Position numbers and translations under genes: made by a program
In this document: positions 1 to 57,791 of the stretch, piece by piece
Layout of the letters: the number at the start of each line of letters is the position of its first letter
How positions within the stretch are numbered: position 1 is the stretch's first letter
The notes under the pieces: generated by a model
The model's input: only the letters and a program-made list of their open reading frames with translations
The model's database searches: none
Told to the model about the DNA's origin: nothing
Origin: Clostridia bacterium
GTDB lineage: Bacteria; Bacillota; Clostridia; Christensenellales; UBA3700
NCBI GenBank assembly: GCA_013316135.1
Contig: WSNH01000001.1
Span: 1 to 57,791 of the forward strand
Direction of reading: 5' to 3'
DNA length: 57,791 nucleotides

Positions 1-46
1 ATATTATAGGTGTATAAAAGTTTTAGAGTAAAAAGGAGACACTGTT

Positions 47-1264
47 ATGAGTGATATCAAAAAAGTAGTTTTGGCATATTCGGGCGGACTTGACACCTCG
101 ATAATTATACCTTGGCTTAAAGAAAATTACAATAATTGCGAAGTCATTGCCGTAAGCGGTGACGTTGGTCAAGGCACAGAACTCGACGGACTTGAGGAAA
201 AAGCGCTCAAGACCGGCGCAAGTAAATTATATATTGAAGATTTGACGGACGAATTTGTAGACGATTACGTATTCCCTACCGTCAAAGCCGGCGCAATTTA
301 TGAAAACAGATATATGCTTGGCACGTCTTTTGCTCGTCCGGTAATAGCAAAGAGAATTGTCGAGATTGCCCTTAAAGAGGGCGCTGACGCGATTTGTCAC
401 GGTTGTACGGGCAAGGGTAATGACCAGGTTAGATTTGAACTTGCCATTAAGGCATTTGCCCCCAATATGAAGATTATTGCTCCTTGGAGAATTTGGGACA
501 TCAAGTCGAGAGACGAGGAGATAGATTACGCAGAAGCGCATAATATTCCTCTTAAGATCAACCGCGAGACAAATTACAGCAAGGATAAGAATATTTGGCA
601 CCTATCGCACGAAGGACTCGATCTTGAAGACCCGGCTAATGAGCCTATGTATGATAAGATATTGGAGATGGGCGTAACTCCCGAAAAGGCTCCGGATAAG
701 CCGACTTATGTCACTATCAGTTTTGACAAGGGTGTACCTGTTGCGGTAGACGGCAAGAAGATGAAAGGCAGCGATATAGTTCGCAAACTCAACGAACTCG
801 GCGGGGCAAACGGTATAGGTCTTGCGGATATTGTGGAGAATAGACTTGTCGGAATGAAGAGCAGAGGCGTGTACGAGACTCCGGGCGGAGCAATTTTGTA
901 TCACGCGCACGAAGTGCTTGAGACGTTGTGTCTTGACAAAGAGACTGCGCATTACAAACAGCAAATTGCTATTAAGTTTGCTGATTTGGTATACAACGGA
1001 CAGTGGTTTACGCCGCTTCGCGAGGCTTTGAGCGCATTTGTGGACAGCACTCAACAGACTGTTACCGGCGACGTAAAACTCAAACTTTACAAAGGCAATA
1101 TTACCAATGCCGGCGTAACGAGTCCGTATTCGCTTTATGACGAAGATATTGCTACTTTTGCTCAAGACGACGTATACGATCAGATGGATTCGCAAGGCTT
1201 TATCAATTTATTTGGATTGCCTATCAAGGTTAAGGCAATGATGGACGCAAAGCGTAAGAAATAA
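47..1264 (+). CDS. argG: argininosuccinate synthase
   Basis: ATP-dependent condensation of citrulline with aspartate, the penultimate arginine step. The 405-aa length fits the family. The N-terminus has the PP-loop signature AYSGGLDTS (about residues 10-18), and conserved blocks such as [14 protein letters not shown] follow near 118-131. The start is supported by an AAGGAG box 8-10 nt upstream. It is the first gene of argGHCJBDF on one strand. The upstream 46 bp are cut by the window edge, so the promoter cannot be assessed. Confidence 0.97.
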
Positions 1265-1292
1265 AGCAAAAAACCAATAAATAATTATATAA

Positions 1293-1336
1293 ACGTATAG
1301 AAGATAGTTACTTTTGAGGCAACTATCTTTATACGT
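1293..1336 (+). promoter_or_regulatory. hairpin between argG and argH
   Basis: Long imperfect inverted repeat: 1293-1309 pairs with 1321-1336 around an 11-nt loop, with one bulged G. It is followed by A-rich rather than T-rich sequence, so it is not a plus-strand intrinsic terminator. It may stabilise the argG message or tune argH expression. Confidence 0.5.
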
Positions 1337-1363
1337 AAAAATGAAAGGCATAAAAGGTATATT

Positions 1364-2755
1364 ATGGCAAAGATGTGGCAAGGCAGATTTAAAAAAGAAT
1401 TGGACAGCAAAGTCAACGACTTCAACTCGTCCATATCTTTTGACAGCCGTATGTTTGAAGAGGATATTGAAGGCAGTATTATCCACGTGAGAATGCTTGG
1501 CAAGCAAGGTATCATAAGCGAGAACGACAGCAAGGTCATTGCAAAAGAACTTGCAAATATCTATGACGATATCAAGAGCGGCAAGTTGGAATTTGATATG
1601 AGTTCCGAAGATATCCATATGTTTATAGAGCAAGTTCTGACGGAGCGACTTGGCGAAGTGGGTAAAAGACTGCACACGGCAAGAAGTCGCAACGACCAAG
1701 TCGCGCTTGATTTGAGAATGTATCTTCGCAAAGAGATAGACGTCATCGTCGGTCTTATCAAAGGGCTTATTGCTACCCTTGTCCAAAAAGCCGAGAAAAA
1801 TCTCGACACCGTTATGCCGGGATATACTCACTTGCAGAGAGCGCAACCCATTACTTTTGCGCATCATCTTATGGCTTACGTCGAGATGTTCAAGAGGGAT
1901 ATGATAAGACTGTTCAACTGTTTTGATTTGATGAACGAATGTCCTTTGGGCTCGGGCGCTTTGGCTACTACGACTTATCCTATAGACAGAGAGTTTACAG
2001 CAGAGTATCTGGGATTCAAATGCCCGATGCAAAATTCGCTCGACGGAGTCAGTGATAGAGATTATTGCATAGAACTTGCCAATGCTATTGCGATATGTAT
2101 GATGCATATGTCGCGGCTCTCGGAAGAAGTGGTATTGTGGAGTAGTTGGGAATTTAAGTTTGTCGAACTTGACGACGCCTATTCTACCGGCTCTAGCATA
2201 ATGCCGCAAAAGAAAAACCCTGATATATGCGAACTAATAAGGGGAAAGACGGGCAGATGCGTAGGCAATCTTACGTCTTTGCTGACGATGATGAAGGGGC
2301 TTTCTCTTGCTTACAATAAGGATATGCAAGAGGATAAAGAGGCGATATTCGACAGTGTGGATACAATCAAACTTTGCCTTAGCACGTTGACTCCAATGAT
2401 AGATACTATGACAGTATTAAAGGACAATATGGCAAATGCAGGCAAAAGGGGCTTTATCAATGCCACCGATTGCGCCGATTATCTTGTCAAGAAGGGACTT
2501 GCTTTTAGAGACGCCTACAAAATCACGGGCGCGCTTGTGGCAACTTGCATAGACAAGGGCTTGACGCTTGACAATTTGCCGATTGAGGAGTATAAAAGAT
2601 TAAGCGATAAGTTTGATAAGGACGTATACGACGCAATATCATTGCGACAATGCGTGCAGGAGAGAAAAGTCACAGGCGGACCTGCTCCGGAGGCTGTGTC
2701 TAAGCATATAGACAAAATAAAAAATACGGTATTAAAAGAATATGAAGAAGATTAA
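1364..2755 (+). CDS. argH: argininosuccinate lyase
   Basis: Cleaves argininosuccinate to arginine and fumarate. The 463-aa length fits the family. The fumarase/aspartase superfamily signature GSSIMPQKKNP is intact near residues 280-290, and the TARSRNDQ block is near 107. Its 3' end overlaps argC by 14 nt, suggesting translational coupling. Confidence 0.97.
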   Translation: MAKMWQGRFKKELDSKVNDFNSSISFDSRMFEEDIEGSIIHVRMLGKQGIISENDSKVIAKELANIYDDIKSGKLEFDMSSEDIHMFIEQVLTERLGEVGKRLHTARSRNDQVALDLRMYLRKEIDVIVGLIKGLIATLVQKAEKNLDTVMPGYTHLQRAQPITFAHHLMAYVEMFKRDMIRLFNCFDLMNECPLGSGALATTTYPIDREFTAEYLGFKCPMQNSLDGVSDRDYCIELANAIAICMMHMSRLSEEVVLWSSWEFKFVELDDAYSTGSSIMPQKKNPDICELIRGKTGRCVGNLTSLLTMMKGLSLAYNKDMQEDKEAIFDSVDTIKLCLSTLTPMIDTMTVLKDNMANAGKRGFINATDCADYLVKKGLAFRDAYKITGALVATCIDKGLTLDNLPIEEYKRLSDKFDKDVYDAISLRQCVQERKVTGGPAPEAVSKHIDKIKNTVLKEYEED

Positions 2756-3773
2756 AGTAGGTATAATAGGCGCGACGGGATACGCGGGCATTGAACTCGT
2801 GAGACTGCTTTCCCTGCATCCTCATACTCAATTGACAGCGTTGTCGTCGGTGAGTTATGAGGGGAAAAAAATAAGCGAAGTATATCCCAATCTCAAGGGT
2901 ATTTGCGAAGATACTCTTCAAAATGAGGATATTATAGATAAGTGCGACGTGATTTTCACGTCTTTGCCGCACGGCTTGAGCGAAAAGTTTGCGGGCAAGT
3001 GTTTGGCAAAGGGCGTAAAAATGATTGATTTGGGCGCAGATTTTCGTCTTGACAGTGCGGATGAGTATGCTAAGTGGTACGGCAAAAAATACGAAGACGA
3101 GGCTTTGCATACTCAGTCGGTATACTGTATACCCGAATTGCATAGGTTGAACTATATAGGGCAGCCTATCATAGGCAATCCCGGCTGTTATCCCACCAGC
3201 ATAGCGTTGGGACTTGCTCCGGCAATAAGATTGGCGGCGGATAATACTATCGTAATAGATTCCAAGTCCGGGGTGACCGGCGCAGGTAGAGGGCTTGCCG
3301 ACAATACGCACTATCCCAACTGCAACGAGGCATTTGCTCCATATAAAGTTGCAAGTCACAGACATACTCCCGAGATTGAGCAGACGTTGTCCAATCTTTG
3401 CGGGAAAAAAGTCAACGTCACGTTCGTTCCGCATCTTTTGCCTGTCAACAGAGGTATAGTATCTACGATATATTTCAATGTCAAAAAGCCTATTACAGTT
3501 AAGGAATTACGCGAGATATATGTGGATTTTTATAAGAATGAGAAGTTTGTCAGAGTGCTTGAACTTGGCGAAGTCGCCAACTTGCGTAACGTAAAATATT
3601 CTAATTATTGCGATATATCGTTGCATTATGACGAACATACCGATAGAGCAATAGTTGTGTCGACAATTGACAATATGGTCAAAGGCGCGGCAGGACAGGC
3701 AATACAGAATATGAATATAATGTTTGGATTGGAAGAGGCGAGCGGATTGGATTATATTCCGCCGGCATTCTAA
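2742..3773 (+). CDS. argC: N-acetyl-gamma-glutamyl-phosphate reductase
   Basis: NADPH-dependent reduction of N-acetylglutamyl phosphate to the semialdehyde. It is 343 aa, with a nucleotide-binding start GIIGATGYAG and the catalytic cysteine in GNPGCYPTS (about residue 150). The overlap with argH and the 15-nt gap to argJ indicate one operon. Confidence 0.97.
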   Translation: MKKIKVGIIGATGYAGIELVRLLSLHPHTQLTALSSVSYEGKKISEVYPNLKGICEDTLQNEDIIDKCDVIFTSLPHGLSEKFAGKCLAKGVKMIDLGADFRLDSADEYAKWYGKKYEDEALHTQSVYCIPELHRLNYIGQPIIGNPGCYPTSIALGLAPAIRLAADNTIVIDSKSGVTGAGRGLADNTHYPNCNEAFAPYKVASHRHTPEIEQTLSNLCGKKVNVTFVPHLLPVNRGIVSTIYFNVKKPITVKELREIYVDFYKNEKFVRVLELGEVANLRNVKYSNYCDISLHYDEHTDRAIVVSTIDNMVKGAAGQAIQNMNIMFGLEEASGLDYIPPAF

Positions 3774-3788
3774 AGTAAAGAGGTTAAT

Positions 3789-5003
3789 ATGAAAAAAATA
3801 TCAGGCGGCGTTTGCGCCGCTAAGGGTTTTAAAGCCAATGGCATACACTGTGGAATAAGGAAGAATAAGGACAAACTTGATTTGGCTCTTATCACTTGCG
3901 ACGTACCTTGCGCGGCAGCAGGCGTATATACAAAAAACAAAGTCAAAGGCGCTCCGCTCACAGTGACGAAAAACAATATTTCCGACGGTGTGGCGCAGGC
4001 GGTTATTTGCAATAGCGGCAACGCAAATACTTGCAATGCCGACGGTATAGAAAAGGCGCAGACGATGTGCGATTTAGTACAAAAACACACCGGTATCAAA
4101 GCAAGCGACGTTGTGGTCGCGTCTACTGGCGTGATAGGCGAGACGCTCAATATGCAACCAATCAGCGACGGTATGCAACGCTTGACGGACGGTTTGTCTG
4201 AGTATGGCAGCGCAAATGCCGCTAAAGCCATAATGACGACAGACAGAGTAATGAAGGAGATAGCATACTCATTTGAACTTGACGGCAAAGAGTGTCATAT
4301 AGGCGGAATAGCAAAGGGTAGCGGTATGATTAATCCTAATATGGCCACGCTTCTTTGTTTTGTGACGACCGACGTAAATATATCCAGCGAAATGCTTTCT
4401 TTGGCGCTGGGCAAAGTAGTCAAAGACACATTGAATATGGTGTGCATTGACGGAGATACTTCTACCAACGATATGCTTAGCATACTCTCATCTTGTTTAG
4501 CAGGAAATGAAAAGATAACAGATAAAGGCAAGGAATTCAATGAATTTTGCAAGTGTCTCAAAAAGATTTTGGAGTATCTTGCAAAAGAAATTGCCAAGGA
4601 CGGAGAGGGCGCGACCAAACTTTTGGAATGCAAAGTAGTCAAGGCAAAGAATATTAAGTCAGCCAAGGCAATTGCGCAATCAGTCATATCCTCTTCGTTG
4701 GTAAAAGCGGCAATGTTTGCGTCAGACGCAAACTGGGGTAGAATACTCTGCGCAATCGGCTATGCTGACGAGAAATTTGACGTAAGCAAAATCGACGTTG
4801 ACCTCAAGTCAAGAGTCGGTATGATAAGAGTTTGCGAAAACGGCGCAGGCGTACCTTTTGACGAAAGCGTGGCTACTAAGATACTTTCCGAAGACGAAAT
4901 ATGTATCGTTGTCACTTGCAACTGCGGAGGGGCTAAGGCCACTGCGTGGGGCTGCGATTTGACTTATGAATATGTGAGGATAAATGCCGATTATCGCACC
5001 TAA
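3789..5003 (+). CDS. argJ: glutamate N-acetyltransferase / N-acetylglutamate synthase ArgJ
   Basis: Transfers acetyl from N-acetylornithine to glutamate, recycling the acetyl group. It is 404 aa. The self-processing site is visible as NPNMATLLCF near residue 190, where the Thr becomes the N-terminal nucleophile of the beta chain. No argA was seen, so a bifunctional enzyme is likely but not provable from sequence. Confidence 0.95.
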   Translation: MKKISGGVCAAKGFKANGIHCGIRKNKDKLDLALITCDVPCAAAGVYTKNKVKGAPLTVTKNNISDGVAQAVICNSGNANTCNADGIEKAQTMCDLVQKHTGIKASDVVVASTGVIGETLNMQPISDGMQRLTDGLSEYGSANAAKAIMTTDRVMKEIAYSFELDGKECHIGGIAKGSGMINPNMATLLCFVTTDVNISSEMLSLALGKVVKDTLNMVCIDGDTSTNDMLSILSSCLAGNEKITDKGKEFNEFCKCLKKILEYLAKEIAKDGEGATKLLECKVVKAKNIKSAKAIAQSVISSSLVKAAMFASDANWGRILCAIGYADEKFDVSKIDVDLKSRVGMIRVCENGAGVPFDESVATKILSEDEICIVVTCNCGGAKATAWGCDLTYEYVRINADYRT

Positions 5004-5232
5004 CGATAATTGCGGCTTTGCACATCAGTACGTCTTTTGCTCTAACTGCAGGACTTGGGAAGTCGACGTGTACGGCTGAATACTATACGACTTCGCCTCG
5101 CTTTTGAGCGGGCGAAAATCGCGCTAATCAGTTAATTGTCATTTCGACTTGGGCGAGTTGGATAAGTCTTAGGATTAACTTTGCCTATAAGGTAAAATAA
5201 AACGTCGCATTGCGACACTATCGGAGGTAAAT
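5004..5232. other. gene-free spacer argJ-argB
   Basis: 229 bp without a credible gene. It includes a degenerate stretch (about 5146-5175) resembling the TCATTTCGACT repeat family seen again at 22.5 kb, and ends in a GGAGG ribosome-binding site for argB. Confidence 0.4.
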
Positions 5233-6087
5233 ATGGACAACATAAGTATGCAAGCCGAGACGCTTGTCAATGCGCTTCCTTATATTCAGAAATACAGAGA
5301 TAAAATAATCGTAGTCAAGTACGGCGGCAACGCTATGCTCAACGAAGACCTCAAAAAAGCCGTTATGAACGACATAGTTTTGCTGTCGCTCGTAGGCGTT
5401 AAAGTCGTGCTGGTGCACGGCGGCGGTCCCGAAATAAACGATATGCTCAAGAGAGTTGGCAAAGAAAGTAAGTTTATCAATGGTTTGAGATATACCGACG
5501 ACGAGACGGCAGATATAGTTCAGATGGTGCTTGCAGGCAAAGTAAACAAAGACCTTGTCAAACTCCTGTCGGGCGTGGGCGGAAAAGCAGTGGGCTTTTG
5601 CGGTATTGACGGCAATATAATCACTGCAAAGAAGAAAGTCGGAGAAGTTGACCTTGGCAACGTTGGGGATATAAAGAGTATTGACGTAGATCCTATTCTT
5701 GTGACGTTGGAAAACGATTATATCCCGGTCATTGCTACCGTCGCAAGCGGAGAGGACGGCAAGATATACAACATAAACGCAGACACTGCTGCCGCAGCAA
5801 TAGCGGCTGCTCTTCACGCGGAAAACTTGGTGCTTATGACAGATGTCAGAGGACTTCTTCTCGATAAAGACGACGAAAGCACTCTCATCAGTGAAGTAAA
5901 AGTCAGCGAAGTGCCTAAACTTATAAAAAAAGGTATAATTAGCGGAGGTATGATACCCAAGATAGATTGCGTTGTAGAGGCAGTCAGACAGGGCGTCGAC
6001 CAGGCGGTAATAATCGACGGAAGGATTAAACACTCGATTATTATGGATATGTTGACTAATAAGGGTATCGGAACTTTGATTAAGTAA
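5233..6087 (+). CDS. argB: acetylglutamate kinase
   Basis: Phosphorylates N-acetylglutamate, usually the committed, arginine-feedback-regulated step. It is 284 aa with the amino-acid-kinase motifs KYGGNAML (about residues 28-35) and LVHGGGPEI (about 59-67). The GGAGG box 5 nt upstream fixes the start. Confidence 0.97.
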   Translation: MDNISMQAETLVNALPYIQKYRDKIIVVKYGGNAMLNEDLKKAVMNDIVLLSLVGVKVVLVHGGGPEINDMLKRVGKESKFINGLRYTDDETADIVQMVLAGKVNKDLVKLLSGVGGKAVGFCGIDGNIITAKKKVGEVDLGNVGDIKSIDVDPILVTLENDYIPVIATVASGEDGKIYNINADTAAAAIAAALHAENLVLMTDVRGLLLDKDDESTLISEVKVSEVPKLIKKGIISGGMIPKIDCVVEAVRQGVDQAVIIDGRIKHSIIMDMLTNKGIGTLIK

Positions 6088-6170
6088 AACAGGTACGAGC
6101 ATAATTGCCAAATTATATGTTAAATCAAGCGAAGTCGAGAATTCTTAATAAAAATATAAGGTAACTGATT

Positions 6171-7334
6171 ATGAAAAGCATAAAAGATATTGACAAAAAA
6201 TACATTATGAACACCTACAACCGTTACGATTTGGAAATCGTGGAGGGTATGGGCGTCAACGCTTATGACGTCGAAGGTAAAGAATATATTGATTTATCGG
6301 CTGGCATAGGCGTCAACTCTCTCGGCTTTTGCGAAATGGGCTGGGTGGCAAGCGTAACCGCGCAACTTTGCAAACTCAATCACGTGAGCAATTTGTTTTA
6401 TTCACAACCTGACGCATTGCTTGCCAAGTCTCTTTGCGAAAGAACCGGATATGAGAAGGTCTTTTTTGCCAATTCGGGCGCAGAGGCTAACGAGGGGGCG
6501 ATAAAACTTGCTCGCAAGTATTCTTTTGATAAGTACGGAGAGGGCAGAGCCAAGATAATTACGCTTGTCAATTCTTTTCACGGCAGAACAATGGCTACGC
6601 TGACGGCGACCGGTCAAGACGTATTCCACAATTACTTTTTCCCATTTGTCGAGGGATTTGATTATGTTGAAGCGGGCAATCTAAAGGCAATAGAAGACCT
6701 TGTCGCAAAAGGCGGCGTATGCGCTATTATGATGGAACTCGTACAGGGTGAAGGCGGAGTAATTCCTCTTGATAAAGACTTTGTCAACGGCGTGAGAAAG
6801 ATTTGCGTCGAAAACGACGTATTGTTGATTGTTGACGAAGTTCAGACCGGAGTAGGCAGAACCGGTAAATTTCTTGCGCAGGAGCATTTCGGGATTAAGG
6901 CAGATATCACCACTTTGGCTAAAGGCTTGGGCGGCGGTTTGCCTATAGGCGCGGTACTTGCTGCGGCGAAATGTTCGGACACATTGGGCTTTGGTATGCA
7001 CGGCACTACTTTTGGAGGAAATCCAATAGTATGCGCAGGCGCAAATTACGTACTTGCAAGAATTGACGAAGACTTTTTGTACGAAGCCAAGCAAAAGGGA
7101 GAATACCTGCAAGAAAAACTTGCCGAGATTGACGGAATAGAGCAAGTCAGCGGTCTTGGACTTATGATAGGGTTTAAGGTAAAAGACTACACGTCTTCTG
7201 ATTTTGTCAAAGAAGGTATTAAGCGCGGTTTGATTATGCTTACGGCAAAACAAAAAGTTCGTCTTTTGCCCCCGCTTACTATAACTTATAATGAGATAGA
7301 CAAAGCGTTGACGATAATCAAATCAATGGTATAA
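6171..7334 (+). CDS. argD: acetylornithine aminotransferase
   Basis: PLP-dependent transamination of N-acetylglutamate semialdehyde. It is 387 aa, class III aminotransferase. The PLP lysine lies in TTLAKGLGGGLPIGA (about residues 240-254), the VDEVQTGVGRTG block is about 30 residues before it, and the N-terminal DLSAGIGVNSLG is typical. Confidence 0.96.
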   Translation: MKSIKDIDKKYIMNTYNRYDLEIVEGMGVNAYDVEGKEYIDLSAGIGVNSLGFCEMGWVASVTAQLCKLNHVSNLFYSQPDALLAKSLCERTGYEKVFFANSGAEANEGAIKLARKYSFDKYGEGRAKIITLVNSFHGRTMATLTATGQDVFHNYFFPFVEGFDYVEAGNLKAIEDLVAKGGVCAIMMELVQGEGGVIPLDKDFVNGVRKICVENDVLLIVDEVQTGVGRTGKFLAQEHFGIKADITTLAKGLGGGLPIGAVLAAAKCSDTLGFGMHGTTFGGNPIVCAGANYVLARIDEDFLYEAKQKGEYLQEKLAEIDGIEQVSGLGLMIGFKVKDYTSSDFVKEGIKRGLIMLTAKQKVRLLPPLTITYNEIDKALTIIKSMV

Positions 7335-7398
7335 TATAATCGGGCGAAGTCGAAAATCGTCATTGATAAAAATAAAAACTAACTATATATGAGGTAAT

Positions 7399-8307
7399 AT
7401 GAAACATTTATTGAAATTGTCAGATTTGAGCGAGAGCGAAATCATAGATATTCTCAATCTTGCGGATCAATTGAAATATGAAAAAAAACATAATATATCG
7501 CACGAATACTTGAAAGGTAAAAGTCTTGGAATGATATTTCAAAAGTCGTCTACGCGTACGAGAGTATCTTTTGAGACTGGTATGTATCAACTTGGCGGAC
7601 AGGCGCTCTTTTTGTCCAATCGCGATTTGCAAATCGGAAGAGGCGAGCCGGTGGAAGATACGGCAAAAGTATTGTCGAGATATTTGGACGGAATAATGAT
7701 CCGTACTTTTGAGCAAAAAGAAGTAGAGGACTTGGCTAAGTACGGGTCAATACCTATTATCAACGGACTGACGGATTACGCGCATCCCTGTCAAGTGCTT
7801 GCCGATCTTATGACTATAAGAGAATATAAAGGCGAGTTTGACAATCTCAAACTTACTTTTGTAGGAGACGGAAATAATATGGCAAATTCGCTTATCGTCG
7901 GTTGTCTCAAGGTAGGGATGAGCGTGGCTATTGCCTGTCCTAAGACGCATTTGCCTGACAGCGGAGTGTTGGAGTTTGCAAAATCATACGGAGATAAATT
8001 CTTGATTACAGATGACGTATTGCAAGCGTGCAATGACGCCGACGTGCTTTACACGGACGTTTGGGCGTCTATGGGACAAGAGGGCGAGGCGCAAGAGAGA
8101 AAGAAAGCCTTTGCCGGTTATCAAATCAACGAGAAGACTTTGGCAGTCGCAAAGAAAGACGCAATGGTACTTCACTGCCTGCCCGCTCACAGAGGCGAAG
8201 AAATCACCGCCGAGGTAATTGACAATCATCAAGAAATATTTGACGAAGCCGAGAATAGATTGCACGCCCAAAAAGCCGTGCTTGTCAAATTGATGGCTGA
8301 CAAATGA
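7399..8307 (+). CDS. argF: ornithine carbamoyltransferase
   Basis: Forms citrulline from ornithine and carbamoyl phosphate. It is 302 aa. The carbamoyl-phosphate loop SSTRTRVSFE (about residues 50-59), HPCQ (about 129-132) and the catalytic HCLP (about 258-261) are intact. Its TGA overlaps the ATG of the following acetyltransferase by 4 nt. Confidence 0.97.
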   Translation: MKHLLKLSDLSESEIIDILNLADQLKYEKKHNISHEYLKGKSLGMIFQKSSTRTRVSFETGMYQLGGQALFLSNRDLQIGRGEPVEDTAKVLSRYLDGIMIRTFEQKEVEDLAKYGSIPIINGLTDYAHPCQVLADLMTIREYKGEFDNLKLTFVGDGNNMANSLIVGCLKVGMSVAIACPKTHLPDSGVLEFAKSYGDKFLITDDVLQACNDADVLYTDVWASMGQEGEAQERKKAFAGYQINEKTLAVAKKDAMVLHCLPAHRGEEITAEVIDNHQEIFDEAENRLHAQKAVLVKLMADK

Positions 8308-9074
8308 TAAGGCTTGAAGAGGACGCTTACAGAGGTTACTCTCTTTGCAAAATGCAAGAGAGTGACTTTGTTTTTGTCAAGTCTTTTCTCGATAACCAAA
8401 GATCTATGCTGGATATAATCGAGTTCTTTTATCCTTATAAGGACGAGGAATTGCTTGCTGTGTTGACAAGCGGCTGTTTTTGGGGACTGTTTGACGGAGC
8501 AAAATTGATTGCCACTTTTGCAATAGATTTTGATGAGGAGTATGCAATTACGCTTGCAAATCTTATCAATTCCTTTTATGATATAGGCATAGAGAGAGTC
8601 TACGAGAGTTCAGGACTTATGGTAGCGGAAGAATATAGAGGTCAGGGAATAGCAAAATATTTACTTAAGTTGGCGTGCGATGAAGCGAAAAAAAGGCGTA
8701 TAGCGATATGCGGGGTAGTCCACACCCAAAATGTAGCGAGTATGTCCTCATTTTTTTCTATGGGCTTTGAAATGAGAGCAACTTGGCGTCTAAGCGACGG
8801 ATACGATTTTATTTATCTTCTAAAGAGGTTTGACAAGGCAGAGTTTGACGATGAAGGAATAAATTTCCAAAATGTATTGCAATCGAAATGTAATTGTGAT
8901 AAAATTAAAGATGTGATTAGGGTGACTAATACTCATACAAAAGAGCAAAACGCCTTACTATTCGACGGATACGTGGGGGTAGGTTGCCAAGACACGGAAA
9001 TTTATTTTAAGAAAAAGGAGCAAAATCATTATGAACAAGAATCAACTCATCGCTGCAATCGCATCAAAGGCTGA
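8304..9074 (+). CDS. GNAT-family N-acetyltransferase
   Basis: 256 aa with a GNAT core. The acetyl-CoA loop AEEYRGQGIAKYLLKLACDE is near residues 110-130, followed by a typical NVASMSSFFSMGF region. Translationally coupled to argF (ATGA overlap). The substrate is unknown; position suggests, but does not show, a link to arginine metabolism. The last 15 codons overlap the HU gene by 44 nt, so either the C-terminus is genuinely overlapping or the frame has drifted. Confidence 0.8.
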   Translation: MIRLEEDAYRGYSLCKMQESDFVFVKSFLDNQRSMLDIIEFFYPYKDEELLAVLTSGCFWGLFDGAKLIATFAIDFDEEYAITLANLINSFYDIGIERVYESSGLMVAEEYRGQGIAKYLLKLACDEAKKRRIAICGVVHTQNVASMSSFFSMGFEMRATWRLSDGYDFIYLLKRFDKAEFDDEGINFQNVLQSKCNCDKIKDVIRVTNTHTKEQNALLFDGYVGVGCQDTEIYFKKKEQNHYEQESTHRCNRIKG

Positions 9075-9300
9075 TTGCTCAAAGGAAGTAGCATCGGCTT
9101 GCTGTGACGCAATGCTTGACTGTATTATGGATGCAATGAAAGGCGGAGAAAAAGTTTTGTTGCCGGGCTTTGGCAACTTTGAAGTAAAAGTTAGAGCAGC
9201 TCGCGAGGGCATCAATCCCGCAACGCGCGAAAAGATACAAATTCCTGAGTCAAAGGTCGTATCATTCAAACCTGCAAAATCAAGCAAAGATTCACTTTAA
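9031..9300 (+). CDS. hup: HU family DNA-binding protein
   Basis: 89-aa histone-like DNA-bending protein. It matches the family along its length: MNKNQLIAAIA start, GFGNFEVKVRAAREGINPAT, and the arm and C-terminal VVSFKPAK. The AAGGAG box about 10 nt upstream supports the start inside the end of the GNAT frame. Confidence 0.95.
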   Translation: MNKNQLIAAIASKADCSKEVASACCDAMLDCIMDAMKGGEKVLLPGFGNFEVKVRAAREGINPATREKIQIPESKVVSFKPAKSSKDSL

Positions 9301-9301
9301 T

Positions 9302-9757
9302 ATGTCAAACGAAATCACAAGAAAGCAAAAGGCATACAATTTATTCAAAGAGGGATATAATTGTTGCCAATCAGTAGTGTTGGCGTTTGAGGACATATTG
9401 CCGTTGGAGCGCAAGCAATTGCTTGGCGTATCGTGCGGTTTTGGAGGAGGCTTTGGCAGGACGAGAAATCTGTGCGGAGCGGTAAGCGCATTTGCAATTG
9501 TAATGGGCTTATACCTGTCTCATTCCGACGACCCCAAGCACGCAAAAGCTGATATGTACAAGATTTTGCAAGATATGGTTGCCAAGTTTAAACAACGCAA
9601 TGGCTCAGACAATTGCGGTGAATTGCTCAAAGAGGTCAAGAATCTCACTATAGGATATATGCCTCAAGAGAGGGACGAGGAATATTATAAAATGCGTCCT
9701 TGCGTAAAATTCGTTCTTGACAGCGTGGAGATAATCGAAGAGCAGATCAATGCATAA
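9302..9757 (+). CDS. C_GCAxxG_C_C family protein
   Basis: 151 aa. The cysteine pattern of this family is visible: NCCQSVV (about residues 19-25), CGFGGGFGR (about 42-50), LCGAVSAF (about 54-61) and a later DNCGELL. The family is redox or metal-associated with no firm function. It begins 1 nt after the HU stop and ends before an intrinsic terminator, so HU and this gene are likely co-transcribed. Confidence 0.85.
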   Translation: MSNEITRKQKAYNLFKEGYNCCQSVVLAFEDILPLERKQLLGVSCGFGGGFGRTRNLCGAVSAFAIVMGLYLSHSDDPKHAKADMYKILQDMVAKFKQRNGSDNCGELLKEVKNLTIGYMPQERDEEYYKMRPCVKFVLDSVEIIEEQINA

Positions 9758-9802
9758 AATCTCCTAGAAAAGTTGTTGGAATACAATATTATTTTAAGAC
9801 AG

Positions 9803-9835
9803 AAAACACGCTAAAGTTGTAGCGTGTTTTTTATT
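9803..9835 (+). terminator. rho-independent terminator
   Basis: AACACGCTA pairs with TAGCGTGTT around a short loop, followed directly by a T-run. It ends the HU / C_GCAxxG transcript. Confidence 0.9.
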
Positions 9836-9870
9836 TCAAAAAATTATAGTCTAAATTTGGAAGAAATTTT

Positions 9871-10015
9871 CGATATTACAAAAAAAAGTATACTTTTCCT
9901 GACTGCATATTTATCTTTGCGAAAAGATGTATTTTTATAATTTTATTATAATTCAAAACGTATTTTTACGCAATACTTTCTGGTCAGGAAAAGTATACTT
10001 TTTTTTGTAATATCG
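9871..10015. repeat. perfect 33-bp inverted repeats around a 79-bp spacer (candidate invertible promoter)
   Basis: 9871-9903 is the exact reverse complement of 9983-10015 (33/33). The AT-rich spacer 9904-9982 contains, on the minus strand, TTGCGT, 17 nt, then TATAAT, which is a plausible sigma-70-type promoter pointing away from the downstream SPFH-TIR genes. The plus strand has TATAAT boxes but no well-spaced -35. The layout matches phase-variable invertible promoters of gut bacteria, here in the OFF orientation. A MITE with 33-bp terminal repeats is the main alternative. No invertase is nearby. Confidence 0.6.
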
Positions 10016-10047
10016 ATGCGTAAAATTATGGCAATGGAGGAAAGAAA

Positions 10048-11022
10048 ATGTTTTTAGACAAACTTTTTAAAAAGAAGACGGAGACGCAAATAGTAAGATT
10101 TGAAGGGGCAGAAGACGATTTGGTATGGCTTGCTCCTTACAAACAGATACCTGCCAAGAGTTCTTTGGACGTCGTAGTCACTGAGGACTATCAAGCCGAG
10201 TGCACAGTTGACGGCGTGCGCAACAGATACAGCGGAGGCAGATTTAATTTAAGCGCGGGCAATAATACTGCCGACGTAGAAATCGTCTATGTAAGAAAAG
10301 AGTCAGTGATCTCCTTGAAGTGGGGCACTCCCAATCCCATTGACATACAAGACCCAATATTTGAGATGCCCATCAGACTTGGCTCTTCAGGAGAGGCAAA
10401 GGTGTCAATATGCGATACCCAAGTCTTCAGAAAGAAGTTGGTGTCAGGCGCGAGGACGTATACGACAGATGATCTTGCGGATTTTTGCCGCAGTCAAATT
10501 GCAGCGCAGTTGTCTTCGTCGCTTTCTATTATTCTCAAGGAAAATGGACTCAGTTATTTTGACATAAGCGCTCAACTTATTGCGTTGTCTTATCTTGTCA
10601 AAAATAAGATTGAGAGTTTTTTCAACGATTACGGTCTTAAACTTGAATACTTCATTATGACTACTGCGAGAATGTGGGACGAAGGTGCGCTTGAGAGACT
10701 GACTGCCGACAGAGAATTCAATCGTAGATATAGAGAAAGAGAAGAGATCGCAGACAAGTTGCGCAGCGAGAGGAAGCAAGACGAGAGAGATTCTCTCGAC
10801 GGACAGTTGGCAATTTTGCGCGCGCTTGGCAATTGTCAAGCCGTCATCAATGAAAGTAATAGGGAAAGTTTGAGCATCAATATCAATTCGCCAGCGCAAA
10901 ACTCAAAGCACAACAAGTCGCAATGCAGATTTTGCGGCGCGCCGCTTGAGGGGTATGCAGAGTTTTGTCCTATTTGCGGTAACAAAGTCAAGAATTCTGA
11001 GGTATCAAAAAATGCTAGATAA
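10048..11022 (+). CDS. SPFH-domain (virion core protein-like) protein with C-terminal zinc ribbon
   Basis: 324 aa. An SPFH/YdjI-like region covers about residues 1-220, followed by an arginine- and glutamate-rich helix (DREFNRRYREREEIADKLR) and a C-terminal zinc ribbon with two CxxC pairs (CRFCGAP ... CPICGNK). SPFH proteins form membrane or polymer scaffolds. The stop overlaps the start of the TIR gene by 11 nt, so the pair is translationally coupled and probably functionally linked. An AGGAAAG box precedes the start. Confidence 0.8.
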   Translation: MFLDKLFKKKTETQIVRFEGAEDDLVWLAPYKQIPAKSSLDVVVTEDYQAECTVDGVRNRYSGGRFNLSAGNNTADVEIVYVRKESVISLKWGTPNPIDIQDPIFEMPIRLGSSGEAKVSICDTQVFRKKLVSGARTYTTDDLADFCRSQIAAQLSSSLSIILKENGLSYFDISAQLIALSYLVKNKIESFFNDYGLKLEYFIMTTARMWDEGALERLTADREFNRRYREREEIADKLRSERKQDERDSLDGQLAILRALGNCQAVINESNRESLSININSPAQNSKHNKSQCRFCGAPLEGYAEFCPICGNKVKNSEVSKNAR

Positions 11023-14000
11023 CAAAGTATGTAATTGCGGCGGAACATACGTCAACAAAAAAGGCAAGTGGGTATGCGACTCCTGCGGAAGACCTATGCC
11101 GCAAATATTGGATTCGAGAGAAAACCAACTTTTGGCGGTTGCAGAGGGAAAATTTGCGCAGGAGAAATTTATTGAGGCGGAAGAACTCTATGCGGATATC
11201 GTCAAGAGTTTTCCCAATTGCTATCCTGCATATTGGGGACTTACGCTTGCCAAGCACGGAATAAAATACGTCGACGATTTGCGCACAGGCAAAAAAGTAG
11301 CCACTTGTTGGGCTCCCGAAATAAGTAGTATTAAAGACGATAAGAATTATAAAAAAGTTTTGGATATTGCGCCGACAGCAGAAAGAGAGTATTACGAATC
11401 GCAGGGCGAAAAGATAGAGAGCATTCGCAAAGAATGGCAAGAAAAGGCAAAGAAAATCAAGCCGTATGACGTCTTTATCTGTTTTAAAGATACTGACGAT
11501 GAGACGAGGGGCAGAACAGAAGATTCTATAGAATTGTCCGACCTCTACAACAATCTCACGAGAGACAAATACAACGTGTTTTTCAGCAGATACTCACTTG
11601 AGGGAATTACGGCGGAAAACTATGAGCCTTACATTTTTCAGGCGCTTTCTACCGCCAAAGTAATGATAGTTTACGGCTCAAAAGAAGAGTATTTTGAATC
11701 CACTTGGATGAAAAACGAGTGGACGAGATTTTTGCATAAGATTGCAGACGGACAAAAGCAAAAAAATGCGCTTCTGCCAGTTGTGAAAGGTTGTTCGCCA
11801 AGCGCATTGCCACCAAGACTTCGCGCTTTGCAAGTGCTTGATGCGGGCAAGAATACGTTCTATAGCGACTTGACGAGATACATAGACAAGGTGTTGGCGT
11901 CTAGCGAAGACACGGTGGAACTGCAGCGCAGTAAGATAAAGTTTGACAAAAGACAGAGCGTGAGCCGAGGTCAGGCTCGCAAAATCCATTCGCGCGCATT
12001 GCAAGTGGAAGACGTGGAAATCATCTCCGCTCAAGGCGAACAACTTATGAAAGTTATCAACTCATTTGTACAGCAAAAGCAGTTTGAGAGAGCAGAGAAG
12101 TTTTGCGACGCTTGGATAAGGTCAAATCCTTCAAATTACAGGGATCTTGAAGAACTTGTTCAGACGATATTGAATTCAGAGCATATCGAATTGGCAAGAA
12201 AATACACAGAATATCTCATAGACAATGCTCCTAATAGAAAAAAGCCTCAACTTTGGGCGCTTATGCTCGCCGATGGATATACTGATATTAACGATTGGGC
12301 AGAAGGATGGGTATGCAAAAATCACGTTAATTTCGAGTATATGCAAAGAGCGTTGTCTTTAATATCCCAAAGCGATATATCAGTGCTATACGCATACTAT
12401 GACGGTATTGCCCAAATAGATACTTTTGACGAAAGCGTCAAGAATATGATTTTGTATGCGTTGGAGTTTGACGCCGACGCTAGGAAAAAGAGCGGTTTTA
12501 TAGATTGTCTTGTCAAGAAAGCAATAGAAGACACGACAGATAACTTTGCATATTTTGACTTCGTCATATCCTTGCTTGACAATGCAAGATACAAGAGCGC
12601 GTTAAATAATTTTGTAGACAATTACGCTGATGCAGACAACTTGCGAGCGTTGCAACAGGCTTTGCCAGAAGGCGCGTCATACTTTTTGCAGGCTTTGCAT
12701 AAAGTGTTGCCATTGACTGAAGGGAAATTGTATTTTAAAGCGCAATGCGCGATTATAAGAATATTGTTTGAAACCGAGCAGTTTAAAACCGCTGTGGACG
12801 AAACTCAAAAGATGCTTGGATATGCCGAGAGCGAAGACGAGTATTCGCAATTGATTGCCGATATACTTAAATTTGCATTGAAGAATATTACTGCTCAAAA
12901 CTTAGAATACATAGACGAAGACGTATTCCGTTTGTTGGGATTTTTAAAAGATGACAAAGAAGAGGAAGAGTTTTATTTTGGCAAACTTGCGCAGATTTGT
13001 CTTGATGCGAGATACAAAAAGGGCGCGGAGAGATACGCCAAGTTGTTGCTTGGTTGCTCAAGCGATGGGAAGTATGACGGATATTATTACCTAATGCTTT
13101 TGGCGCTCGATTGTTATTGCGACGACGACGTAGCAAGACTTACCGTAGATATTGCAGATACTGAGGGATATAACAATTGGCTTGCCAACTGCGGCGAAGA
13201 TCAAATCAGTCAAGTCACTAATTATCCTATGGAAATAGACGAACTCAAGGTGCAACAGCGCAAAGATTATGAACGGCAAGTCGCAGATCAAAAGGCGCAA
13301 AAGAAAGATAATAAAATCAAAAAACGCAAAAAGTTTTTTGTAATATTATTGTACGTCATTGCGCTAGTTTCATTAGCAATAAGCGCACTGTGTTCTATAA
13401 AGTATATTACTTCGCCTATAGAAGCAGACAATAAGGCGTCTATTATAACTTTGTTAATTATCCTTCTCAACTTTCCGACGTTAATAAGCGTAATAATTGC
13501 ATTTTCCGCACATTTTATTAAAGAGGAAATCTATATTGACGGCAAGCGTACGATAAATGTGAACAGTAAGAAAAGTAAAGTTATTCGCATTCTATTGGTT
13601 TTGGTGTTGTTTGCTGCAAACTTATTTACATATACGTTAGAAATTGGTAGATATAAATATATTGACGATATATATTATATAAAGCAAGAATTGGACGGTA
13701 CGCAGACGCTTTGCGAAATCAATCTTGAAAATTATAAAGAAGATGATATTTTGATTATTCCAGCTTCAGTAAAAAAGATATCGGCTACGATTTTTAATAA
13801 GAAATATCCGAAGATGATATTTGTACCAAACACTGTTCAAGAGATTGAGTCGAGGGCTTTTTACGGTTGTAAAAACTTGAGAATATTTTGCGAAGCCGAT
13901 TCAAAGCCGGACGGCTGGGCAAGTCAATGGAATTTATACTATGCGAAGTTTACATACAGTGGACATCAATATTTACCAACGTATTGGGGTTGTGATTTTC

Positions 14001-14782
14001 GTGGAGGAGTTGATGAAAACGGCATTATCGAATATAAATACGGAGGATTATTGTACGACTTAATAGACGGCAATGCCGTTGTCAAAAGACAGCCGGTCGA
14101 TATCAGCGGAGATGTAACCATACCTAAAGAAATATCTTACGGAAACAGCGTTTATCCTGTGAAAGATATGGTTGAGGGAGCATTTGAAGACTGTAAAAAC
14201 TTGACCGGAATTACGCTTAATTGCGAAATACTCGCTTTGAAAGACGATACTTTCAAGAATTGCAGTAGTTTGGTAAAAGTTACATTGCCAAGCACTCTGA
14301 CGAGCATTGGCGACAGGACTTTTTACGGTTGTAAGTTTTCTAATTTTAGTACAAGCGTTACGTCAATAGGCAAAGAGGCGTTTGCGGCTTGCCCCAATTT
14401 GACTTCATTTGCACTCACAGGCGCCGACACTGTGGTCAATGACTTCGCGTTTGCAAATTGCGCAGCGCTTACTTCCGTGTCATTAGGCAAAACTAAATCT
14501 GTGGGAGCGTCGGCTTTTGAGAACTGCGTATCACTTTCAAGTTTATATATTCCAGACGGAGTGGAGAGTATTGGAGCAAAAGTCTTTGCGGGCTGTATCG
14601 AACTTAAAAAAGTTATAGTTCCGATAAGCGTAAATGATATGGGAGAGCGCGCGTTCTTTGGATGCGCTTTGGTCAACGTATATTGTAGAGCGTCTGTTCA
14701 GCCCGACAAGTGGAGCATAGATTGGGATAATTACGATAATTCGTCAAAGATATCCGTCACTTGGGATTATAGAGGAAATTAA
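11012..14782 (+). CDS. TIR domain / helical repeat / membrane / BspA-type LRR protein
   Basis: 1256 aa from the ATG overlapping the SPFH gene. Visible order: N-terminal zinc ribbon (CNCGG ... CDSCGRP, about residues 7-26); short helical segment; TIR domain about 149-295, with start KPYDVFICFKDTD and a glutamate in STWMKNEW at the position of the TIR NADase catalytic Glu; long TPR-like helical region; three hydrophobic segments about 770-870; C-terminal LRR_5 repeats about 980-1256 (e.g. SIGDRTFYGC, SIGKEAFAAC). TIR domains can hydrolyse NAD or signal. A membrane-anchored sensor with LRRs on one side and TIR on the other is a reasonable reading; defence is inference. Confidence 0.85.
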   Translation: MLDNKVCNCGGTYVNKKGKWVCDSCGRPMPQILDSRENQLLAVAEGKFAQEKFIEAEELYADIVKSFPNCYPAYWGLTLAKHGIKYVDDLRTGKKVATCWAPEISSIKDDKNYKKVLDIAPTAEREYYESQGEKIESIRKEWQEKAKKIKPYDVFICFKDTDDETRGRTEDSIELSDLYNNLTRDKYNVFFSRYSLEGITAENYEPYIFQALSTAKVMIVYGSKEEYFESTWMKNEWTRFLHKIADGQKQKNALLPVVKGCSPSALPPRLRALQVLDAGKNTFYSDLTRYIDKVLASSEDTVELQRSKIKFDKRQSVSRGQARKIHSRALQVEDVEIISAQGEQLMKVINSFVQQKQFERAEKFCDAWIRSNPSNYRDLEELVQTILNSEHIELARKYTEYLIDNAPNRKKPQLWALMLADGYTDINDWAEGWVCKNHVNFEYMQRALSLISQSDISVLYAYYDGIAQIDTFDESVKNMILYALEFDADARKKSGFIDCLVKKAIEDTTDNFAYFDFVISLLDNARYKSALNNFVDNYADADNLRALQQALPEGASYFLQALHKVLPLTEGKLYFKAQCAIIRILFETEQFKTAVDETQKMLGYAESEDEYSQLIADILKFALKNITAQNLEYIDEDVFRLLGFLKDDKEEEEFYFGKLAQICLDARYKKGAERYAKLLLGCSSDGKYDGYYYLMLLALDCYCDDDVARLTVDIADTEGYNNWLANCGEDQISQVTNYPMEIDELKVQQRKDYERQVADQKAQKKDNKIKKRKKFFVILLYVIALVSLAISALCSIKYITSPIEADNKASIITLLIILLNFPTLISVIIAFSAHFIKEEIYIDGKRTINVNSKKSKVIRILLVLVLFAANLFTYTLEIGRYKYIDDIYYIKQELDGTQTLCEINLENYKEDDILIIPASVKKISATIFNKKYPKMIFVPNTVQEIESRAFYGCKNLRIFCEADSKPDGWASQWNLYYAKFTYSGHQYLPTYWGCDFRGGVDENGIIEYKYGGLLYDLIDGNAVVKRQPVDISGDVTIPKEISYGNSVYPVKDMVEGAFEDCKNLTGITLNCEILALKDDTFKNCSSLVKVTLPSTLTSIGDRTFYGCKFSNFSTSVTSIGKEAFAACPNLTSFALTGADTVVNDFAFANCAALTSVSLGKTKSVGASAFENCVSLSSLYIPDGVESIGAKVFAGCIELKKVIVPISVNDMGERAFFGCALVNVYCRASVQPDKWSIDWDNYDNSSKISVTWDYRGN

Positions 14783-14800
14783 GACGTCATTTATATAATT

Positions 14801-14880
14801 AGGCAGGAAATTCAAATGACCTCATTTTTGTTGCTTGCGACCGTTTGGGGGCATGTGAAATCAGTCCTGCCTTATTTTAT
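14801..14880. terminator. large hairpin between convergent genes
   Basis: AGGCAGGA (14801-14808) pairs with TCCTGCCT (14865-14872) across a 56-nt loop and is followed by a T-rich tail. It lies between the convergent TIR and rdgB genes and probably terminates at least the TIR transcript. Confidence 0.5.
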
Positions 14881-14908
14881 TTATAGTTTTTAAGCGATTT
14901 AAGATGAC

Positions 14909-15499
14909 TTATAATTTTGACAGCAAATCCTTGAGCGCTCTTGAACGGTGAGATATTGTATTCTTTTCTTCCATTACAGCCTCTCCGAAAGTTTTGCCGA
15001 GTTCGTCGCTTAAGAATATCGGGTCATAGCCAAAGCCGTTGACGCCTCGATATTCGTCGATGATTTTTCCGTACGTCCTACCGCTTCCGCTGACATAACT
15101 ACCGTCAGGATAGCACAGTACTACAACGCTTTGGAAATAAGCCGTTCTGTCGACTTTGTTGCCGTCGGTCTCTAATGCGTGAAGTTTTGAAAGCAACTTT
15201 TCATTGTTGTTTCTGTCGTTACAAGGCTCGCCTGCGTAGCGGGCAGAGTAGATATTGGGTTCGCCGTGCAAAGCCTGGACGCAAATTCCGCTGTCATCGC
15301 CTATCGCAGGCAAACCTGTCATCTTAGCAATAGTACTTGCCTTTATGTAAGCGTTTTGTTCAAAGGTCTTTCCGTTCTCTTCGATTTCGATCTCTATGCC
15401 AAGGTCTTTGAGTGTGAGTATGTCGTCAAATTTGTCGGATAGCATAGCCTTTATTTCGATAAGTTTATGTTTGTTGTTGCTTGCCAGTACAGCTTTCAT
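14909..15499 (-). CDS. rdgB: XTP/dITP diphosphatase (RdgB/HAM1)
   Basis: House-cleaning pyrophosphatase that removes dITP and XTP. It is 196 aa. The family start MKAVLASNNKHKLIEI carries the substrate-binding SNNxxK motif, and GDDSGICVQAL, SARYAG and the GFGYDPIF block are all intact. It abuts the membrane protein gene upstream at 15500. Confidence 0.95.
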   Translation of the reverse strand: MKAVLASNNKHKLIEIKAMLSDKFDDILTLKDLGIEIEIEENGKTFEQNAYIKASTIAKMTGLPAIGDDSGICVQALHGEPNIYSARYAGEPCNDRNNNEKLLSKLHALETDGNKVDRTAYFQSVVVLCYPDGSYVSGSGRTYGKIIDEYRGVNGFGYDPIFLSDELGKTFGEAVMEEKNTISHRSRALKDLLSKL

Positions 15500-16009
15500 T
15501 TATTCTCCTTTGGTTTTCTTTGGTTTTGCCGTTACGAATTCCACTACGAGAGAGGGGTGTTTTTCTCTCAACTTTTCTATTATTTCGTCAAAATACTTGC
15601 TGTTGCAATTGACGTAAATCACGTCTGCGTTTACTCCCGTCTTGGCGTCTTTTACCATACCGCGTCTTTTAACCTTGTAGTATATCAACATAAATTCGCC
15701 TTTTGCGTCCATATTTATTACGATTATATCTTCATATTTGACGCGCTCGACCAAGAATCCCATTACATAGACCATTGAGTTTTTGCCAAATGACAGACCG
15801 CAGATAAAGACGAATACGCAGAGCAATACTATCACTGCCGCCATAATGACGGCTGCCACGGTGTCTTCGATTTGGTGATAAGACGTCAAATTCCCGACTC
15901 CTGCAATGCCCAAAATCTTGACAATCATAAAAATTAACAATATAATGATTGCAAGTGTGGAAAGGACGTATATCCAAGATTTTTGTTTAAAGGGATAAAA
16001 TTTTTTCAT
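15500..16009 (-). CDS. two-TM membrane protein of unknown function
   Basis: 169 aa. Two hydrophobic segments at about residues 13-37 and 50-76 are followed by a soluble C-terminal part with a beta-rich, PH-like pattern. Its stop is immediately followed by the rdgB start, so they are co-transcribed. It resembles YcxB-like membrane proteins only in layout; function unknown. Confidence 0.7.
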   Translation of the reverse strand: MKKFYPFKQKSWIYVLSTLAIIILLIFMIVKILGIAGVGNLTSYHQIEDTVAAVIMAAVIVLLCVFVFICGLSFGKNSMVYVMGFLVERVKYEDIIVINMDAKGEFMLIYYKVKRRGMVKDAKTGVNADVIYVNCNSKYFDEIIEKLREKHPSLVVEFVTAKPKKTKGE

Positions 16010-16060
16010 ACTTTAATTATACACACAAAATAAGATATGTACAACTAAAATAAGGAAATT

Positions 16061-17005
16061 ATGCTGTTTAGGGGAATTAATGACAAGGACTTTTCAAGCA
16101 TTGCAAATATTCAAAGACTCACCGACTACGACGGCAGTGATTACTCTCTGCTTTATCTCAAAGGCTGGGATTTTTTCAACTATCCAAGTATGGAGATAGC
16201 GCAAGAAAACGGAGTGATTTATCTTCGTTTTAAACCGCACGACAAGTTCAACGATGAAGGCGTTGGCGACGGCCGTATATATTTGCCGCCGCTTTGCTCT
16301 TTGGATAAAATCAAAGACGCGTATGCCAATATCGCAAATCAGTGCAAGACAGATGGGGAGAATATGTACGTTATGTCCACGCCAAAACAGTATGTAGATA
16401 TTTTGGGGGACGATTACGAATATGCGGATACGGCTGACTATGCCGAGTATCTTTACGACCCTCAAAGTCTTATGACGTACGCAGGTAAAAAACTTCATTC
16501 CAAGCGGAATCACGTCAACAACTTTATCAAGGCGTATACTCCCAATCAAGAGGGCGGTTGCGTATTTCGCTCATACGCAGCTCAAGACAAAGACAAAGTT
16601 TTTGCATTTATCAACGGTTGGGAAGAGAGTAAGGAGTTTGACGACGAAGAATACGACGATATGGCAAACAATGAAGAATACGTCATTGCTTTGGCTCTTG
16701 AAATGGTGGAAAAATATGATAATTACTTTGCCGACGTGATTGAGTATCAAGGCAAAATCATAGGATTTTCTTTGGGTGAGATAACTCCTTCCAATGTCGG
16801 TATCACACATATTGAGAAGGGAGATATAGAGTATGATGGAGTATATTCGTATCTCTGTCAGGCTTTTGCTCAAAAGCATTACGGCGGGGTGAGAGTCGTC
16901 AACAGACAGGAAGATATGGGATTGGAGGGGCTGCGAAAGTCAAAACAATCTTATCGTCCAATAGGTTTTTGTCGCAAGTTTGCCGTAAAAAAAGCCTGCA
17001 AGTGA
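16061..17005 (+). CDS. DUF2156 (phosphatidylglycerol lysyltransferase C-terminal-like) protein
   Basis: 314 aa, GNAT-fold family related to the synthase domain of MprF but without its membrane domain. Typical blocks are LHSKRNHVNNFIKAY (about residues 145-160) and VVNRQEDMGLEGLRKSKQSY near the C-terminus. Stand-alone DUF2156 proteins are common in clostridia; the acceptor is unknown. Confidence 0.85.
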   Translation: MLFRGINDKDFSSIANIQRLTDYDGSDYSLLYLKGWDFFNYPSMEIAQENGVIYLRFKPHDKFNDEGVGDGRIYLPPLCSLDKIKDAYANIANQCKTDGENMYVMSTPKQYVDILGDDYEYADTADYAEYLYDPQSLMTYAGKKLHSKRNHVNNFIKAYTPNQEGGCVFRSYAAQDKDKVFAFINGWEESKEFDDEEYDDMANNEEYVIALALEMVEKYDNYFADVIEYQGKIIGFSLGEITPSNVGITHIEKGDIEYDGVYSYLCQAFAQKHYGGVRVVNRQEDMGLEGLRKSKQSYRPIGFCRKFAVKKACK

Positions 17006-17105
17006 GAGGGGGATAGACTTGCAATATATCACAAGTTGATATATAATTAAATAGATATAAGGAAATTTTAATACAAAGAATAAATTACTTGGAGTAAAAC
17101 ACAAA

Positions 17106-19361
17106 ATGATTGAACTAAAGCAAGCGAATTATTATTTTGACGGAAAGTTCGTCTCCTTGGACGAATTGAAAGCAATGGGTATGGACGGAAGAGCCATTGA
17201 CGAAGCGTATAAAGGCACAATGGCTTACGGCATTTTGGCAAAGCACAATACTTTGCCTGTCACGCAAAAAGGGCAACCGCTGCAAATCAGGTTTGACGCT
17301 TTGGCGTCTCACGATATCACTTACGTTGGAATTATCCAGACTGCAAAGGCTAGCGGACTCAAAGAATTTCCAATACCTTACGTATTGACCAACTGTCACA
17401 ATTCGCTTTGCGCCGTCGGCGGTACAATAAACGAGGACGATCACGTCTTCGGCTTGTCGGCAGCCAAGAAGTACGGCGGAATATTTGTACCTCCTCATCA
17501 AGCGGTAATACATACATATATGCGCGAATGTATGTCCGGTTGCGGCAAAATGATTTTGGGCTCGGATTCGCATACCAGATACGGAGCGCTGGGCACTATG
17601 GCTGTCGGCGAAGGCGGACCGGAACTTGTCAAACAACTTCTTTGCCGTACTTACGATATAAAGTATCCGGACGTAGTCGCAATTCATCTCACAGGCGCGC
17701 CGAGAAAGGGCGTGGGACCGCAAGACGTTGCGCTTGCAATTATAGGCGCAGTGTTCAAGAGCGGCTTTGTCAAAAACAAAGTTATGGAATTTGTCGGCGA
17801 AGGCATCAAGAATTTGCCTATAGAATACCGTATCGGCATTGACGTAATGACGACGGAAACGACGTGTTTGTCTTCAATATGGACGACTGACGACGTTGAA
17901 GTCAAGAATTATTATGCAATCAGAGGCAGAATGGACGACTATGCGGCTATTGCTCCTAATAAGTTGGCATATTACGACGGCGTTGTGGAAGTAGACTTGT
18001 CAAAGGTCGTTCCGCAAATCGCGCTGCCTTTCCATCCGTCCAACGTATATAACTTGCAAGATGTGATAGATAATCCGATGGATGTTCTTTCTGCGGTTGA
18101 AAAGAAGTGTAACGACCTTCTCAACAATAAAAAAATCAACTTCAAGTTGACAGATAAGATCGTCGACGGCAAAGTGAGAGTAGAGCAAGGTATTATCGCA
18201 GGCTGCGCAGGCGGTACGTATGATAATATCATCGAAGCAAGCAGAATACTTCAAGACAAAGCGGTGGGTGACGGTAAGTTTACGCTCAGCGTATATCCGT
18301 CGTCTACGCCCGTATATTACGACCTTCTCAAGAAGGGCGCGATTGCTCAACTCGTCAGAAGCGGCGCCAATGTCAAGAGCGCGTTCTGCGGACCTTGTTT
18401 CGGCGCAGGCGACGTTCCTGCCAACAACGCATTGTCAATAAGACATACCACTCGCAATTTTGAGTCTAGAGAGGGAAGCAAGCCTGCAAATAATCAGATT
18501 GCTTCGGTTGCTCTTATGGACGCTCGTTCTATTGCCGCGACGGCAGCCAACGGCGGCGTTTTGTCAAGCGCTTTGGATATGGATTACGACAATGCTATTC
18601 CCACGTTTGAATACGATAAGTCGATATATGAAAAGAGAGTCTACAACGGTTGGGGTAAGCCCGACAAGGAGGCAAATCTTGAGTACGGTCCAAATATTTG
18701 CGACTGGCCGGAAGTAATTGCTTTGACGGACAACTTAGTCGTAAAACTCGCCGCAGTAATCAACGACCCTGTGACGACCACTGACGAACTTATTCCGTCT
18801 GGCGAGACGTCAAGTTATCGCTCCAATCCAATGAAACTTGCCGAATTTGCGCTTTCTAGAAAATGTCCGGAATATGTCGGTAAGGCAAAGAAGATTTTTG
18901 AAGGCGAACTTTGCAGAAGAAACGGAGGACTGGGCGGAGAGTATCTCGACGCAGTCAATAAAGCAGGTGTTGCTCTCAAGGGCACAGTGTCCATAGGCAG
19001 CGGCGTATATGCTGTAAAACCCGGCGACGGCAGCGCAAGAGAGCAAGCGGCAAGTTGCCAAAGAGTGCTCGGCGGAGTTTGCAATATTGCCAAAGAGTAC
19101 GCAACCAAGAGATACCGTTCCAATCTCATAAATTGGGGTATGCTGCCGTTCATCTCGCAAGAGCAGTATCAAGAAGGCGACATAATAGTCGTATACGACG
19201 TCAAAAATACTATCGAAAATGGCGGTTGCGAGTTTGACGCAAAGATAGTACGCGGCGACAAAGTCATCGACACGATTTTGACTGTCGACGCATTGACGGC
19301 AGACGAAAGGGATATAATTTCTAAAGGCTGTTTAATCAACTATTATAAGGCAAAAAAATGA
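17106..19361 (+). CDS. acnA: aconitate hydratase
   Basis: Isomerises citrate and isocitrate using a [4Fe-4S] cluster. It is 751 aa, mitochondrial-type length. [12 protein letters not shown] (near residue 155) and the cluster-ligand motif CGPCFGAGD (near 430) are present. The stop overlaps the start of the next gene, so the two are co-transcribed, although the functions are not obviously linked. Confidence 0.95.
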
Positions 19362-19906
19362 TGGATAAGCCGTCGCAAAGAAGGGAATTGAAAGCAATTA
19401 TTGCCAATATATCAGACAAGGCAAGGCAGAGCGGTATTATTGCAAATATTTTGCAACGCACGCCGTTGCCAAGCGGGAGTATCTGTATATATAATTCTCT
19501 GCCTAGCGAAGTGGATACCAAAGAGATTATAAATTATTTTTGTCAAACGAGAGACGTATATTTACCTGTAGTAGACGGTGAGAATATGTTGCTCGTCAAG
19601 GTGGATAGAGATACAGAATATAAAGAAGCGAATTGGGGAATATACGAGCCAATAGGAGAGAGGTTGTTGCCGAGCGAAGTATGTCCGAGCGTGACGGTAA
19701 CGCCGCTTTTAGGCGTAGATAAAAGGCTCAACCGACTTGGAAAAGGCAAGGGATATTACGACAGATATTTTAACGCTGTCGAGACCTATAAGGTTGGACT
19801 TGCCTTTGAAGAGCAGGTGATAGACAAAGTTGTTTGCGATAGTTGGGACAAGCCTCTGGATATGTTGACTACGCCGCAAGGCGTAATAAAAAGGCAAGAC
19901 CTTTAG
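19358..19906 (+). CDS. 5-formyltetrahydrofolate cyclo-ligase
   Basis: Converts 5-formyl-THF to 5,10-methenyl-THF. It is 182 aa. The C-terminal signature [20 protein letters not shown], the central VTPLLGVD and the N-terminal basic helix match the family. Its start overlaps the aconitase stop by 4 nt; rsmD-coaD follows after 9 nt. Confidence 0.93.
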
Positions 19907-19915
19907 GAGTACCCT

Positions 19916-20914
19916 ATGAGAGTAATAAGCGGAAAATACAGAGGAAAGAGGCTCAACTCTCCTATAGGCAACGATGTGCGTCCTACCGGAGACAAGGTCA
20001 AGGAGAGTATATTCAATGTCATTCAATTCGACGTTGCGGAAAGCAGATTTCTCGACTTGTTTTGCGGCAGCGGCTCAATGGGTATCGAGGCTATCAGCAG
20101 AGGCGCAAGTTATACGCTTTTTGCAGATGTCAGCAAATCCTCTTTGGCTCTCACGCAAGGTAATCTCAAAGGCATAAGCGAAGCGTATAAATTAGTCAAC
20201 AGGGATTTTAGAGATGCGCTTTATAGCGCGGAAGGCAAATGGGATTTTATCTTTGTGGACCCGCCGTATAAGACCGATTATATCGAGAGTATTTGCCAAA
20301 TAGTCAAGGACAGGGCAATGCTTGCAGAGAATGGATATATTATCTATGAACACTCCGACAAGCAATATAAGTTGCCCGACGGTATGTATATTGCCAAGCG
20401 TAAGAGTTTTGGAATAGTCACCGTCGACTATATCGCAATATCGCGAGGAAAGACTGCGCTTGCAGGTAGTTACGATCCAATTACAAAGGGACATTTGGAC
20501 GTGCTTGACAAGGCGCTTGAAGAGTACGATGAGGCAGTTATTCTGCTTGCGTGCAATCCCGATAAGCAGTACTTGTTTTCTCTTGAGCAAAGACTTGAGT
20601 TTGCAAGAGTTGCAGTAAAAGATTATCTCAATGTCACCGTCGACGTGTGCGACGGATTCGTATACGAGTATTGCAAGAGCAAAGGTATAGAAAAAGTGTA
20701 CAGGGGATACCGTAATAAAGAAGACCTCAAGTACGAAGAAGATATGGCAAAGTTCAATGCAGAACACGGATTGCGCACTCAACTTGTAGAGGGTATAAGA
20801 GAAATCTCTTCCTCGCTGATAAGAGAAAAACTCAAAAACGGCGAGGATATAAAAAAATATTTGCCTGACGGCGTAGCAAAAGAAGTCGTCAAGGCTTATA
20901 AGGAGAAACTATGA
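19916..20914 (+). CDS. rsmD-coaD: fused 16S rRNA m2G966 methyltransferase and phosphopantetheine adenylyltransferase
   Basis: 332 aa in one frame. Residues 1-180 are RsmD: RVISGKYRGKRL start, LDLFCGSGSMGIEA SAM site, FVDPPYKTDY catalytic motif. Residues about 181-332 are CoaD: GSYDPITKGHLDVL nucleotide-binding site, ISSSLIREKL. In most Firmicutes (ylbH, ylbI) these are two adjacent genes. Here no in-frame ATG, GTG or TTG sits at the junction, yet a Shine-Dalgarno-like GAGGAAAG remains there, as if the two genes fused by losing a stop and a start. Confidence 0.93.
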   Translation: MRVISGKYRGKRLNSPIGNDVRPTGDKVKESIFNVIQFDVAESRFLDLFCGSGSMGIEAISRGASYTLFADVSKSSLALTQGNLKGISEAYKLVNRDFRDALYSAEGKWDFIFVDPPYKTDYIESICQIVKDRAMLAENGYIIYEHSDKQYKLPDGMYIAKRKSFGIVTVDYIAISRGKTALAGSYDPITKGHLDVLDKALEEYDEAVILLACNPDKQYLFSLEQRLEFARVAVKDYLNVTVDVCDGFVYEYCKSKGIEKVYRGYRNKEDLKYEEDMAKFNAEHGLRTQLVEGIREISSSLIREKLKNGEDIKKYLPDGVAKEVVKAYKEKL

Positions 20915-21399
20915 ATACGATGACGATAAGCAGACTTTTGGATAGGCTTGAAGAAACCATCAACAACGGCAAAAAACAGATGTTTTCCAATATGCGTCTT
21001 GTCGACGCCAACGCCTGTCTTATAATGTTGCAACAGATAAGAAACCAACTTCCTACCGAACTTGCAGAAGCAACTTTGATTTTGCGCGATTGCGACAATA
21101 TCAAGGCTGACGCTACCAAAGAAGCGCAGAACATAGTGGAAGAAGCCAAGCAGGAAGCAATGAGACTTGTTGCAGAAAGCGAAATAATGAAAGACGCTCA
21201 GATGCAGGCGAGCGAACTCGTCAACAACGCCGGCGTATATGCCGACAATCTTGTAGAGCAGAGTTACGAGCAGGTTAATGCGCTTTATCTAGACGTGGAG
21301 AATTCTATGAGAGATATGCTCAACAAAGTATACGCAAAGCGCAACAGTCTTTATGTGAGTGACAGCGGAGAGGGAGACGGTGACGGCGGAAATCAATAA
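20911..21399 (+). CDS. coiled-coil protein (DivIVA/ATPase-like), coaD-associated
   Basis: 162 aa, mostly alpha-helical coiled coil (about residues 40-140, alanine- and glutamate-rich) with an acidic glycine-rich tail. It overlaps the end of rsmD-coaD by 4 nt. Proteins of this size and composition are often found after coaD in clostridia; function unknown. Confidence 0.75.
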   Translation: MNTMTISRLLDRLEETINNGKKQMFSNMRLVDANACLIMLQQIRNQLPTELAEATLILRDCDNIKADATKEAQNIVEEAKQEAMRLVAESEIMKDAQMQASELVNNAGVYADNLVEQSYEQVNALYLDVENSMRDMLNKVYAKRNSLYVSDSGEGDGDGGNQ

Positions 21400-22454
21400 A
21401 ATATATTCACTATAGCCAATGATATCAAGAATGTCAATATGGCTTGAGTGAGTTTTGTCAGCAAATAATATGAAGTCTTGACCTTGCAGCCTTTGAGAAA
21501 AGTCAAAGATTGAAAAGTAATGGAAAGACCGCCAAAAGAGAGTAGTCCTGCGATAAAAGGCAGGATTATTTTTATGCTTACTCCGCTTTGCGCAAACGCT
21601 TGACATCCTCTCGTGATTTCTATCAAAGATATAACGGTGGCTTCCGCTACTTGTTCGGATATGCCAAAGAGCGAAAGCGGCTTTTCTAGCAAGAATGACA
21701 GGGCGTCGACGATTTTCAGGTCGATTGCAATGTCTATTATCATACTGAATATTGCGATGTATCCGCCCACGACAAGCACGGATAAGATAGACGACGTGAT
21801 TGATTTGTTGAGCAGTTCGTCGTCCTCTTGAGCAGGCGGCATAGACAGCGCCTTTTCTTCGCTTTTTCTGCCTCTATATATAAGCCCATTGACGAGCGCG
21901 CCGAGAGCGTGACATAGGAAAAGCACGTAGCCCGCTTTGGGAGACGACAGCATAAGCGTGCCTACCGTGCCCACTACGAAGAGCGGACCCGAAGTGGACG
22001 TAAACGTAGAGACTTTCTTACAATTTTCTATCGTAAAGTTGCCGTTTTCGTAAAAATCGCTTATGAGTTTTGCTCCGATAGGGTAGCCGGATATTAAACT
22101 CATTACCAATATATATCCGCTCTCTTGAGGAGCGTTATAGAGTCTTGCCACAGGTTTTTTAAGGGCTTTTCCCAGAGCATTTGCGCCGCCTAGACCGGTG
22201 AGAAGTTTTGTAAAAAAGAAAAATGGGAATAGCGCGGGCGCAACATTTTTTGCAAAAAGCAACATTCCGCTGAAAATACTTTGTATGTATCTTTGCGGAT
22301 TTATCACAAGACAGCATATAAAAAAGCATATTATTAGAGAAAACGGCAACGCCTTTTTTGCTTTTCTAGAGAGAGTAAACATATCAAAATATATGTCAAA
22401 AAGAGCGTGATTATACCCGAGCAGATTTGCATATATGACAAAAGTATCCGTCAT
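21393..22454 (-). CDS. ylbJ: YlbJ-like membrane protein with nucleoside-recognition (Gate) domains
   Basis: 353 aa with about eight hydrophobic segments and Gate-domain features (SLISGYPIGAKLISDFYENG; STSGPLFVVGTVG). B. subtilis YlbJ is a sporulation membrane protein, and rsmD-coaD-ylbJ-ylbM synteny supports the call. No clear ribosome-binding site precedes this start; Met at 22382 (MFTLSRKAKK) is an alternative. It converges with and slightly overlaps the coiled-coil gene. Confidence 0.85.
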   Translation of the reverse strand: MTDTFVIYANLLGYNHALFDIYFDMFTLSRKAKKALPFSLIICFFICCLVINPQRYIQSIFSGMLLFAKNVAPALFPFFFFTKLLTGLGGANALGKALKKPVARLYNAPQESGYILVMSLISGYPIGAKLISDFYENGNFTIENCKKVSTFTSTSGPLFVVGTVGTLMLSSPKAGYVLFLCHALGALVNGLIYRGRKSEEKALSMPPAQEDDELLNKSITSSILSVLVVGGYIAIFSMIIDIAIDLKIVDALSFLLEKPLSLFGISEQVAEATVISLIEITRGCQAFAQSGVSIKIILPFIAGLLSFGGLSITFQSLTFLKGCKVKTSYYLLTKLTQAILTFLISLAIVNIFY

Positions 22455-22481
22455 TTAGACTGCGCTCGAGGTGACATTAAT

Positions 22482-22575
22482 TATTATGTCATTTCGACTG
22501 AAGCGAAGCGGAGTGGAGAAATCTCAACTTATTTATGTCACTCTGAGCGGAGTGAAACGAAGTCAAAGAGTCTAA
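22482..22575. repeat. two REP-like elements
   Basis: Two adjacent related units, TCATTTCGACTGAAGCGAAG (from about 22489) and TCACTCTGAGCGGAGTGAAA (from about 22538). They resemble short interspersed repeats common in gut Bacillota genomes; a degenerate relative lies near 5150. No coding potential. Confidence 0.55.
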
Positions 22576-22611
22576 CTGCATAAATTTTAATCGTTATAAA
22601 ATTTAAAACGC

Positions 22612-22640
22612 TTGAATAATTGAATTTTCTATGTTACACT
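22612..22640 (+). promoter_or_regulatory. sigma-A-type promoter of a candidate RNA gene
   Basis: TTGAAT (22612-22617), 17-nt spacer, TACACT (22635-22640). The predicted start is about 22647, exactly where a 13-bp closing helix begins. Confidence 0.65.
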
Positions 22641-22644
22641 AAAC

Positions 22645-22796
22645 TTGCACCACAACTTAATATCATTTAATCAGGAAAATACATTAGGCATAAGTGTATT
22701 CTCTTTCATCCTGATTTTATGAGGAGTTGTGGTGCAAAACAATCGAAAGGGATACCTTGTGTGGGCATCTCTTTTGGGATGCCTATTTTTTATTTT
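22645..22796 (+). ncRNA. candidate structured small RNA (6S-like layout)
   Basis: About 150 nt. A 13-bp closing helix (22645-22657 with 22725-22737) encloses an internal bubble, an 8-bp helix (AATCAGGA/TCCTGATT) and a terminal helix. Then comes an intrinsic terminator, GGCATC...GATGCC at 22764-22783 plus a T-tract. With its own promoter it looks like an independent RNA gene. The long hairpin with a bubble recalls 6S RNA, but no conserved 6S sequence was recognised. A transcription attenuator for the next gene is the alternative. Confidence 0.6.
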
Positions 22797-22819
22797 AATC
22801 AAAAAGGAGAGAAAAGAGT

Positions 22820-24070
22820 ATGGAAAATGAAGCAAAAAACAATGACACGCTCGGCGATTTATACGCTTTGAGAGCGGGTCTGTCGGTAATATCGCAAAGC
22901 GCCGACGAACTAGCGCAAACTGAAGAGAAAGTGAATAAAATTAAAAACGACGCAATAAGAAAAAGACGATGGAAGTTCGGTCTGGGGGAATATAATTATA
23001 GCGCAATCGATGGGGAGGAAATAGGCAGATGGGCAAGTTTCGATCGCGAGAAATTTAAAACGCTTAAAGAATTGCAGAAACAAACCAAATGGGAGCCATG
23101 CAAATTCGACGTGGATTACGATTGTGAAATATCCGATTTAGATGATGAGTATGAAGACTATGACGATCCTGAATATTTAGCAAAAGTCAGTAAATTGCAG
23201 GAGAAAAAAGATATTCAGTACAAGAAAGGCGAAGAAGTGTTTTTTGAGTGGCTGAAAACATCCGAACCGGAAGAATATTTAAATAATAAAAAGAAAGAAC
23301 AGTTGGGATCTTGCGAAAAGATAACAAACTCGTCAAAGAGGCTTAAAATTGTAGTTGCGGTAACTTTGATAATTTTGTGTTTGGCGATAATTTTAGCTGT
23401 AGTCGGAATATTAAAATCAATAATACCGCTTGCTATTGTAGGAATTGTATTAGCAATAATATGTTTGGTAATCTTGTATAAGCCATTAAGAATACTTAGC
23501 GCAAGAAGGTATTGCCGCGGATCAAATAATAGAGAATTGAAAGAATATGAGGAAAGTCTTAACAATGTAATTGAATGCAGAGAGATATTCGCTCAATGCG
23601 ATGAAGAAAATCAACCTGCTATAAGTTGTTTAAAACAAAATTTCAATGCTATTTACAAGTCCTTGCAGAATACGTTCAACAAGATGCTGGACGAAAGAGA
23701 TTGGCAATATCTTGATTTGATAATCTATTACATAGAGACGGGTAGAGCGGAAAGTATAAAAGAGGCGTTGCAACTACTTGAGCGAGAGATACAGACCAAG
23801 CGTATTATCGGGGCTATACACGAGGCTACTGAATGTATTTGTTCGACCATAGAAAGCGCGGCGGCAAGAATATTTGCTCAACTTGGCGTAATATCCAATC
23901 AACTTTCTCAAGTCGTCAGTCTTCAACAAAAACAGATAGCGCAAAATGCCGAGATAATTTCGCAAGCACAAATGCAAAACGCATTGATTGCCAAGTCCAA
24001 CGTCACAAGCGAACAACTTATGAATGACGTGAAGTATATCAAGACTTACGGCGTAGAGATAAGAAAATAA
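22820..24070 (+). CDS. membrane protein with coiled-coil C-terminus, unknown function
   Basis: 416 aa. The N-terminal soluble part is rich in acidic residues (about 95-125). Two adjacent hydrophobic segments lie at about 173-217, and a long helical C-terminus (about 235-416) ends in a glutamine-rich coiled coil (QLSQVVSLQQKQIAQNAEII). It has a strong GGAGAG box. It sits directly behind the candidate small RNA, whose terminator may control it. Confidence 0.7.
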   Translation: MENEAKNNDTLGDLYALRAGLSVISQSADELAQTEEKVNKIKNDAIRKRRWKFGLGEYNYSAIDGEEIGRWASFDREKFKTLKELQKQTKWEPCKFDVDYDCEISDLDDEYEDYDDPEYLAKVSKLQEKKDIQYKKGEEVFFEWLKTSEPEEYLNNKKKEQLGSCEKITNSSKRLKIVVAVTLIILCLAIILAVVGILKSIIPLAIVGIVLAIICLVILYKPLRILSARRYCRGSNNRELKEYEESLNNVIECREIFAQCDEENQPAISCLKQNFNAIYKSLQNTFNKMLDERDWQYLDLIIYYIETGRAESIKEALQLLEREIQTKRIIGAIHEATECICSTIESAAARIFAQLGVISNQLSQVVSLQQKQIAQNAEIISQAQMQNALIAKSNVTSEQLMNDVKYIKTYGVEIRK

Positions 24071-24137
24071 TAGATTTTAATAGGTATTCCAAATAAAGGC
24101 TGTCGCAAGCGATTTGCGACAGTTTTTGTTTAATAGT

Positions 24138-25277
24138 TTATCTTTCGACGATTTGCATATATTGCGGTATATTATTTCTTACGCTGGAGTAGAGATTATC
24201 CGCTCGCAATATAAGACAGCCGTCGGGCAGATCCGACGATTTGGTTATCATACGGCAGTCAAAAGCCGACAGAAAATCTTTGCTATTCTTTTCTACGGCA
24301 AGTACGTTGACAAAATCAATGTTTTGGTCTTGCAAGTCTTGCGCTTGAAAAGTATTTGATATGAGAGTATTAATTAACGTACGCAATAGATAAGCGTTGG
24401 TATATCTTTTCGTCGCCAATTTGTCGACAAGTTCCTGCCAGCAATCGCTCTTTTTGAGCGCGGCGATAATTCTGTTTTCCACGCCTTCTTTTACGCCGTG
24501 GATATTTTTTAAGTCGATATTGTTGACGTTGAATTTCAAGAGAGCAAACATTTTGTCGTTAGCATATTGCCAATCATTAGGGGAAGTCCTTTTTAGATAA
24601 TCGTATACGCATTGCGGAGTACCTTGTGCTATGCCGCTTAAATCGTTGTTTTGCCACATACTGCGTATTCCGCTTGCAGAAGGATATTCGTTTGTACAGG
24701 TTTTGTGATAACCGCTTCCTACTCTGTGGAGAGTGTATGGCGTAACAGATGAATTTGTTTCGCCCAATGCTTTGATATATTCCACCGCCAAAATATTGTT
24801 GGGAGATAAAAGTACGTCACTATACTTGGGAGAGATTTTTGCAATGGCATAAGCATAACTTTTTGCATATCCGTTGCCTTGTTCAAGCATTGAGTTTAAC
24901 GCCGATTTGAAGTCGTCATTTTCCTGTAAATCGGCAATATTTTTTAAAGTTGCTAAATCGCCTATTTCGCTGCCGAAAGAGAGCGTAACGTTGCCGCTGA
25001 TAGTGTTTGCAATCTTTACTCCGCCGAGAGCAAAGTATTTTGCCGCCGTCAATACATACTGCGGCGGAAGTTCAATCACCATATCGGCGCCGCTCTTTAT
25101 TGCCCAAGTCGCGCGTGTGTATTTGTCTGCGACAGCGAGTTCTCCGCGTTGAGTAAAATTGCCGCTCATAATGCAAATTACTTTCTCCGCGCCGACGTCT
25201 TTTACGGCGCGCGAAATATGATATACGTGTCCTCTTTGGAGAGGATTATATTCGCAAATTATAGCACATATCTTCAT
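24138..25277 (-). CDS. tmcAL: tRNA(Met) cytidine acetate ligase TmcAL
   Basis: Makes N4-acetylcytidine at the wobble position of elongator tRNA-Met (B. subtilis YlbM). It is 379 aa, HIGH-type nucleotidyltransferase: IICEYNPLQRGHVYHI at residues 6-21, MSGNFTQRGE, and SASGIRSMW near 200. Complete at its 5' end although the mobile element begins just upstream. Confidence 0.92.
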   Translation of the reverse strand: MKICAIICEYNPLQRGHVYHISRAVKDVGAEKVICIMSGNFTQRGELAVADKYTRATWAIKSGADMVIELPPQYVLTAAKYFALGGVKIANTISGNVTLSFGSEIGDLATLKNIADLQENDDFKSALNSMLEQGNGYAKSYAYAIAKISPKYSDVLLSPNNILAVEYIKALGETNSSVTPYTLHRVGSGYHKTCTNEYPSASGIRSMWQNNDLSGIAQGTPQCVYDYLKRTSPNDWQYANDKMFALLKFNVNNIDLKNIHGVKEGVENRIIAALKKSDCWQELVDKLATKRYTNAYLLRTLINTLISNTFQAQDLQDQNIDFVNVLAVEKNSKDFLSAFDCRMITKSSDLPDGCLILRADNLYSSVRNNIPQYMQIVER

Positions 25278-25370
25278 TTTTGCCTCTTTAATACAATATA
25301 TTGTGTTTTGAACACTAACTTTGTACTACATATTGATTGTTTGCTTTTCGTTGTCCACAATTTGTCCACG

Positions 25371-26579
25371 CTAATTACCGTCGCTTTGAAAGAATTTTTG
25401 GATTTTGTTGATTGCGTCTGCCTGTGCTTCCAAAGTTGCGTGAGTGTAGACGTCCAAAGTGGTGGACATTTTGCGGTGCCCAAGCCTTTGCTGAATGACT
25501 TTCGGGTTAACACCACACGCCAACAGTATTGTTGCGTGAGTATGTCTGAATGTGTGATATGAAACGCTTTTACCAAGGATTGAACGTATCTTTTCCAAAG
25601 CGTGGTTCAAACTTCTCATACTCATCCATTCGCCGTACTTGTTTCTACAGACGAAGTTCATTGTGTCGCCGCCATCTACAATGTAAGAGTTGCTGTCGTA
25701 AGAGTATGTTGGGTAATAGTCGCCCATATTATTACGTAAGAATGTCTGTCTGTCATACTCTTTTTTAAGAGCTTCCAACATCTCATCATCGAGCGGGATA
25801 GTTCTCACGGAGCCAAACTTCGGCGCGCTCATCTTTCTTTTTGGAGTACCTTTGTTAGCGAGCTGATTGACCTGTATATTTATTGTAACATTTTTTTGTA
25901 AAAAGTCAACCGAATCCCATGTCAGTCCCATAGTTTCAGAGATACGCAGACCGCAGTGCCAACCCAACATAAGCGGAATATAGTATGTGGTGCCAAATGG
26001 ATACTTTTCAACGATTTTTTTGAAGTCTTCTTGTGTAATAGTTGTTCTTTCTTTTGTCATAGGTATTGTTGAAGATAATGGTGGCGTAACGTGTACGGCT
26101 GGATCAACCTTAATAAACCCAAAGGGGAACACCGCGCATTGAAATGCAACGTGGATTGTCGCAAGAACACCGGTGATGTACGACTTTGACTTATCTCTAA
26201 ATCCGTTGATGAACGTCTGCAAAACAGACGGTGTTATAGAAGACAGGCGATACTTGCCAAGCGCAGGCTTAATATTTCGTTCAACGATATATGTGCGCCC
26301 TTGTAAGGTTGTATCCTTCCAGTGGTTCCTGCCATAGTTTTCAAGCCAGAAGTCAAGATAATCGCTTAAACTGACGGTAGAGGGAGTGAAGTGCTCGCCG
26401 CTTGCATAGTATTCAGCAAGAGCTTTTGTGCCCGCCTCAAGTGCTTCCTTCTTAGTTCGGAAGCCAGACTTGGTGGCGCTTTGCCGCTTGCCAGCAACAC
26501 TTGCAATTTCAAAACGGTACTCCCAATTGGGTCGTCGTCCAGTGTTCTTGTTTCTGTCTCTTACGTTAATTTTCGCCAT
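25371..26579 (-). CDS. int: tyrosine integrase
   Basis: 402 aa. N-terminal arm-binding and SAM-like domains are followed by a catalytic domain with Arg in WHCGLRISETMGL, HTFRHTHA, LGHRKMSTTLDVYTHAT (nucleophile Tyr). It is the last gene of the long minus-strand array and lies next to tmcAL, so it marks the left boundary of the integrated element. The attachment site is probably in 25278-25370 but no partner copy is in the window. Confidence 0.95.
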   Translation of the reverse strand: MAKINVRDRNKNTGRRPNWEYRFEIASVAGKRQSATKSGFRTKKEALEAGTKALAEYYASGEHFTPSTVSLSDYLDFWLENYGRNHWKDTTLQGRTYIVERNIKPALGKYRLSSITPSVLQTFINGFRDKSKSYITGVLATIHVAFQCAVFPFGFIKVDPAVHVTPPLSSTIPMTKERTTITQEDFKKIVEKYPFGTTYYIPLMLGWHCGLRISETMGLTWDSVDFLQKNVTINIQVNQLANKGTPKRKMSAPKFGSVRTIPLDDEMLEALKKEYDRQTFLRNNMGDYYPTYSYDSNSYIVDGGDTMNFVCRNKYGEWMSMRSLNHALEKIRSILGKSVSYHTFRHTHATILLACGVNPKVIQQRLGHRKMSTTLDVYTHATLEAQADAINKIQKFFQSDGN

Positions 26580-26805
26580 TGTAATCTAACTCCTTTATTT
26601 GAAAGGGGTTAGTTAAATCTTTTCCTTCATAACGGCTTAAAAAATCTGCGAGAGCTTCTTTCCTGACTTTGTACTGCCCAAGTTTTAAGAATGGGAGCAA
26701 GCCAGCTTTTCTCAGTTTGTGAACGTAATCTACGTTTGTTTTTAGGAGTGCTGCTACTTCTTTGACCGTATAAAGGATGTTGTCATTTAAGCTAACACCT
26801 TTCAT
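26566..26805 (-). CDS. xis: excisionase-like MerR/HTH protein
   Basis: 79 aa from the Met at 26805; an upstream in-frame Met at 26835 is possible. A winged-helix excisionase pattern is visible: YTVKEVAALLKTNVDYVHKL then LGQYKVRKEALADFL. The stop lies 13 nt inside the integrase start region, the typical xis-int order. Confidence 0.85.
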   Translation of the reverse strand: MKGVSLNDNILYTVKEVAALLKTNVDYVHKLRKAGLLPFLKLGQYKVRKEALADFLSRYEGKDLTNPFQIKELDYNGEN

Positions 26806-26902
26806 AGTTTTATGTATCCTCCACAATGGTGGCAAGCAGCAGCTAAAAAATAATATTTCATCTTGTTCATACCTCTCGAAATATATTTTTGCTTTGTGTT
26901 AT

Positions 26903-27142
26903 TTATTTTTTGATGGGGCTGATATGGTAGAAGTCTACGCGCTTTTTGACGATGTAGGCGTAGCTATCTTTACCCGTCGGAATTTTCAATTTTCTTTTCT
27001 TTGAGTTCCATAACTCAGTGAAGTCCGCGATGGACAGGGGAGTACCGATAACAGCTTGTGCGCCCTTCATAATGAAGGCAATCTCTGTAACCGGCTTAAA
27101 GGAAATGTCCTCTAAATCAACTATTTCTTCAAGTGCTGGCAT
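26903..27142 (-). CDS. small hypothetical protein
   Basis: 79 aa, no recognised domain; acidic N-terminus (MPALEEIVDLEDI) and basic centre. It has AAGGAG 7 nt upstream. A copy of the TATGTCTAAATATGT operator lies 15-30 nt before its start, so it is likely part of the element's regulon. Position next to xis/int suggests a regulatory role; unproven. Confidence 0.6.
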   Translation of the reverse strand: MPALEEIVDLEDISFKPVTEIAFIMKGAQAVIGTPLSIADFTELWNSKKRKLKIPTGKDSYAYIVKKRVDFYHISPIKK

Positions 27143-27156
27143 ATAATCTCCTTGTT

Positions 27157-27171
27157 TATGTCTAAATATGT
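27157..27171 (-). promoter_or_regulatory. element operator site
   Basis: TATGTCTAAATATGT: two TATGT repeats spaced 10 bp apart. Further copies are at 28143-28157 (variant), 40788-40800, 53427-53439, 53852-53864 and about 53930-53944, each in a promoter or just ahead of a minus-strand gene. Confidence 0.6.
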
Positions 27172-27203
27172 TTTATAATTCCCAAAAATATAAGACGTTA
27201 GTC

Positions 27204-28115
27204 CTATATTTTGTTGTTCTCCAAAGCCTCAACAAACTTCATATACTGGTCTCTATAGCTGAACGCATAGTTGAGCGTACATCCCATAATAGAAGTAATT
27301 TTGTTGATAAGACTCTTGTCGGTTGTGTCGTTGTACACTTCAATGAATAGTGCATTCTTGTGTAAGTTACGGAACACTATCGAAGTTTTCATCGAGCGAG
27401 GGATGCAGTTATTAAACCGCTTAATGATTTGGATGATCTGACCGCCGTCGAGCTTTTCGCAATTCGCATCCGTCGGTCTGAACAGGTACTCGTCGCTACC
27501 CTTGAGGATAATTCTTCTTCCGGAAGGAAGACCATTGTATTCTTCCAACCCTGAAAGGTAGTAGAGAGCAGTAAAAGGTTGCCCGTACACTTCGTAGGTG
27601 CCGCTTTTGTTGGTAACTTTATAGCCGCTTAAATCAATTGGCGTTAAGTCGCGTACTTTGATGTCAGCGATTTCGTCTGGCGTAAACCCAAGCCAACCAA
27701 GGACACAGACGGACTTAACTCGTACAAGGTCGGTGGTTGGATTGTAATTAGCAAGCGCTGAGTTTCCAACTTTATCGACGAACTCAAGCAGCTCGTTAAT
27801 GCCGCGGAAGTAGCATATCGTGTCTTGTGATGCAAGCACTTCTTCTCGCGTTGGTACCGTGGCATCTACGCCCACAAAATCTAAAAGGTTGATAAGATAT
27901 TCCTTAATCTTTTGATAGTGGGGGCGAGAGATGTTGTTGCCTGCTTTCTGTAAGTAGAAAGCCGCACACAGTACTTGCGTATTCTTAAGTGCATCCGCTA
28001 ATGGTGTTTCGCCAATAATCTCAGCAAGGTTGTCAAGGAACCTCGTGATGTCGTTTTGTCGCGCAGTATCCGCGGAAGGGTAGTACCTCGCCGCAAAGTC
28101 TTGGTAGTCTATCAT
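27204..28115 (-). CDS. tyrosine-recombinase-like protein lacking the catalytic arginine
   Basis: 303 aa. Alpha-helical N-terminal half, then a recombinase-like segment where the usual GLRxxE is replaced by LGFTPDEIADIKVRDL. No clear HxxR or tyrosine box at the C-terminus. It may be an inactive recombinase relative used for DNA binding. It has GGAGG upstream and an excellent promoter at 28135-28163. Confidence 0.55.
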   Translation of the reverse strand: MIDYQDFAARYYPSADTARQNDITRFLDNLAEIIGETPLADALKNTQVLCAAFYLQKAGNNISRPHYQKIKEYLINLLDFVGVDATVPTREEVLASQDTICYFRGINELLEFVDKVGNSALANYNPTTDLVRVKSVCVLGWLGFTPDEIADIKVRDLTPIDLSGYKVTNKSGTYEVYGQPFTALYYLSGLEEYNGLPSGRRIILKGSDEYLFRPTDANCEKLDGGQIIQIIKRFNNCIPRSMKTSIVFRNLHKNALFIEVYNDTTDKSLINKITSIMGCTLNYAFSYRDQYMKFVEALENNKI

Positions 28116-28134
28116 TGTCTTATACCTCCATTCT

Positions 28135-28163
28135 ATTATACAACATTATTAGACATAAGTCAA
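28135..28163 (-). promoter_or_regulatory. promoter with internal operator
   Basis: On the minus strand: TTGACT, 17 nt, TATAAT. The spacer holds a variant of the element operator (TATGTCTAATAATGT), so a regulator binding there would block polymerase. It drives the recombinase-like gene below it. Confidence 0.75.
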
Positions 28164-28220
28164 TGCCGTATAAGTTAAATTTTATGTATAAGATAGGAAA
28201 ATGGGTGGAGGTTTATCGAC

Positions 28221-28745
28221 TTATTGTTTTCCCTTCATATTGTTCCCGTATAAGTTAGGAAACAATACTGCCATTGCGTCCACAAACGCCTGCTTCTCTG
28301 AGATGTTCTCTTTGTTTTGAGCGTTAGAGGCGGCGGCGCCTTTCGTTTTATCCGGCGTCTTTTCTTTTTTGTTTGTCTTGCCGAAGAGCGCATTGAAGAA
28401 TGCAAGAAGGAGTGCGTATTTTTCTTCGACGCTCATCCTGACGTCAAAACAAACGTCTTGCATATCGTCAATATAATCTTCGTATTGTTCGCCAATATCG
28501 TCACCGACCTCAGCGATTGCGCAAATATGTATGTCGTGCTTGGTAAACTTCACGAGGAAGTCAACCGACTGCACATCGAATGGAAGGTTTAGCGGATGCC
28601 CGCATTCCGTGAAGTCGTAGCTAAAACTCACGACCTTTTCTTCTATATCGACGTGAAGCGCCATAATAAGGTTGGGGTCGAAGACAGCATCTTCGCAAAC
28701 AAGCTGTCTGCCCCTTGCGTTTCTGTTAGTGCTAAAAAGTTTCAT
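28221..28745 (-). CDS. hypothetical protein
   Basis: 174 aa from the Met at 28745, chosen for its AGGAGA box. No recognised domain. The central part is acidic, the C-terminal third is low complexity (about residues 125-150), and it ends in a helix. It follows the recombinase at 28759. Confidence 0.55.
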   Translation of the reverse strand: MKLFSTNRNARGRQLVCEDAVFDPNLIMALHVDIEEKVVSFSYDFTECGHPLNLPFDVQSVDFLVKFTKHDIHICAIAEVGDDIGEQYEDYIDDMQDVCFDVRMSVEEKYALLLAFFNALFGKTNKKEKTPDKTKGAAASNAQNKENISEKQAFVDAMAVLFPNLYGNNMKGKQ

Positions 28746-28758
28746 CTCTGATGTTCTC

Positions 28759-29748
28759 CTAATTTGATAATTTTTTTTCGAGTTGGTCAATCTTTGAAAC
28801 TATATCATCGATTGTGTAGTTGTTGCCCGCTACAATTTCGTGTATGTCCGTCTTTCCCAAAACGAAGTCGCTCACAGACTCTCTGGCTCTGTCGAACATT
28901 TGCTGATAGGTGCCCAAATATCTCATTGTAACACGCTGATCGCTGTGGTTCAGCAGCCCTTGAATCTTTGTGATTGCGTTCATGTCGATACTTGACTTAT
29001 CTACACAAGCAGCAATGTTGGCGAAGCTTTTACGCATTGTATGAGACCCTATTATTATTGGTAGGCTCAAAGCTTTGCCGGCATCGGACAAAATCTTCCA
29101 CCCATATTCCTCGAACATTTTGCCCTTTGTCTTGTTGCTTTTGAAGAGGTAGTCGTCCAACTCAAAATCCCAATTCATCGAGTCAAATAACTTCGTCGCC
29201 GCGTCTATAACGGATTGAGTTATAAGGCAATTATTTATCTTCAAAGTCTTTTGTTCGACGATGTGCATTCGTTGCCTGAATGTCTTGTCGTCGTTGAGCA
29301 AATAACATATCTTTAGTGACAGTAAGTCAGAGATGCGTAACCCAAGGCTTACTCCGATTGTCCACATAGCCCAGTCTCTTATTTTGCCGTTCTCTAAGAA
29401 GTAATTCTGTACCGCGGCAAAATCTTCATACGAGCGGATGGGGTCTGCTGGACGTGGCTTTCGTTTACCATCTGACTTAAATTCGGAAAACACTTTTGGT
29501 GCCGCAGCTTCCATCTCGGTTTTTGTTCTGCGCTTGCGGCGCGGCGCGTTCTCAAGTTCGTTGACTTGGCGCTGCAAGCGGTCTGCTCGTTCCTCAGCAT
29601 CTCGACGCATAACGCGCTCAACTGCGAGCTCTTCAACGAGCTGCTTATTCTCAAGCTCAAGGCGACTTAATTTTTCTGCATCGGTTTCAAACGCCCTTGG
29701 GATGGGGAACTCTAAAACAACAGCGCCGCTATTATATTCATTTCGCAT
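28759..29748 (-). CDS. tyrosine recombinase with N-terminal coiled coil
   Basis: 329 aa from the Met at 29748 (GGAGG 9 nt upstream). Residues about 15-75 are a charged coiled coil, followed by a basic linker. The catalytic domain has GVSLGLRISDLLSL, SHTMRKSFAN and LLNHSDQRVTMRYLGTYQ with a candidate nucleophile Tyr. It is a second recombinase besides the integrase, and may act in resolution, inversion or conjugative processing. Confidence 0.8.
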   Translation of the reverse strand: MRNEYNSGAVVLEFPIPRAFETDAEKLSRLELENKQLVEELAVERVMRRDAEERADRLQRQVNELENAPRRKRRTKTEMEAAAPKVFSEFKSDGKRKPRPADPIRSYEDFAAVQNYFLENGKIRDWAMWTIGVSLGLRISDLLSLKICYLLNDDKTFRQRMHIVEQKTLKINNCLITQSVIDAATKLFDSMNWDFELDDYLFKSNKTKGKMFEEYGWKILSDAGKALSLPIIIGSHTMRKSFANIAACVDKSSIDMNAITKIQGLLNHSDQRVTMRYLGTYQQMFDRARESVSDFVLGKTDIHEIVAGNNYTIDDIVSKIDQLEKKLSN

Positions 29749-29935
29749 CTTTGTCGCCCTCCATATATATTTCTTCAAATGTGTTCAATTGGGTTAGAAT
29801 TGCCTGAAGCATCGGGCAATTATTGCAACCGTTAGGCTTATGTATGTGGCACTCATCGGTGCCGTGTAACCGACAGACAACCATCTGGTTGCCCTTACCG
29901 TCGGCTATTTTTTTAGTTAATGGTTCGTAGCTCAT
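29738..29935 (-). CDS. small cysteine/histidine-rich protein
   Basis: 65 aa with CRLHGTDECHIH and NGCNNCPML, a possible zinc site. Start 1 nt after the mazF stop; it overlaps the recombinase start, so it is coupled at both ends. Function unknown. Confidence 0.6.
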   Translation of the reverse strand: MSYEPLTKKIADGKGNQMVVCRLHGTDECHIHKPNGCNNCPMLQAILTQLNTFEEIYMEGDKDAK

Positions 29936-29936
29936 G

Positions 29937-30278
29937 TTAAACTCCTATACCGATAGAAATCATAAGTTTTCTGTTAATGTCTTCAATTTTGCTTCGATTA
30001 ACAACTTCGCCCAACTTCTTCTTAAGTCTCGTTTTGTCCACGACTCTAACCTGCTCACATAACACCGTAGAAACCTTTAGTATACCAGCATCTTTCGGCG
30101 TCAGCGTAACGTGGGTTTCTATCGGTGTCTTGTCTTGCGAAGTTAGAGGGCAGATGATAGTGGTAGGGGAATGCTGGTTCCCTTGCTCATTCTGTACTAT
30201 CAAAGCGGGGCGAATACCGGTTTGTTCCGAGCCAACTTGATTGCTTAAATCGACTAAATATATTTCGCCTCGGTGCAT
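29937..30278 (-). CDS. mazF: MazF/PemK family mRNA interferase
   Basis: 113 aa covering the family: RGEIYLVDLSNQVGSEQTGIRPALIVQNE, TIICPLTSQ, and VLCEQVRVVDKTRL. A sequence-specific endoribonuclease fold. No typical MazE/PemI-like antitoxin precedes it; the upstream 75-aa protein is acidic and helical and could take that role. Next to RNA-repair genes, an RNase is notable because its products are substrates for repair. Confidence 0.85.
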   Translation of the reverse strand: MHRGEIYLVDLSNQVGSEQTGIRPALIVQNEQGNQHSPTTIICPLTSQDKTPIETHVTLTPKDAGILKVSTVLCEQVRVVDKTRLKKKLGEVVNRSKIEDINRKLMISIGIGV

Positions 30279-30292
30279 ACTTGATACCGCCT

Positions 30293-30520
30293 CTAAGTGA
30301 TTTCTCCTAAGTCGCTTGCCACTTGTCTGAGGTCAGAGATTGCATCTTCTATTTTATCACTACAATCTTCTGATGTACAATAGGCGTCGCCTCCTTGTAG
30401 ATTTTCGGGTATGTTATCTCTCGCATAGTCCTCGTCGAACTTTATATCGCTGAGGTCATCGGCACACCCGTTGATTTTTGTGATGACTTCTTGTATACGT
30501 GCCTTTCTTTCTTTGTTCAC
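30293..30520 (-). CDS. small acidic helical protein
   Basis: 75 aa, start MNKERKARIQEVITKI, resembling small phage or plasmid proteins of unknown function that share this opening. It precedes mazF by 14 nt. A non-canonical antitoxin is possible but there is no MazE signature. Confidence 0.55.
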   Translation of the reverse strand: MNKERKARIQEVITKINGCADDLSDIKFDEDYARDNIPENLQGGDAYCTSEDCSDKIEDAISDLRQVASDLGEIT

Positions 30521-30534
30521 ATCGCGCTACTCCT

Positions 30535-31668
30535 TTATAAATTGTGTTTCAGTAGGAATTGATTGCTGATACACTTAAAGCTGATGGTGTTGTCGTGGTC
30601 TCTTATTACAACACCTTCCCTAAGTGTATCGCACAAAGTAGATTTGCCGTCTGCGTAGGCAATCATTTCATCGACGGTAGGAAGCAGCTTAAAGTCCGCG
30701 TTGAGTATCGGAACCCATTTAATTCCGAAGTCGTGCATCACATCTGTGGCAATTGAGCTGTCCATTTTGACGCCGTCGATTACAAGGTTGAAGGAATAGA
30801 AGTCAATTCCCTTAAGACCATATTTGTTCTTCTGGATGCCCTCGCCAATGGTTTCGCCCTGTAATACAACAGTCGTTGCGCCGTACTTCTCCATAATTTT
30901 CAAGAGAACATTGCGAATGTCGTACTTTTGAGCGATTTGATGATAAACGTTCTCGTCGTAGAAACACTTCTGGGTGATGTCGGCTTGGCGGACGTTCCTT
31001 GAACACACCGCGAAGTCATATTTTCTTTTCTTTTCTTTTCTCAACCCGAAGCTCGTAGAGGTGCCGTCAATTTTTTCAGTGACGACCATTGACTTGTCCT
31101 TGTATGTATCGAGGACGAAAGGCATATTTTGCAATCTCGTTTCGTCCGTTTTGACTATCCAGTCAGGGAAGTTCTTGGGTTTCTTTTTGGGTGCAAGAAG
31201 TTTGTAAACGGTCTTTCTGAACCATTTGAACTTCATAAACCACAAGAAGACTTTGTTCTTGAACAGTTTCTTATGGCGCTGCTTAATTGCCGCCGCGGGG
31301 TCTTTAACCTGTTGCTTCGGAACTTCGTCCTCAATCTGCTTAATCTTAAGTACATCGGTTACGTCATCGCCGAGCACATAAGCTTTCCCGTCGTGCAAGA
31401 TTGAGAGAGGGAAGATGATGCCTTGCGAAATTACACCGCGCATCTTCATTGTCTTAATCTTATAGTGCTTCGATTCAAGGAATGCGAAGTCAGGGTTGTC
31501 GGCAGGCATAATGCTGTCAATCTCAACGTAGATTGCAAGATCGCCAACCTTAAATTCGTTTTTCTTCACAATACATTGCCAGCCAAGTATGCCAGCGAGT
31601 TCAATTTTGTCGGCTCCCTCAATAGGACGGAGCCACGCAATTTGTTCAATGTGAGCAAGCTTTCTCAT
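30535..31668 (-). CDS. RNA ligase, DRB0094/Rnl5-type
   Basis: ATP-dependent RNA ligase. It is 377 aa. An N-terminal OB-like domain (IEGADKIELAGILGWQCIVK ... GDLAIYVEIDSIMP) is typical of the Deinococcus Rnl family. The nucleotidyl lysine is in EKIDGTS (K about 199), with later QGETIGEG and EGVVIRD (motifs III-IV). A basic, hydrophobic insertion at about residues 130-165 is unusual. The family seals 3'-OH/5'-phosphate nicks, and the matching end-healing activity (Pnk-HD) is encoded 8 kb away. Confidence 0.88.
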   Translation of the reverse strand: MRKLAHIEQIAWLRPIEGADKIELAGILGWQCIVKKNEFKVGDLAIYVEIDSIMPADNPDFAFLESKHYKIKTMKMRGVISQGIIFPLSILHDGKAYVLGDDVTDVLKIKQIEDEVPKQQVKDPAAAIKQRHKKLFKNKVFLWFMKFKWFRKTVYKLLAPKKKPKNFPDWIVKTDETRLQNMPFVLDTYKDKSMVVTEKIDGTSTSFGLRKEKKRKYDFAVCSRNVRQADITQKCFYDENVYHQIAQKYDIRNVLLKIMEKYGATTVVLQGETIGEGIQKNKYGLKGIDFYSFNLVIDGVKMDSSIATDVMHDFGIKWVPILNADFKLLPTVDEMIAYADGKSTLCDTLREGVVIRDHDNTISFKCISNQFLLKHNL

Positions 31669-31680
31669 TTTTTACCTCTT

Positions 31681-31857
31681 TTAGTCCCAAATTTCTTTAT
31701 CTGTTTGTCGTTGTATCCTTCTGCGTGCCAACTTACGCATTGGCTTCTTAAAGCTTTTAGCGCGCAATGTGCCAGCAAAAATATGATACTTTCGTGTTCC
31801 TCTGTCCATATCGGCAGCGCTGTACTCTTTAGATACGGTTAAATTAACCTTGTCCAT
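31681..31857 (-). CDS. small basic protein
   Basis: 58 aa, start MDKVNLTVSKEY, strongly basic C-terminal half (SFKKPMRKLARRRIQRQ). It fits between the RNA ligase and gp88 genes without overlap. It may bind nucleic acid; no family recognised. Confidence 0.6.
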   Translation of the reverse strand: MDKVNLTVSKEYSAADMDRGTRKYHIFAGTLRAKSFKKPMRKLARRRIQRQTDKEIWD

Positions 31858-31871
31858 AAATGCTTTCCTTT

Positions 31872-32510
31872 TTAATGCTTATTGAATACAACAGATTCGC
31901 CCGCTTTAATGTTCCAGCACTGCAAGCAATTTGTGCAGTCACCAGAACACTCAGCCGCCGTTTCTGGTATTGAGTTGTTCTCACTATCCTTAAACCGAAC
32001 ATATGCCACAGGGAATGAGTAGGGGTTGTCAATTTTGAAGTCGTCGCCCCAAGCGCTGAACACGATGTGAAGGTTCTTCGGAATAGTGCCGCCGTTATGT
32101 ATAAACTCGTTTACGATTTCAAATTTCTTCGTAAAGGCAAGGAAGGAAGTGAGGGGAAGTTCTTCGGCGACTTTAACCACGCCCTCAAAATACGCTCTAT
32201 CCACGAAGTCGCCAGCAGCGTGCCAACGGAAGTATGAGTATGAAACCATTCCGTTGTTAATTGCGTGCTTGATTTCCGCAAAGTAGGTCTCTGGATCGTG
32301 GAAGTATATCTTGTAGTTGTTCGCGAGATTGTCCTTGACATTCTGAAAACGGAAACGTCCTTTGGTTGCGTAGCAGTCTTTCGCGCAAGGGCAATTTGGT
32401 CGGCAGGTTGTTATCGGCGGTAAGTTAACCGACGGTATCAACCCAAGCTTACTGTTTGTTGTAGATATCTTAACCGGCATATAAATCTCCTTTATTGGCT
32501 CATTGTCCAA
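31872..32510 (-). CDS. phage gp88-like protein
   Basis: 212 aa with the cysteine pattern of the 'gene product 88' family: TCRPNCPCAKDCYATKGRF (about residues 39-57), FRWHAAGDF, LAFTKKF, and a C-terminal CSGDCTNCLQCW. Common in phages and mobile elements, function unknown; probably metal-binding. It confirms the mobile character of this region. Confidence 0.8.
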   Translation of the reverse strand: MDNEPIKEIYMPVKISTTNSKLGLIPSVNLPPITTCRPNCPCAKDCYATKGRFRFQNVKDNLANNYKIYFHDPETYFAEIKHAINNGMVSYSYFRWHAAGDFVDRAYFEGVVKVAEELPLTSFLAFTKKFEIVNEFIHNGGTIPKNLHIVFSAWGDDFKIDNPYSFPVAYVRFKDSENNSIPETAAECSGDCTNCLQCWNIKAGESVVFNKH

Positions 32511-32557
32511 AGAGAAGATTTATATTAAGTTAAGTCAGTCTCTTTGGACTGATTGGA

Positions 32558-33322
32558 TTACTCCAATGTTGCGGGCATATTTCTCTTATGCTCCGATGCT
32601 TGGTGCATTTGCTCTATCTTAAGAGCAGTTTCATAATCGGTGTTTGACATACCACCGCTTATATATCCGTCGAGCGTAGCGTATGTAAACCCGAAACTGT
32701 CTTCATCGGTCTTACCGCACAGCCCGTCGGATGGTGTTTTGGTAACGTACTTTTTATTTAATCCGAACTCATCGGCAAGCAGGTCGCCGAGAGCCATAAC
32801 CTCTGTGCAGGTTAAGTGAGCGATAGGGTTGAAGTCGTAGGCGCTGTCGCCCCACTTGGTTGTCCAACCTATATAAGCTTCACTTGCATTACCCGTTCCG
32901 ATAACCCTGTATCCGAGCGTTTGTGCAACCGCATACAAAACCGTCATGCGAATACGGGGAGGGATATTTGTCTTTGCTTTGTCGGTAACTTTGGGGCAGT
33001 TCGCAACGAAGTCTCTTCCGATAGGTGTTTCTTCGATGCGGTTCTCTATAACGTGCAGAAGAGAGTTGTAGACGGTTTCAATGTTGACAATGCGGTGCTC
33101 AATACCGAGCGTCTTAACAATGTCAAGAGCATCGTCAATATCCTTTTGTGTGCCGTTCGGCATTAAGACACCGAACACGTTGTTGCCCCAAACTTTCTTT
33201 GCAAGCATCGCAACGACCGTGCTATCTTTACCGCCGCTTATTCCGAGTACAATGCCGCGGCAGCGTGTGGCTTCTTTGTATTGTTCAAGCCAGTTCAAAA
33301 TTTCCTTTAATTTAGTTTCCAT
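32558..33322 (-). CDS. nadE: ammonia-dependent NAD synthetase
   Basis: Amidates nicotinate adenine dinucleotide to NAD. It is 254 aa, the NH3-dependent short form. PP-loop GISGGKDSTVVA (about residues 26-37), GTGNASEAYIGWTTKWGDSA (about 147-166), and KTPSDGLCGKTDED near the C-terminus. Its start lies 16 nt inside the macro gene. Last gene of the five-gene NAD operon. Confidence 0.94.
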   Translation of the reverse strand: METKLKEILNWLEQYKEATRCRGIVLGISGGKDSTVVAMLAKKVWGNNVFGVLMPNGTQKDIDDALDIVKTLGIEHRIVNIETVYNSLLHVIENRIEETPIGRDFVANCPKVTDKAKTNIPPRIRMTVLYAVAQTLGYRVIGTGNASEAYIGWTTKWGDSAYDFNPIAHLTCTEVMALGDLLADEFGLNKKYVTKTPSDGLCGKTDEDSFGFTYATLDGYISGGMSNTDYETALKIEQMHQASEHKRNMPATLE

Positions 33323-33783
33323 ATTTCAACCTTCCATTCATCACCGGCAAATTCTTCCTCGATGATTTTCTTAACTATATTCCAATCGCCGCCACCAAGA
33401 CCGCAACCGATGTGGTCAGGGAAGCCAATCGTAAAGTCTTTATTAACAAGCTCTGTTGGTATGAGCATTTTAAGCTGTTGGCAACTCAACCTAAACATCT
33501 CATAGTTTGTGTGATTGATGCCACGGGGCAAGTAATGGAATTGTGCGAACATATTGGCAATGTAACGAGTATTGTCCTCGGAAACTGCACATATTTGAGC
33601 AACGCCCATTAAATATTCCAGCTTATACTGATTGCATACTTGCTTATATTTTTCAAAGACTTGAGGGTAGGTAGAGCGTATTTGCTTCGCTATACCCGAA
33701 CCCATAACGCCTTGGCAGTTCACTTGGTGACAGATAATATTGCAATTGCTTTTCAGTAAGTCGCCATTTTTATAAGTAACCAT
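33307..33783 (-). CDS. macro-domain protein
   Basis: 158 aa, single macro domain: GDLLKSNCNIICHQVNCQG, MGSGIAKQI, and C-terminal GIGCGLGGGDW. Such stand-alone phage-type macro domains bind ADP-ribose; some remove ADP-ribose from DNA or protein, and Poa1p relatives hydrolyse ADP-ribose 1''-phosphate, a by-product of tRNA splicing. Placement inside an NAD-recycling operon supports an ADP-ribose substrate. It shares one base with NAMPT and overlaps nadE. Confidence 0.9.
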   Translation of the reverse strand: MVTYKNGDLLKSNCNIICHQVNCQGVMGSGIAKQIRSTYPQVFEKYKQVCNQYKLEYLMGVAQICAVSEDNTRYIANMFAQFHYLPRGINHTNYEMFRLSCQQLKMLIPTELVNKDFTIGFPDHIGCGLGGGDWNIVKKIIEEEFAGDEWKVEIWKLN

Positions 33784-35276
33784 TAAAAGTTATCTCCGTA
33801 AAGTCTTTTTCTGATGTCGGCAAGGCTGTACTCGAGTACCATCTTGCCATCGATAAAGACCGCCTTTAAGGTATTGTCGGCACGATAGGTTGCTTTGAAG
33901 TCGTGTTCGTCTTCACTCGTTAACGCGCCGTCAGCCCCCGTTAAAACAAGCACACAGCCCTTGTGGGACTTTTTGAAGGAAGCCTCTTTGGGATTTTTGA
34001 AAATCATAATGGGCTTGCCGTCTTTGTCTTCAGCGTAGGTCGCCTTAATAGCGATGCCGAACGTATCTCTGGTGTATGGATTGAATCTCGGAATAGCCGC
34101 GTGTTCCTCATAGGACTCAAGGCACTGCATAGAGAAGCTACCAACACCAAGTGCAACGTTGCTTGCTGCAAAACCGTTGTTAACCAAAATGGTGTAAATC
34201 GATTCCGCTCTTTGAGGTGTGATGCTATCGCCGTATATAGCCTTAATATGGGGGTTCAGAACCTTGTAACCCTTTGAGTTGACTGTTCCACCGAACTGCT
34301 CCCAAAGATGGAATACAGTCTTTGTGACGACTTCTACGGGGTCGCCAGAGTCGCCGCGCACCAAGAGGCATCCGTTGTGTTCGAGGATTTCCTTCTTGCA
34401 CATTGGTAAGATGTTGTCCACCAAGTTCCAGTAATCGTAGCTGTCGCTTACCATACTAAAAGACGTGTTGGGATACGTTTCTGTGAGCAAACGCTTAATC
34501 ATTGTGATTTCGTCGCTGTCAACTGCAAAGTTACTGCACATTACGGAGTGTTCGGTTGACACCGAGCCAAAGCCGACTTCCTCTTTTTCGCAGTCGCAGT
34601 TGTAATATTTTTCCATATAATCTACCGCCGGAACCGTTGCTGTGTTCACGAAGGATAACAGCCAGCCTGCGGAAGATTTGTATGCGCTGCGCTTCGACTC
34701 TTGACCTCTCATAGAGAAGTCACCAAGAGCTTTTCTACGAGGGATATTGTCATCGCAACTCATATCGTAGAAGTGGTCTACGATTTTTCTGTACTTGTAG
34801 CCGACGTTTGCGGAAATCATAGCGTGCCACATTTCGCAGCTTATCACAGATTCCAAGGCATTTGTGAGCCAAGCAAAGTCGGGGTGGGTGTTACTTATCT
34901 CGAACATCGGAACGCCGATAGGAACGAGCGTTCCCTCTGCAAGAGCTTTAATCTCGATAGGAAGATAGCCCAAGTCGTGCAACTCTGCAACGCGCTCGAT
35001 GCCGTACAACCCCTCGCCGAGGGTGTTGTCGAGAAGATGTTTATATTCGCGTACAACGTCTTCCTTAGGACGGGAGAAGAAGAACTCGTTGAAGTCTTCG
35101 ATGAGATATTCTTTGATGAATGACTGCAAACCAAACATAATAAGGTGCTTATCATTTTTCAGCCTGCTCATTCTCGGCACAAAGTAGCTTACGACTTTCG
35201 TTATGCCTTTGGGGTATTGGTTCCAGTGAACTTGCTTATAGAAGTCACTCTCTAAAAGTGGGTTAATTCTGTACAT
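33783..35276 (-). CDS. nadV: nicotinamide phosphoribosyltransferase
   Basis: Makes NMN from nicotinamide and PRPP. It is 497 aa, full length. Compared with human NAMPT: GDFSMRGQESKRSAYKSSAG corresponds to the DFGYRG region, SVSTEHSVM holds the catalytic His, and LLVRGDSGDP corresponds to RPDSGNP. PRPP synthetase overlaps upstream by 14 nt and would supply its co-substrate. Confidence 0.93.
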   Translation of the reverse strand: MYRINPLLESDFYKQVHWNQYPKGITKVVSYFVPRMSRLKNDKHLIMFGLQSFIKEYLIEDFNEFFFSRPKEDVVREYKHLLDNTLGEGLYGIERVAELHDLGYLPIEIKALAEGTLVPIGVPMFEISNTHPDFAWLTNALESVISCEMWHAMISANVGYKYRKIVDHFYDMSCDDNIPRRKALGDFSMRGQESKRSAYKSSAGWLLSFVNTATVPAVDYMEKYYNCDCEKEEVGFGSVSTEHSVMCSNFAVDSDEITMIKRLLTETYPNTSFSMVSDSYDYWNLVDNILPMCKKEILEHNGCLLVRGDSGDPVEVVTKTVFHLWEQFGGTVNSKGYKVLNPHIKAIYGDSITPQRAESIYTILVNNGFAASNVALGVGSFSMQCLESYEEHAAIPRFNPYTRDTFGIAIKATYAEDKDGKPIMIFKNPKEASFKKSHKGCVLVLTGADGALTSEDEHDFKATYRADNTLKAVFIDGKMVLEYSLADIRKRLYGDNF

Positions 35277-36072
35277 TTAAGATACCTGCCCTGTATTTTT
35301 TTGTGACGATAAGCTTCGGGTGTGATACCGTACAAATACTGTCAGTTGTGAACACCTCGTCGATATAGTCGAACACTTCGCCTTTGAGAATGTTGTTCTC
35401 GCAATGGGAAACAACAAGCGTGATGTGCTCAACGCCACGTTTTCTTAATTCTTTTGCAGCCGACACAAAGGTGCCGCCGTAGCTGCATATGTCATCGCGA
35501 ATGATGACGCTCTTTGTTCCCTCGGTGAAGTTCATAAGCTCGTAGCCGTCGATGCGCCCTTCGCTGTTGCGATGTTTACTGCCAACGATGAAAGGATTGT
35601 CTGTTGGATCGAGTTGATAGCGTGGCGCATATTTCTTTGCCGCGCCGTTATCTGGGAACATTATGGTTGCGACTTTATCTTTCGGTGCAACGCTGAAAGG
35701 TAAGTCGGTTTCTTCAACACGATTGATGAGTGCCATTGCCACGTCGGAGTGGGGGTCAAGAACGAACACCTTGTTGAAGTTCATTGCGTTGATTGCTTCT
35801 GCAAAATACTTCAGCGTGAACAGCCTGTTACTGACGTTCCTGTCTTGTCTTGCGTGAGGAATGTATGGCATACAAAGATTGATGAGTAAGCCGTGGTGAT
35901 GTTCTTGAATGTGCCTTACAAGGCTCCACAAGCAGAACAGCTCTGCATCATTATCGTAGCACCACGTTATGTAGATAAATCCTCTCGCGGTCTCAATCGG
36001 CGGGATAGGACACTTAAGCGTGCCATCGCCGAACACCTCTTGTGTAACGATTGTGTTATCGATTTTAATCAT
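35263..36072 (-). CDS. prs: ribose-phosphate pyrophosphokinase-like protein (PRPP synthetase)
   Basis: 269 aa, shorter than the usual about 315. Key sites are present: CMPYIPHARQDRNVS, VFVLDPHSDVA and the PRPP loop VIIRDDICSYGGT. Likely supplies PRPP to NAMPT. Overlaps nicotinamidase by 4 nt and NAMPT by 14 nt. Phage-encoded Prs-NAMPT pairs are known. Confidence 0.9.
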   Translation of the reverse strand: MIKIDNTIVTQEVFGDGTLKCPIPPIETARGFIYITWCYDNDAELFCLWSLVRHIQEHHHGLLINLCMPYIPHARQDRNVSNRLFTLKYFAEAINAMNFNKVFVLDPHSDVAMALINRVEETDLPFSVAPKDKVATIMFPDNGAAKKYAPRYQLDPTDNPFIVGSKHRNSEGRIDGYELMNFTEGTKSVIIRDDICSYGGTFVSAAKELRKRGVEHITLVVSHCENNILKGEVFDYIDEVFTTDSICTVSHPKLIVTKKYRAGILNVQN

Positions 36073-36602
36073 TTCACTACCTCAACTTGGCAACTACGCA
36101 TTACTTCCAGCGCGGCATTGTGTTTCTCTTCGGTAAGCCCTGCGCACAAATCCTTGTGTACGATTATTTGCGCCTCTTTGAACGCGCCAATCATCGCAAG
36201 TACGTTCGATACAACGCAGATGTCGGTGCAGGTTCCGCAGAACTCTATCGCCTCGGGCTTCTCGCAAATTGTTTGAACGCCAACATACAAACTCGTTCCA
36301 CCGGAAAACGTTGATTTGTTTACAAAAGCAACTCGTGCCTTTTTATTTTCATCCGCCGCTTTAAGGATTTCACTGTTAACGCGCCAGCCTTCTGTCTGTG
36401 CGATGCAGTGTGGGACGGGAAGGTGCTTGCCTTCTCTGGTGTTGAGATAATCTTGGTTGTGGGTATCTCTCGTAAAGACGATTAACCCTTCAAACTTTGA
36501 GACATACTTCGCGACTTTTTTAACGATTGTCTGAGCCAACGGATTGGCTAACGAACCGTCTATGAAGTCGTTTTGCATATCGACAACAACTAATACTTTC
36601 AT
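36069..36602 (-). CDS. pncA: nicotinamidase / isochorismatase-family hydrolase
   Basis: 177 aa. DMQNDFIDG (catalytic Asp, residue 8) and FCGTCTDICVVSN (catalytic Cys) match nicotinamidases. It would convert nicotinamide to nicotinate, feeding the deamidated route that ends at NadE, while NAMPT uses nicotinamide directly, so the operon encodes parts of both routes. Its ATG overlaps the stop of a 53-aa gene. Confidence 0.87.
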   Translation of the reverse strand: MKVLVVVDMQNDFIDGSLANPLAQTIVKKVAKYVSKFEGLIVFTRDTHNQDYLNTREGKHLPVPHCIAQTEGWRVNSEILKAADENKKARVAFVNKSTFSGGTSLYVGVQTICEKPEAIEFCGTCTDICVVSNVLAMIGAFKEAQIIVHKDLCAGLTEEKHNAALEVMRSCQVEVVK

Positions 36603-36760
36603 TGTTCCTCCTGAATTTTTATTTCTGTGAGTATTTGTTCTTTTGTCTGTATGCGCCGAGCATATTCAAGCGCATCCTCGAACGACTTTGCCTCAACCGT
36701 TTCTGTTGTAAAGTCGTTTTTGTCAAGTTCGTAAAATTTGATGATGTATGTGTCATTCAT
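36599..36760 (-). CDS. small hypothetical protein
   Basis: 53 aa, MNDTYIIKFYELDKNDFTTE start. Its TGA overlaps the pncA ATG and its 3' end carries the pncA ribosome-binding site, so translation is probably coupled. No domain recognised. Confidence 0.6.
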   Translation of the reverse strand: MNDTYIIKFYELDKNDFTTETVEAKSFEDALEYARRIQTKEQILTEIKIQEEQ

Positions 36761-36823
36761 ATAGGTGTCCTCGCGCGCGGAAAACTTTCGCGACGAACGA
36801 ATCTCGTTCGCCGTCTTTTGTTG

Positions 36824-36900
36824 TGGTCGGAGCGACAGGATTTGAACCTGCGACCTTATGATCCCAAATCATACGCACTACCAAACTGTGCTACGCCCCG
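36824..36900 (-). tRNA. tRNA-Pro (TGG)
   Basis: 77 nt, uninterrupted. Acceptor CGGGGCG/CGCTCCG (one G-U), anticodon stem TATGA/TCATA with loop TTTGGGA, T-loop TTCAAAT, discriminator A and encoded CCA. Its first 10 nt supply the stop codon of the 145-aa gene upstream. Confidence 0.95.
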
Positions 36901-37328
36901 ATAATTGAGACTTCGTGCGGGCTGATATAATATTTTCCTACCTTATAGTCCGCATATTTGACCGTTTTAAGTTGATGATAGATTTTAATATCACTGCCAT
37001 CATCTAACGTGAGCCAAATATATTTGCAGTTATAACGCTTGTCTGTAAGGCGAAATTCCTCGCCTCGTTTGCATATGAAGTCACTTGCAATTTGCTCTTC
37101 TGAAAACTCGATAAACGCCCCATAATCTCCAACAACAATCCTGTCGTAACCGGAGCATATTTTAGTACCTTTAGATGTAAAAAGCGGCTGATTAGCGCCA
37201 GTGATAGAAAGCTCCGCTGGAATATTAGACGAGAAGAGCTCTCGATATTTTTTAGATAAAGCGGGCGGGAGAGGCTTATAATCGTAAGACCACGCAAGTT
37301 GTTTTTCAATCTCTAAAGTGTTCATCAA
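36891..37328 (-). CDS. hypothetical protein overlapping tRNA-Pro
   Basis: 145 aa; no family recognised. The TAG stop is formed by tRNA nucleotides 8-10, so the coding sequence runs 10 nt into the tRNA. Transcript processing to make the tRNA would cut the mRNA at its stop codon. Confidence 0.6.
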   Translation of the reverse strand: MMNTLEIEKQLAWSYDYKPLPPALSKKYRELFSSNIPAELSITGANQPLFTSKGTKICSGYDRIVVGDYGAFIEFSEEQIASDFICKRGEEFRLTDKRYNCKYIWLTLDDGSDIKIYHQLKTVKYADYKVGKYYISPHEVSIIGA

Positions 37329-37347
37329 TGCCTACTTTGATTATGAT

Positions 37348-38157
37348 TTACACGTGACAATCGACAACCGTAATCCAATCATCGTCGCCAGCGTCTTCAA
37401 AGACTTCTTTTTGGAACTTTTCGAGCCAATCAAGCTCGTTATCATAGTCCCAATCCTTTGAAACCCACTCACCGTCCTTAAGATATCCGTAGAGCAGGAA
37501 GGCACCCATACAACGGACATAGTTTTCTTTTGTTTTATAGTGGGATGTGTAGTATTCTTTCTTATAGCGGAACGGATCCGTGAGGATTTTCTTTTCTTCA
37601 TCGGTCTGCGGCTCCGCGCCCTCGATGTAAATTTCCCAGAAGCGAGCCGCCTTAGCCTTTTGTTCTTCACGATCGGGAAATACCATGCTCTTGATTCTGG
37701 CGCCGTCGCATTTCTTATAGCGCAAATCGTCGCTTTTATAAGGGTCTGTATCGCCGTAACCCCAGCTTTTTGAACCAATGATACAATCGCAGTTAACGGG
37801 GACATTGACCTCGGCGCAATATCTGCCGCCAATCTGCCACCAATCCCATTGTGAGTTTGGATTTGAGTAGTAGCCGTATTGTTGCGTTGCTTCGTCGTAT
37901 TCGTACTGTACGTGCTCGGTCATATATTCACGGAACGACATCAACTCTTTTATGGGGCGTTCTTGACCATCTTTTTCGATAGTTTTCTCTTCATATTCTT
38001 CCTTGTATCCGTTGACTTCTTCGTCATCGATAGGACAAAATTCGAGATATTCTTGTGGTACGTCTCCCATATTGTTTTCTTGGAATGGAGCAAGCGCATC
38101 CATAATGTCAGCTTCTGACGGCATACTGTGCGTAACTACTGCAATAGCAAAGTGCAT
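37348..38157 (-). CDS. phage-type hypothetical protein
   Basis: 269 aa, tryptophan- and tyrosine-rich, very acidic; includes NPNSQWDWWQIGGRY (about residues 97-111), a block common in uncharacterised phage proteins. The C-terminal WITVVDCHV is conserved-looking. Function unknown. It lies between tRNA-Ser and the 145-aa gene. Confidence 0.7.
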   Translation of the reverse strand: MHFAIAVVTHSMPSEADIMDALAPFQENNMGDVPQEYLEFCPIDDEEVNGYKEEYEEKTIEKDGQERPIKELMSFREYMTEHVQYEYDEATQQYGYYSNPNSQWDWWQIGGRYCAEVNVPVNCDCIIGSKSWGYGDTDPYKSDDLRYKKCDGARIKSMVFPDREEQKAKAARFWEIYIEGAEPQTDEEKKILTDPFRYKKEYYTSHYKTKENYVRCMGAFLLYGYLKDGEWVSKDWDYDNELDWLEKFQKEVFEDAGDDDWITVVDCHV

Positions 38158-38180
38158 AAGTGTACTCCTTTATGTATTGT

Positions 38181-38270
38181 TGGCGGAAGCGGTGAGATTT
38201 GAACTCACGAACCCTTGCGGATTGCCAGTTTTCAAGACTGGTGCATTAAACCAGACTCTGCCACACTTCC
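38181..38270 (-). tRNA. tRNA-Ser (TGA)
   Basis: 90 nt with the long variable arm of class II tRNAs. Acceptor GGAAGTG/CGCTTCC, anticodon loop CTTGAAA, T-loop TTCAAAT, discriminator G and encoded CCA. Uninterrupted. Confidence 0.95.
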
Positions 38271-38282
38271 ATAGCGGTGCAA

Positions 38283-39110
38283 TTAAGCACCAAGCTGCTC
38301 TTTGAACCACTGCCGCAGAACGTCAACCTTGATTTGCTCAAGCTTGTCGTAGGAAGATACGTTGCAGTCGGTTCCGTGTTCGTCAATATACTTATTTTTC
38401 ATCGCCGCGTTTTCATCGTCCAATTCCTTGGCGATTTTCAATGCGTCGGCGAGGGGAATGGTGTTAAGTTTTGCCTCTGTCATTAAGATAAGCGTCTGTT
38501 CGTCGTGAGTAGTCAAACACTGCTCAAATGGCATATCAGCAATATAGTTTTTCATAAATTCGTTAACACGGATGATATGATGGAGTTGTTTGCCGTCGTA
38601 TCCGTATTGGTCGATTTTATGCTTGATGGTAGGATAAGGGTGGCATAGGGCTTTGTATTTCTCATAGCTCATACCAGCCATTGTTTTAAGAGTTTGAGAA
38701 GGGTGACAGTGAACAAGCTCCTCAGCAAGGCGACGCAATTTTCTCCAATGCTTTGCATATTTGTCTGCGACGATAAAATACTTAGTGAAGAGAATTTCGA
38801 CGAAGTTAACGTTCTGCTTCTTAAACGTCTCAAACATAATGCGAATGTCCTTCAGATCAATATGTTCTTTATTTTCACGTTCACAGGTGGTAGAGATAGG
38901 GGCTTTCCCGCGGCAGAAGTCATCGAACGAAGGCAGCACGATAACCTTTGTATCAACATCGCTTTGATACTGCGCGCTGTACACATCGAGGTCATAGTTC
39001 TGGCTGCCCTGTAAGAACACACCAAAAACTTCGTGTCCCATAAGGCAAGCTTCTCTGTAGTGCTGCTGCACTTTTGTACGGATAAGGCTATTGCGTTCTT
39101 GTTTGTTCAT
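38283..39110 (-). CDS. RlaP-like nucleotidyltransferase (RNA-repair pathway, pol-beta fold)
   Basis: 275 aa from the Met at 39110, 1 nt after the upstream stop. The nucleotidyltransferase core is visible: VFGVFLQGSQNYDLDVY, then SDVDTKVIVLPS with the DxD metal pair. The family is annotated as DNA-polymerase-beta-like and associated with RNA repair. Linkage here to Pnk-HD and RNA ligase fits. Its activity is not known with certainty. Confidence 0.8.
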   Translation of the reverse strand: MNKQERNSLIRTKVQQHYREACLMGHEVFGVFLQGSQNYDLDVYSAQYQSDVDTKVIVLPSFDDFCRGKAPISTTCERENKEHIDLKDIRIMFETFKKQNVNFVEILFTKYFIVADKYAKHWRKLRRLAEELVHCHPSQTLKTMAGMSYEKYKALCHPYPTIKHKIDQYGYDGKQLHHIIRVNEFMKNYIADMPFEQCLTTHDEQTLILMTEAKLNTIPLADALKIAKELDDENAAMKNKYIDEHGTDCNVSSYDKLEQIKVDVLRQWFKEQLGA

Positions 39111-39111
39111 T

Positions 39112-39522
39112 TTAATGCTCCAAAATGCAAACTGCCCGAAGGGTAAGGTATGTGTGTTCGGTATCCTCATAGCCTTCTTGGTAAAGAACAAAAGATTTTA
39201 AGAGGATATCCGTATTCGGGTGATTTAGAAGATGATTGAAGTCTACTGTGAACCGAGACATATAATCGTACTCACCGGTTAAATATTGCGGCTCTAACTC
39301 CTCATCGTAATTGTGTTCGTCGGCAGCTTCTTTTAAGGCTTCGTATTCCCAAGAAGACTTATCTGTTTTAATCTTTTTGAGCTGAGCCTCAAACTCTTCA
39401 ACAGCGTCTTCCTTATTGTTAAAGAGCAACGTTTCGTTATCGCGCTCATCATTCGTCGCCCAGTCTAACGTAAGTTTGAAGATTACTTTTGATACATTTT
39501 TTGTGGATGTTAAAATTTCCAT
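39112..39522 (-). CDS. hypothetical acidic protein
   Basis: 136 aa from the Met at 39522 (2 nt after the Pnk-HD stop). Glu- and Asp-rich centre, no recognised fold. Sandwiched between Pnk-HD and RlaP with nearly zero spacing, so it may belong to the repair set. Confidence 0.6.
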   Translation of the reverse strand: MEILTSTKNVSKVIFKLTLDWATNDERDNETLLFNNKEDAVEEFEAQLKKIKTDKSSWEYEALKEAADEHNYDEELEPQYLTGEYDYMSRFTVDFNHLLNHPNTDILLKSFVLYQEGYEDTEHTYLTLRAVCILEH

Positions 39523-39524
39523 AG

Positions 39525-40421
39525 TTATGCTCCAGCAACGTCGCACTGATGAAAGGCATTTAATAAATGTGACAATTCATCGGGGAGCGCTGCGCTATAT
39601 TTTGTATTGAGAAATGGATCCATATGTACGTTTATAAGCCAATAAATTAAAGCTCTTTGTTTGGTATGTAACCCAAGCGTTTCTTCATAGCCGATAGCAA
39701 AGTAACTGCCCACATTGTGGTGGTTGTAGAAGTGTGCAATATCACACGGCTCGCCACGGCTATTCTTAAAGGCTTTTACAAACTTCTTACCGATGTCATG
39801 AAGACTTGCGGCAACAAGTAATGTGATTGCAACACCTTTACCTTGACGCCTACCTTGCTGCAATTTTGCCGCCTCGGTCATAACGTTTAAGGTGTGTTCT
39901 TTAACAGTGTTATTGTGATGAGGATTATCGTGTTCGCAGTTAAGCCAGTCCTCATAATTACTACGCTTGTAGGGCTCGTCATTCAGTTTGAACTCAATAC
40001 TATCCCAGCCTTCGTCGTAATAGGGAGGCTGGAAGTTGAGAAGCATACGCTTAATTACGTTCTCACCAACATTACGATTTCTACCAGTATCTCTTGCAAC
40101 GCAAGTTTCGTATCTTGCCCATACTACATAGGCAATCTTCTCGCAAGGGATTGTGATGCTTGATAAGAGGTGCTTACGCTTTTTGCGGCTGATGTTAGTT
40201 GCGTCATATATGATATTCTTTCCGTCTTTCAATGCGGCGATGGTGCGTCTTTGCATTTCCTCAAATATTTTTGCGGGGTCATCCTGTATCGTTTCGTCGC
40301 CATAGAATTCTTTACGTATTGCATCGGATGATAAGATAGTGGTGTTGCTATCGGCGAGCTGACGTGCAACTTCACTTTTGCCAGACCCCGGCAAGCCTAT
40401 GAGCATATAAAACTTAACCAT
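39525..40421 (-). CDS. polynucleotide kinase fused to HD-domain phosphohydrolase (Pnk-HD)
   Basis: 298 aa from the Met at 40421, overlapping the upstream gene by 8 nt. N-terminal kinase: YMLIGLPGSGKSEVARQ P-loop, then YDATN and RDTGRNRNVGE. C-terminal HD domain: HTLNVM ... AASLHDIGKKF ... HNVGSYFAIGY. Bacterial HD-Pnk enzymes with the opposite domain order phosphorylate 5'-OH and remove 2',3'-cyclic or 3' phosphates from RNA, giving ends an Rnl ligase can seal. An end-healing role is therefore likely. Confidence 0.85.
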   Translation of the reverse strand: MVKFYMLIGLPGSGKSEVARQLADSNTTILSSDAIRKEFYGDETIQDDPAKIFEEMQRRTIAALKDGKNIIYDATNISRKKRKHLLSSITIPCEKIAYVVWARYETCVARDTGRNRNVGENVIKRMLLNFQPPYYDEGWDSIEFKLNDEPYKRSNYEDWLNCEHDNPHHNNTVKEHTLNVMTEAAKLQQGRRQGKGVAITLLVAASLHDIGKKFVKAFKNSRGEPCDIAHFYNHHNVGSYFAIGYEETLGLHTKQRALIYWLINVHMDPFLNTKYSAALPDELSHLLNAFHQCDVAGA

Positions 40422-40776
40422 AGACCACCTCACCGAAAATTGCATACTGAATGATTACATCGGCGTCTTCGGCATCAATGGATGAGGGATCAATCTTTCC
40501 TTCGTGGAGGACATCGAGACCACCTTCGCCGATAGCCTTTGCAAGTCCAGCAAGGAACTTGTCCAGTGTCAGTTCATATGTTTCATCTTCCTCGGAGTCG
40601 TGCAGCTTAAGGGTGCCGCCGCGAGATATTTGTTCGCTGGCATACTCGCCAAGATAATCGCCAACAACTTCGGCGTCATCGCACCAATATGTAATGCCAC
40701 CTTCTAAGGCGGTAGCCATTATATCGTCTATACACTCATTGTCGAGTTCGACTTTGTAATTGATGTTAAGTTCCAT
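40414..40776 (-). CDS. hypothetical acidic protein
   Basis: 120 aa from the Met at 40776 (GGAG 9 nt upstream). No domain recognised. An operator copy at 40788-40800 lies just ahead of the ribosome-binding site, so this is probably the first gene of the repair/NAD block. Confidence 0.6.
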   Translation of the reverse strand: MELNINYKVELDNECIDDIMATALEGGITYWCDDAEVVGDYLGEYASEQISRGGTLKLHDSEEDETYELTLDKFLAGLAKAIGEGGLDVLHEGKIDPSSIDAEDADVIIQYAIFGEVVYG

Positions 40777-40801
40777 AGCACGCTCCGTGTCTAAATATGT
40801 T

Positions 40802-41401
40802 TTAATAGCTCTTAATTTTATCGCCAAAGAGCTTCTTGGCGGCTTTGATGTAATATTCGCTTAATTCGTCGTCAGCCATCTCGTTGTTGAAGAATTCGTC
40901 GATACAGACAGGTTCTTGCCCTTGCATTTCAGGAGGCATATCCGAATACCATTCTTTCAAGTATGCGACATAAATGAGCACTTCCTTGGTGGGATAGTCG
41001 TCAATGCCGATGAGAGGAGAGATGCCGCTGTCGGTTAAGACATTAGACAATTCGCCCCAAGTGATGTCCCAATATTCGTCGTTATCGTCAAGCGCTTCCT
41101 GCCAATGGTTGATCATATTGTCGATAACATCGATGGGAAGAACCTTTACAGCTTCTTCAACGTCATCGCCGAATTCTTCTTTCGCTTGTGTCAAGAAGTC
41201 TTCGCGTTGATATTCTAAGTCAACTTCCTTTGATATCATTTCACGGTTGTCGTAAATGAGCGCAACGAGAGCATCCTCAAAGTCGTAGTATGCCTTATCT
41301 TTGAGGTGAGATACGGCGGGATTTTTATCTATGAACTCCGCAATCTTTTGTCTGAGAGAACCATCGGTGCATTCATCCCAAAATTTATTGTTTTTTATCA
41401 T
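40802..41401 (-). CDS. hypothetical protein
   Basis: 199 aa, acidic and mainly helical, start MIKNNKFWDECTDGS with GGAGG 6 nt upstream. It overlaps the next gene by 17 nt. No domain recognised; ends within the operator region before 40776. Confidence 0.6.
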   Translation of the reverse strand: MIKNNKFWDECTDGSLRQKIAEFIDKNPAVSHLKDKAYYDFEDALVALIYDNREMISKEVDLEYQREDFLTQAKEEFGDDVEEAVKVLPIDVIDNMINHWQEALDDNDEYWDITWGELSNVLTDSGISPLIGIDDYPTKEVLIYVAYLKEWYSDMPPEMQGQEPVCIDEFFNNEMADDELSEYYIKAAKKLFGDKIKSY

Positions 41402-41729
41402 CGTTACCTCCGAGTATCATACTTTCCCAAAGCTCAGATATTTCTTCTTGTGATACGCCTTGATATTCTTTTGGCTCAAGCATTTGACGAGAGAATGACC
41501 ACCCGCAATTTTTTGTGTGAAGGATACCAAAATCTATGGTTTGGTCGCGCTCGACGTAGTCTACAATTAACGTTTGACCGCAGAGTTCATCCATATCTGA
41601 ACTCCAACCACAAGGGACGTTAATATCTGCCCCGAAATCGTGAATTAAATCGTCAAGGCTGCGAACGGTAACTTCGTCACCAGCAGTGAGATTATCAAAT
41701 GCCTCTTCAGACATATAAGTATCGTACAT
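41385..41729 (-). CDS. hypothetical protein
   Basis: 114 aa from the Met at 41729, chosen because AAGGAG lies 6 nt upstream. The sequence has a small beta-rich look (EVTVRSLDDLIHDF, QTLIVDYVERD). Function unknown. It follows the DUF6273 gene by 47 nt. Confidence 0.6.
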   Translation of the reverse strand: MYDTYMSEEAFDNLTAGDEVTVRSLDDLIHDFGADINVPCGWSSDMDELCGQTLIVDYVERDQTIDFGILHTKNCGWSFSRQMLEPKEYQGVSQEEISELWESMILGGNDDKKQ

Positions 41730-41776
41730 TGTTAGCTCCTTCACGCACCATTCGGTGCTGATTTTTAGATTTTAGA

Positions 41777-42496
41777 TTAGAGACAAAAGCCGAAAGCGAC
41801 GCCGCTACTGTAGATGGCATAGTAGTTACCGCTGCCACCGGAGTTGCTGACACAGCAGAAGAAGTAGCTACTAAAGTAAAACGGAGAGCGAAGCCACTTA
41901 TAATCGTCAAAGTTTCTTCCTTCGTCCGATACAAAGTATTCATACTGTTCACCTTCGCCGGGGCGAGAATATTGAACTTCACCTCGGATTTCCACTTCGC
42001 TGAAGAGGAAGCACTTATCCGTAGTCATTATAATCTCTCTGCTGCCACCGCCAGCGGAAGTTCGCTTAACCACTGGCTTGATGTTATTACGGATTATTTC
42101 GGGAAGAAGGCGGAATATCCTTTCCATACGAGTTCTCATCTCGCAATCTTTCCAGCTTGTTCTATTAGTGTTTTCTCTGTTCATACGGAACAGACCGTCA
42201 TAAGTTAAGATGCCGAATGTAGTCTTTGCGTTTCCTTCGCCTTCGGCGAGGTCGTCTTTATCTGTATCAAGCAAAATCATTTTGACTTTCTCGCCGGTAT
42301 ACAATTCGATTGTTTTGTAGTCACCAACTCCGAAGCGCTCAGTAACATCCTCGTGAGTATTGATATACTCGACGAGTTCCTCGAGGGAGCAGTCAATTTC
42401 TTGCGGCACGTGAGTTTTCGTTTTCTTGAATATTTTGCAATTGTGGCAGTGGGGCTTTTCGCCAAACAAATCGCAGAAACTGCATTTTGCTTCCAT
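41777..42496 (-). CDS. DUF6273 / C-type-lectin-like protein with N-terminal zinc finger
   Basis: 239 aa. N-terminal CSFCDLFGEKPHCHNCKIF (zinc). The C-terminal domain has FGILTYDGLFRMN, YKWLRSPFYF and ends SSGVAFGFCL, matching DUF6273, a fold related to targets of diversity-generating retroelements. The last 25 residues are rich in S, Y, N and G, as in adenine-mutagenised variable regions. No template repeat was found, and the nearby reverse transcriptase is not DGR-type. Confidence 0.75.
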   Translation of the reverse strand: MEAKCSFCDLFGEKPHCHNCKIFKKTKTHVPQEIDCSLEELVEYINTHEDVTERFGVGDYKTIELYTGEKVKMILLDTDKDDLAEGEGNAKTTFGILTYDGLFRMNRENTNRTSWKDCEMRTRMERIFRLLPEIIRNNIKPVVKRTSAGGGSREIIMTTDKCFLFSEVEIRGEVQYSRPGEGEQYEYFVSDEGRNFDDYKWLRSPFYFSSYFFCCVSNSGGSGNYYAIYSSGVAFGFCL

Positions 42497-42501
42497 ATGT
42501 A

Positions 42502-42951
42502 TTACCTCTTAATATTTTTTATCGCCTCGGTGGCGAGCCTATCACATTCATTATTGAATGCGTTATCGGAGTGACCTTTAACTTTCACGAACTTAACCTT
42601 ATGAATTTTGGTCAGTTCAATAAGTCTCAGCCATAAATCTTTGTTTTGTACGGGCTTTCTTCCGCTCGTTCGCCAAGCGGAGTTTTGCCAGTTTTCCAAC
42701 CATTTTTGGTTGAAAGCATTTACAACATAAGCGGAGTCGCTATACAGTGTAACGCGGCTTGGAGATTTGAGAGCGAGGAGGGCATTGATAACCGCAGCTA
42801 ATTCCATTCTATTGTTAGTGGTTTCAGCTTCGCTGCCGCTGAGTTTCTTGGAGTGATCGCCACACATCAATATGGCACCCCAACCGCCAGCCCCGGGATT
42901 GCCAGAGCAGGCGCCGTCCGTATAAATTGTTACATCATACATATTCGCCAT
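42502..42951 (-). CDS. rnhA: ribonuclease HI
   Basis: 149 aa. DEDD active site visible: VTIYTDGACSGNPG, TNNRMELAA, LYSDSAYVV, and the C-terminal CDRLA. It cleaves the RNA strand of RNA-DNA hybrids. It is the first gene downstream of the reverse transcriptase, 550 nt away, and could process its cDNA products. Confidence 0.95.
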   Translation of the reverse strand: MANMYDVTIYTDGACSGNPGAGGWGAILMCGDHSKKLSGSEAETTNNRMELAAVINALLALKSPSRVTLYSDSAYVVNAFNQKWLENWQNSAWRTSGRKPVQNKDLWLRLIELTKIHKVKFVKVKGHSDNAFNNECDRLATEAIKNIKR

Positions 42952-43503
42952 TGCAAATCTCCATTTTGTTTTGTGTTCTTACAATCCATGTAATATACTG
43001 GGTGAGAAGGATTGAATGCCTGTTGCAACAGGGGTCTTTGGACATTATTTGGATTGTTCTTGGGGAAAAAAAGTCAAGTAAAAGTTCAAATAAATATGTG
43101 GCAAACTAATAAAATGATTTGGTTTCTTCGTTTCCCGACAGACCGAGTAGCGCGCTGACGGCGGAAGTAAGCTTGCTCAGATGAAACTCTCCCTCTGGCT
43201 GCATCCTCCGTCCTTCCGACATTTTGGTACTTCAGATATAATCTAAAGCTCTACACGAAGGTAGACATAACGATTGTAAGTAAAAGCTTAAACACGAAAA
43301 GGGGGCGGCGGCAAGCTCCAGAGGAGAGCCGCCGTTAAAATCAATTTATTATCATAACTTAAACTCGATTTCGCAGGAATCGGTTTAAGTTATTATCATA
43401 AAATGATTTTTGTTACGATTTAGGTCGTTACATCCGATATAACCAGATGCCCAATGTTATGTATAAAATTGGCATATCTATTTAAGCTTTTTGGGTTTTA
43501 AGG
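42952..43503 (-). ncRNA. gene-free region with structured leader motif (copy A) and two strong hairpins
   Basis: Three structures on the minus strand. (1) Hairpin 43354-43393: an 11-bp and a 5-bp helix with one bulge and a 7-nt loop. (2) GC-rich hairpin 43304-43334 followed by C and T runs, a likely terminator of the RT transcript. (3) Motif A, 43218-43248: CTTTAG pairs with CTGAAG, then TACCAAAATGTC, preceded by a small CTAC/GTAG hairpin. The ATG in the motif opens a 38-codon frame to 43106 (MSEGRRMQPE...), possibly spurious. RNase HI follows. Confidence 0.55.
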
Positions 43504-44652
43504 TTAACCGGCACGGAGAACATCTTTGATAGTTTGTTCAACGTCCTTATTAAATTTTGCACTGTACGACTTAATAATCGTCTCAATTGTCGCGCCTTCT
43601 ACCATCTTATAGTAAGAGATAAGCCCTTGAAGGTGCTGTGTATCTTCGAGGCTCCATACATTGCCGTTCTTCTCGTCGTTCATAAACGAGAACAGCATTG
43701 CCTTGAAAACCTTTTTCTTGGAATGACCGATTGTGATTTGGTTATCGCTGTTGAGCATCACGCCCAAGTTCCAGTTTCGACCAGCGGAACTTCCGTATCT
43801 CGTCTTTGTCATGTTGAGAGAGAAGGGGGCGTGGAACTTGTTAGCAACTATGTCTACGATGGTGTCTTGAACCTCGCGCCAATTAAACGCCAAGTCGCTC
43901 GAAAGGATGATATCGTCCGCATATCTTGTGTAGACGAGGTGTGGAGTCATCTCTCTCGCGGTCTTTGCAATGTAGTGGTCTATGGGTATCATAAACAAGT
44001 TGGTAAGGGTAGGGCTAATGGGGGTGCCCTGCGGCAAACCGTTGTTGAGATAGCATATCGACAATGCTTTTACCAGAGCTTCTCTTCCGTTAGGTCTTGC
44101 GACGATTTCGTTGAAGGGGAAGATGGTTTCAAGCTGCGAGATGATAAATTCGGGCTTCGAGCTTCCAAAGAAGTCGTGGAAGTCGAGCTTCAAGAACCAG
44201 CGCGACTTATTGCGCTGATGTCTTTTAACTGCATCGATAGTGCTTCTGCCTTTTACATAGGCAAATGCCGCGGTATGATAGCTTGCATAAAGTTTCTTCT
44301 CAAAAAGATATTTGAGTTCCCTCAGTGCGTTCATTAAATCGTCAAGCGGTGCATTTATCTGACGAAGACCGCCGCTACGCTTGGGGATTTTGAAACTCCT
44401 ATACAGAGTGGACTTGTCTTCGGTGTTGATGAGATTGATGTACTTTTCGTTAAATCTTACAAGAGCCGCAATCATTTCGTCAAAATCCGTATCGTCGAGG
44501 AGTTTTTGCGGTGTGTTGTTTCTGAACACGGTCTTAGTATCGTGAGTGTCTTCCATCTGGCGCTCAAACACGGACTCGTTCATTCCGTTCAAAATATCGT
44601 CAAAAGAAATCTGATGGAACTTTTGACTTACGGGTACTGTTATGTACGGCAT
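43504..44652 (-). CDS. reverse transcriptase, retron / group-II-intron-like
   Basis: 382 aa. RT motifs in order: FKIPKRSGGLRQINAP, LKLDFHDFFGS, NNGLPQGTPISPTLTNLFM, and catalytic YTRYADDIILSS (about residues 240-251). NLGVMLNSDNQITIGHSKKK matches the segment after motif 5. There is no DGR-type IGNxxSQ motif and no maturase or endonuclease domain, which favours a retron-like or unassigned bacterial RT. It is preceded by a 300-nt structured leader and followed by RNase HI. Confidence 0.88.
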   Translation of the reverse strand: MPYITVPVSQKFHQISFDDILNGMNESVFERQMEDTHDTKTVFRNNTPQKLLDDTDFDEMIAALVRFNEKYINLINTEDKSTLYRSFKIPKRSGGLRQINAPLDDLMNALRELKYLFEKKLYASYHTAAFAYVKGRSTIDAVKRHQRNKSRWFLKLDFHDFFGSSKPEFIISQLETIFPFNEIVARPNGREALVKALSICYLNNGLPQGTPISPTLTNLFMIPIDHYIAKTAREMTPHLVYTRYADDIILSSDLAFNWREVQDTIVDIVANKFHAPFSLNMTKTRYGSSAGRNWNLGVMLNSDNQITIGHSKKKVFKAMLFSFMNDEKNGNVWSLEDTQHLQGLISYYKMVEGATIETIIKSYSAKFNKDVEQTIKDVLRAG

Positions 44653-44953
44653 TGTTTGTTCTCCTAATAAACTGTTTTTTAGATTGTCTTCCGTGGAACC
44701 TTCAGAAGTACTATTTGCAACTGGTGTTGGTCAGGTAATTCGGAAGAAAATAAAAATAATTTCCTTAAATGTGGGTGGGATTTCGGTGACCCAACCCTTG
44801 TTGGGCAGTCGAACGGTGGGTCTTTGTTTCCAAGGACGTCATTTGCTGCTCTCGCAGGATGTGACTCCATCGGTCGCTCCTCCCTTGGTCTCCCGGACAT
44901 TTTGGTACTTCAGATATAACCTAAAGCCTTATCGAAAGATAAGCATTACTTTA
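44653..44953 (-). ncRNA. structured leader of the reverse transcriptase gene (copy B)
   Basis: 301 gene-free nt between thiF and RT. Motif B at 44896-44926 is nearly identical to copy A (CTTTAG/CTGAAG helix, TACCAAAATGTC) and is preceded by a CTTATC/GATAAG hairpin. Further on, CCCAAC pairs with GTTGGG (about 44800). The ATG inside the motif opens a 73-codon frame (44679-44900, MSGRPREERP...). It could be a retron-like template RNA or a regulatory leader; strand is inferred from neighbours. Confidence 0.55.
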
Positions 44954-45634
44954 TTAGTTTCGGTATGCGTCTACTTCAAAGTTGAACGCATCAATTGTTA
45001 CAATCTTTTTCAACTCGTTCTTGCGAACGAAGTTCATAAAGTTCGATACTCCATACGAGCAAACAATTCTTACCGTAGGAGCAACGCCCATTTCAACGTG
45101 GCACGCCGTCATAGGAGTGGACTCCTGAGCTTCTTCGTGAGAGAACTCCATACTTTTGAGAAAGTTCTCAACGCTTTTCGGATCGTGCCAATCCGCAGCG
45201 TAGTGTTGTGCATCTTCAAGCCTTGTTCTAAAATCAAACATTGCTTTGATGGACATATTTGCTTTGTTCTTCGTCGCAATCGTGCGGCGCAGGTCAATGT
45301 TGTCAACGCAAAGGAAGACATATCCGTCAAGCCTTGTCTTTTCAGTCCAGCCGTCGCTGCAAATTTTTATATCGTTCTTCGCTTCGGGGTTGATAGCGAG
45401 TAACATATCTCTTACGGCTTCCGTCTTTAAGCGTTTGATGTCAGCGTTCACAAACATCTGGTTTGCAAGATTGTGAGCCGATACAACGTCGAAATCGTAG
45501 AGGGATATTTTCGTGAGCCCAAGGCGAATGAGCAACTCCGCGACCGTCGAACCAACGGAGCCACACCCAATGATGTGGCAACGTTTCGTGACGTCCAACG
45601 GGTTGAAGTAATCCTGAGATTTTACAAGGTTCAT
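44954..45634 (-). CDS. ThiF/E1-like adenylating protein (PRTRC-type)
   Basis: 226 aa from the Met at 45634, 1 nt after the JAMM stop. Rossmann core: CHIIGCGSVGSTVAELLIRL, LYDFDVVSAHNLANQ, and FLCVDNIDLRR. It would adenylate the C-terminus of a ubiquitin-like protein. No CxxC zinc pairs; a candidate thioester Cys is in PMTACHVEMG. Gene order Ubl, E2-like, JAMM, E1 matches the ThiF-containing PRTRC cassette. Confidence 0.85.
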   Translation of the reverse strand: MNLVKSQDYFNPLDVTKRCHIIGCGSVGSTVAELLIRLGLTKISLYDFDVVSAHNLANQMFVNADIKRLKTEAVRDMLLAINPEAKNDIKICSDGWTEKTRLDGYVFLCVDNIDLRRTIATKNKANMSIKAMFDFRTRLEDAQHYAADWHDPKSVENFLKSMEFSHEEAQESTPMTACHVEMGVAPTVRIVCSYGVSNFMNFVRKNELKKIVTIDAFNFEVDAYRN

Positions 45635-45635
45635 A

Positions 45636-46544
45636 TTAGTAATGTCCTCCGTATCTGCCGTAGATGCCGGCGTAGTAGTCATCATCGTCGGGGTCGTCAT
45701 CATTAAGCAAACTTCCTTGACGCGCCTCAGCTTTTGCGCCGCGTTTCGGCGAGGTGGACTTGGGTGTCGTCGTAGTTTCGCTATGGCTGTTACCACCATA
45801 GCTGCCACCGCCGTAGCTGTTACCACCGTAGTTTCCGCCGCTGTATCCGTAAGATTCCGTTACAACTTTTTTGGCTTCATCAAGGAAGTCGGTAAGCCAA
45901 TCGCAATCTTCGACTACAATTTTGATTTCGTCGGCGGTTGTAGACTTCGAGTAAAGCGCATTATTTTGCAGGTCGTAGATTTCACCACTTATGTCGCCGC
46001 GCTTGTTGAAGATAAGGAAGATGTAGAAGAGGTCTGACGTAGCGGAAGGGGTACCGAAATTATTGAGGATGTTGTGACGATACGTCATATCAACTCCGGA
46101 CGGCGTAACTCCCATATTTACGTGAGAGTGACCGTGGAAGCGAAGCACATTGAACGTATCGTTATCAAGAGCGTCGAGCCATTTCTCGTACTCCGTCTGG
46201 TCGGAGATGACCGTCGCACCGGTAACTTTGTGAGGGAAGATGAGTACGTCCTTAATGTAGAACGCATCTGCTGCGGTTCTCTCAACAACTCCGTGCCATT
46301 CGACTTCGGTGGAGTAGGTGTGAACCAGCGCAAAAATCTTCATATATGCTTGCGCCGAGAATGTTATTGTTGCTTTACGGTCGTCTTTAACTTCTTTTAA
46401 TTTGAAGTTAAGTGTGACGCCGTCGGCTTGGTCGTTCTGGAATTTTCTTTTCTTTAAGTTGCGGCTTTCTACCAGCAACTGTGCTTGTGCCGAGCGCAAA
46501 AACTCGGCGATTTCCGTTTCGGTTGCAAAAATTTTCTTAGCCAT
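45636..46544 (-). CDS. JAB/JAMM metalloprotease (deubiquitinase-like, PRTRC-A type)
   Basis: 302 aa from the Met at 46544. A perfect JAMM motif HSHVNMGVTPSGVD (HxH, seven residues, S, two residues, D) lies near residue 150 with an upstream glutamate in EVEWHGVVE. The C-terminal 70 residues are a low-complexity Gly/Tyr/Ser then acidic tail. It likely trims or removes the Ubl. The start overlaps the E2-like stop by 8 nt. Confidence 0.87.
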   Translation of the reverse strand: MAKKIFATETEIAEFLRSAQAQLLVESRNLKKRKFQNDQADGVTLNFKLKEVKDDRKATITFSAQAYMKIFALVHTYSTEVEWHGVVERTAADAFYIKDVLIFPHKVTGATVISDQTEYEKWLDALDNDTFNVLRFHGHSHVNMGVTPSGVDMTYRHNILNNFGTPSATSDLFYIFLIFNKRGDISGEIYDLQNNALYSKSTTADEIKIVVEDCDWLTDFLDEAKKVVTESYGYSGGNYGGNSYGGGSYGGNSHSETTTTPKSTSPKRGAKAEARQGSLLNDDDPDDDDYYAGIYGRYGGHY

Positions 46545-47919
46545 TCGTAGTACCCTCATTCTCGTTATTCTCTCTGATGTACGCAAGGAATTCGCGGAGC
46601 GTCATTTCTTTGCCATTGTCTGCAAGTATACATCTACACGAACTGTCGAGATAGCTCTGCACGTCTTCAACGAATTCGCGAATGACAGTTGCGTCTCCAA
46701 AGTTGATATTTTTGACCGCCGCGATTGTTTGCTCGATAGCCATATCCCAGTTACCCTGTTTCAAGTAGTTGTTAATATACGTTTCGTTGCCACCGAGGCA
46801 AGCATGGTGATACAGATGCGGGTGGGGCATATGAGTTCCAGAGAATTGCCCCGACGTAGAACCTCTGCGCGCTATAATGCTCGCAAGGTTTACCAAACGG
46901 AACACACCCTCAACTCGAAACACGCCCTTCCCATCAGCAAACACGGCGTGGAAGATATCTTTGATGTCTTTTGGCGCGCGACCTATCGAGGAAGACGAGT
47001 TTTTATACAGCCTCATAAATTCGTCGGCGTCAAAATATTCAATTGTTTCAGTAACGCAATAATCCATCACGTTGCCGTCGCTATTTTGCTGAGTGTTAAT
47101 AATGCTTATTTGCTTGTGCATCATAAAGAATTTATATACGCTATCATCGGTGCTGTCGCCCTGAGCTTCAAGAGCCGTTAAGTTAACGCTGCTCTGTTCG
47201 AGCTTGTTGAGCAGACGAGCAATTTCTTCCTGATATTGTGCTATGTTTCTGTGGTAATCTTCACACGCACTTTTCAGTGTAAGAATTTGCTTTTTGCGGT
47301 ATCCGTCATTCCAACCGATAAGAATTTTCTTGAACCTCGCGGCTTGGAAGTCGTAATTTGCGCAAAGAGTATTGATGATGTTGTTGAATGCGCTGGCATC
47401 CTTTTTGCTTATCGCCCTGAACAAAGCTGTTTCGTCGTCGCTCATTTCCTCGGCGAAGTACCAAGGCAATACTCTGAACATCGACGAACAAAGCATATCT
47501 ATCCAGCGTTCGGTCGGCTGTCTTACAAAGATAACCGTACTTTTTAACTCTGTGTTCGCATAAACGCGAGTTTCCGATGCTGCCGTAAGAAACGGGGCGA
47601 CAGGATAGGGAGGGGTATCCAATGCAACCCAACCATCTTCATTAACGGTAGGCAATTGTGCTCCGCGCCGCGCGGATACAATATAGAGTTCAATGCCGTT
47701 CTCTTTGGCTTGCTGTGCATAATAATTCCCGTTGTTGTATTCGGAGAACTGATTGGTGTAAACCTTAATCGGTCTTATCGTTTCAATTTCGCCCTGATGG
47801 TGTTTCAGGGCGATGAAACGTAATGTTGCTCCGAGGGTAACGCTACCCAGAGGGGAAGAATCGTTGCCAAAGAAGACGTTGGCATTTGAACTCGTAATGA
47901 TAGTGTTTACGCAGTCCAT
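46537..47919 (-). CDS. E2-like / PRTRC-B-like protein
   Basis: 460 aa. Conserved-looking block HMPHPHLYHHACLGG (about residues 362-376) resembles the HP...CLG active-site region of bacterial E2-like proteins, with the Cys as possible thioester acceptor. The centre (about 190-270) is a coiled coil. Position between the Ubl and JAMM genes supports an E2 or PRTRC-B role; assignment rests on context plus this motif. Confidence 0.65.
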   Translation of the reverse strand: MDCVNTIITSSNANVFFGNDSSPLGSVTLGATLRFIALKHHQGEIETIRPIKVYTNQFSEYNNGNYYAQQAKENGIELYIVSARRGAQLPTVNEDGWVALDTPPYPVAPFLTAASETRVYANTELKSTVIFVRQPTERWIDMLCSSMFRVLPWYFAEEMSDDETALFRAISKKDASAFNNIINTLCANYDFQAARFKKILIGWNDGYRKKQILTLKSACEDYHRNIAQYQEEIARLLNKLEQSSVNLTALEAQGDSTDDSVYKFFMMHKQISIINTQQNSDGNVMDYCVTETIEYFDADEFMRLYKNSSSSIGRAPKDIKDIFHAVFADGKGVFRVEGVFRLVNLASIIARRGSTSGQFSGTHMPHPHLYHHACLGGNETYINNYLKQGNWDMAIEQTIAAVKNINFGDATVIREFVEDVQSYLDSSCRCILADNGKEMTLREFLAYIRENNENEGTTNG

Positions 47920-47945
47920 ATCCTGTACGCTCCTTTATGTATTCT

Positions 47946-48182
47946 TTATCTTGCGCCGTCTGCCTTTACGATGCTGTTCAGGTTGACGGTAGCGCCTTCC
48001 GCTACGCCGAGCTGCTCGAACGTCGAGTTCAAATCCGTCGCCGAGAGGACGGTGCCGTTGAGGTTGACCATTGCGCCGGATACACCCGCATTTGCCTTTT
48101 CAAATACCTGAGCGGGGGTCTCCGTTACTTCTGCGATAACTTCCTGGCGCGTCGTGTTGGTTTTTACAAGAACTTTAATCAT
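47946..48182 (-). CDS. ubiquitin-like beta-grasp protein (PRTRC-C-like)
   Basis: 78 aa with a beta-grasp pattern: MIKVLVKTNTTRQEVIAEV, NLNGTVLSATDLNSTF, and GATVNLNSIVKADGAR. Size, position and pattern match the small Ubl of PRTRC cassettes. The C-terminus ends DGAR rather than a free GG, so trimming by the JAMM protein would be needed if the conjugating end is internal. GGAG box upstream. Confidence 0.75.
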   Translation of the reverse strand: MIKVLVKTNTTRQEVIAEVTETPAQVFEKANAGVSGAMVNLNGTVLSATDLNSTFEQLGVAEGATVNLNSIVKADGAR

Positions 48183-48278
48183 AATATTTCTCCTTAAAAG
48201 ATTTTTTTTGATGGTTGTTTGCGGGTGATCTCCGCAAAGGGAGTGGGGCGCATATCTCAGCGCCCCGCCGAGTGATGC

Positions 48279-48674
48279 TTACGCTACGGTGATGCCGTCG
48301 ATGAGCTTCTTGCGCTGCGTCGAAACTGCTTCTGCCGCTTTGGTGACGTCTTTCTCAAGCTGCTCGAGATAAGCAACCACGCCGCCGACGAGTTCCGCCA
48401 CGTATTTCTTCGCTTCGTCCGTGCTGAGACCTGCGGGAAGCGTGCCCGTAACGGTTGCACAGCCGTCGCTTTCGCCTCGTCCTTTGCCGCCGAACGTTAC
48501 GCCGTAGGGAGTAATGCTGCCTTTGCCTTCGCTGTACGATACCTTGAACTTCACGTTACCGTCTTTGTCTTTGACGGACAAAGCGTCGGGGTTATACTTC
48601 TTAAGAAGTTCGATTTCGTCCACTTTGATAGTGGAAGTGAGTGCATAAGCATCTCCGGTGATTGTGAGTTTCAT
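48279..48674 (-). CDS. hypothetical protein of the Ubl cassette
   Basis: 131 aa. Starts MKLTITGDAYALTSTIKVDE, a beta-rich first half, then helices (DEAKKYVAELVGGVVAYLEQ) and a final coiled coil. Placed where PRTRC-E lies in related cassettes, but no sequence family was recognised. AAGGAG box upstream. It could be a target or adaptor of the system. Confidence 0.6.
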   Translation of the reverse strand: MKLTITGDAYALTSTIKVDEIELLKKYNPDALSVKDKDGNVKFKVSYSEGKGSITPYGVTFGGKGRGESDGCATVTGTLPAGLSTDEAKKYVAELVGGVVAYLEQLEKDVTKAAEAVSTQRKKLIDGITVA

Positions 48675-49131
48675 ACTTGACTCTCCTTTTGAAAAAATAT
48701 TTTTTATCTCAACATTGAGTTGGATACATATTATGTGCCTAACACATTGCCCCTCACTACGTTAGACACTGCTTTATAACAGTAACGGAGCAACGAGTCG
48801 TTAGAGGGAACGAACATCGTTTTGCAAAGTGCATTACCTATCCTGCAATGCGCTCCCAACTATAGTTCTCGGTATACAAGCCGATAGGAACTTGTAACCA
48901 AAGCCCTGGTTCTCAGGACTAATAGCGACCTGTCAGTCATTCGCTCACTCCACAATTTGCGTACTTGTGTCGGTATCACACGTTCTTCGCCTTGTGCATC
49001 CGTACCATTTGGGATTGCTTCGCTGCCCTCCGCCCATCGACATGGGCGAGGAGAGCGGGGACGGAGCCCCGCCTCGGTGCTACACTTTCAATCAATGTGC
49101 AGTCTTCCTGATAACCGATATTTTATATTTT
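48675..49131 (-). ncRNA. hairpin-rich gene-free region between DUF2828 and the Ubl cassette
   Basis: 457 nt without a credible gene. Several helices: GCCCAT/ATGGGC with a 4-nt loop, GCGGGG/CCCCGC, CCTATC/GATAGG enclosing a CGG/CCG hairpin, and GTCTAAC/GTTAGGC near 48750-48780. The density of pairing suggests a structured RNA co-transcribed with DUF2828. Ro-like proteins elsewhere bind Y RNAs, but no tRNA-like T-arm, a feature of bacterial Y RNAs, is seen here. Confidence 0.45.
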
Positions 49132-50688
49132 TTAACCCTTAACAGCTTGTTCTACGGGAGAATAACGTTCGCTGTTAAGTTGTTCGAGTAAGCACTCAAA
49201 CGGGTCGGTGGAATTGCTGAGAACCATCTTAACGATGGCGGGACTGAAGCCACTTACCAAAGCAACGCCGAGGTCGTTCTCTTTTACGGGGATGGTTCCC
49301 GTGCGGCTGCAAATATTCCAGAACACCAAGCGGGGGAGCTTGTAGCCGTGATCTGCATAACGTTTTGCGATAACCGCGAAAAGCTTTTTATCAATTCCGC
49401 GACCACCATAGCCAGTGTGACCAAAGTGGGAAGTCGTTGCGCAACTATCAAACTCCATATCGGAAAGGATAAGAATGTTTGCGGGAAGCTCGGACTGCTT
49501 CATGTGGGCATTGATCGCCGTCGTCAATATCAAGTCAAACACGGCTTCGATATTGGTATTCGCTACCTCGTTGTGAGTAAGTGCAATGCCGATTTTGTCG
49601 CGCAAAGACTTGCCGCTTGCAAGATTAACGAGTTGCGGGTGTTCGCTGAACGTGATGTACTTGTCCTTGAACTGTCCCGAGCTTCTTTCGGCAAAGTAGA
49701 TTGCCAAAGCATTCGCAACGTCAAGACAGCTAACACCCGTTCCGCCGACTACAGAAGTCATACTGCCCGAGCCGTCGGCTACGCAAATCGTGTTGCCGCT
49801 TTCTTTAACGTAATTGGGGAGTGCTTTCCACATTTCCTCGAGTGCCGTATCGCGATTTTTCAGTGACCAGCCCGATTTGTATTTGTGAACGATATCGTGA
49901 GGGAAGAGGACGCCGGCATTGATTTTTGTCTCGCCTTTTTCAAGTTTGCCGAGATATTCTCTGCGGCGCTTCTCATCGTTACGAAGGAATGCGTTGTTGT
50001 AGATGAGGTTTGCCCTCGAAGGAACAGCAGAGTAGTCGATGCTCGACCATTCTCGGTTACTCATCTTAGCCTCGACAACATTCGTGTAAGAGCGAAGTGC
50101 GGTGAGCATTTTACGGTACTGTCTTTCGGTCATACCGAGTTTGCTGATGAGAATCTTTGCAAGGCGGCGAGTTTCGCTGGACGAAGCATTTGCCGACGGC
50201 ATCCACTTTGCGCAGAGCGAAATCGCGTTCTTGCGTCCCATTTGGTACATATCGTTATTCAGCTGCTCTTTGACGATTGCAACTGCGTTGTCGCAAAGGC
50301 TCGTATCGAGAAGAACAACGAGGTTGTCCCAGCGGGTGTATTCGGGAATGAGCTTGAGAAGTTTGACCGCTACGTCCGCTTCGTTTGTGGCAAGGTATTC
50401 CATACCGATACGGAACAGTCTGCGCTCTCCGAGTCCGCCGCGAACATCGCCGGCGAAGAAGAGCCACTTGATTACGAGAAGTTTATTCTCGAAGAACGCC
50501 TTTGTAAATCTCTGCTTGATGCGCTCCGGCGTTTCATTGCGCAGGGAAGATACCGCGAAGTTGAGGTCGAGCAATTCTTTGCCCGAGGTACGATATCCAA
50601 CCGCACCGTTTTCCGTAACGGACTCGTTGAACTCTTCGCCGATAGTGCGCCTGAGATTTTCCATAAAGTTGTTCATAGTTACCTCCAA
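49132..50688 (-). CDS. DUF2828 protein (TROVE-like N-terminus, vWA C-terminus)
   Basis: 518 aa. The N-terminal helical repeat region (about residues 10-280) resembles TROVE/Ro60-type scaffolds (FFAGDVRGGLGERRLFRIGM). The C-terminal vWA domain (about 300-500) has the MIDAS motif VADGSGSM. Relatives occur in phages and plasmids. Ro60 binds misfolded and Y RNAs, so location directly after the interrupted-tRNA array is suggestive. GGAGG fixes the start, and an ACAGCAA element occupies its 5' leader. Confidence 0.82.
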   Translation of the reverse strand: MEVTMNNFMENLRRTIGEEFNESVTENGAVGYRTSGKELLDLNFAVSSLRNETPERIKQRFTKAFFENKLLVIKWLFFAGDVRGGLGERRLFRIGMEYLATNEADVAVKLLKLIPEYTRWDNLVVLLDTSLCDNAVAIVKEQLNNDMYQMGRKNAISLCAKWMPSANASSSETRRLAKILISKLGMTERQYRKMLTALRSYTNVVEAKMSNREWSSIDYSAVPSRANLIYNNAFLRNDEKRRREYLGKLEKGETKINAGVLFPHDIVHKYKSGWSLKNRDTALEEMWKALPNYVKESGNTICVADGSGSMTSVVGGTGVSCLDVANALAIYFAERSSGQFKDKYITFSEHPQLVNLASGKSLRDKIGIALTHNEVANTNIEAVFDLILTTAINAHMKQSELPANILILSDMEFDSCATTSHFGHTGYGGRGIDKKLFAVIAKRYADHGYKLPRLVFWNICSRTGTIPVKENDLGVALVSGFSPAIVKMVLSNSTDPFECLLEQLNSERYSPVEQAVKG

Positions 50689-50715
50689 TGAATTAAAATA
50701 TTAAATCTTAACTCC

Positions 50716-50775
50716 AAGACGGGATTCAAAAAGAGATTTCAAGTCCTTGTTTTGTAACGTTGCTGTTACCGTCTT
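50716..50775 (-). ncRNA. ACAGCAA element 6, in the DUF2828 leader
   Basis: A 7-bp helix (50769-50775 with 50716-50722, AAGACGG/CCGTCTT) is followed on its 5' strand by TAACAGCAACGTTACA. Same layout as elements 4 and 5. Confidence 0.55.
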
Positions 50776-50796
50776 TGAGTTGATGGTACGAAAAAA

Positions 50797-50914
50797 TGGG
50801 AGCGGTGGGGCTCGAACCCACGACCACGAGCTTAACAGGCTATTCGATAAAATTGCTGTAAGAGATTTGGCAAACCTCTCGATTTACGCGCTCTACCAAC
50901 TGAGCTACGCTCCC
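50797..50914 (-). tRNA. tRNA-Asn (GTT) interrupted by a 45-nt intron-like insertion
   Basis: Exon 1 is 50914-50887 (28 nt), insertion 50886-50842 (45 nt), exon 2 50841-50798 (44 nt), discriminator A at 50797; CCA is not encoded. Joining the exons gives a perfect cloverleaf: acceptor GGGAGCG/CGCTCCC, D GCTC/GAGC, anticodon stem CGAGC/GCTCG, loop CTGTTAA, T stem GTGGG/CCCAC. The junction falls between positions 28 and 29; shifting it one base either way breaks a pair. The insertion has an 8-bp hairpin followed by TACAGCAA. A T-run follows the gene. The insertion is too short to be a group I or II intron. Confidence 0.85.
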
Positions 50915-50920
50915 AAATGA

Positions 50921-51037
50921 TGGAGACGGCAGGACTCGAACCTGCAACCTTCGGCACCCTATGCAAAAGAAAAGTTGCTGTATGAGCCTAACAAGACTCG
51001 TCTTTAACGACGCTCTATCCAGTTGAGCTACATCTCC
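50921..51037 (-). tRNA. tRNA interrupted by a 43-nt intron-like insertion (anticodon reads AGG, Pro)
   Basis: Exon 1 51037-51008 (30 nt), insertion 51007-50965 (43 nt), exon 2 50964-50922, discriminator A at 50921; no CCA. Joined: acceptor GGAGATG/CGTCTCC (one wobble), D GCTC/GAGC, anticodon stem TCGGC/GCCGA, T stem GCAGG/CCTGC. The joined loop is ATAGGGT, giving AGG (Pro), with an unusual A32-U38. The junction is between positions 29 and 30. The insertion has a GAGTC/GGCTC hairpin, then ATACAGCAA. AAAGA near its 5' end can pair with TCTTT near its 3' end. Confidence 0.78.
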
Positions 51038-51053
51038 ATAAAGGTAGGAAAGA

Positions 51054-51150
51054 GGGAAGAATGTGAGTTGTTGAGGAAATATACTTTCTTCTACTGTATT
51101 AAATTGCTGTGTGCGAACCCTACCCATTTCGCTTAAAACACAATCTTCCC
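51054..51150 (-). ncRNA. ACAGCAA element 3 inside a larger stem
   Basis: An outer 12-bp helix with one mismatch (51139-51150 with 51054-51065) encloses a hairpin GCGAA/TTCGC (51113-51132), directly followed by ACACAGCAATTTAATA. This is the same hairpin-then-motif layout as the two tRNA insertions. The flanks do not form a recognisable tRNA. Confidence 0.5.
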
Positions 51151-51154
51151 TTGC

Positions 51155-51335
51155 AAGGCACAAAACATATAGAAATCTTTTACCCGAAAAATTTGATCTA
51201 TGTAATTGCTGTAAGTGCCTTATATAGTTTTTTATCGGCGACAACTATCAACGCCGGCAGCCCTCCAATATTTTAAGCCCAGGGGTTGCCTAAACAGGCT
51301 CTCATCAGCCGACGCCACTGATGAGGAATGTAATA
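51155..51335 (-). ncRNA. ACAGCAA element 4 and upstream multi-hairpin RNA
   Basis: A 7-bp helix AAGGCAC/GTGCCTT (51215-51221 with 51155-51161) carries TTACAGCAATTACATA next to its 5' strand. Upstream on the minus strand lie hairpins CTCATCAG/CTGATGAG (51301-51325), GCCT/AGGC and CGGCG/CGCCG, all without a reading frame. The CTGATGAG resembles hammerhead ribozyme sequence, but the paired GAAA core is missing. Confidence 0.5.
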
Positions 51336-51336
51336 C

Positions 51337-51429
51337 AAGACGCTTTCGTTTGTTACGGGAATCGAACCCGCTTGAATTCTGTTACAGGAGAATTTGTTTA
51401 CCTTTTATGTAAGTTGCTGTAAGCGTCTT
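51337..51429 (-). ncRNA. ACAGCAA element 5 with a tRNA 3'-half-like sequence
   Basis: A 7-bp helix AAGACGC/GCGTCTT (51423-51429 with 51337-51343) encloses TTACAGCAACTTACATA, then an arm ATTCT/AGAAT with an 8-nt loop CCTGTAAC and a T-arm GCGGGTTCGATTCCCGT. No matching 5' tRNA half is next to it. It could be a split, permuted or decayed tRNA. Confidence 0.5.
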
Positions 51430-51440
51430 TCTTGTTGTCG

Positions 51441-51587
51441 TTACTTTGGTTTGTGTGGGTTGGAACGGACAAGACCGTCTTTAATGTCGTAGGCAATTTC
51501 TTTTTTGCATATTGGACACGTCCAATCCATCAATATTTTTTTGCCGCAATGTGGGCAAGTGATGTAGGTGAGAGTTTCCTTTTCCAT
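51441..51587 (-). CDS. small zinc-ribbon protein
   Basis: 48 aa, MEKETLTYITCPHCGKK ... CPICKKEIAY: two CxxC pairs. AAGGAG 9 nt upstream. It ends 12 nt before RNA element 5 and starts 16 nt after the RlmN-like gene, so it links that gene to the RNA array. Function unknown. Confidence 0.7.
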   Translation of the reverse strand: MEKETLTYITCPHCGKKILMDWTCPICKKEIAYDIKDGLVRSNPHKPK

Positions 51588-51603
51588 AAAAGACTCCTTT
51601 TAT

Positions 51604-52509
51604 TTAACTTTTCGGTGCGGCGGAGTAGGTGGCTTTATGCTCGGCGAGCCAGCGTTGTACAAACCAAAGCTGACCACAGCCACCGCCAATATCATCTTGT
51701 CCAGCAGGGTCAAAGATACGAGTGTTGTATCCCTTGTTTATAAAGCTTTGCTCAACAGAACGAATAAAGTCTAAGTCTTTGTAGCCGGCGTCTTTCATCG
51801 TTTCATCACTACTGCAAACGACAGAAAAGGTGAAATTAAACACAAGCGGGCTAAACAAAGCCTGTAACCTTACGATGTCTGCACTGGTGGAATTGACAGC
51901 ACCTTCGACGCAATAGTTGAGGTAGGGATGTCTACCCGTTTTATGCCACCACATAATGCCATAATCACGTATTTCTTCGAGCGTTAATTTATTCTTGTAA
52001 GGAATAAGCTTGTTGCGATCCTCGTCATTGCTGCGATGTATGCTGAACTGCAACCCTATTTTGTCGATTTTTTTGGAAAGCTCAAGGAACCCCATTAAAG
52101 CTCGAGGATTGTTAGGTGCAATAGTAGATATGAGTAATTGTGCGGTGGGGTACAACACATTCAAACGCTCTATCGCGGTCGCTACCGCATCCCAATTCAA
52201 CAAGGGTTCACCCATCGACATAAACATGATTTGAAATTTGCGAACTTCTTGCGTGTTTATGTTTTGGTCTTCGATGACCGTTTTGACTTGCGAAACTATT
52301 TCATCGCTCGTCAGGTTTCTCACAAACCGCTTACCGGTTCCGCAAAATGAGCAGCCAACGGGGCAACCGCTTTGTGTGGAACAGCAAATCACCGTCCTTT
52401 CGGCGAAGGAATTGTATCGATAGAGTACAGATTCAGCGACAAAATCATTGCCACTAAATACATACTTAAATACGTTACCCTCGGAACTATCGAACCTTTT
52501 GAATTCCAT
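51604..52509 (-). CDS. RlmN-like radical SAM protein
   Basis: 301 aa. Radical SAM cluster motif SGCPVGCSFCGTGKRFVRNL (CxxxCxxC, about residues 48-60) and MSMGEPLLNWD match RlmN/Cfr-type RNA methyltransferases. QFSIHRSNDEDRNKLIPYKNK and the C-terminal GGGCGQL are also typical. It is shorter than RlmN (about 350 aa), with a reduced N-terminal domain. RlmN methylates C2 of adenosine in 23S rRNA and at tRNA position 37; being first in line before the tRNA array makes a tRNA substrate attractive but unproven. Confidence 0.83.
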   Translation of the reverse strand: MEFKRFDSSEGNVFKYVFSGNDFVAESVLYRYNSFAERTVICCSTQSGCPVGCSFCGTGKRFVRNLTSDEIVSQVKTVIEDQNINTQEVRKFQIMFMSMGEPLLNWDAVATAIERLNVLYPTAQLLISTIAPNNPRALMGFLELSKKIDKIGLQFSIHRSNDEDRNKLIPYKNKLTLEEIRDYGIMWWHKTGRHPYLNYCVEGAVNSTSADIVRLQALFSPLVFNFTFSVVCSSDETMKDAGYKDLDFIRSVEQSFINKGYNTRIFDPAGQDDIGGGCGQLWFVQRWLAEHKATYSAAPKS

Positions 52510-52524
52510 TGAGATTATCTCCCG

Positions 52525-52782
52525 TTAGGACGCTTTTTTTTCGCGTTCTGCAAGCACTCTTTCGTAGCACTCTTTGCAGAGCGAAATGTTGTTGCCCTCG
52601 GCGTCTTTCGTTACGAGTTCGTCGGGGTAGTGGTACTTTCCGCAGCGAGTGCATCTTTCTTTGCCGTAGTTCGCTACGTAATCGACGGCGGAGCAGTATT
52701 TCAAGCCCTTGACTTTACTCTTTTCGCAGGCGGCAATGTAAACCTTTGCTTTTTTTACCGAAGTCCATTGTGCTTGTGCCAT
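52525..52782 (-). CDS. small zinc-binding protein
   Basis: 85 aa with CTRCGKYHYPDELV ... LCKECYERVLAERE, a two-CxxC treble-clef or ribbon. Basic N-terminus. GGAG box upstream. Located just before the RlmN-like gene; function unknown. Confidence 0.65.
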   Translation of the reverse strand: MAQAQWTSVKKAKVYIAACEKSKVKGLKYCSAVDYVANYGKERCTRCGKYHYPDELVTKDAEGNNISLCKECYERVLAEREKKAS

Positions 52783-52789
52783 AATTTAT

Positions 52790-53060
52790 CTCCTTATAGA
52801 TGATTCTTTGTTGTGGTGGATTGCCCAAACGCGGTACAAGGTTTATCCTTCCTCCGCTGCGGCACGCAGCAGGAGGAAGGGGGACGTAGTCCCAAGACTC
52901 ATAAACCTTGGATTATTATTGCGGACTATGCGAAGAGCGTAAGTGGGCGCCAGCCCCTGTAGCTCTTCGTCATGAGAAGCAACAATGTTACGACGTTGTG
53001 TTACATTCGGTAAGACCAAATGCCTAAAACTGATATGTATTTAGAATAACCGTTTGGGTA
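52790..53060 (-). ncRNA. structured gene-free region with a three-way junction
   Basis: A 10-bp closing helix (52837-52846 with 52901-52910) encloses two hairpins: a 14-bp one (52847-52860 with 52866-52880, one bulge) and GGGAC/GTCCC (52881-52893). Next come GAAGAGC/GCTCTTC (about 52932-52970) and CATTTGGT/ACCGAATG. No reading frame of note. Probably a structured RNA or an elaborate leader of the 85-aa gene. Confidence 0.55.
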
Positions 53061-53068
53061 CATTTGTT

Positions 53069-53410
53069 TTACGCAGACAAGGTCTGCAAATGGTTCATTG
53101 TTTCGGTATCCGTAAACACAATTCCTTTGTTTGGAACGTTCACGGCTTCCTTTTTGACTGCCACCCAACGCCCTGTGGGTTGCAATTTGTTGCGTTCGTC
53201 GTGACGCGCTTCGAGTATTAAAACTGCGTCCTTGAACTTTTCTTTACAAGCTGCACAAGGTTCGACGCTTGTGCAAAGGTGCATAGGCGCTTCACCGTCA
53301 TAGGCGGCGCCAAGCAAAGCTATTTCGCCCGTCTCTTGCCCGCAGTAAAAGCAAGTACAAAGAGTAGGGTTTAAGCCGTGCTGTTTGTGTAACCTTATAC
53401 TATTAGACAT
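53069..53410 (-). CDS. hypothetical zinc-binding protein
   Basis: 113 aa. CTCFYCGQETGEI and CTSVEPCAACKEKF suggest a zinc ribbon. The start has an AAGGAG box and an operator copy at 53427-53439 just upstream. Function unknown. Confidence 0.62.
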   Translation of the reverse strand: MSNSIRLHKQHGLNPTLCTCFYCGQETGEIALLGAAYDGEAPMHLCTSVEPCAACKEKFKDAVLILEARHDERNKLQPTGRWVAVKKEAVNVPNKGIVFTDTETMNHLQTLSA

Positions 53411-53475
53411 AATCTTCGTCTCCTTGTGTCTAAATATGTTTTGTGGTATTCACAATCCTGTGTATAATAGAAGGA

Positions 53476-53740
53476 TTATCGGAATTCTCCGGATAAGCTT
53501 GGATACGGGTTCTTCTGTAAGAATATCGGGAAAGTTTGATGTAATCGAGAGATTAACATTAAGGGAACGTTACCGAAATTCAAGGAAATTTGCTGAGACC
53601 GTAGATAGCTTAAAGGACGAAAGCCATTGCGATTGGCGCATGCTGGTGCCTGCTGGCAATTCCATCCTGAGGCGTCGTCCCGCGGCGCCGTCCGTCTCCC
53701 TGACATTTTGATACTTTGAGTTTTACCCAAAGCCCAAACC
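53476..53740 (-). ncRNA. structured leader motif, copy C
   Basis: Motif C at 53702-53732: CTTTGGG pairs with CTCAAAG, then TATCAAAATGTC. Compared with copies A and B the helix has changed on both sides while still pairing, evidence of selection on structure. The ATG in the motif opens a 76-codon frame to 53476 (MSGRRTAPRD...); its N-terminus resembles that of copy B (MSGRPREERP) but not beyond. Confidence 0.55.
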
Positions 53741-53921
53741 GTTAAGGTAAGGAATACGATTGTGAATTTACCGTTGGCACTCGGTAGGCAAAGGGGGAAT
53801 ACCTACCGAGCGGAGGTGTTGTGAGGTATAAGACCTGCCGACGGTGCGAAGTGTCTAAATATGTCGCAAATGTCCCAAAATTTTAGGCACCTCGCAGGTG
53901 TCATTGGTGATTGACAAGACG

Positions 53922-53950
53922 ATTATAGAACATATTTAGACATAAGTCAA
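53922..53950 (-). promoter_or_regulatory. promoter with internal operator
   Basis: Minus strand: TTGACT (53945-53950), 17 nt, TATAAT (53922-53927). The spacer contains TATGTCTAAATATGT. Another operator-like copy at 53852-53864 follows the start point. It drives the leader with motif C and the 113-aa gene. Confidence 0.75.
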
Positions 53951-53981
53951 GCGTTTTTACAAACTTTTTTGACTTTTTTTT

Positions 53982-54374
53982 TTATTTTTGTTCGTTGGCA
54001 ATGCGAGCCTTGACCTTTTCGCGATAGCGGCGGTTGTACTCGGACTTCTTGGTTTTCGCCAGCTGTTCGGCGGAGAGTACCTCGGATTCGGGTGCTGCGC
54101 CGACGGGGGCGGGGGCAGTTCTGTGAACGGGCTGTTCGATTGCTCTTTGCGAGCGAGTCGTCAGCTCATACGACCTGATTTCGTCAAGCAAACGATACTT
54201 GGTCGATTGAATGCGGCAGTAGATCGCATCGTCTTTGTGGACGACAAACTCTACGCCGGTGCAGTTCAGCACGACCTTCGCCGAGCCGTTCTTATCGATT
54301 TTCGAGAGCAACTTGTCGCAATGCTTTAACGCTTTCGATTTTTTGCCGATAGTTTCGGCGGTCACGATATCCAT
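53982..54374 (-). CDS. hypothetical protein
   Basis: 130 aa from the Met at 54374 (AAGGAG 8 nt upstream). Basic C-terminus NRRYREKVKARIANEQK; middle low complexity with proline and alanine. It may bind nucleic acid. No family recognised. Confidence 0.6.
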   Translation of the reverse strand: MDIVTAETIGKKSKALKHCDKLLSKIDKNGSAKVVLNCTGVEFVVHKDDAIYCRIQSTKYRLLDEIRSYELTTRSQRAIEQPVHRTAPAPVGAAPESEVLSAEQLAKTKKSEYNRRYREKVKARIANEQK

Positions 54375-54444
54375 AATTACGCTCCTTTTTGAGAATAAAA
54401 AAGACACCGCATAATACATGGGTGCCATTAGGTTTGTGGGTTAT

Positions 54445-54807
54445 TTACTTTTTGGGTGGTGCGGCGTCAAATACGCCCTCGAACACGATGCCGAGACCGA
54501 TATTGCCGTCTTCTCTCGGATAAACCTCGAAGTTGTTCGCTTTACGTAAGGCGTCGCAGAACTTGTCAATCATATCGATAACGACAAGGCTTGCGATAAT
54601 CTCTACGCAAATTGAACTACCCGTAAGGTCGTCGGGAGTTACGTTAATTTTTGCGTTCTTGTCGGTTTCCCATACAAAGTCCGCTATGTCCTGAATTGCC
54701 TGCTTTGTTTCGTCGTAACGCTGATGGTTTTTGACGAGAATGACATTCTTGGGCATATGGTCTTCATAGTAGGCGAGAAGGGCATCAATTCCGTCTTTTT
54801 TCTTCAC
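54445..54807 (-). CDS. hypothetical protein
   Basis: 120 aa, no recognised domain. Start MKKKDGIDALLAYYEDH has an AGGAGG box. Alternating beta and helix pattern (VILVKNHQRYDETKQAI). It lies 98 nt downstream of the candidate RNA terminator. Confidence 0.6.
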   Translation of the reverse strand: MKKKDGIDALLAYYEDHMPKNVILVKNHQRYDETKQAIQDIADFVWETDKNAKINVTPDDLTGSSICVEIIASLVVIDMIDKFCDALRKANNFEVYPREDGNIGLGIVFEGVFDAAPPKK

Positions 54808-54904
54808 GCTATACCTCCTTTACTGCGAGGCGTTCGCAGCCGTCGCAATTATTATATTATTGTTGCGACAACTGTAAGTCGTCAAGAAATACTTGTGAGC
54901 ATTG

Positions 54905-55029
54905 AAATAAAAAGGTGGCGGGTTTACGATACCCGCCAAAACGCAATGAATGTTTTCCACTATGAAAAACAAACACCCACCACGCAAGGCGTGGTATATA
55001 TAGCAACACCACCACGAGTGCTATATACA
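54905..55029 (-). ncRNA. candidate small RNA gene (promoter at 55036-55064, terminator at 54905-54937)
   Basis: Promoter on the minus strand: TTGACA (55059-55064), 17 nt, TATTAT (55036-55041). The predicted about 125-nt transcript contains TATATAGCA/TGCTATATA and CCACGC/GCGTGG hairpins and ends at GGCGGGT/ACCCGCC (54917-54937) followed by a T-run. Such compact promoter-hairpin-terminator units are typical of antisense or regulatory RNAs on mobile elements. Confidence 0.7.
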
Positions 55030-55044
55030 TTAGTTATAATAGCA

Positions 55045-55347
55045 CTATTCGTCGTCATTGTCAAGATGTTTTTGCAACACGACGCCATACTTTTCCTCTA
55101 ATGCCGTAAGGCAAATCGTTGTAATCGACATACCCGTATCGGCTAACAATTTTTCCAACGCGGGTTTGTACTCGATTTGCAATCGAATTTTGGGTTCATA
55201 TATAGTGCCTTTTTCACGCTGCTTTTGTTTGCGACGCCATTCCTTAACCTTTTCGGGGTGGGTGGCGTGATATTTTTTTTGGGTTGCATAACCGCCTTCG
55301 CGTGTCGATGAGAGCGAACGCCGTGCAGGCTTTTTTTCGTCAGCCAT
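55045..55347 (-). CDS. small basic protein, possible ribbon-helix-helix regulator
   Basis: 100 aa from the Met at 55347, chosen for the GAGGTG box. Basic first half (KKYHATHPEKVKEWRRKQKQ), then IRLQIEYKPALEKLLADTGMSITTICLTALEEKYG, reminiscent of a ribbon-helix-helix DNA-binding segment. It could be the regulator of the element's operators; untested. The small-RNA promoter sits over its last codons. Confidence 0.6.
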   Translation of the reverse strand: MADEKKPARRSLSSTREGGYATQKKYHATHPEKVKEWRRKQKQREKGTIYEPKIRLQIEYKPALEKLLADTGMSITTICLTALEEKYGVVLQKHLDNDDE

Positions 55348-55400
55348 ATTACACCTCATTGTGCTTGATAGTGCAATTATAGCACAACGCAATGCAAAAA

Positions 55401-55580
55401 TCAACCGCTATGACGAGCGTGAGCTTGATTTGTGATAAAAGTGCTTTTGCAATCGGCGATGTAACGCCGCCGAGCTTCGGTTTCCGTGTAATCGTAGTAT
55501 TGACGAACACCGAGAGCGCCGTATATTACAACGGTGCCCCGAATGTTACGCTCAATGAGATGAATGAACCGCCGCGCCAT
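55401..55580 (-). CDS. small hypothetical protein
   Basis: 59 aa, MARRFIHLIERNIRGTVVIY then QYYDYTETEARRRYIAD. The YY-Y-ExEA-RY pattern is common in short mobile-element proteins of unknown function. It is coupled to the 263-aa gene by a TAATG overlap, which supports it being real. Confidence 0.6.
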   Translation of the reverse strand: MARRFIHLIERNIRGTVVIYGALGVRQYYDYTETEARRRYIADCKSTFITNQAHARHSG

Positions 55581-56371
55581 TAGTTGGACGCGGTTTCGTC
55601 GGTATAGCCCTTGTAGCCGTCTACGCCGTACAGTCTGCCCGTTACGAGGCGGTTGCAGATGTCAACGAGAATGCGACGGAAGAAGGCGTCATTCGATACG
55701 CGAATGGTAAGCTCGTGCTTGTTGGACTTTTTGCCGTACAAGGCATCGAGATACTTCACGTCATAGTTGTTGCACTTGTAGATGGGCGTATCGTCGTCGT
55801 TGCAAGGCAAGATTTCGTCGATGACGGTCTGTAAGAGCTTGCATACCTGCGAATTGCTGGTAGGCGTCTTGCCGAGCTTAATCTCACGCGCCTTTTCTTT
55901 GAGGAAGTACGATTTCGCAATCTTGTCCACGTCCGCGCCGAGTTCCTTTGCGACACGCAAGCACATAAGCTGGTTGACGGCACTCGCCGTTAATTCCCAA
56001 TGCGTATCGAGCTTGGCGTGCGAACAGAACGCAAGCAAGTCAATCTGACGCTTACGGGTATCGGGGTCGATAGCGATAACGCGAGGATTGTTCTTATCGT
56101 CGCTTTTCTTTTCCTTGTGCGCAAGGGTTTCGTAGCTGTACGCTTTGATAATTTCGACGATGGGGTTGGGCTTTTTGGCGTACTCGTTGTACATATCGAG
56201 AGCTTTCGCCTTCGCATAGTCCTTTTCCGCCTTGTCAAGTTCGCCCATTGCCGCGTTATACGCCACGAGGTCTACGGGATTTTTGCCGAGAGCTTCATTT
56301 GCCTTTTTCATCGCTGCGTCATACGCTTCTTTTGCGATTTCGAGAGGGGTTTTCTTTGCTTCGTTTGCCAT
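55580..56371 (-). CDS. hypothetical protein with N-terminal coiled coil
   Basis: 263 aa. Residues 5-60 are an alanine- and lysine-rich helix or coiled coil. The rest is a mixed alpha/beta globular part (LLAFCSHAKLDTHWELTASA; ELTIRVSNDAFFRRILVDIC). AAGGAG upstream. Family not recognised. It could be structural or a replication accessory. Confidence 0.6.
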   Translation of the reverse strand: MANEAKKTPLEIAKEAYDAAMKKANEALGKNPVDLVAYNAAMGELDKAEKDYAKAKALDMYNEYAKKPNPIVEIIKAYSYETLAHKEKKSDDKNNPRVIAIDPDTRKRQIDLLAFCSHAKLDTHWELTASAVNQLMCLRVAKELGADVDKIAKSYFLKEKAREIKLGKTPTSNSQVCKLLQTVIDEILPCNDDDTPIYKCNNYDVKYLDALYGKKSNKHELTIRVSNDAFFRRILVDICNRLVTGRLYGVDGYKGYTDETASN

Positions 56372-56513
56372 AATGTTACACTCCTTGAATGTATAGAATT
56401 TTTTTGAGCAATCGGTTGGCTATCCACGTCCGCCACGAGGAGGCTTGCCCATTGGACGCGCGGCTCACATAACGTGAGCCATAAGGAGGAGAAAAATGAA
56501 AGAAGGAAGGAGA

Positions 56514-56684
56514 TTAGTTATGGTTGTGCAAGTTGTCCAATAAAAAGGACACGAACCGTTCGAGGCATTGTTCGCCCCGATTTGCGTAATGCGCCGCAAT
56601 CTCGGACACTTGTGCCAGCGATACATTATCGGCTAAACACAACGCCGCCGAGCGTTCAGGCATCTCGAAGAGATACTTTTCCAT
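56514..56684 (-). CDS. small hypothetical protein
   Basis: 56 aa from the Met at 56684 (GAGGTG box 5 nt upstream), MEKYLFEMPERSAALCLADN. Helical, no domain recognised. First gene after the large gene-free region. Confidence 0.5.
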   Translation of the reverse strand: MEKYLFEMPERSAALCLADNVSLAQVSEIAAHYANRGEQCLERFVSFLLDNLHNHN

Positions 56685-56782
56685 ATACACCTCAAAGCGA
56701 TTTTTTGTGGGTACGTCCACAAGCGTTAGGCAATTAGCGAAATCACACTCGCCGCGAGAAGGCTTGCCTTTGAGTGCATAAA

Positions 56783-57530
56783 GAACGCCCCGCGCAAATC
56801 GCGCGAAGCGTTCCCATTATTGAAGCGTATTGCTACGCTAATTGTAAGGTTTTGATAATTCACGCTATTCAATATCCGTTTCTAACGCACACCGAATACA
56901 CAGTATTGCCCCTTGGGGTATAGCAAGTGTAATGCTCGCACGACGGGATTACCTTCGATTTGACAAACATAACGCCGTTTGTCTTACCCACTTGGGGCAA
57001 GTAACGCTATGCTGGCGCACCATTGTACGAAAGTCGTAATAATGACATCACGCATAGACACACGTTGCACAAGCCGAGTTTAGGTTTGATGCCATACCTG
57101 TTGCCATTTTCACTATCTGACGCGCAAAGGGGCTTAATTCCGCGATTGCTTAACCGACGCATTTTTGATTTGGCTGAATGTACAGCCTTATGCTTGCGCA
57201 TATGCCACTCATCACTATACCCTGATGGTGAATGGGACGGGTAACGAATTACCCATTTTTTGCAAATCAGCCGATATTGCTATCGTTACCACCTTGCGCC
57301 ACGTGGAGGCTTTGCAATGCAAGGCAACACCAATGTGTGGGTGTTCCCCCCGCGGAAGGGAAGGCACCCCACATAATCGAAGTTTTGCCGTTTGTGTCTT
57401 GACGGTCTGGCAAGTCATAGTTGTTGTAATGAACGCTATGCCGTCCACCCTTACGGGGCGCGTTTGGCACGCGAAGCCCCATAGGCAATTAGTCCCTATG
57501 GTAACTGTTTTATGATAGTCGCGATGTGAT
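56783..57530 (-). ncRNA. hairpin-dense gene-free region, candidate large ornate RNA
   Basis: About 750 nt with no credible gene. Helices include CCATAGG/CCTATGG (57479-57501), GGGGC+GCGT/ACGC+GCCCC (57455-57480), ATGTG+GGGTG with CACCC+CACAT plus TTCCC/GGGAA (57333-57374), GCTTTGC/GCAAGGC (57309-57325) and GGGTAA/TTACCC (57239-57254). At 56783-56813 a 13-bp hairpin pairs fully only on the minus strand, using G-U wobbles, and is followed by TTTA, like a terminator. Size and helix density recall phage-borne ornate RNAs (GOLLD, ROOL), but no signature was recognised. Confidence 0.5.
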
Positions 57531-57575
57531 GCACGACATAAAACCGAATTAACGTAACGCAAGCCGTTTTTCACG

Positions 57576-57791
57576 CTTGCCCCGTTCACTCAAAGAGTAA
57601 CAAGGGGGACACAAGCGCGCCGTTCGCCGTGTGGGCGGTGGGTTGCTTGCCCCGTTCACTCAAAGAGTAACAAGGGGGACACAAGCGCGCCGTTCGCCGT
57701 GTGGGCGGTGGGTTGCTTGCCCCGTTCACTCAAAGAGTAACAAGGGGGACACAAGCGCGCCGTTCGCCGTGTGGGCGGTGGGTTGCTTGCC
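57576..57791. repeat. 70-bp tandem repeat at the window end
   Basis: Three identical 70-bp units (57576-57645, 57646-57715, 57716-57785) and the first 6 bp of a fourth. The unit starts CTTGCCCCGTTCACTCAAAG. Exact identity at the very end suggests either a genuine iteron-like array or an assembly end in a repeat. Confidence 0.9.

Follow-up and report, generated by a model that had tools for sequence, protein, structure and literature searches.

RNA-repair and NAD genes, a Ro60-like gene and interrupted tRNAs in an integrated phage-like element of a Clostridia bacterium

RNA-repair and NAD genes

The stretch of DNA that we analysed (57,791 nucleotides of contig WSNH01000001.1, hereafter the window) carries an integrated, phage-like element. 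All the genes and RNAs described below, including every named repair and NAD gene, lie on the minus strand. In a sister element we found 26 of the 33 window proteins, most of them at 70-98% identity and two below 50%, and the gene order of the repair/NAD block is mostly kept, i.e. syntenic.

The gene at 30535-31668 encodes an RNA ligase with an N-terminal OB domain (PF21189, 104 bits over residues 4-88) and a nucleotidyltransferase domain (PF09414, 60 bits over residues 194-365), in which the KxDG nucleotidylation motif reads K199-I-D-G. Its best PDB match is the Naegleria gruberi RNA ligase (5cot, 1.1e-40), in an alignment that spans both domains; against NCBIfam TIGR02306 it scores 139.6 bits, for a curated cut-off of 151.15. 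With both domains and the motif present, its sequence assigns it to the Rnl5 (DraRnl/NgrRnl) type. A second gene encodes a P-loop polynucleotide-kinase-like domain (AAA_33, 76 bits over residues 14-141, with the P-loop GLPGSGKS) fused to an HD phosphohydrolase domain (24.5 bits over residues 183-281 at a cut-off of 22, with the HD motif). The initial annotation had recognised this gene but placed its end at 40421, an internal ATG; it occupies 39525-40445. The third member, at 38283-39191, is a nucleotidyltransferase that is RlaP-like by a weak match to phrog_388 (38.8 bits, 1.1e-9), a profile annotated simply as nucleotidyltransferase; it contains the GS...D-x-D motif, and searches with Pfam and NCBIfam profiles gave no match. 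Apart from this weak member, the profiles and motifs bear out the healing-and-sealing set that had been claimed at the outset, and an RNA-repair role for it is well supported. The same region contains a GP88-family protein (31872-32510; PF17338, 91 bits) and two ordinary tRNAs, tRNA-Pro(TGG) with C1-G72 (36824-36900) and tRNA-Ser(TGA) (38181-38270), both with encoded CCA.

The macro and nicotinamide-salvage genes claimed for the element were likewise confirmed by profiles. They comprise NAD synthetase NadE (32558-33322, 190 bits), a macro domain (33307-33783; PF01661, 30.6 bits), nicotinamide phosphoribosyltransferase (NAMPT/NadV, 33783-35276; PRK09198, 451 bits; PDB NAMPT, 6.5e-119), ribose-phosphate pyrophosphokinase (PRPP synthetase, 35263-36072; phrog_619, 207 bits) and an isochorismatase-fold, nicotinamidase-like protein (36069-36602; PDB nicotinamidase, 5.1e-14). 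The element proteins that were scanned include no recognisable adenylyltransferase, NadM or NadR. The macro domain resembles an ADP-ribose 1''-phosphatase (6lfu, 2e-9), and its sequence fits DarG-like and ADP-ribose 1''-phosphatase-like types alike.

That likeness suits the tRNA splicing pathway proposed in the initial annotation, in which the macro and NAD proteins recycle the products of a Tpt1 step. A route through a kinase and a 3'-end phosphatase leaves no 2'-phosphate, however, so that NAD-dependent removal of one is unneeded. KptA and a splicing endonuclease had not been seen on the element, and a search of the whole genome assembly (226 contigs, 90.8% complete) gave no match to KptA/Tpt1 (PF01885), tRNA splicing endonuclease (PF01974) or RtcB either. 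The NAD and macro genes also have an independent explanation, since the available excerpts of PMC7824862 and PMC9503650 assign such genes to resistance against NAD depletion and ADP-ribose signals. We therefore reject a link between NAD, KptA and the macro domain as the main role. NAMPT in a phage-like element is shared with the phage NAD salvage (NadV/NAMPT) pathway as presented in the PMC9503650 excerpt, to which the element here adds PRPP synthetase, the nicotinamidase-like protein and NadE.

A Ro60-like gene and six ACAGCAA RNAs

The gene at 49132-50688 (DUF2828 and DUF7788; phrog_850) encodes a predicted RNA-binding protein of the Ro60/TROVE fold. Its structure model (pLDDT 83) consists of a HEAT-like ring and a vWA domain, Ro60/TROVE chains fill the first nine ranks in Foldseek and the first ten in VIA, and the best Z is 18.3 to 1yvr (417/518 residues), the next unrelated row having a Z of 10.6. 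The MIDAS motif DxSxS is present as D305-G-S-G-S, and D305, S307 and S309 are invariant across 23 sequences. The Ro-like gene is present in 681 records. The initial annotation mentioned neither this gene nor four of the RNAs beside it.

Directly upstream lie six small RNAs with the common motif ACAGCAA. In RNA 1 (51337-51429) a 9-bp outer stem and ACAGCAA enclose a tRNA-like cloverleaf. RNAs 2 (51154-51222) and 6 (50710-50781) consist of an outer stem and ACAGCAA in a Y-RNA layout, and RNA 3 (51054-51150) has an outer GGGAAGA/TCTTCCC stem and an inner hairpin with ACAGCAA, the stem and hairpin being preserved in the sister element. RNAs 4 and 5 match the Rfam tRNA model and are interrupted by long inserts; the acceptor stem of each pairs 7/7 within its own gene and, whereas the ordinary tRNAs of the element encode CCA, these two do not. 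RNA 4 (50921-51037) has a Pro(AGG) anticodon arm, G1-C72 and a 43-nt insert (50965-51007) composed of a hairpin and ATACAGCAA between positions 29 and 30. RNA 5 (50797-50914) has an Asn(GTT) anticodon arm and a 45-nt insert (50842-50886) composed of a hairpin and TTACAGCAA between positions 28 and 29. Interrupted tRNAs had thus been correctly noticed on the element, but they lie at 50.8-51.0 kb, outside the segment (30535-40421) to which they had been attached.

In 13 records, ACAGCAA lies no more than 1 kb from the Ro-like gene 29 times in sense and never in antisense orientation (1.84 expected); within 1.2 kb at 80 bacterial-genome loci the counts are 174 sense and 10 antisense, and 67 of the 80 loci have at least one motif. 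In other phages, the stem-ACAGCAA element of the inserts is also found in free-standing RNAs next to Ro60-like genes. This adjacency suggests that stem plus ACAGCAA is a putative binding element of the Ro60-like protein.

We considered whether the six RNAs are YrlA-type Y RNAs already known to Rfam (RF02553), with the interruptions as annotation effects. The overall plan is alike, a tRNA-like module joined to a Ro-binding stem beside a Ro60 gene, and the YrlA model matches the window at 32.6 bits and the permuted units of relatives at up to 40.1 bits. Every match is below the gathering score of 69, however, and such partial matches could also come from tandem tRNAs. The interrupted tRNAs differ from YrlA in this score, in circularly permuted topology and in having an anticodon arm: YrlA is described in the excerpted PMC8394870 with D, T and acceptor arms only, whereas two of the window RNAs combine a full anticodon arm with a 7-bp acceptor stem and ends of the tRNA type. 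We judge this explanation highly improbable. A single YrlA spanning RNAs 4 and 5 was dropped as well, their acceptor stems being paired within each gene.

Inserts, tRNA identity and co-occurrence

Removal of the insert leaves a perfect anticodon arm in 26 of 42 cases, against a mean of 5.87 and a maximum of 12 in a half-swap control, and the insert thus behaves as a precise unit. The half-swap test, which was run before a test with ARAGORN, carries this argument. ARAGORN called 0/42 unspliced and 42/42 artificially spliced tRNAs, and was uninformative, as excisions shifted by 4-9 bases were called too (143/159). Inserts are about 41-57 nt long, with hairpins of 7.28 bp on average versus 4.57 bp after shuffling. 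In the hairpin region, their MAFFT alignment is too loose to support a covariance model. The 5' junction is consistent, with the exon ending in CG in 21/25, and T33 and a purine at position 37 are found in 25/25 of the best cases, both features having been part of their selection. In the sister element the anticodon is TTT in place of the GTT of the window and the anticodon arm is kept. Circularly permuted tRNA-like units also occur.

The perfect arms, T33 and the purine at 37, the consistent 5' junction, the changed anticodon of the sister element and the permuted units can be read in favour of splicing, as the initial annotation would have it. Here, the ACAGCAA insert would be excised by some nuclease, or by the RNA acting on itself, from a precursor held by the Ro60-like protein, and the kinase-HD protein and ligase would join the halves of the anticodon stem, which abut like the two sides of a nicked duplex and in this way suit ligases of the Rnl2/Rnl5 type. 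Circularly permuted tRNAs would mature likewise. Archaeal and eukaryotic tRNA splicing shares with this locus the interruption of a tRNA within its anticodon arm and the availability of healing and sealing enzymes, but the endonuclease, KptA and RtcB are unmatched here and identity features are missing. Splicing at this locus would be unlike the known kind, with Ro60-held introns of ~41-57 nt, excision by RNA or an unknown nuclease, and joining by a phage kinase-HD protein and Rnl5. It is further disfavoured by the occurrence of the stem-ACAGCAA element in free-standing RNAs, and we consider it improbable.

Identity features of tRNAs include C1-G72 for Pro, N73, and the long variable arm for Ser and Leu. 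We compared 30 interrupted tRNAs, selected for perfect arms, T33 and a purine at 37, with ordinary tRNAs as an empirical yardstick, Val and Asp being left out; the samples are small, and their sequences are related to one another. C1-G72 is present in 1/6 interrupted versus 28/30 ordinary tRNAs for Pro, G73 in 3/6 versus 105/107 for Asn, A73 in 3/5 versus 34/35 for Lys, and the long variable arm in 0/2 versus 36/37 for Ser and Leu together. The single interrupted RNAs for Thr and Gly also differ from the ordinary set in their identity columns. Because many interrupted tRNAs are without identity features and, in this element, without encoded CCA, they look like tRNA mimics. Encoded CCA fails as a general separator (5/30 interrupted tRNAs versus 23/70 ordinary tRNAs of the same loci). 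Two observations count against mimicry: identity does match the anticodon in Phe (2/2, G1-C72 and A73) and Ile (2/2, A73), and precise restoration of the anticodon arm is a prediction of splicing too.

Across viral contigs, the Ro60-like gene tracks interrupted tRNAs, and the pairing is widespread: phrog_850 is present in 45/50 contigs of the interrupted/permuted-tRNA test set versus 6/34 tRNA-bearing controls (p 1.2e-11), and in 47/62 of all pattern contigs (p 3.8e-8 versus the same controls). The 50 were chosen from the 62 pattern hits by dropping 12 (L012, L018, L021, L025, L029, L030, L032, L038, L046, L064, L067 and L070), most with the hit in coding-like sequence, of which two have phrog_850; not all of the 50 are confirmed interrupted or permuted tRNAs, and near-duplicates (e.g. 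L013, L017, L044, L065) are included. The controls are 34 of the 80 contigs listed, of at least 40 kb and with an ordinary tRNA-Asn; one (L079) has the same length as Aeromonas phage Ah1 (221,116), whose relatives carry interrupted tRNAs. We stress that gene absences are weak in viral contigs, which are often fragments, and that the tRNA finder demands canonical tRNA features and so under-counts degenerate RNAs.

Co-occurrence of the repair genes had been proposed as a check on splicing, and its outcome is divided. RlaP is enriched with the pattern in contigs of at least 100 kb (16/21 versus 2/10), which favours the initial annotation, as does the precision of the insert. The RNA ligase is nearly as common without interrupted tRNAs as with them in these contigs (8/10 versus 19/21, p 0.58; 12/34 control versus 30/50 pattern over all contigs, p 0.045), and we dropped it as a specific link; RtcB is found in 3/21 pattern versus 2/10 control contigs. 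Given this unspecific ligase, the unmatched KptA, endonuclease and RtcB, and the amiss identity features, a protein-based tRNA splicing role was not upheld.

Repair, Ro60 and proposed tRNA mimicry

We favour, as moderately probable, a combination of tRNA repair and a Ro60-tRNA-mimic particle in counter-defence over tRNA splicing. In this view, the element would carry a counter-defence package of phage type that serves both the translation apparatus and NAD. The kinase-HD protein would phosphorylate 5'-OH ends and, probably through its HD domain, remove 3' or 2',3'-cyclic phosphates. Nucleotides that have been lost may be put back by the RlaP-like enzyme, and tRNAs that defence nucleases have cut would be sealed by the Rnl5-type ligase. 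The NAD pool would be rebuilt by NAMPT, PRPP synthetase, the nicotinamidase-like protein and NadE, and the macro protein would remove or degrade ADP-ribose products. Separately, the Ro60-fold protein would be made together with the six stem-ACAGCAA RNAs, RNAs 4 and 5 being tRNAs with a presumed Ro60-binding element inserted in the anticodon stem. The interrupted tRNAs would then most likely be Ro60-held mimics, acting as decoys for anticodon nucleases or as a tether by which damaged tRNA reaches the enzymes of repair. Counting against this proposal, a PrrC/RloC-type AAA_13 domain had no match in the host genome.

The two halves of this proposal might instead be unrelated modules, an ordinary phage tRNA-repair/NAD-salvage kit (30.5-40.4 kb) and, at 49.1-51.4 kb, a Ro60/Y-RNA module for RNA decay or quality control. 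They are 9 kb apart, the ligase often occurs where there is no Ro module, as does the Ro module without repair genes nearby, and bacterial Ro60-Y RNA with PNPase has a known role in structured RNA decay (excerpts of PMC7790460 and PMC8394870). Against this, Ro60 and Y RNAs occur within bacterial RNA-repair operons (PMC7790460, same excerpt), large contigs that carry these RNAs are enriched in RlaP, and Listeria phage LMTA-34 encodes a 'tRNA splicing ligase' ~1.3 kb and an RNA ligase ~4 kb from its Ro-like gene. Independent modules seem rather unlikely. Repair genes rarely adjoin the Ro-like gene at the 80 bacterial loci (RlaP 2/80, kinase-HD 2/80 and ligase 0/80, in flanks of up to 4 kb), which counts against a link between repair and Ro60.

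Comparison with known systems indicates that the repair/NAD kit is already of a known kind and that the tRNA-embedded Ro60 RNAs are a variation that is probably new. T4-type tRNA repair (Pnkp and Rnl) and the RlaP sets of jumbo phages, as excerpted from PMC7824862, likewise combine a kinase/phosphatase, an RNA ligase and an RlaP-like nucleotidyltransferase, and that survey also lists HD-like phosphatases as well as ROT/TROVE proteins in a small subset. What differs here is the integrated element, the Rnl5-type ligase, the kinase-HD fusion and the ACAGCAA RNAs, which the excerpt does not mention. The rsr-yrlBA-rtcBA operon (Ro60, Y RNAs and RtcB/RtcA; PMC7790460, in part) also unites a Ro60 homologue, tRNA-like Y RNAs and repair enzymes, but here RtcB has no match in the genome assembly, the ligase is of another family, and the RNAs carry ACAGCAA, two of them being tRNAs that have an anticodon arm and ends of the tRNA type. 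We found no description of ACAGCAA RNAs or inserts in the literature searched, mostly without subscription journals and preprints, where a prior description is possible.

Public records file such RNAs as tRNAs, as 'OTHER' or pseudo tRNAs, or as two-piece tRNAs, which is a warning for annotation. Phage tRNA repair, Ro60-Y RNA particles and tRNA mimicry are usually separate subjects, and they are joined here. If phage Ro60 proteins, of which there are hundreds, do hold RNAs in which a selected anticodon loop is displayed, they would have a concrete and testable role, i.e. protecting tRNAs or baiting anticodon nucleases.

The element and its RNA repair and NAD genes

The window corresponds to a single contig from a draft genome of 1.49 Mb. 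Plus-strand genes at its start look chromosomal, and an integrated element runs on the minus strand from an integrase gene (25371-26579) through to the contig end. Its left end and integration region likely lie at 24138-29778, where two integrases and a further protein (27204-28115) that matches no family are encoded beside a chromosomal HIGH nucleotidyltransferase gene. In the block 30535-40445 we confirmed every gene of the initial annotation's RNA end-healing, sealing and NAD set, on the same element as interrupted tRNAs, and also found a PRPP synthetase, a nicotinamidase-like protein, NadE, and ordinary tRNA-Pro(TGG) and tRNA-Ser(TGA). Both domains of the ligase align with the Rnl5-type Naegleria ligase, the kinase-HD protein joins a P-loop domain resembling bacterial Pnkp kinase to an HD domain, and the nucleotidyltransferase is RlaP-like by PHROG match and motif only. 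The NAMPT assignment is clear from profile and structure-database matches. The macro domain scores 72 bits against the DarG profile (cut-off 250) and also matches solved macro proteins, ADP-ribose 1''-phosphatases among them, so that its sequence is compatible with either kind of protein.

A sister element (G045, with loci L203, L204 and L062) sits in a 47.5-kb viral contig and keeps 26 of 33 compared window proteins at identities of up to 98%, including the ligase-to-NAMPT run, the kinase-HD protein and the Ro-like protein. Its ligase ORF lies in two pieces in overlapping frames (G045:16598-17814, L203), either through mutation (a real frameshift) or through assembly error. A small protein near the window ligase (29937-30278), MazF/PemK-like as read from its sequence, is 98% identical in the sister, and protein comparison found no counterpart there of the radical SAM protein encoded just upstream of the RNA cluster (51604-52509). 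A reverse transcriptase (43504-44652), adjoined by an RNase H gene, is close to retron St85-type enzymes at 190 bits, below the cut-off of 235, and is possibly a retron or other defence reverse transcriptase on the element.

Interrupted tRNAs and the Ro60-like gene

The minus strand carries six copies of ACAGCAA between 51420 and 50766, and two of the RNAs there are interrupted tRNAs, one at 51037-50921 with an insert of 43 nt and one at 50914-50797 with an insert of 45 nt. A pattern search of viral contigs returned 62 loci, many of them tRNAs with 7/7 acceptor stems and a similar-sized insert in the anticodon arm. Further loci hold circularly permuted tRNA-like units, in which a T arm and an acceptor strand are followed by a short loop, a second acceptor strand and a D arm. 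Such units with ACAGCAA, some in tandem arrays and some with canonical anticodon arms, are in records L031, L033, L037, L040, L045, L047, L056, L060, L063 and L066, and one YrlA match, at L060:7051-7163, is full-length but sub-threshold. Named carriers include Serratia phage BF, Erwinia pEa_SNUABM_19, Pectobacterium CBB and Aeromonas PX29, Aeh1 and phiAS5, whose public records file several such RNAs as ordinary, 'OTHER', two-piece or pseudo tRNAs. In 25 selected inserts the hairpin preceding ACAGCAA averages 7.28 bp, against 4.57 (sd 0.26) after shuffling. When the insert is excised exactly, 26 of 42 cases regain an anticodon stem with perfect Watson-Crick pairing, the split falling after position 28 or 29, whereas swapping halves between genes gives a mean of 5.87 perfect stems (maximum 12 in 1000 rounds); the two tRNA halves therefore belong together.

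The gene at 49132-50688 (minus strand) and the RNAs upstream of it form one unit. Its family (DUF2828 plus DUF7788, phrog_850) occurs in 681 of 50,697 phage records, and an AlphaFold model of the protein, built on 23 sequences, has a mean pLDDT of 83; the best 9 Foldseek and best 10 VIA matches are all Ro60/TROVE proteins. Among the contigs listed, phrog_850 is present in 45 of 50 contigs chosen from the pattern loci and in 6 of 34 controls with an ordinary tRNA-Asn (2/12 among pattern hits dropped from the test set). Around the gene in 13 records, which include the window and Felix O1-like, Listeria, Staphylococcus, Mycobacterium, Campylobacter and Enterococcus phages, we counted 29 sense and 0 antisense copies of ACAGCAA against 1.84 expected; of the 13, only L202 lacks the motif. 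Most sampled phages show the Y RNA layout of a stem strand, ACAGCAA and a stem closing downstream, which is less clear in KVP40. In bacterial genomes, 67 of 80 loci with relatives of the gene have ACAGCAA within 1.2 kb, and 15 of 80 have an interrupted tRNA. Given this linkage and the shared stem-ACAGCAA element, we conclude that the interrupted tRNA is a Ro60-linked RNA with that element sitting inside a tRNA. We found no published description of tRNA-embedded Ro60 RNAs in a literature search that covered few subscription journals and preprints.

Inserts of a second class, in which TAACAGCAA or a similar sequence follows a hairpin, occur in L013, L022, L034, L224 and L226. There the tRNA-like RNA that holds the insert lies immediately upstream of the Ro-like gene, and the anticodon loops lack T33. 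Separately, the Ro-like gene of G043, the virus of record L060 (11727-13118), has 14 in-frame TGA codons; TGA is therefore probably translated as an amino acid in this virus.

tRNA identity in the interrupted RNAs

We set the 30 interrupted tRNAs whose arms were best against 628 ordinary tRNAs from the retrieved loci, and observed that anticodon and tRNA body are often at odds in the former. The counts are small and the sequences related: C1-G72 in tRNA-Pro (1/6 interrupted against 28/30 ordinary, p 0.00032), G73 in Asn (3/6 against 105/107, p 0.00082), A73 in Lys (3/5 against 34/35, p 0.036), the long variable arm of Ser and Leu (0/2 against 36/37, p 0.004) and G1-C72 in Gln (2/3 against 0/33, p 0.0048). 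On the positions compared, both Phe examples (2/2) agree with their anticodon, as do both Ile examples at position 73 (2/2). The window's interrupted 'Pro' has G1-C72. CCA is encoded in both ordinary window tRNAs and in neither interrupted one; across loci (5/30 interrupted, 23/70 ordinary) it does not separate the groups. The mismatches point to RNAs whose role would be to present an anticodon arm and not to take part in decoding, which fits decoys or tethers on Ro60.

Splicing or repair

The initial annotation had read the gene set as a possible tRNA splicing or repair pathway. A yeast-like splicing route requires an endonuclease and KptA, neither of which it had seen; profile searches of the genome assembly (90.8% complete) likewise gave no match to the splicing endonuclease (PF01974), to KptA (PF01885) or to RtcB. 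It had also proposed that macro and NAMPT proteins recycle splicing products, but a kinase-phosphatase plus Rnl route creates no 2'-phosphate, so splicing does not explain these two genes.

In the co-occurrence counts, ligase was found in 30/50 pattern contigs and 12/34 controls among the contigs listed; in contigs of at least 100 kb the counts are similar for ligase (19/21 and 8/10) and RtcB (3/21 and 2/10); repair genes thus show no specificity for interrupted tRNAs. RlaP differs in this size class (16/21 against 2/10, p 0.0057) and both RlaP-positive controls carry the Ro-like gene; RlaP and the Ro module therefore travel together above chance.

On balance we rank splicing, though possible, below tRNA repair alongside a Ro60-tRNA-mimic particle in likelihood. 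In published surveys, phage ligases, RlaP and kinases are assigned to tRNA repair, and phage NAD synthesis is an answer to NAD depletion (PMC7824862, PMC9503650). The repair kit is of an already known kind of phage counter-defence.

Follow-up and report, generated by a model that had tools for sequence, protein, structure and literature searches.

A five-gene operon predicted to encode a deamidated form of the NARP1 pathway in a Clostridia bacterium and in phages

The operon and its surroundings

The stretch of DNA analysed here, referred to as the window, comprises 57,791 nucleotides of a Clostridia bacterium and runs to the contig end at position 57791. It contains five ORFs on the minus strand that form an NAD operon (Table 1). 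Profile matches uphold both the coordinates and the family assignments of the initial annotation, which had read these genes as pncA, prs, NAMPT, macro and nadE. Successive genes overlap by 4, 14, 1 and 16 nt, in agreement with the range of 1-16 nt given before. The operon is not strictly the tightest cluster in the element, as had been claimed, since several ORFs at 39112-41744 overlap their neighbours by 17-32 nt when the longest-ORF starts are taken.

Table 1. Features of the NAD operon in the window
Feature	Coordinates	Strand	Basis
pncA, predicted nicotinamidase (Nam -> NA)	36069..36602	-	Isochorismatase PF00857, 81 bits
adps, predicted ADP-ribose pyrophosphate synthetase	35263..36072	-	phrog_619 ribose-phosphate pyrophosphokinase, 207 bits
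variant Namat, predicted nicotinate ADP-ribose transferase (NA + ADPR-PP -> NaAD)	33783..35276	-	phrog_448 nicotinamide phosphoribosyltransferase, 551 bits
macro-domain protein, Poa1p-like, predicted ADPR release from ADPR-1'' derivatives	33307..33783	-	Macro PF01661, 31 bits; phrog_335, 145 bits
nadE, ammonia-dependent NAD synthetase, predicted NaAD -> NAD	32558..33322	-	TIGR00552, 190 bits, above cut-off
Ala213 codon of the variant Namat, in the place of SPbetaL1 Namat Asp215 (nicotinamide-amide contact)	34638..34640	-	alignment
Ser240 codon of the variant Namat, corresponding to Ala242 in the nicotinamide pocket of SPbetaL1 Namat	34557..34559	-	alignment
Selectivity-clamp helix region of the variant Namat, residues 379-405, with insertion between GSF and TRD	34062..34142	-	alignment

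The operon had also been placed on a mobile element. This view is supported by a tyrosine integrase at 25371-26579, beside chromosomal genes, and by the presence of the NAMPT-like gene in 1 of 46 genomes of the source's family, but no capsid or terminase genes were found among the window proteins scanned, which were a subset of the window ORFs. A DNA repeat of 50 bases or more adjoining the reverse transcriptase, a sign of a diversity-generating element, was not found. The TIR protein that had been noted on the same chromosome does exist (LRR plus TIR_2, 39 bits), but it lies on the chromosomal side and no functional link between it and the operon was found.

The initial annotation had made its reading dependent on similar gene sets in phages, and such sets are present. 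Three viral contigs (L003-L005) carry the same five genes in the same order, a fourth (L006) carries four of the five, and a human faecal phage record (L007) has all five in a changed order. This recurrence argues that the operon is more than a chance assembly.

The Namat homologue and its substrate pocket

The closest solved structures of the NAMPT-like protein are those of Namat (9w5x/9w5w, E about 6e-119), and its AlphaFold2 model (pLDDT 91.3) aligns with 9w5w over 466 residues with an rmsd of 1.6 and a Z-score of 45.5. The model also matches the related NadV 9ke8 (Z 42.7), which was solved with NMN and counts against a route via NaAD. We classified the homologous loci by the residue in the place of Asp215 of the Namat of Bacillus phage SPbetaL1, leaving aside those of the window's own genome (L001, L002 and L008) and L021-L024, which lie on the same contigs as L003-L006. 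This position holds Ala (107/110) or Ser (3/110) in the A/S-type, to which the window protein belongs, and Asp (47/49) or Glu (2/49) in the D/E-type. The position of Ala242 holds Ser in all 110 A/S-type sequences and Ala in all 48 readable D/E-type ones, so that the two positions are changed jointly in every A/S-type sequence. In the SPbetaL1 enzyme, the D215A exchange lowered NAD production 8.1-fold (PMC12774641), and human NAPRT has a Ser at the equivalent place (PMC4442680). The initial annotation had seen a mixture of the NAMPT route and the deamidated route; with the contact to the nicotinamide amide lost, a single deamidated route fits better.

In trees built from 66 of 156 rows after de-duplication, the A/S clade is nested within the Asp-type Namats and is adjoined by L236 with a support of 93/89 when phAss-1 and several more rows are left out. 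On these sequences, the switch from Asp to Ala/Ser is mostly one evolutionary event, and the loci are therefore not independent tests of the linkage to pncA and nadE described below. A second origin of the Ala may lie in phage phAss-1: 0% of the bootstraps join it to the clade, yet the AU test gives a p-value of 0.514 (tree without L015, L019, L020 and L062 because of their long branches). No close relatives of the phAss-1 Namat were found in the viral contig set.

The prs-like protein reaches 64 bits against the Prs cut-off of 113 bits (TIGR01251), which is far below. In a tree it falls with the validated Adps of SPbetaL1, while 10 Prs sequences stand apart (SH-aLRT 98). Besides the window protein, this tree sampled 22 of the 57 A/S-type and 25 of the 45 D/E-type sequences left after de-duplication, and it carries a long-branch warning. 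The RQDR motif occurs in 57/102 A/S-linked, 6/48 D/E-linked and 2/10 Prs sequences, and such counts are too loose to tell Adps from Prs. The Adps assignment therefore relies on the tree.

The selectivity clamp of the variant Namat is altered. Between GSF and TRD, the spacer measures 14-26 residues in 109 A/S-type sequences versus 5-6 in 44 D/E-type ones; an aromatic residue stands immediately before TRD in 105/109, and the aromatic residue at clamp position 3 and the TRD itself are kept. In the window protein this insertion interrupts the published Namat consensus GSX-Phi-X-Phi-X-Phi-TRD, and the choice of donor could consequently have changed. Such a change would suit a route through PRPP. 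This donor would come from the prs-like enzyme, and the NAMPT-like enzyme would use it to turn nicotinic acid into NaMN, after which the host NadD would form NaAD and the NadE of the element would complete NAD. In vitro, PRPP also serves the SPbetaL1 Namat as a donor for NMN (PMC12774641), which counts against the ADPR-PP route, and the host genome has a NadD-like gene, an NAPRT-family gene and a glutamine-type NadE. However, besides the kinship of the prs-like protein to Adps, each of the clamp residues F392, R399 and D400 is found in 108-109 of the 109 A/S-type sequences that could be read, and the R40 equivalent in 108/110; the T398 equivalent is kept too. The canonical clamp is moreover present in the early-branching members on the A/S side, L236 and phage phAss-1. 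Lastly, of the 31 A/S-type viral records just 5 hold any PF01467 nucleotidyltransferase, in a scan that detected the phage G control. On the grounds of the Adps kinship, the retained clamp residues and the scarcity of viral nucleotidyltransferases we rejected the PRPP/NaMN route, which we consider unlikely.

Linkage of pncA, nadE and an NrtR-like regulator

Both pncA and nadE lie near the Namat gene in 88 of 109 A/S-type loci, one of them in 19 and neither in 2. Neither gene is near any of 49 D/E-type loci or of 79 more Asp loci (including 73 new ones) drawn from the best 80 of at least 522 relatives, which amounts to 0 of 122 non-redundant Asp/Glu-type loci. The best solved relative of PncA is the nicotinamidase of P. 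horikoshii (1ilw/1im5), and D8, D46, H48, H65, K96 and C129, which we take from nicotinamidase structures to be the catalytic and metal positions, are each kept in 98-100 of the 100 homologues from such operons. The NadE P-loop SGGxDS is present in 97/97 homologues.

These counts bear on the possibility that the operon is an ordinary NARP1, whose enzyme would form NAD from nicotinamide and ADPR-PP while pncA and nadE act as independent helpers, for example by clearing inhibitory nicotinamide or by raising the host Preiss-Handler flux. The shared fold and core, with conserved equivalents of Phe189, Arg192 and Arg306, are compatible with this, and a crystal structure of human NAMPT contains nicotinic acid (6ta0), so that discrimination may not depend on one residue alone. 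Nevertheless, the joint pocket changes in all A/S-type sequences and the exclusive linkage of pncA and nadE to this type led us to reject canonical, nicotinamide-using NARP1, which seems very improbable.

The A/S-type set is common in gut bacterial genomes, often beside an NrtR-like gene: among the best 80 of 167 relatives on genome contigs, 55 of the 80 bacterial loci have such a regulator near the operon, as compared to 1 of 29 viral A/S loci. NrtR is a family of ADPR-sensing regulators. Two observations stand against a deamidated pathway free of adenylyltransferases: in one viral lineage (L025/L026) PnuC-NadR follows directly after nadE, and of four faecal phage fragments, two have pncA and two nadE as the sole operon gene in the available stretch.

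A predicted NAD route and its possible roles

The operon thus stands, as had been proposed, as an NAD-reconstitution set with kinship to phage counter-defence, and it probably amounts to a full NARP1 pathway in deamidated form. We infer its reactions, and ADPR-PP as the donor, as follows. The cleavage of NAD by NADases yields nicotinamide and ADP-ribose. From these, PncA would deamidate nicotinamide to nicotinic acid, Adps would convert ADP-ribose and ATP to ADPR-PP, the variant Namat would join nicotinic acid and ADPR-PP to NaAD in one step, and NadE would amidate NaAD to NAD. A host NMN adenylyltransferase had been thought necessary. As the prs/NAMPT pair groups with Adps and Namat, which use ADPR-PP (PMC12774641), this pathway would require none and the host step would be skipped.

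The macro protein probably supplies ADP-ribose by hydrolysing 1''-substituted ADP-ribose. It matches structures of Poa1p, an ADPR-1''-phosphate phosphatase (6lfq-6lfu), the DarG-type 5m3i and BT1257, and H19, N22 and Q81 are present in 25/25 homologues. Gln81 stands at the aligned position of the catalytic Lys of DarG-type enzymes. A reversal of DarT by a DarG antitoxin macro domain, as initially suggested, was rejected on account of this Gln, of a score of 72 bits against the curated DarG cut-off of 250 bits and of the resemblance to Poa1p, against whose His23/Asn26 (named in PMC12846349) His19/Asn22 were set by eye. The protein may free ADPR from 1''-substituted ADP-ribose in the manner of a Poa1p-like enzyme.

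Like NARP1 of SPbetaL1 (OQ921341), the window has adjacent genes for an Adps homologue distinct from Prs and a Namat homologue of the same fold that keeps R40, F392, T398, R399 and D400. It differs in having Ala213, Ser240 and the clamp insertion where the SPbetaL1 Namat has Asp215, Ala242 and an uninterrupted clamp, and in adding pncA, nadE and the macro gene, with a predicted route via NaAD. An Adps-Namat module is also present in the bacterium Paenibacillus foliorum, but the text of PMC12774641 mentions no nadE, nicotinamidase or nicotinic acid. Accessory enzymes that possibly supply ADPR to Adps occur in the NARP1 operons of phages DyoEdafos (RyDEP; PMC13232231) and Adele (Poa1p-like macro; PMC12846349); pncA and nadE go unmentioned in the excerpts of both papers, whereas the window combines a macro protein with the deamidated route. 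Phage G (JN638751) likewise encodes a deamidated route that includes nadE and a hydrolase of the isochorismatase family, but its Preiss-Handler set has pncB and nadD, a PRPP route with its own adenylyltransferase, in place of adps and the variant Namat. The operon has neither the NadD nor the dedicated nicotinate phosphoribosyltransferase of such a set, its enzyme being Namat-like. The NadV and NadM of KVP40-type phages, named NARP2, share the NAMPT-family enzyme; the KVP40-like ValKK3 enzyme (L015) keeps the Asp and has no adps nearby. NadV differs in using PRPP to make NMN, for which an adenylyltransferase is needed (PMC9503650). No nicotinate/NadE variant of NARP1 was found in the literature searched, which stopped short of the original description of NARP1 (Osterman 2024, Nature), and the operon is apparently a variant, so far undescribed, of a counter-defence pathway known from phages.

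In phages, the likely use of the pathway would be survival of NAD-depleting defence, and a counter-defence role of the operon is plausible. The same biochemistry could instead be ADP-ribose recycling cargo that serves host metabolism and not counter-defence, a purpose compatible with a deamidated NARP1. The frequency of the set in gut bacteria and its NrtR-like neighbours suit this purpose, but the set occurs without NrtR on many viral contigs, and its relative NARP1 is a counter to NADase defences (PMC12774641, PMC13232231); we regard recycling cargo as a possible but not the leading purpose. In bacteria, the deamidated pathway may recycle ADP-ribose under an NrtR-type sensor. On balance, we lean towards a new activity, a nicotinate ADP-ribosyltransferase that would make NaAD from nicotinic acid and ADPR-PP with no mononucleotide and no NMN/NaMN adenylyltransferase, common to phages and gut bacteria. 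In the bacteria, a regulator of the NrtR type that responds to ADPR would turn the pathway on during NAD breakdown. If true, this would be an NAD route that bypasses the adenylyltransferases of the known salvage routes, it would account for pncA and nadE next to Adps and Namat in phages and gut Clostridia, and a substrate switch would have been predicted from two pocket residues. Many proteins of Lachnospiraceae and their relatives that are annotated as nicotinate or nicotinamide phosphoribosyltransferase may then be misnamed, and NARP1-type chemistry would, beyond its use as a phage weapon, also be a regulated form of ADPR recycling in bacteria.

The operon and the element carrying it

The initial annotation had proposed five overlapping NAD genes, and ORF calling recovered all five at the positions listed in the Table, with successive overlaps of 4, 14, 1 and 16 nt from pncA to nadE and with each gene name backed by family profile matches. 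Their placement on a mobile element was also upheld. In this draft genome of 226 contigs, of which the window is contig C2, a tyrosine integrase adjoins chromosomal genes, and the NAMPT-like gene was present in 1 of 46 genomes of the family and matched in 4 of 396 genomes of the order. The operon is therefore accessory and mobile. Since no head or terminase gene was found among the window proteins scanned, we regard the element only as a likely prophage. The TIR protein noted at 11 kb is indeed encoded there.

The element also encodes a reverse transcriptase, near which no direct repeat of at least 50 bases was detected within window positions 42900-46600. Three further genes on either side of the NAD operon resemble a set for RNA repair; in phage TAC1 (locus L020), genes for an RNA ligase, prs, nampt and a macro-family protein also lie side by side. 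Two tandem tRNA-like RNAs that ARAGORN did not call fit the tRNA model of Rfam, with a large insert, and more weakly the Y RNA-like YrlA (32.6 bits versus a gathering threshold of 69); together with the adjoining RNA-binding protein they possibly form a Ro60/Y-RNA-like pair.

Table. Coordinates of the operon genes and other features discussed in the text
Feature	Record	Coordinates	Strand	Remark
pncA	window	36069-36602	-	first in transcription order; ORF call
prs-like (adps)	window	35263-36072	-	second; ORF call
NAMPT-like (namat)	window	33783-35276	-	third; ORF call
macro	window	33307-33783	-	fourth; ORF call
nadE	window	32558-33322	-	fifth; ORF call
tyrosine integrase	window	25371-26579
TIR protein	window	10946-14782	+	1278 aa; TIR_2 domain and BspA-type leucine-rich repeats; chromosomal side
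RNA ligase	window	30535-31668	-
nucleotidyltransferase-like protein	window	38283-39191	-
kinase-HD protein	window	39525-40445	-
reverse transcriptase	window	43504-44652	-	PF00078; phrog_2825/1423
RNA-binding protein	window	49132-50688	-	phrog_850; DUF2828/DUF7788
tandem tRNA-like RNAs	window	50797-51037	-	117-118 nt each
PnuC, NadR	L025	11191-12947	+	straight after nadE
NrtR-like neighbour	L103	10434-11321
NrtR-like neighbour	L140	9381-10286
hypothetical protein	phAss-1 (L195)	4784-5203	-	139 aa; between nampt and nadE

The proposed Adps/Namat pair and its nicotinamide pocket

The best reading of the operon, which we consider quite probable, is a new variant of NARP1, the Adps plus Namat pathway of Bacillus phage SPbetaL1. 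In this pathway, Adps first makes ADP-ribose pyrophosphate (ADPR-PP), and the second enzyme, Namat, couples nicotinamide to it, so that NAD is formed with no adenylyltransferase step (PMC12774641). The solved structures that best matched the NAMPT-like protein were the two of Namat (9w5x and 9w5w, E about 6e-119), with HdNadV and human NAMPT behind them, and the AlphaFold2 model of the protein (pLDDT 91.3) gave the same ranking (Z 45.5 for Namat, 42.7 for HdNadV and about 41 for human NAMPT). The prs-like protein joined the validated SPbetaL1 Adps, apart from ten Prs proteins including that of E. coli (SH-aLRT 98 for the split), in a tree whose within-group detail is rough owing to long branches.

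Asp215 of SPbetaL1 Namat hydrogen-bonds nicotinamide, and its D215A substitution lowers NAD production 8.1-fold (PMC12774641). In our alignment the window enzyme has Ala213 at this place. Human nicotinate phosphoribosyltransferase has Ser at the equivalent position, which its authors tie to nicotinate specificity (PMC4442680), and a similar remark appears in PMC10907753. A second pocket residue, Ala242 of SPbetaL1, corresponds to Ser240 in the window enzyme.

Relatives were gathered from IMG/VR, GTDB genomes (best 80 of 167) and named phages, and were sorted by residue 215 (Ala/Ser or Asp/Glu) and by the presence of pncA and nadE in the locus DNA examined. For these two genes we built HMMs from the members of the operon and accepted matches at E under 1e-3; the profiles also recovered pncA and nadE in phage G, where both are distant. 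Among the 109 A/S-type loci, window excluded (1 named phage record, 28 from IMG/VR and the best 80 of 167 from GTDB), 88 had both genes, 19 had one and 2 had neither. Of the pair lacking both, L089 is a contig of 3.8 kb, and L037 has nadE elsewhere in its 43-kb record, in which no pncA match was found. Neither gene was found in any of the 49 D/E-type loci, nor in the 79 Asp loci of a second set (best 80 of 522) recruited by an alignment led by the Namat of phage phAss-1; 6 of these 79 repeat earlier proteins, leaving 73 new ones. The sole Ala locus of this second set (L236) carries pncA, adps and nadE. Residue 242 follows the same division, being Ser in 110/110 A/S-type enzymes (window included) and Ala in 48/48 readable D/E-type enzymes and, within the second set (best 80 of 522), at each of the 79 Asp loci. 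Adps itself was present in 103/109 A/S-type (GTDB part, best 80 of 167) and 46/49 D/E-type loci. In four Asp/Glu-type viral loci (L053, L060, L061 and L077) adps lies downstream of namat rather than upstream; in two of them, L060 and L061, residue 215 is Glu.

The A/S type forms a single clade (SH-aLRT 100), so that most of the gene-residue association goes back to a single event and has since been conserved over a long time. Inside this clade Ala became Ser in L041/L042 and L062, nadE and pncA follow namat in L007, L034, L039 and L072, and the L027 operon begins with macro. L236 adjoins the clade (support 93/89), inside Asp-type Namat diversity, and has a canonical adenine clamp. The TAG-recoded human gut phage phAss-1 (OQ749652) has the order pncA-prs-nampt-hypothetical-nadE, the hypothetical gene taking the place of macro, and its Namat has Ala at 215, Ser at 242 and a canonical clamp (GAYTYQYVTRD). 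This Namat is 41% identical to that of SPbetaL1 and 31-36% identical to five members of the A/S clade, which it joined in no bootstrap. Despite this, the AU test does not reject a single clade (p 0.514), and one origin of the A/S type is thus compatible with the data alongside a second origin.

Donor and partner enzymes

The adenine-clamp residues are kept in the A/S clade: R40 in 108/110, F392 in 108/109 readable, and T398, R399 and D400 in 109/109 enzymes, with an aromatic residue directly before TRD in 105/109. The spacer from GSF to TRD is 14-26 residues in 109 A/S-type enzymes versus 5-6 in 44 D/E-type enzymes, which breaks the clamp consensus of PMC12774641 in the window enzyme. Descent, partner and clamp residues together suggest that the window Namat would use ADPR-PP as its donor. 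In contrast, the annotation of phage G (isochorismatase-family hydrolase, nicotinate phosphoribosyltransferase, KptA-like protein, nicotinate nucleotide adenylyltransferase and NAD synthetase) describes a PRPP route with its own adenylyltransferase. PF01467 had no match in 26 of 31 A/S-type viral records, most of them fragments. The other five (L025, L026, L006, L033 and L038) are exceptions to the absence of an adenylyltransferase. In L025, and in L026, taken as its near copy, the match is a NadR that comes after PnuC, straight behind nadE, and the two add a riboside pathway for NAD to the one based on ADPR; in L006 nadE is followed by a cytidylyltransferase-like protein of 137 aa, and the record has a second PF01467 match.

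The PncA positions that we take to be catalytic and metal-binding are conserved in 98-100 of 100 homologues, and the NadE SGGxDS loop, to which we ascribe a functional role, in 97/97. Among solved structures, those of Poa1p and of DarG-type proteins matched the macro protein, with His19 and Asn22 kept and Gln81 present, each in 25/25 homologues. Macro was found in 21/109 A/S-type (GTDB part, best 80 of 167), 3/49 D/E-type and 13/79 second-set Asp loci (best 80 of 522). In view of these counts and of a Poa1p-like macro protein known earlier beside NARP1 in phage Adele (PMC12846349), macro is an optional NARP1 accessory. By analogy with RyDEP, which supplies ADPR in another NARP1 operon (PMC13232231), it probably supplies ADPR.

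Regulation, host background and novelty

Among the neighbours of bacterial operons, 69 ORFs were examined, of which 28 matched NrtR_WHD, 28 NUDIX and 20 also AraR_C. When two of the NrtR-like ORFs were used as queries, a homologue was found in 55/80 GTDB loci, in 44/55 GTDB loci having at least 4 kb downstream (both from the best 80 of 167), in 1/29 viral A/S loci and in 0/49 D/E loci. In S. sobrinus, ADPR causes NrtR to dissociate from DNA (PMC12735969), and the NrtR-like neighbour is likely an ADPR sensor. This ligand is not certain, because in five tested proteins the nearest NCBIfam model, an ADPR-responsive repressor, fell short of its cut-off, with 141-158 against 400 bits, and because of the AraR_C matches. 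An operon with ADPR as proposed substrate beside a likely ADPR sensor is nonetheless coherent. The L103 protein keeps, as judged by eye, an intact Nudix box, and might thus hydrolyse ADPR besides sensing it.

The host draft genome contains another NAPRT-family match, a NadD-like gene below cut-off and a NadE of glutamine type, judged by length (647-aa frame); no other isochorismatase-family match was found in it. Nor was a Prs over cut-off, although 14 of 16 compared genomes have one; we take this absence as a gap in the draft assembly.

No description of a nicotinate/NadE form of NARP1 was found in the literature searched; the founding NARP1 paper lies outside that search, and novelty is therefore provisional. 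The words nadE, nicotinamidase, nicotinic acid and deamid- are absent from the text of PMC12774641, as are NadE and nicotinamidase from that of PMC9503650, which covers NadV paired with NadM/NadR. The phAss-1 paper mentions nicotinamidase once, in a table (PMC10607447). As to function, it is plausible that phages would use the operon against NAD-depleting defence, and that bacteria would use it for ADPR recycling.

What the first reader, a model, noticed from the sequence alone, without database searches (positions are those of the whole stretch)
50716..51429. Six copies of an ACAGCAA element in 0.7 kb of non-coding DNA
ACAGCAA occurs (minus strand) at 50760, 50853, 50975, 51104, 51206 and 51414, always flush against a helix. 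In copies 1-3 the helix is a closed hairpin 5' of the motif; in copies 4-6 it is the outer stem of a larger loop (AAGACGG, AAGGCAC, AAGACGC with exact partners). This looks like one RNA core in two circular permutations, as seen in small ribozymes or protein-recognised elements. Consensus: helix, (U)ACAGCAA, (C)UU-rich. It matches no ribozyme I can name.
Basis: seen in the sequence. Interest (0 to 1): 0.9.

Follow-up and report, generated by a model that had tools for sequence, protein, structure and literature searches.

The report
Phage Ro60-linked anticodon-mimic RNA array
The six repeats are members of a widespread, unnamed family of small phage RNAs that sit beside a Ro60-like RNA-binding protein and display tRNA anticodon arms; they probably form a ribonucleoprotein that lures or blocks tRNA-cutting host defences.

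Summary
Six minus-strand ACAGCAA motifs lie in 0.7 kb (about 0.06 expected), three in a closed-hairpin form and three in an outer-stem form. One core does exist in two circular permutations. In both, the consensus is A-AAGRCRC-nn-ACAGCAA paired with GYGYCUU-G. The hairpin form is closed by a GNNA tetraloop, and the outer form is that loop opened.

The array lies just upstream of a DUF2828 gene, whose predicted structure is a Ro60 fold (VIA Z 22). Across 176 DUF2828 loci, ACAGCAA is the commonest 7-mer upstream and is sense-strand only. A covariance model finds the element in 10 of 12 DUF2828 phages and in none of 20 tRNA-bearing contigs lacking DUF2828.

The attached modules are anticodon stem-loops, permuted tRNAs with capped acceptor stems, or tRNAs with the core inserted in the anticodon arm. 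Anticodons are swapped on conserved bodies.

Best reading: Y-RNA-like partners of a phage Ro60, probably anticodon-nuclease decoys. The RNA-DUF2828 pairing is strongly supported; binding and the decoy role are inferred. Nothing supports a ribozyme. tRNA splicing is disfavoured but not excluded. The family is not in Rfam 15.

The parts
50716..50775 (-). Copy 1, outer-stem form, gene-proximal: AAGACGG-UA-ACAGCAA ... hairpin with anticodon-like loop CUUGAAA (UGA) ... CCGUCUU
   Evidence: CM R1 48.2 bits, E 6e-10 (this copy is one of the 28 training rows); alignment A3; motif at 50760-50766
50797..50914 (-). Copy 2: tRNA-like RNA (anticodon GUU, A73) with the core inserted in the anticodon stem (insert 50842-50886 = hairpin + UU + ACAGCAA); removal restores CGAGC/GCUCG
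   Evidence: Rfam tRNA 48.1 bits with a 58-nt unaligned stretch; sequence
50921..51037 (-). Copy 3: tRNA-like RNA (loop AUAGGGU, anticodon AGG) with the core inserted in the anticodon stem (insert 50965-51007 = GAGUC hairpin + AU + ACAGCAA); removal restores UCGGC/GCCGA
   Evidence: Rfam tRNA 49.6 bits
51054..51150 (-). Copy 4, weak hairpin form (5-bp GCGAA/UUCGC, then AC-ACAGCAA) inside an acceptor-like stem GGGAAGA/UCUUCCC; degenerate member
   Evidence: sequence; does not fold better than shuffles; not found by CM R1
51155..51221 (-). Copy 5, outer-stem form AAGGCAC-UU-ACAGCAA ... hairpin with loop UUCGGGU (CGG-like) ... GUGCCUU
   Evidence: CM R1 35.8 bits, E 9e-7; fold z -2.4
51337..51429 (-). 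Copy 6, outer-stem form AAGACGC-UU-ACAGCAA ... anticodon-arm-like hairpin (loop with CUGUAAC) + T-arm GCGGGUUCGAUUCCCGU ... GCGUCUU; no D-arm
   Evidence: CM R1 29.5 bits, E 4e-5; fold z -3.1
49132..50688 (-). DUF2828+DUF7788 protein (518 aa; the ATG at 50676 may be the start), Ro60-fold RNA-binding protein, proposed partner of the RNAs
   Evidence: Pfam PF25043 and PF11443; AF2 model pLDDT 86.8; Ro60 fold, VIA Z 22.1 over 414 residues; Foldseek's 11 best hits are all Ro60/TROVE
30535..31668 (-). RNA ligase (DRB0094-like), possible repair partner on the same element
   Evidence: PF09414 E 3e-16; TIGR02306 139.6 bits, below its cut-off of 151
39525..40445 (-). AAA kinase + HD protein, Pnkp-like kinase, possible RNA end-healing enzyme
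   Evidence: PF13671, PF01966; weak TIGR04075

Best explanation
The six copies are an array of Y-RNA-like non-coding RNAs encoded beside, and most likely bound by, a phage-type Ro60 protein (DUF2828). Each RNA has a binding core: a 7-bp helix AAGRCRC/GYGYCUU bordered by G...A, two nucleotides, then ACAGCAA. Each also carries an effector module that displays a tRNA anticodon arm. The core occurs in two circular permutations. In one, the helix is closed by a GNNA tetraloop and inserted into the anticodon arm of a tRNA. In the other, that loop is open and the helix encloses either a bare anticodon stem-loop or a permuted tRNA with a capped acceptor stem. Shown: the core, its permutation, the covarying stems, the DUF2828 association, the predicted Ro60 fold, the anticodon-arm modules and the anticodon swapping. 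Inferred: that DUF2828 binds the core through ACAGCAA, and that the ribonucleoprotein acts as a decoy or competitive inhibitor of anticodon nucleases, with the phage's RNA-repair enzymes as helpers where present. I put the RNA-DUF2828 partnership at about 0.85 and the decoy role at about 0.4. A general Ro60 RNA-chaperone or tethering role is the main alternative for the second step.
For: ACAGCAA is the most frequent 7-mer in the 500 bp upstream of DUF2828 over 176 loci, sense strand only: 65 vs 0, 78 vs 0 and 57 vs 1 in successive bins. T-loop and D-arm 7-mers are also among the top words there. CM R1 (28 sequences) finds only the window's copies in the 1.49-Mb genome, hits in 10/12 DUF2828 phage records, and hits in 0/20 tRNA-bearing contigs without DUF2828; its one control hit, G103, encodes DUF2828. 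A blind search for a tRNA interrupted by ACAGCAA gave contigs of which 26/35 encode DUF2828, against 3/35 with ordinary tRNAs. DUF2828 has the Ro60 fold. P2 and the anticodon-arm stem covary at all 12 pairs, 99.1% of cells paired. Minimal elements carry 7-nt loops CUNNNAA (UUU, GUU, UCC, GCU, UCU, GAA, UAA). 18 permuted tRNA-like candidates often have acceptor stems closed by 1-5-nt linkers. Pairs of interrupted tRNAs at least 85% identical outside the anticodon have 9 same and 15 different anticodons, against 121 same and 13 different (1 different amino acid) in ordinary tRNAs. Canonical TROVE loci have Y RNAs of the same layout, with an Asn-type anticodon arm. Hughes et al. 2020 (PMC7790460) suggested the YrlA tRNA-like domain may competitively inhibit an anticodon nuclease.
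Against: No binding data. 58 of 163 usable loci lack ACAGC[AG] within 300 nt upstream (45 lack even [ACT]CAGCA), so variants, other placements or losses exist. Nine tested contigs with the interrupted-tRNA pattern show no DUF2828; several are fragments and two look like chance matches. A subgroup with the insert in the anticodon loop lacks U33 and a recognisable anticodon, which does not fit an anticodon decoy. ATP-grasp RNA ligase is not clearly enriched (6/22 vs 4/22 over cut-off). Copy 4 is degenerate. The sequences in A3 were selected for pairing, so its covariation is partly built in; the shuffle and anchor controls are the unbiased tests.
Confidence: 0.7

Rival explanations
1. A new tRNA-splicing system: the hairpin-form copies are tRNA introns and the outer-form copies are circularly permuted tRNA genes, both excised at the same permutable core by a ribozyme or a protein, giving functional tRNAs.
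For: Removing the insert restores a 5-bp anticodon stem in 73/92 interrupted tRNAs, against 35.0 (max 41) when first exons are swapped. Acceptor stems of interrupted tRNAs are intact in 49/59. The intron and permuted arrangements are topologically what a splicing core would need. RNA ligase and kinase genes lie in the window, and a gene annotated as tRNA splicing ligase lies near DUF2828 in Listeria phage LMTA-34.
Against: Bare outer-stem elements without a T-arm are numerous near the gene, 131 in 74 loci. Permuted forms have acceptors often capped by 1-5 nt and almost no CCA, so no obvious usable tRNA ends. Anticodons change amino-acid identity on near-identical bodies (vs 96). Loop-insert members restore no normal anticodon loop. 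RNA ligase is not clearly enriched in carriers and the host genome held has no RtcB.
Confidence: 0.12
2. A cis-regulatory element: DUF2828 binds the gene-proximal copy in its own leader and autoregulates; the other copies are duplicates that titrate it.
For: Copies 16-100 nt upstream of the start are common, and L004 has a single upstream copy.
Against: Arrays of up to six; copies directly downstream of the gene (Staphylococcus phage 6ec, mycobacteriophage Faith1) or about 200 kb away (Erwinia phage SNUABM_50), which point to trans-acting RNAs; the tRNA mimicry would be unexplained. Autoregulation by one copy may still coexist.
Confidence: 0.1
3. A small self-cleaving ribozyme in two permutations.
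For: Short conserved single-stranded block flush with a helix, and circular permutation, as in known small ribozymes; a fixed G beside the open helix end.
Against: No Rfam ribozyme match. There is no conserved second helix in the interrupted-tRNA set (P1 fails), so the core is one helix plus seven bases, smaller than the catalytic cores I know of. The strict link to a Ro60-fold protein is not expected of a ribozyme.
Confidence: 0.04
4. Ro60 gating or tethering without anticodon-nuclease relevance: the RNAs scaffold DUF2828 with a nuclease or repair enzyme, and tRNA mimicry recruits tRNA-binding partners. (This shares the RNA-DUF2828 partnership with the best explanation and differs only in the last step.)
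For: Deinococcus Rsr is tethered to PNPase by Y RNA (described in PMC7790460); RNA-repair genes accompany some DUF2828 genes.
Against: Does not explain why the anticodon is exchanged while the tRNA body is kept (vs 96).
Confidence: 0.35

Closest known systems
Bacterial Y RNA YrlA (Rfam RF02553) with Ro60 orthologue Rsr (TROVE, PF05731)
   Same: Encoded beside a Ro60-fold protein; a closing stem carries an internal conserved block; a circularly permuted tRNA mimic (T-arm, capped acceptor, D-arm). The TROVE-linked Y RNAs read here (L365-L368) also carry an anticodon arm.
   Different: YrlA consensus has no ACAGCAA core; hits are below the gathering score (32-48 bits, cut-off 69). Here the core is itself permutable, occurs inserted in unpermuted tRNAs, may carry only an anticodon arm, forms arrays, and displays many different anticodons. 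The protein is DUF2828, not TROVE, by sequence.
Ro60 / TROVE proteins (1yvp, 2i91, 2nvo; Thermus phage phiLo Ro60 9l5y)
   Same: Same overall fold, HEAT-like ring plus vWA, over about 390-416 residues, VIA Z 13-22; MIDAS-like D301, S303 and S305 invariant in 59 sequences.
   Different: 12-16% identity; separate Pfam families (DUF2828, DUF7788).
Permuted and intron-containing tRNA genes of Archaea and algae (bulge-helix-bulge splicing)
   Same: tRNA halves in reversed order or interrupted in the anticodon arm, with one motif serving both arrangements.
   Different: No bulge-helix-bulge motif seen; acceptors often capped with little room for end maturation; swapped anticodons.
Oversized 'tRNA-Pseudo / tRNA-OTHER' genes annotated in KVP40, Cronobacter phage S13 and Vibrio phage 6E35.1a
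   Same: They are the same objects: tRNA + insert with hairpin + CAGCA/CUGCA/CCGCA variants of the core.
   Different: Annotated as pseudogenes or unknown; not recognised as a family.

Membership tests
YrlA / bacterial Y RNA (RF02553) | Reaches the Rfam gathering score (69 bits) | tested here: not met
   window 32.6 bits, best phage copy 47.9 bits
YrlA / bacterial Y RNA (RF02553) | Encoded next to a Ro60 orthologue | tested here: met
   DUF2828 is adjacent and its model has the Ro60 fold
YrlA / bacterial Y RNA (RF02553) | Circularly permuted tRNA-like module | tested here: met
   met for a subset: permuted elements in other loci; in the window only copy 6 comes near, with T-arm but no D-arm
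YrlA / bacterial Y RNA (RF02553) | YrlA-type Ro-binding stem sequence | tested here: not met
   YrlA consensus lacks ACAGCAA
YrlA / bacterial Y RNA (RF02553) | Physical binding to the Ro60 protein | not testable with these tools
   needs gel shift or CLIP
Ro60/TROVE protein | Ro60 fold (HEAT ring + vWA) | tested here: met
   VIA Z 22.1 to 1yvp, top 10 rows all Ro60/TROVE
Ro60/TROVE protein | Match to Pfam TROVE (PF05731) | tested here: not met
   hmmscan gives only DUF2828 and DUF7788
Functional permuted or intron-containing tRNA genes | Excision gives an intact anticodon stem | tested here: met
   73/92 vs 35 in swap control
Functional permuted or intron-containing tRNA genes | Mature tRNA ends can be generated (spacer, CCA) | tested here: not met
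   for the permuted form: half of the linkers are 1-5 nt, CCA in 2/18
Functional permuted or intron-containing tRNA genes | Anticodon agrees with a conserved tRNA identity | tested here: not met
   15 of 24 near-identical pairs differ in anticodon (vs 96)
Functional permuted or intron-containing tRNA genes | Splicing in vivo | not testable with these tools
   needs RNA-seq
Small self-cleaving ribozyme | Match to a known ribozyme family | tested here: not met
Small self-cleaving ribozyme | Self-cleavage | not testable with these tools
   needs in-vitro transcription

The most novel reading that the evidence does not exclude
Large phages carry an exchangeable library of Ro60-bound decoy RNAs, each displaying a chosen tRNA anticodon arm on a permutable ACAGCAA core, and swap anticodons to follow the anticodon nucleases of their hosts: a counter-defence system spread over phages of many hosts and annotated until now as tRNA pseudogenes or intergenic DNA.
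Probability: 0.4. Interest if true: 0.92.

Novelty: new variant of a known kind. Interest (0 to 1): 0.82.

Why it matters
It names a partner RNA class for a protein family (DUF2828) found in 681 of 50,697 phage records, many annotated only as RNA-binding or hypothetical protein. It explains several oversized 'pseudo-tRNAs' in phages such as KVP40. It offers a natural RNA core found in two circular permutations, made by opening or closing one tetraloop. The anticodon swapping turns a published suggestion, that Y RNAs inhibit anticodon nucleases, into a directly testable arms-race prediction.

Tried and rejected
(1) A second helix P1 between insert start and the bases after ACAGCAA, which I first believed by eye: 14/70 against 15.2 in swaps, rejected. 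(2) RtcB in the host genome as splicing ligase: none. (3) ATP-grasp RNA ligase enrichment in carriers: 6/22 vs 4/22 over cut-off, 12/22 vs 5/22 at E 0.001, not convincing. (4) Filing it as YrlA: below gathering score; tandem ordinary tRNAs in many genomes also score about 30-41 bits, so sub-threshold YrlA scores are not evidence. (5) DNA-level homology of the array in plasmids: none; in phages only tRNA-like pieces. (6) PDB sequence search with the DUF2828 profile: nothing credible; the fold comparison was needed. (7) A first regular expression for permuted tRNAs failed from an off-by-one error, corrected. (8) Papers: DUF2828 only in unrelated plant papers; no open-access paper found on phage Y RNAs of this type; key Y-RNA papers (Chen 2014, Wang 2018, Sim 2020) are not held, so novelty against them could not be checked in full.

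Full report
OBSERVATION. ACAGCAA occurs on the minus strand at the six stated positions, inside 50713-51431, between a DUF2828 gene (49132-50688, minus) and an RlmN/Cfr-like radical-SAM gene (51604-52509, minus). About 0.06 copies are expected on one strand of this stretch. Two copies lie inside tRNA genes that Rfam recognises with a 54-58-nt unaligned stretch. Reading the sequence, removing 45 nt (50842-50886) and 43 nt (50965-51007) restores perfect anticodon stems CGAGC/GCUCG (loop CUGUUAA) and UCGGC/GCCGA (loop AUAGGGU).

THE CORE AND ITS PERMUTATION. In all loci collected, 356 of 746 unique ACAGCAA sites have an exact 7-bp partner for the seven bases at positions -9 to -3, against 8-13 of 209-290 for five control anchors. 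287 partners lie downstream (outer form) and 69 upstream (hairpin form). The two forms share one consensus: A-AAGRCRC-nn-ACAGCAA with GYGYCUU-G. The base after CUU is G in 65/69 hairpins, where it begins a loop that is mostly 4 nt and of the GNNA type, and in 249/287 outer forms, where no loop exists. The outer form is thus the hairpin form with its tetraloop opened. A further helix after ACAGCAA is not supported by a swap control. Upstream of DUF2828, 169 of 208 motifs have a flush stem against 23.6 expected. An alignment of 28 minimal elements gives double changes at all 12 pairs, with the caveat that these rows were chosen for pairing.

LINK TO A RO60-LIKE PROTEIN. DUF2828 homologues occur in 681 phage records and in many genomes and IMG/VR contigs. 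Over 176 loci, ACAGCAA is the commonest 7-mer upstream, on the sense strand only. 99 of 163 usable loci have it within 300 nt, against none antisense, and 118 have [ACT]CAGCA against 24 antisense. Starting from the RNA side, a blind pattern (D-arm ... ACAGCAA ... T-arm) found 48 IMG/VR stretches; 26 of 35 tested contigs encode DUF2828, against 3 of 35 contigs with ordinary tRNAs. The covariance model R1 finds only the window's copies in the whole genome. It finds copies in 10 of 12 DUF2828 phage records, mostly next to the gene on either side, sometimes far away. Among 22 control contigs its only hits are in one (G103) that also encodes DUF2828. The AlphaFold model of the window's protein matches Ro60 over 414 residues at Z 22 and no other whole-length fold. 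Some mycobacteriophage records already call it 'Ro-like'.

THE MODULES. (a) Minimal: the outer helix encloses a hairpin that is often an anticodon stem-loop, with loops CUUUUAA, CUGUUAA, CUUCCAA, CUGCUAA, CUUCUAA, CUGAAAA and CUUAAAA. (b) Permuted: anticodon arm or 3' half, T-arm, capped acceptor, D-arm, closed by the outer helix; examples in an Enterococcus phage, mycobacteriophage Faith1 and Clostridia. (c) Interrupted: a normal-order tRNA with the hairpin-form core in the anticodon arm; 92 non-redundant cases, 73 with a restored stem, against 35 after swapping exons. KVP40 and S13 'pseudo-tRNAs' belong here.

WHY NOT FUNCTIONAL tRNAs. Acceptors of permuted forms are capped by 1-5-nt linkers in half of the 18 candidates (range 1-21 nt; two of the 18 are in fact tandem interrupted tRNAs, the window pair and its L216 relative) and CCA is nearly absent. 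Interrupted tRNAs with at least 85% identical bodies differ in anticodon in 15 of 24 pairs, such as Lys/Asn, Lys/Thr, Lys/Asp and Asn/Ile, while ordinary tRNAs do so in 13 of 134, only once with a different amino acid. The window's own copy 2 (GUU) and L216 (UUU) are 97% identical outside the anticodon. This pattern suggests selection on the displayed anticodon itself.

RELATION TO Y RNAs. Four genuine TROVE loci read here have Y RNAs with the same plan, including an anticodon arm (CUGUUAA or UUGUUAA), but a different conserved block and no ACAGCAA core (the lone ACAGCAA in L366 lies outside the Y RNA). YrlA scores are below the gathering cut-off. So the phage RNAs work like Y RNAs by layout but are not members of the YrlA family by test.

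MECHANISM. Most likely DUF2828 binds the core and the ribonucleoprotein presents an anticodon arm. The decoy role against anticodon nucleases is inference. Its supports are the mimicry, the swapping, the company of RNA-repair genes in some phages, and the published suggestion for YrlA (PMC7790460). Splicing is the strongest formal rival because exon pairing is preserved, but it fits poorly with capped acceptors, bare anticodon arms, anticodon swapping and loop-inserted members without U33. A ribozyme has no positive evidence.

LIMITS. No expression or binding data exist here; 58 of 163 loci lack the exact motif near the start; copy 4 is degenerate; control contigs are matched for tRNA content but only roughly for size; the sets of loci are related by descent, so counts are not independent events; key subscription papers on Y RNAs could not be read.

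Noticed in passing
L365, L366, L367, L368 (Firmicutes TROVE/Rsr loci): Y RNAs next to genuine TROVE genes also carry an anticodon-arm hairpin with an Asn-type GUU loop (CUGUUAA or UUGUUAA) before the T-arm; RF02553's consensus does not show it, and these loci fall below the Rfam cut-off or give no listed YrlA hit.
   Followed up: partly
window 51226-51340 (minus): Between copies 5 and 6 lies a GC-rich structured stretch (CUCAUCAG/CUGAUGAG hairpin; GGCG...CGCC with a possible H-type pseudoknot AUAGUU/AACUAU) without ACAGCAA and without an Rfam match; it may be another small RNA, though it does not fold better than shuffles.
   Followed up: partly
L008 516-628, 639-762, 2313-2428; L010 9869-10111: Oversized tRNAs annotated as tRNA-Pseudo or tRNA-OTHER (one as tRNA-Ser) in phages KVP40 and S13 are interrupted tRNAs with core variants CAGCA or CUGCA and a hairpin loop UGAYAA.
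   Followed up: yes
L017 (Staphylococcus phage 6ec, record 8339-8546) and L015 (Faith1, record 41991-42247): Elements lie directly downstream of DUF2828 rather than upstream, so they are not only 5' leader elements.
   Followed up: yes
window 43504-44652 (minus): Retron-St85-like reverse transcriptase (190 bits, below its cut-off of 235) next to an E1-like gene (44954-45826) on the same integrated element.
   Followed up: no
window 51604-52509 (minus): Short RlmN/Cfr-like radical-SAM protein (301 aa) immediately upstream of the array; its substrate could be an RNA of this system.
   Followed up: no
L181, L182 (412-kb IMG/VR contigs): Huge-phage contigs with an interrupted tRNA (GUU) and only a weak DUF2828-like hit; possibly a divergent Ro60.
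   Followed up: no
window 50840-51244 (minus): A mechanical 134-aa ORF overlaps copies 2-5; it reads through tRNA sequence and is almost certainly not a gene.
   Followed up: partly

What the first reader, a model, noticed from the sequence alone, without database searches (positions are those of the whole stretch)
50797..51037. Two tRNA genes with 45- and 43-nt intron-like insertions in the anticodon stem
Removing 50886-50842 from one gene and 51007-50965 from the other yields cloverleaves in which every stem pairs and lengths are normal (72 and 73 nt before the discriminator). The unspliced forms cannot make the anticodon arm. The insertions share a layout: 5' TAAA, hairpin, (T)ACAGCAA, then a T-rich 3' part. 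They sit at positions 28/29 and 29/30. Known bacterial and phage tRNA introns are mostly group I or II and hundreds of nt long; these are far shorter, so a protein-dependent or novel RNA mechanism would be needed.
Basis: partly seen in the sequence, partly recalled or inferred. Interest (0 to 1): 0.95.

Follow-up and report, generated by a model that had tools for sequence, protein, structure and literature searches.

The report
Viral tRNAs carrying Ro-protein docking arms
The two 'tRNA genes with introns' are most likely hybrids of a tRNA and a Y RNA (the small RNA that binds the ring protein Ro60), encoded by a bacterial virus next to its own Ro-like gene; the extra 43-45 letters look like the Ro docking arm and not like a spliced-out intron.

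Summary
Two tRNA genes carry 43- and 45-nt inserts in the 5' strand of the anticodon stem, and the inserts share a hairpin plus ACAGCAA. The intron reading is not supported. ACAGCAA recurs in four neighbouring small RNAs, directly upstream of a prophage gene (DUF2828/DUF7788) whose predicted fold matches Ro60/TROVE best (Z about 15). In 85 related loci, nearly all phage contigs, ACAGCAA is the most enriched 7-mer upstream of this gene: 103 on the coding strand against 1 on the other. Most sites form stand-alone Y-RNA-like stems, AAGRCNC-nn-ACAGCAA...GNGYCTTG. I found 61 different tRNA chimeras in 27 loci. The insert hairpin covaries at all seven pairs and keeps the end signature of the stand-alone stem, joined into a loop. 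Other phages hold the circular permutation of the same object: the Y stem open, the acceptor closed. That is the topology of bacterial YrlA in Rfam. Best reading: a Ro-binding arm on a tRNA-like effector, left in place. Protein binding, absence of splicing, and function (decoy or tether) are inferred. Splicing into working tRNAs is not excluded.

The parts
50921..51037 (-). tRNA/Y RNA chimera 1 (117 nt; anticodon loop ATAGGGT, Pro-like AGG, if the arm is looped out)
   Evidence: Rfam tRNA 49.6 bits; chimera model R1 90.6 bits, built including it
50965..51007 (-). insert of chimera 1 (43 nt, between positions 29 and 30): hairpin GAGTCT-TGTT-AGGCTC (50999-50984), AT, ACAGCAA (50981-50975), T-rich part
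50797..50914 (-). tRNA/Y RNA chimera 2 (118 nt; anticodon loop CTGTTAA, Asn GTT)
   Evidence: Rfam tRNA 48.1 bits; chimera model R1 109.6 bits, built including it
50842..50886 (-). insert of chimera 2 (45 nt, between positions 28 and 29): 9-pair hairpin GAGAGGTTT-GCC-AAATCTCTT (50880-50860), ACAGCAA (50859-50853), T-rich part
51336..51430 (-). Y-like RNA a: stem AAGACGCTT/AAGCGTCTTG closing ACAGCAA (51420-51414) and D-, anticodon- and T-arm-like elements (tRNA-like body nested in the Y stem)
   Evidence: stem found; arms read from the sequence
51154..51222 (-). Y-like RNA b: TAAGGCAC-tt-ACAGCAA...GTGCCTTG
51054..51150 (-). probable Y-like RNA c: ends GGGAAGATTGTG/CACATTCTTCCC, ACAGCAA at 51110-51104 after a hairpin (least certain)
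   Evidence: read from the sequence
50711..50780 (-). Y-like RNA f: ACTCaAAGACGG-ta-ACAGCAA...CCGTCTTgGAGT, immediately before the Ro-like gene
49132..50676 (-). Ro60-like ring protein (DUF2828 + DUF7788; PHROG 850 'RNA-binding protein')
   Evidence: Pfam 4.9e-33 and 2.1e-42, PHROG 1.6e-139, model pLDDT 84, best PDB matches TROVE/Ro60
51604..52509 (-). RlmN/Cfr-like radical SAM RNA methyltransferase gene upstream of the array (membership in the system unproven)
   Evidence: TIGR00048 3.2e-31, below the curated cut-off
30535..31668 (-). RNA ligase of the same prophage (possible tRNA repair; relevant to the splicing rival)
   Evidence: PHROG 968 2.2e-72; Pfam PF09414 and PHA02142 OB fold

Best explanation
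The array makes a set of phage Y RNAs for the prophage's own Ro60-like ring protein. The protein recognises a short stem followed by unpaired ACAGCAA. In four RNAs this stem joins the molecule's 5' and 3' ends, as in ordinary Y RNAs. In the two 'tRNAs' the same stem is closed by a tiny loop and planted as an extra arm on the 5' side of the anticodon stem, so the rest of the molecule is a tRNA-like effector with free acceptor ends. The arm is not spliced out: the whole 117-118-nt RNA is the working form, a Ro particle displaying a tRNA. Most likely it engages tRNA-handling factors, as a decoy for tRNA-cleaving host defences or a tether for processing or decay enzymes, as proposed for the tRNA-like domain of bacterial YrlA. 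Shown here: motif and stem conservation, linkage to the Ro-like gene, the Ro60 fold of a predicted model, covariation of the insert hairpin, and topological identity with permuted tRNA-like Y RNAs. Inferred: that the protein binds the ACAGCAA stem, that no splicing occurs, and the decoy or tether role.
For: ACAGCAA upstream of the Ro-like gene: 103 (+) against 1 (-) in 500 nt, in 50 of 85 loci, top enriched 7-mer. Stem plus ACAGCAA: 72% of 267 sites against 31% of shuffles at score 6 or more, 34% against 4% at 8 or more. 64 stand-alone RNAs align with invariant ACAGCAA and a nearly invariant G after the 3' arm, 58 of 64. In the chimeras the same ends are fused into a loop: CTTG or TTTG in 16 of 23, the G in 20 of 23. 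All seven insert-hairpin pairs show compensatory changes. Circular permutants exist in named phages; the Enterococcus phage EFGrKN one matches the whole YrlA model (45.9 bits, below its cut-off of 69). Ro60/TROVE structures head the fold search, Z 12.6-15.9 against 9.9 for the next fold. Listeria phage CKA15, P100-like, strongly transcribes three unannotated regions upstream of its Ro-like gene (PMC12282133); the P100 record has three ACAGCAA stems there.
Against: No binding or RNA-size data exist for these RNAs. 35 of 61 chimeras retain a complete 5-pair anticodon stem, 7-nt loop and U33 after virtual excision, against 7 (at most 15) in shuffles; a pure tRNA mimic would not obviously need this. 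An RNA ligase sits in the window and, over the cut-off, in 9 of 16 chimera-bearing phage records. Without protein, the outer anticodon pairs are not predicted to form. About 40% of loci had no exact ACAGCAA within 500 nt upstream of the gene.
Confidence: 0.78

Rival explanations
1. The inserts are true short introns: the Ro-like particle holds the precursor while an endonuclease cuts at the base of the arm and the phage RNA ligase (or host RtcB) joins the anticodon stem, giving functional Asn, Lys, Thr or Pro tRNAs. The permuted forms would be processed like permuted tRNA genes.
For: Virtual excision gives 5-pair stem, 7-nt loop and U33 far above shuffles. A conserved 5' junction CG|TAA in the 23 aligned chimeras: C in 23, G in 22, T in 20. 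RNA ligase in the prophage and in 9 of 16 chimera-bearing phage records.
Against: Some chimeras have the insert in the anticodon loop and no U33. Permuted forms have degenerate anticodon arms: 8 of 13 candidates complete, 3 of those with U33. Chimera anticodons repeat those of ordinary tRNAs in L020, L062, L071 and L086. CCA is encoded in 3 of 26 chimeras but 75 of 194 ordinary tRNAs, and both ordinary tRNAs of the window carry it. Five of 16 records, all possibly fragments, show no RNA_ligase match. The insert has a sufficient other explanation.
Confidence: 0.12
2. Decaying tRNA genes: a Y-RNA module jumped into tRNA genes by recombination, and the chimeras are non-functional leftovers.
For: tRNA arrays in phages are recombination-prone; chimeras vary in insert position.
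Against: 20 of 23 pairs in the chimera alignment show compensatory changes, including acceptor, T arm and insert hairpin; invariant T loop and ACAGCAA core; chimeras in 27 loci.
Confidence: 0.04
3. The inserted stem is a processing or packaging signal unrelated to the Ro-like protein (for example an RNase site, or a binding site for another protein).
For: Conserved AAG/CTTG ends could be cleavage signals; some loci with the gene lack the motif nearby.
Against: Tight, strand-specific linkage to the DUF2828 gene across many phage groups and the Y-RNA-like anatomy.
Confidence: 0.06

Closest known systems
YrlA (Rfam RF02553), tRNA-like bacterial Y RNA bound by Rsr/Ro60
   Same: A Ro-type stem joined to a tRNA-like body with T, acceptor and D arms; linked to a Ro60-type gene. 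Phage relatives of the window RNAs align with the whole YrlA model.
   Different: YrlA is open at the Ro stem and closed at the acceptor; the window RNAs are the reverse and keep an anticodon hairpin. The YrlA consensus has no ACAGCAA. All phage matches are below its cut-off of 69 bits.
Ro60 / Rsr (TROVE domain) ring proteins, e.g. PDB 1YVR, 2NVO, 9L5Y (Thermus phage phiLo)
   Same: Predicted fold: helical-repeat part plus vWA domain, Z 14-16.
   Different: Pfam assigns DUF2828/DUF7788 and not TROVE; 12-16% identity in the structural alignments.
Putative Y RNAs of Listeria phage CKA15 (PMC12282133)
   Same: Abundant unannotated transcripts upstream of a DUF2828-type gene, near tRNA genes.
   Different: Suggested there without a motif or structure; tRNA chimeras not described in the passages read.
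Group I/II tRNA introns and archaeal or eukaryotic protein-spliced tRNA introns
   Same: Insert within a tRNA whose removal restores a cloverleaf.
   Different: 43-45 nt, no Rfam intron match, 5' side of the anticodon stem, and a module that also exists alone.

Membership tests
Y RNA / YrlA class | Encoded beside a Ro60-type gene | tested here: met
   Array ends about 35 nt before the gene; Ro60 fold; linkage in many phages
Y RNA / YrlA class | Conserved stem plus unpaired motif for Ro binding | tested here: met
   Stem + ACAGCAA; actual binding not testable here
Y RNA / YrlA class | Binds the Ro-type protein | not testable with these tools
   needs pull-down or gel shift
Y RNA / YrlA class | tRNA-like domain with T, acceptor and D arms | tested here: met
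YrlA (RF02553) | Reaches the Rfam gathering score of 69 bits | tested here: not met
   window 32.6 bits across the boundary of the two chimeras; best phage relative 45.9
YrlA (RF02553) | RNA ends at the Ro stem, acceptor closed by a loop | tested here: not met
   window chimeras are open at the acceptor; phage permutants meet it
Ro60 / TROVE protein | Ro60 fold | tested here: met
   AlphaFold model, Foldseek E 2.6e-8, Z 15.9
Ro60 / TROVE protein | Pfam TROVE (PF05731) match | tested here: not met
   no TROVE match in the own genome; DUF2828/DUF7788 instead
Group I / II self-splicing intron | Conserved catalytic core | tested here: not met
   43-45 nt; no intron family in Rfam even at permissive threshold
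Bulge-helix-bulge tRNA intron | Bulge-helix-bulge at the junctions, cut by a tRNA splicing endonuclease | not tested
   motif not searched for formally; endonuclease not searched
tRNA | Cloverleaf with canonical anticodon arm | tested here: inconclusive
   complete only after virtual excision or as a three-way junction

The most novel reading that the evidence does not exclude
The Ro-binding arm is a removable guard: the phage transcribes tRNAs locked in a Ro particle (unfit for translation and possibly immune to anticodon nucleases), then excises the arm and seals the anticodon stem with its RNA ligase to release working tRNAs on demand. This would be a protein-dependent tRNA splicing pathway in bacteria and phages, built from Y RNA parts.
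Probability: 0.12. Interest if true: 0.95.

Novelty: new variant of a known kind. Interest (0 to 1): 0.7.

Why it matters
It identifies a likely RNA partner, with a simple signature (AAGRCNC-nn-ACAGCAA...GNGYCTTG), for a Ro60-like protein found in 681 sequenced phage records whose role is unknown, including phages of Listeria, Salmonella, E. coli, Mycobacterium and Vibrio. It shows tRNA mimicry by Y RNAs in more than one topology, including one with free acceptor ends and a complete anticodon hairpin, which makes charging, nuclease-decoy and splicing hypotheses directly testable. Annotation tools miss most such genes or give them wrong tRNA identities.

Tried and rejected
Self-splicing intron: no Rfam intron family in the array even at a permissive threshold. 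ARAGORN with introns is too permissive: it offered dozens of spurious introns across phage tRNA arrays, so I used explicit arm parsing, shuffles and a covariance model. A first scan of GTDB genomes with the Ro-like protein found nothing; the alignment-based scan of viral contigs was productive. The chimera model R1 also hits ordinary tRNAs with about 45-51 bits, so only matches well above that (about 80 bits and more) were taken as chimeras. Canonical TROVE loci of the same phylum gave only sparse ACAGCAA matches, two with a short possible stem, so generality beyond DUF2828 is open. Sequence search of the PDB with the protein profile found no relative. Rfam's YrlA match in the window spans the 3' half of one chimera and the 5' half of the next; I treat it as a read-through of tandem tRNAs and not as a separate RNA.

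Full report
WHAT WAS CLAIMED AND WHAT IS THERE. Both are present. Rfam's tRNA model matches 51037-50921 and 50914-50797 on the minus strand (49.6 and 48.1 bits) and places a long insert in the anticodon arm of each. Removing 51007-50965 leaves TCGGC-ATAGGGT-GCCGA; removing 50886-50842 leaves CGAGC-CTGTTAA-GCTCG. The inserts consist of an A-rich start, a hairpin (6 and 9 pairs), ACAGCAA and a T-rich end.

THE MOTIF IS NOT SPECIFIC TO THE tRNAs. ACAGCAA occurs six times on the minus strand between 51420 and 50760, where 0.05 is expected (P about 3e-11). Four occurrences lie in other small RNA-like segments between a radical SAM gene and the gene at 49132-50676. Three of these four have a stem whose 5' arm ends just before ACAGCAA and whose 3' arm lies 37-68 nt downstream, such as AAGACGG-ta-ACAGCAA...CCGTCTT. 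One, at about 51430-51336, encloses D-, anticodon- and T-arm-like elements.

THE NEIGHBOUR IS A RO60-LIKE PROTEIN. The gene product matches Pfam DUF2828 and DUF7788 and PHROG 850 'RNA-binding protein' (1.6e-139). An AlphaFold model from 28 window and viral sequences (pLDDT 84, pTM 0.81) finds Ro60/TROVE structures as its nine best Foldseek matches, including Ro60 of Thermus phage phiLo. The second aligner gives Z 12.6-15.9 for Ro60 structures over 361-412 residues, against 9.9 for the next fold, a lone vWA domain. 681 phage records hold a relative; several annotate it 'Ro-like RNA binding protein'. The window looks like host DNA plus a prophage: a phage integrase at 25371-26579 and, on the minus strand to its right, an RNA ligase, NAMPT and NAD synthase. 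Prophage boundaries were not determined.

LINKAGE IN OTHER PHAGES. An alignment-based scan of viral contigs gave 80 loci. In 85 loci (these plus earlier ones), ACAGCAA occurs 103 times on the gene's strand and once on the other within 500 nt upstream, in 50 loci, and is the most enriched 7-mer; it also clusters downstream, 51 against 4. Of 267 sites, 72% have a stem of score 6 or more against 31% in mononucleotide-shuffled context, and 34% against 4% at 8 or more. A 64-sequence alignment has ACAGCAA invariant (partly by selection) with consensus AAAGACGC-nn-ACAGCAA...GNGTCTTG. The same RNAs occur in Listeria P100, Mycobacterium Moostard, Escherichia Alf5, Staphylococcus CF1, Campylobacter F358 and Enterococcus EFGrKN. 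In the P100-like Listeria phage CKA15, three unannotated regions within 2 kb upstream of the Ro-like gene are very highly transcribed, and its authors suggested Y RNAs (PMC12282133). The P100 record has exactly three ACAGCAA stems there, although I could not match coordinates between the two phages.

MANY tRNA CHIMERAS. Searching for tRNA bodies with the motif between D and T arms gave 61 non-identical chimeras in 27 loci. RNAalifold on 23 of them recovers the acceptor, D arm, T arm and insert hairpin unaided; 20 of 23 pairs, and all seven hairpin pairs, have compensatory changes. The insert is therefore under selection. Chimeras also occur in a second bacterial genome of the class (99.5 and 81.6 bits) and in Cronobacter phage LPCS28 (80.9 and 58.4 bits).

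THE INSERT IS THE Y STEM, CLOSED. In stand-alone RNAs the 5' end begins AAG and the 3' end is CTTG, the final G present in 58 of 64. In chimeras the hairpin reads ...CTTG-nn-AAG..., with CTTG or TTTG in 16 of 23 and the G in 20 of 23. So the two ends of a Y stem are fused by a tiny loop, and the inner side of the Y RNA is opened into the tRNA.

THE PERMUTED COUNTERPART. The reverse opening also exists. A parser found 13 candidates for tRNAs nested in circularly permuted order inside Y stems, of which I judge about ten real. The clearest is in Enterococcus phage EFGrKN (L100, about 3130-3250): AAAGAATCTA-ACAGCGA-TTTTTATT-GC-CTATGGA-GC-CGT-GGGTC-T arm-CGGGAGG-ATGATT-CCTCCTG-TA-D arm-A-ACG-TATAAAATA-GATTCTTG. 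Its anticodon arm is split ACG...GC-loop-GC-CGT, exactly as in the L062/L064/L070 chimeras. Rfam's YrlA model has this same order (Ro stem, T arm, acceptor hairpin, D arm, Ro stem) and aligns end to end with the EFGrKN RNA at 45.9 bits, below its cut-off of 69. A review describes YrlA as an end-to-end stem that binds Rsr plus D, T and acceptor arms modified by DusA and TruB (PMC8394870). The window RNAs are thus YrlA-like objects opened at the acceptor and closed at the Ro stem.

WHY NOT INTRONS, AND HOW SURE. In permuted forms the 'intron' is the RNA's own two ends. Several chimeras carry the arm in the anticodon loop and have no U33. CCA is encoded in 3 of 26 chimeras and 75 of 194 ordinary tRNAs; in the window the two ordinary tRNAs have it and the chimeras do not. 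Chimera anticodons repeat ordinary ones in four phages; most loci are too short to judge. On the other side, 35 of 61 chimeras give a complete stem, 7-nt loop and U33 on virtual excision, against 7 (at most 15) in shuffles, and RNA ligase genes are common in these phages. RtcB was found in 1 of 16. I leave splicing at 0.12.

LIKELY FUNCTION. Inference: the Ro-like protein holds RNAs whose outer part looks like tRNA, to occupy or recruit tRNA-handling enzymes. In Salmonella, YrlA's tRNA-like domain was suggested as a competitive inhibitor of an anticodon nuclease (PMC7790460). A phage facing such defences would gain from tRNA decoys with intact anticodon loops; the frequent RNA ligases fit that conflict. 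A tether to a nuclease, as for D. radiodurans Rsr and PNPase, is the alternative.

NOVELTY. That bacteria and phages encode Y RNAs with tRNA-like domains is known; Chen et al. 2014 is cited for mycobacteriophages in PMC12282133, and the original paper is not held here. I found no description of the ACAGCAA family with DUF2828 or of the acceptor-open chimeras in the held literature, which lacks most subscription papers. Hence 'new variant of a known kind'.

LIMITS. Loci are related by descent, counts are not independent, shuffles are simple, and parsers used exact motifs. The 28 chimeras tabulated were chosen for clean parses; use the 61-chimera figures for frequencies.

Noticed in passing
43504-44652 (-): Retron St85-like reverse transcriptase (190 bits, below the curated cut-off of 235) in the prophage, with no retron RNA looked for.
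   Followed up: no
44954-47919 (-): ThiF/E1-like gene with weak PRTRC ThiF similarity next to proteins without Pfam match; may be a PRTRC-like or ubiquitin-like cassette.
   Followed up: no
30535-35276 (-): RNA ligase, NAD synthase and nicotinamide phosphoribosyltransferase genes close together: RNA repair and NAD salvage genes of the kind phages use against host defences.
   Followed up: partly
L018 4702-4815, L021 4807-4925, L025 4727 onward, L015 4647-4761: Gly-like chimeras with the arm in the anticodon loop keep NCC anticodon letters but have no U33; three of the four have discriminator U. Possibly kept for synthetase recognition and not for decoding.
   Followed up: partly
L017 4632-4770, L018 about 4830-4945, L010 about 4420-4515: A third topology: a tRNA in normal order nested inside a Y stem that extends or replaces the acceptor stem.
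   Followed up: partly
L102 5368-5610 (Cronobacter phage LPCS28): Chimeras in a cultured T4-like phage use the variant TTCAGCA in place of ACAGCAA.
   Followed up: partly
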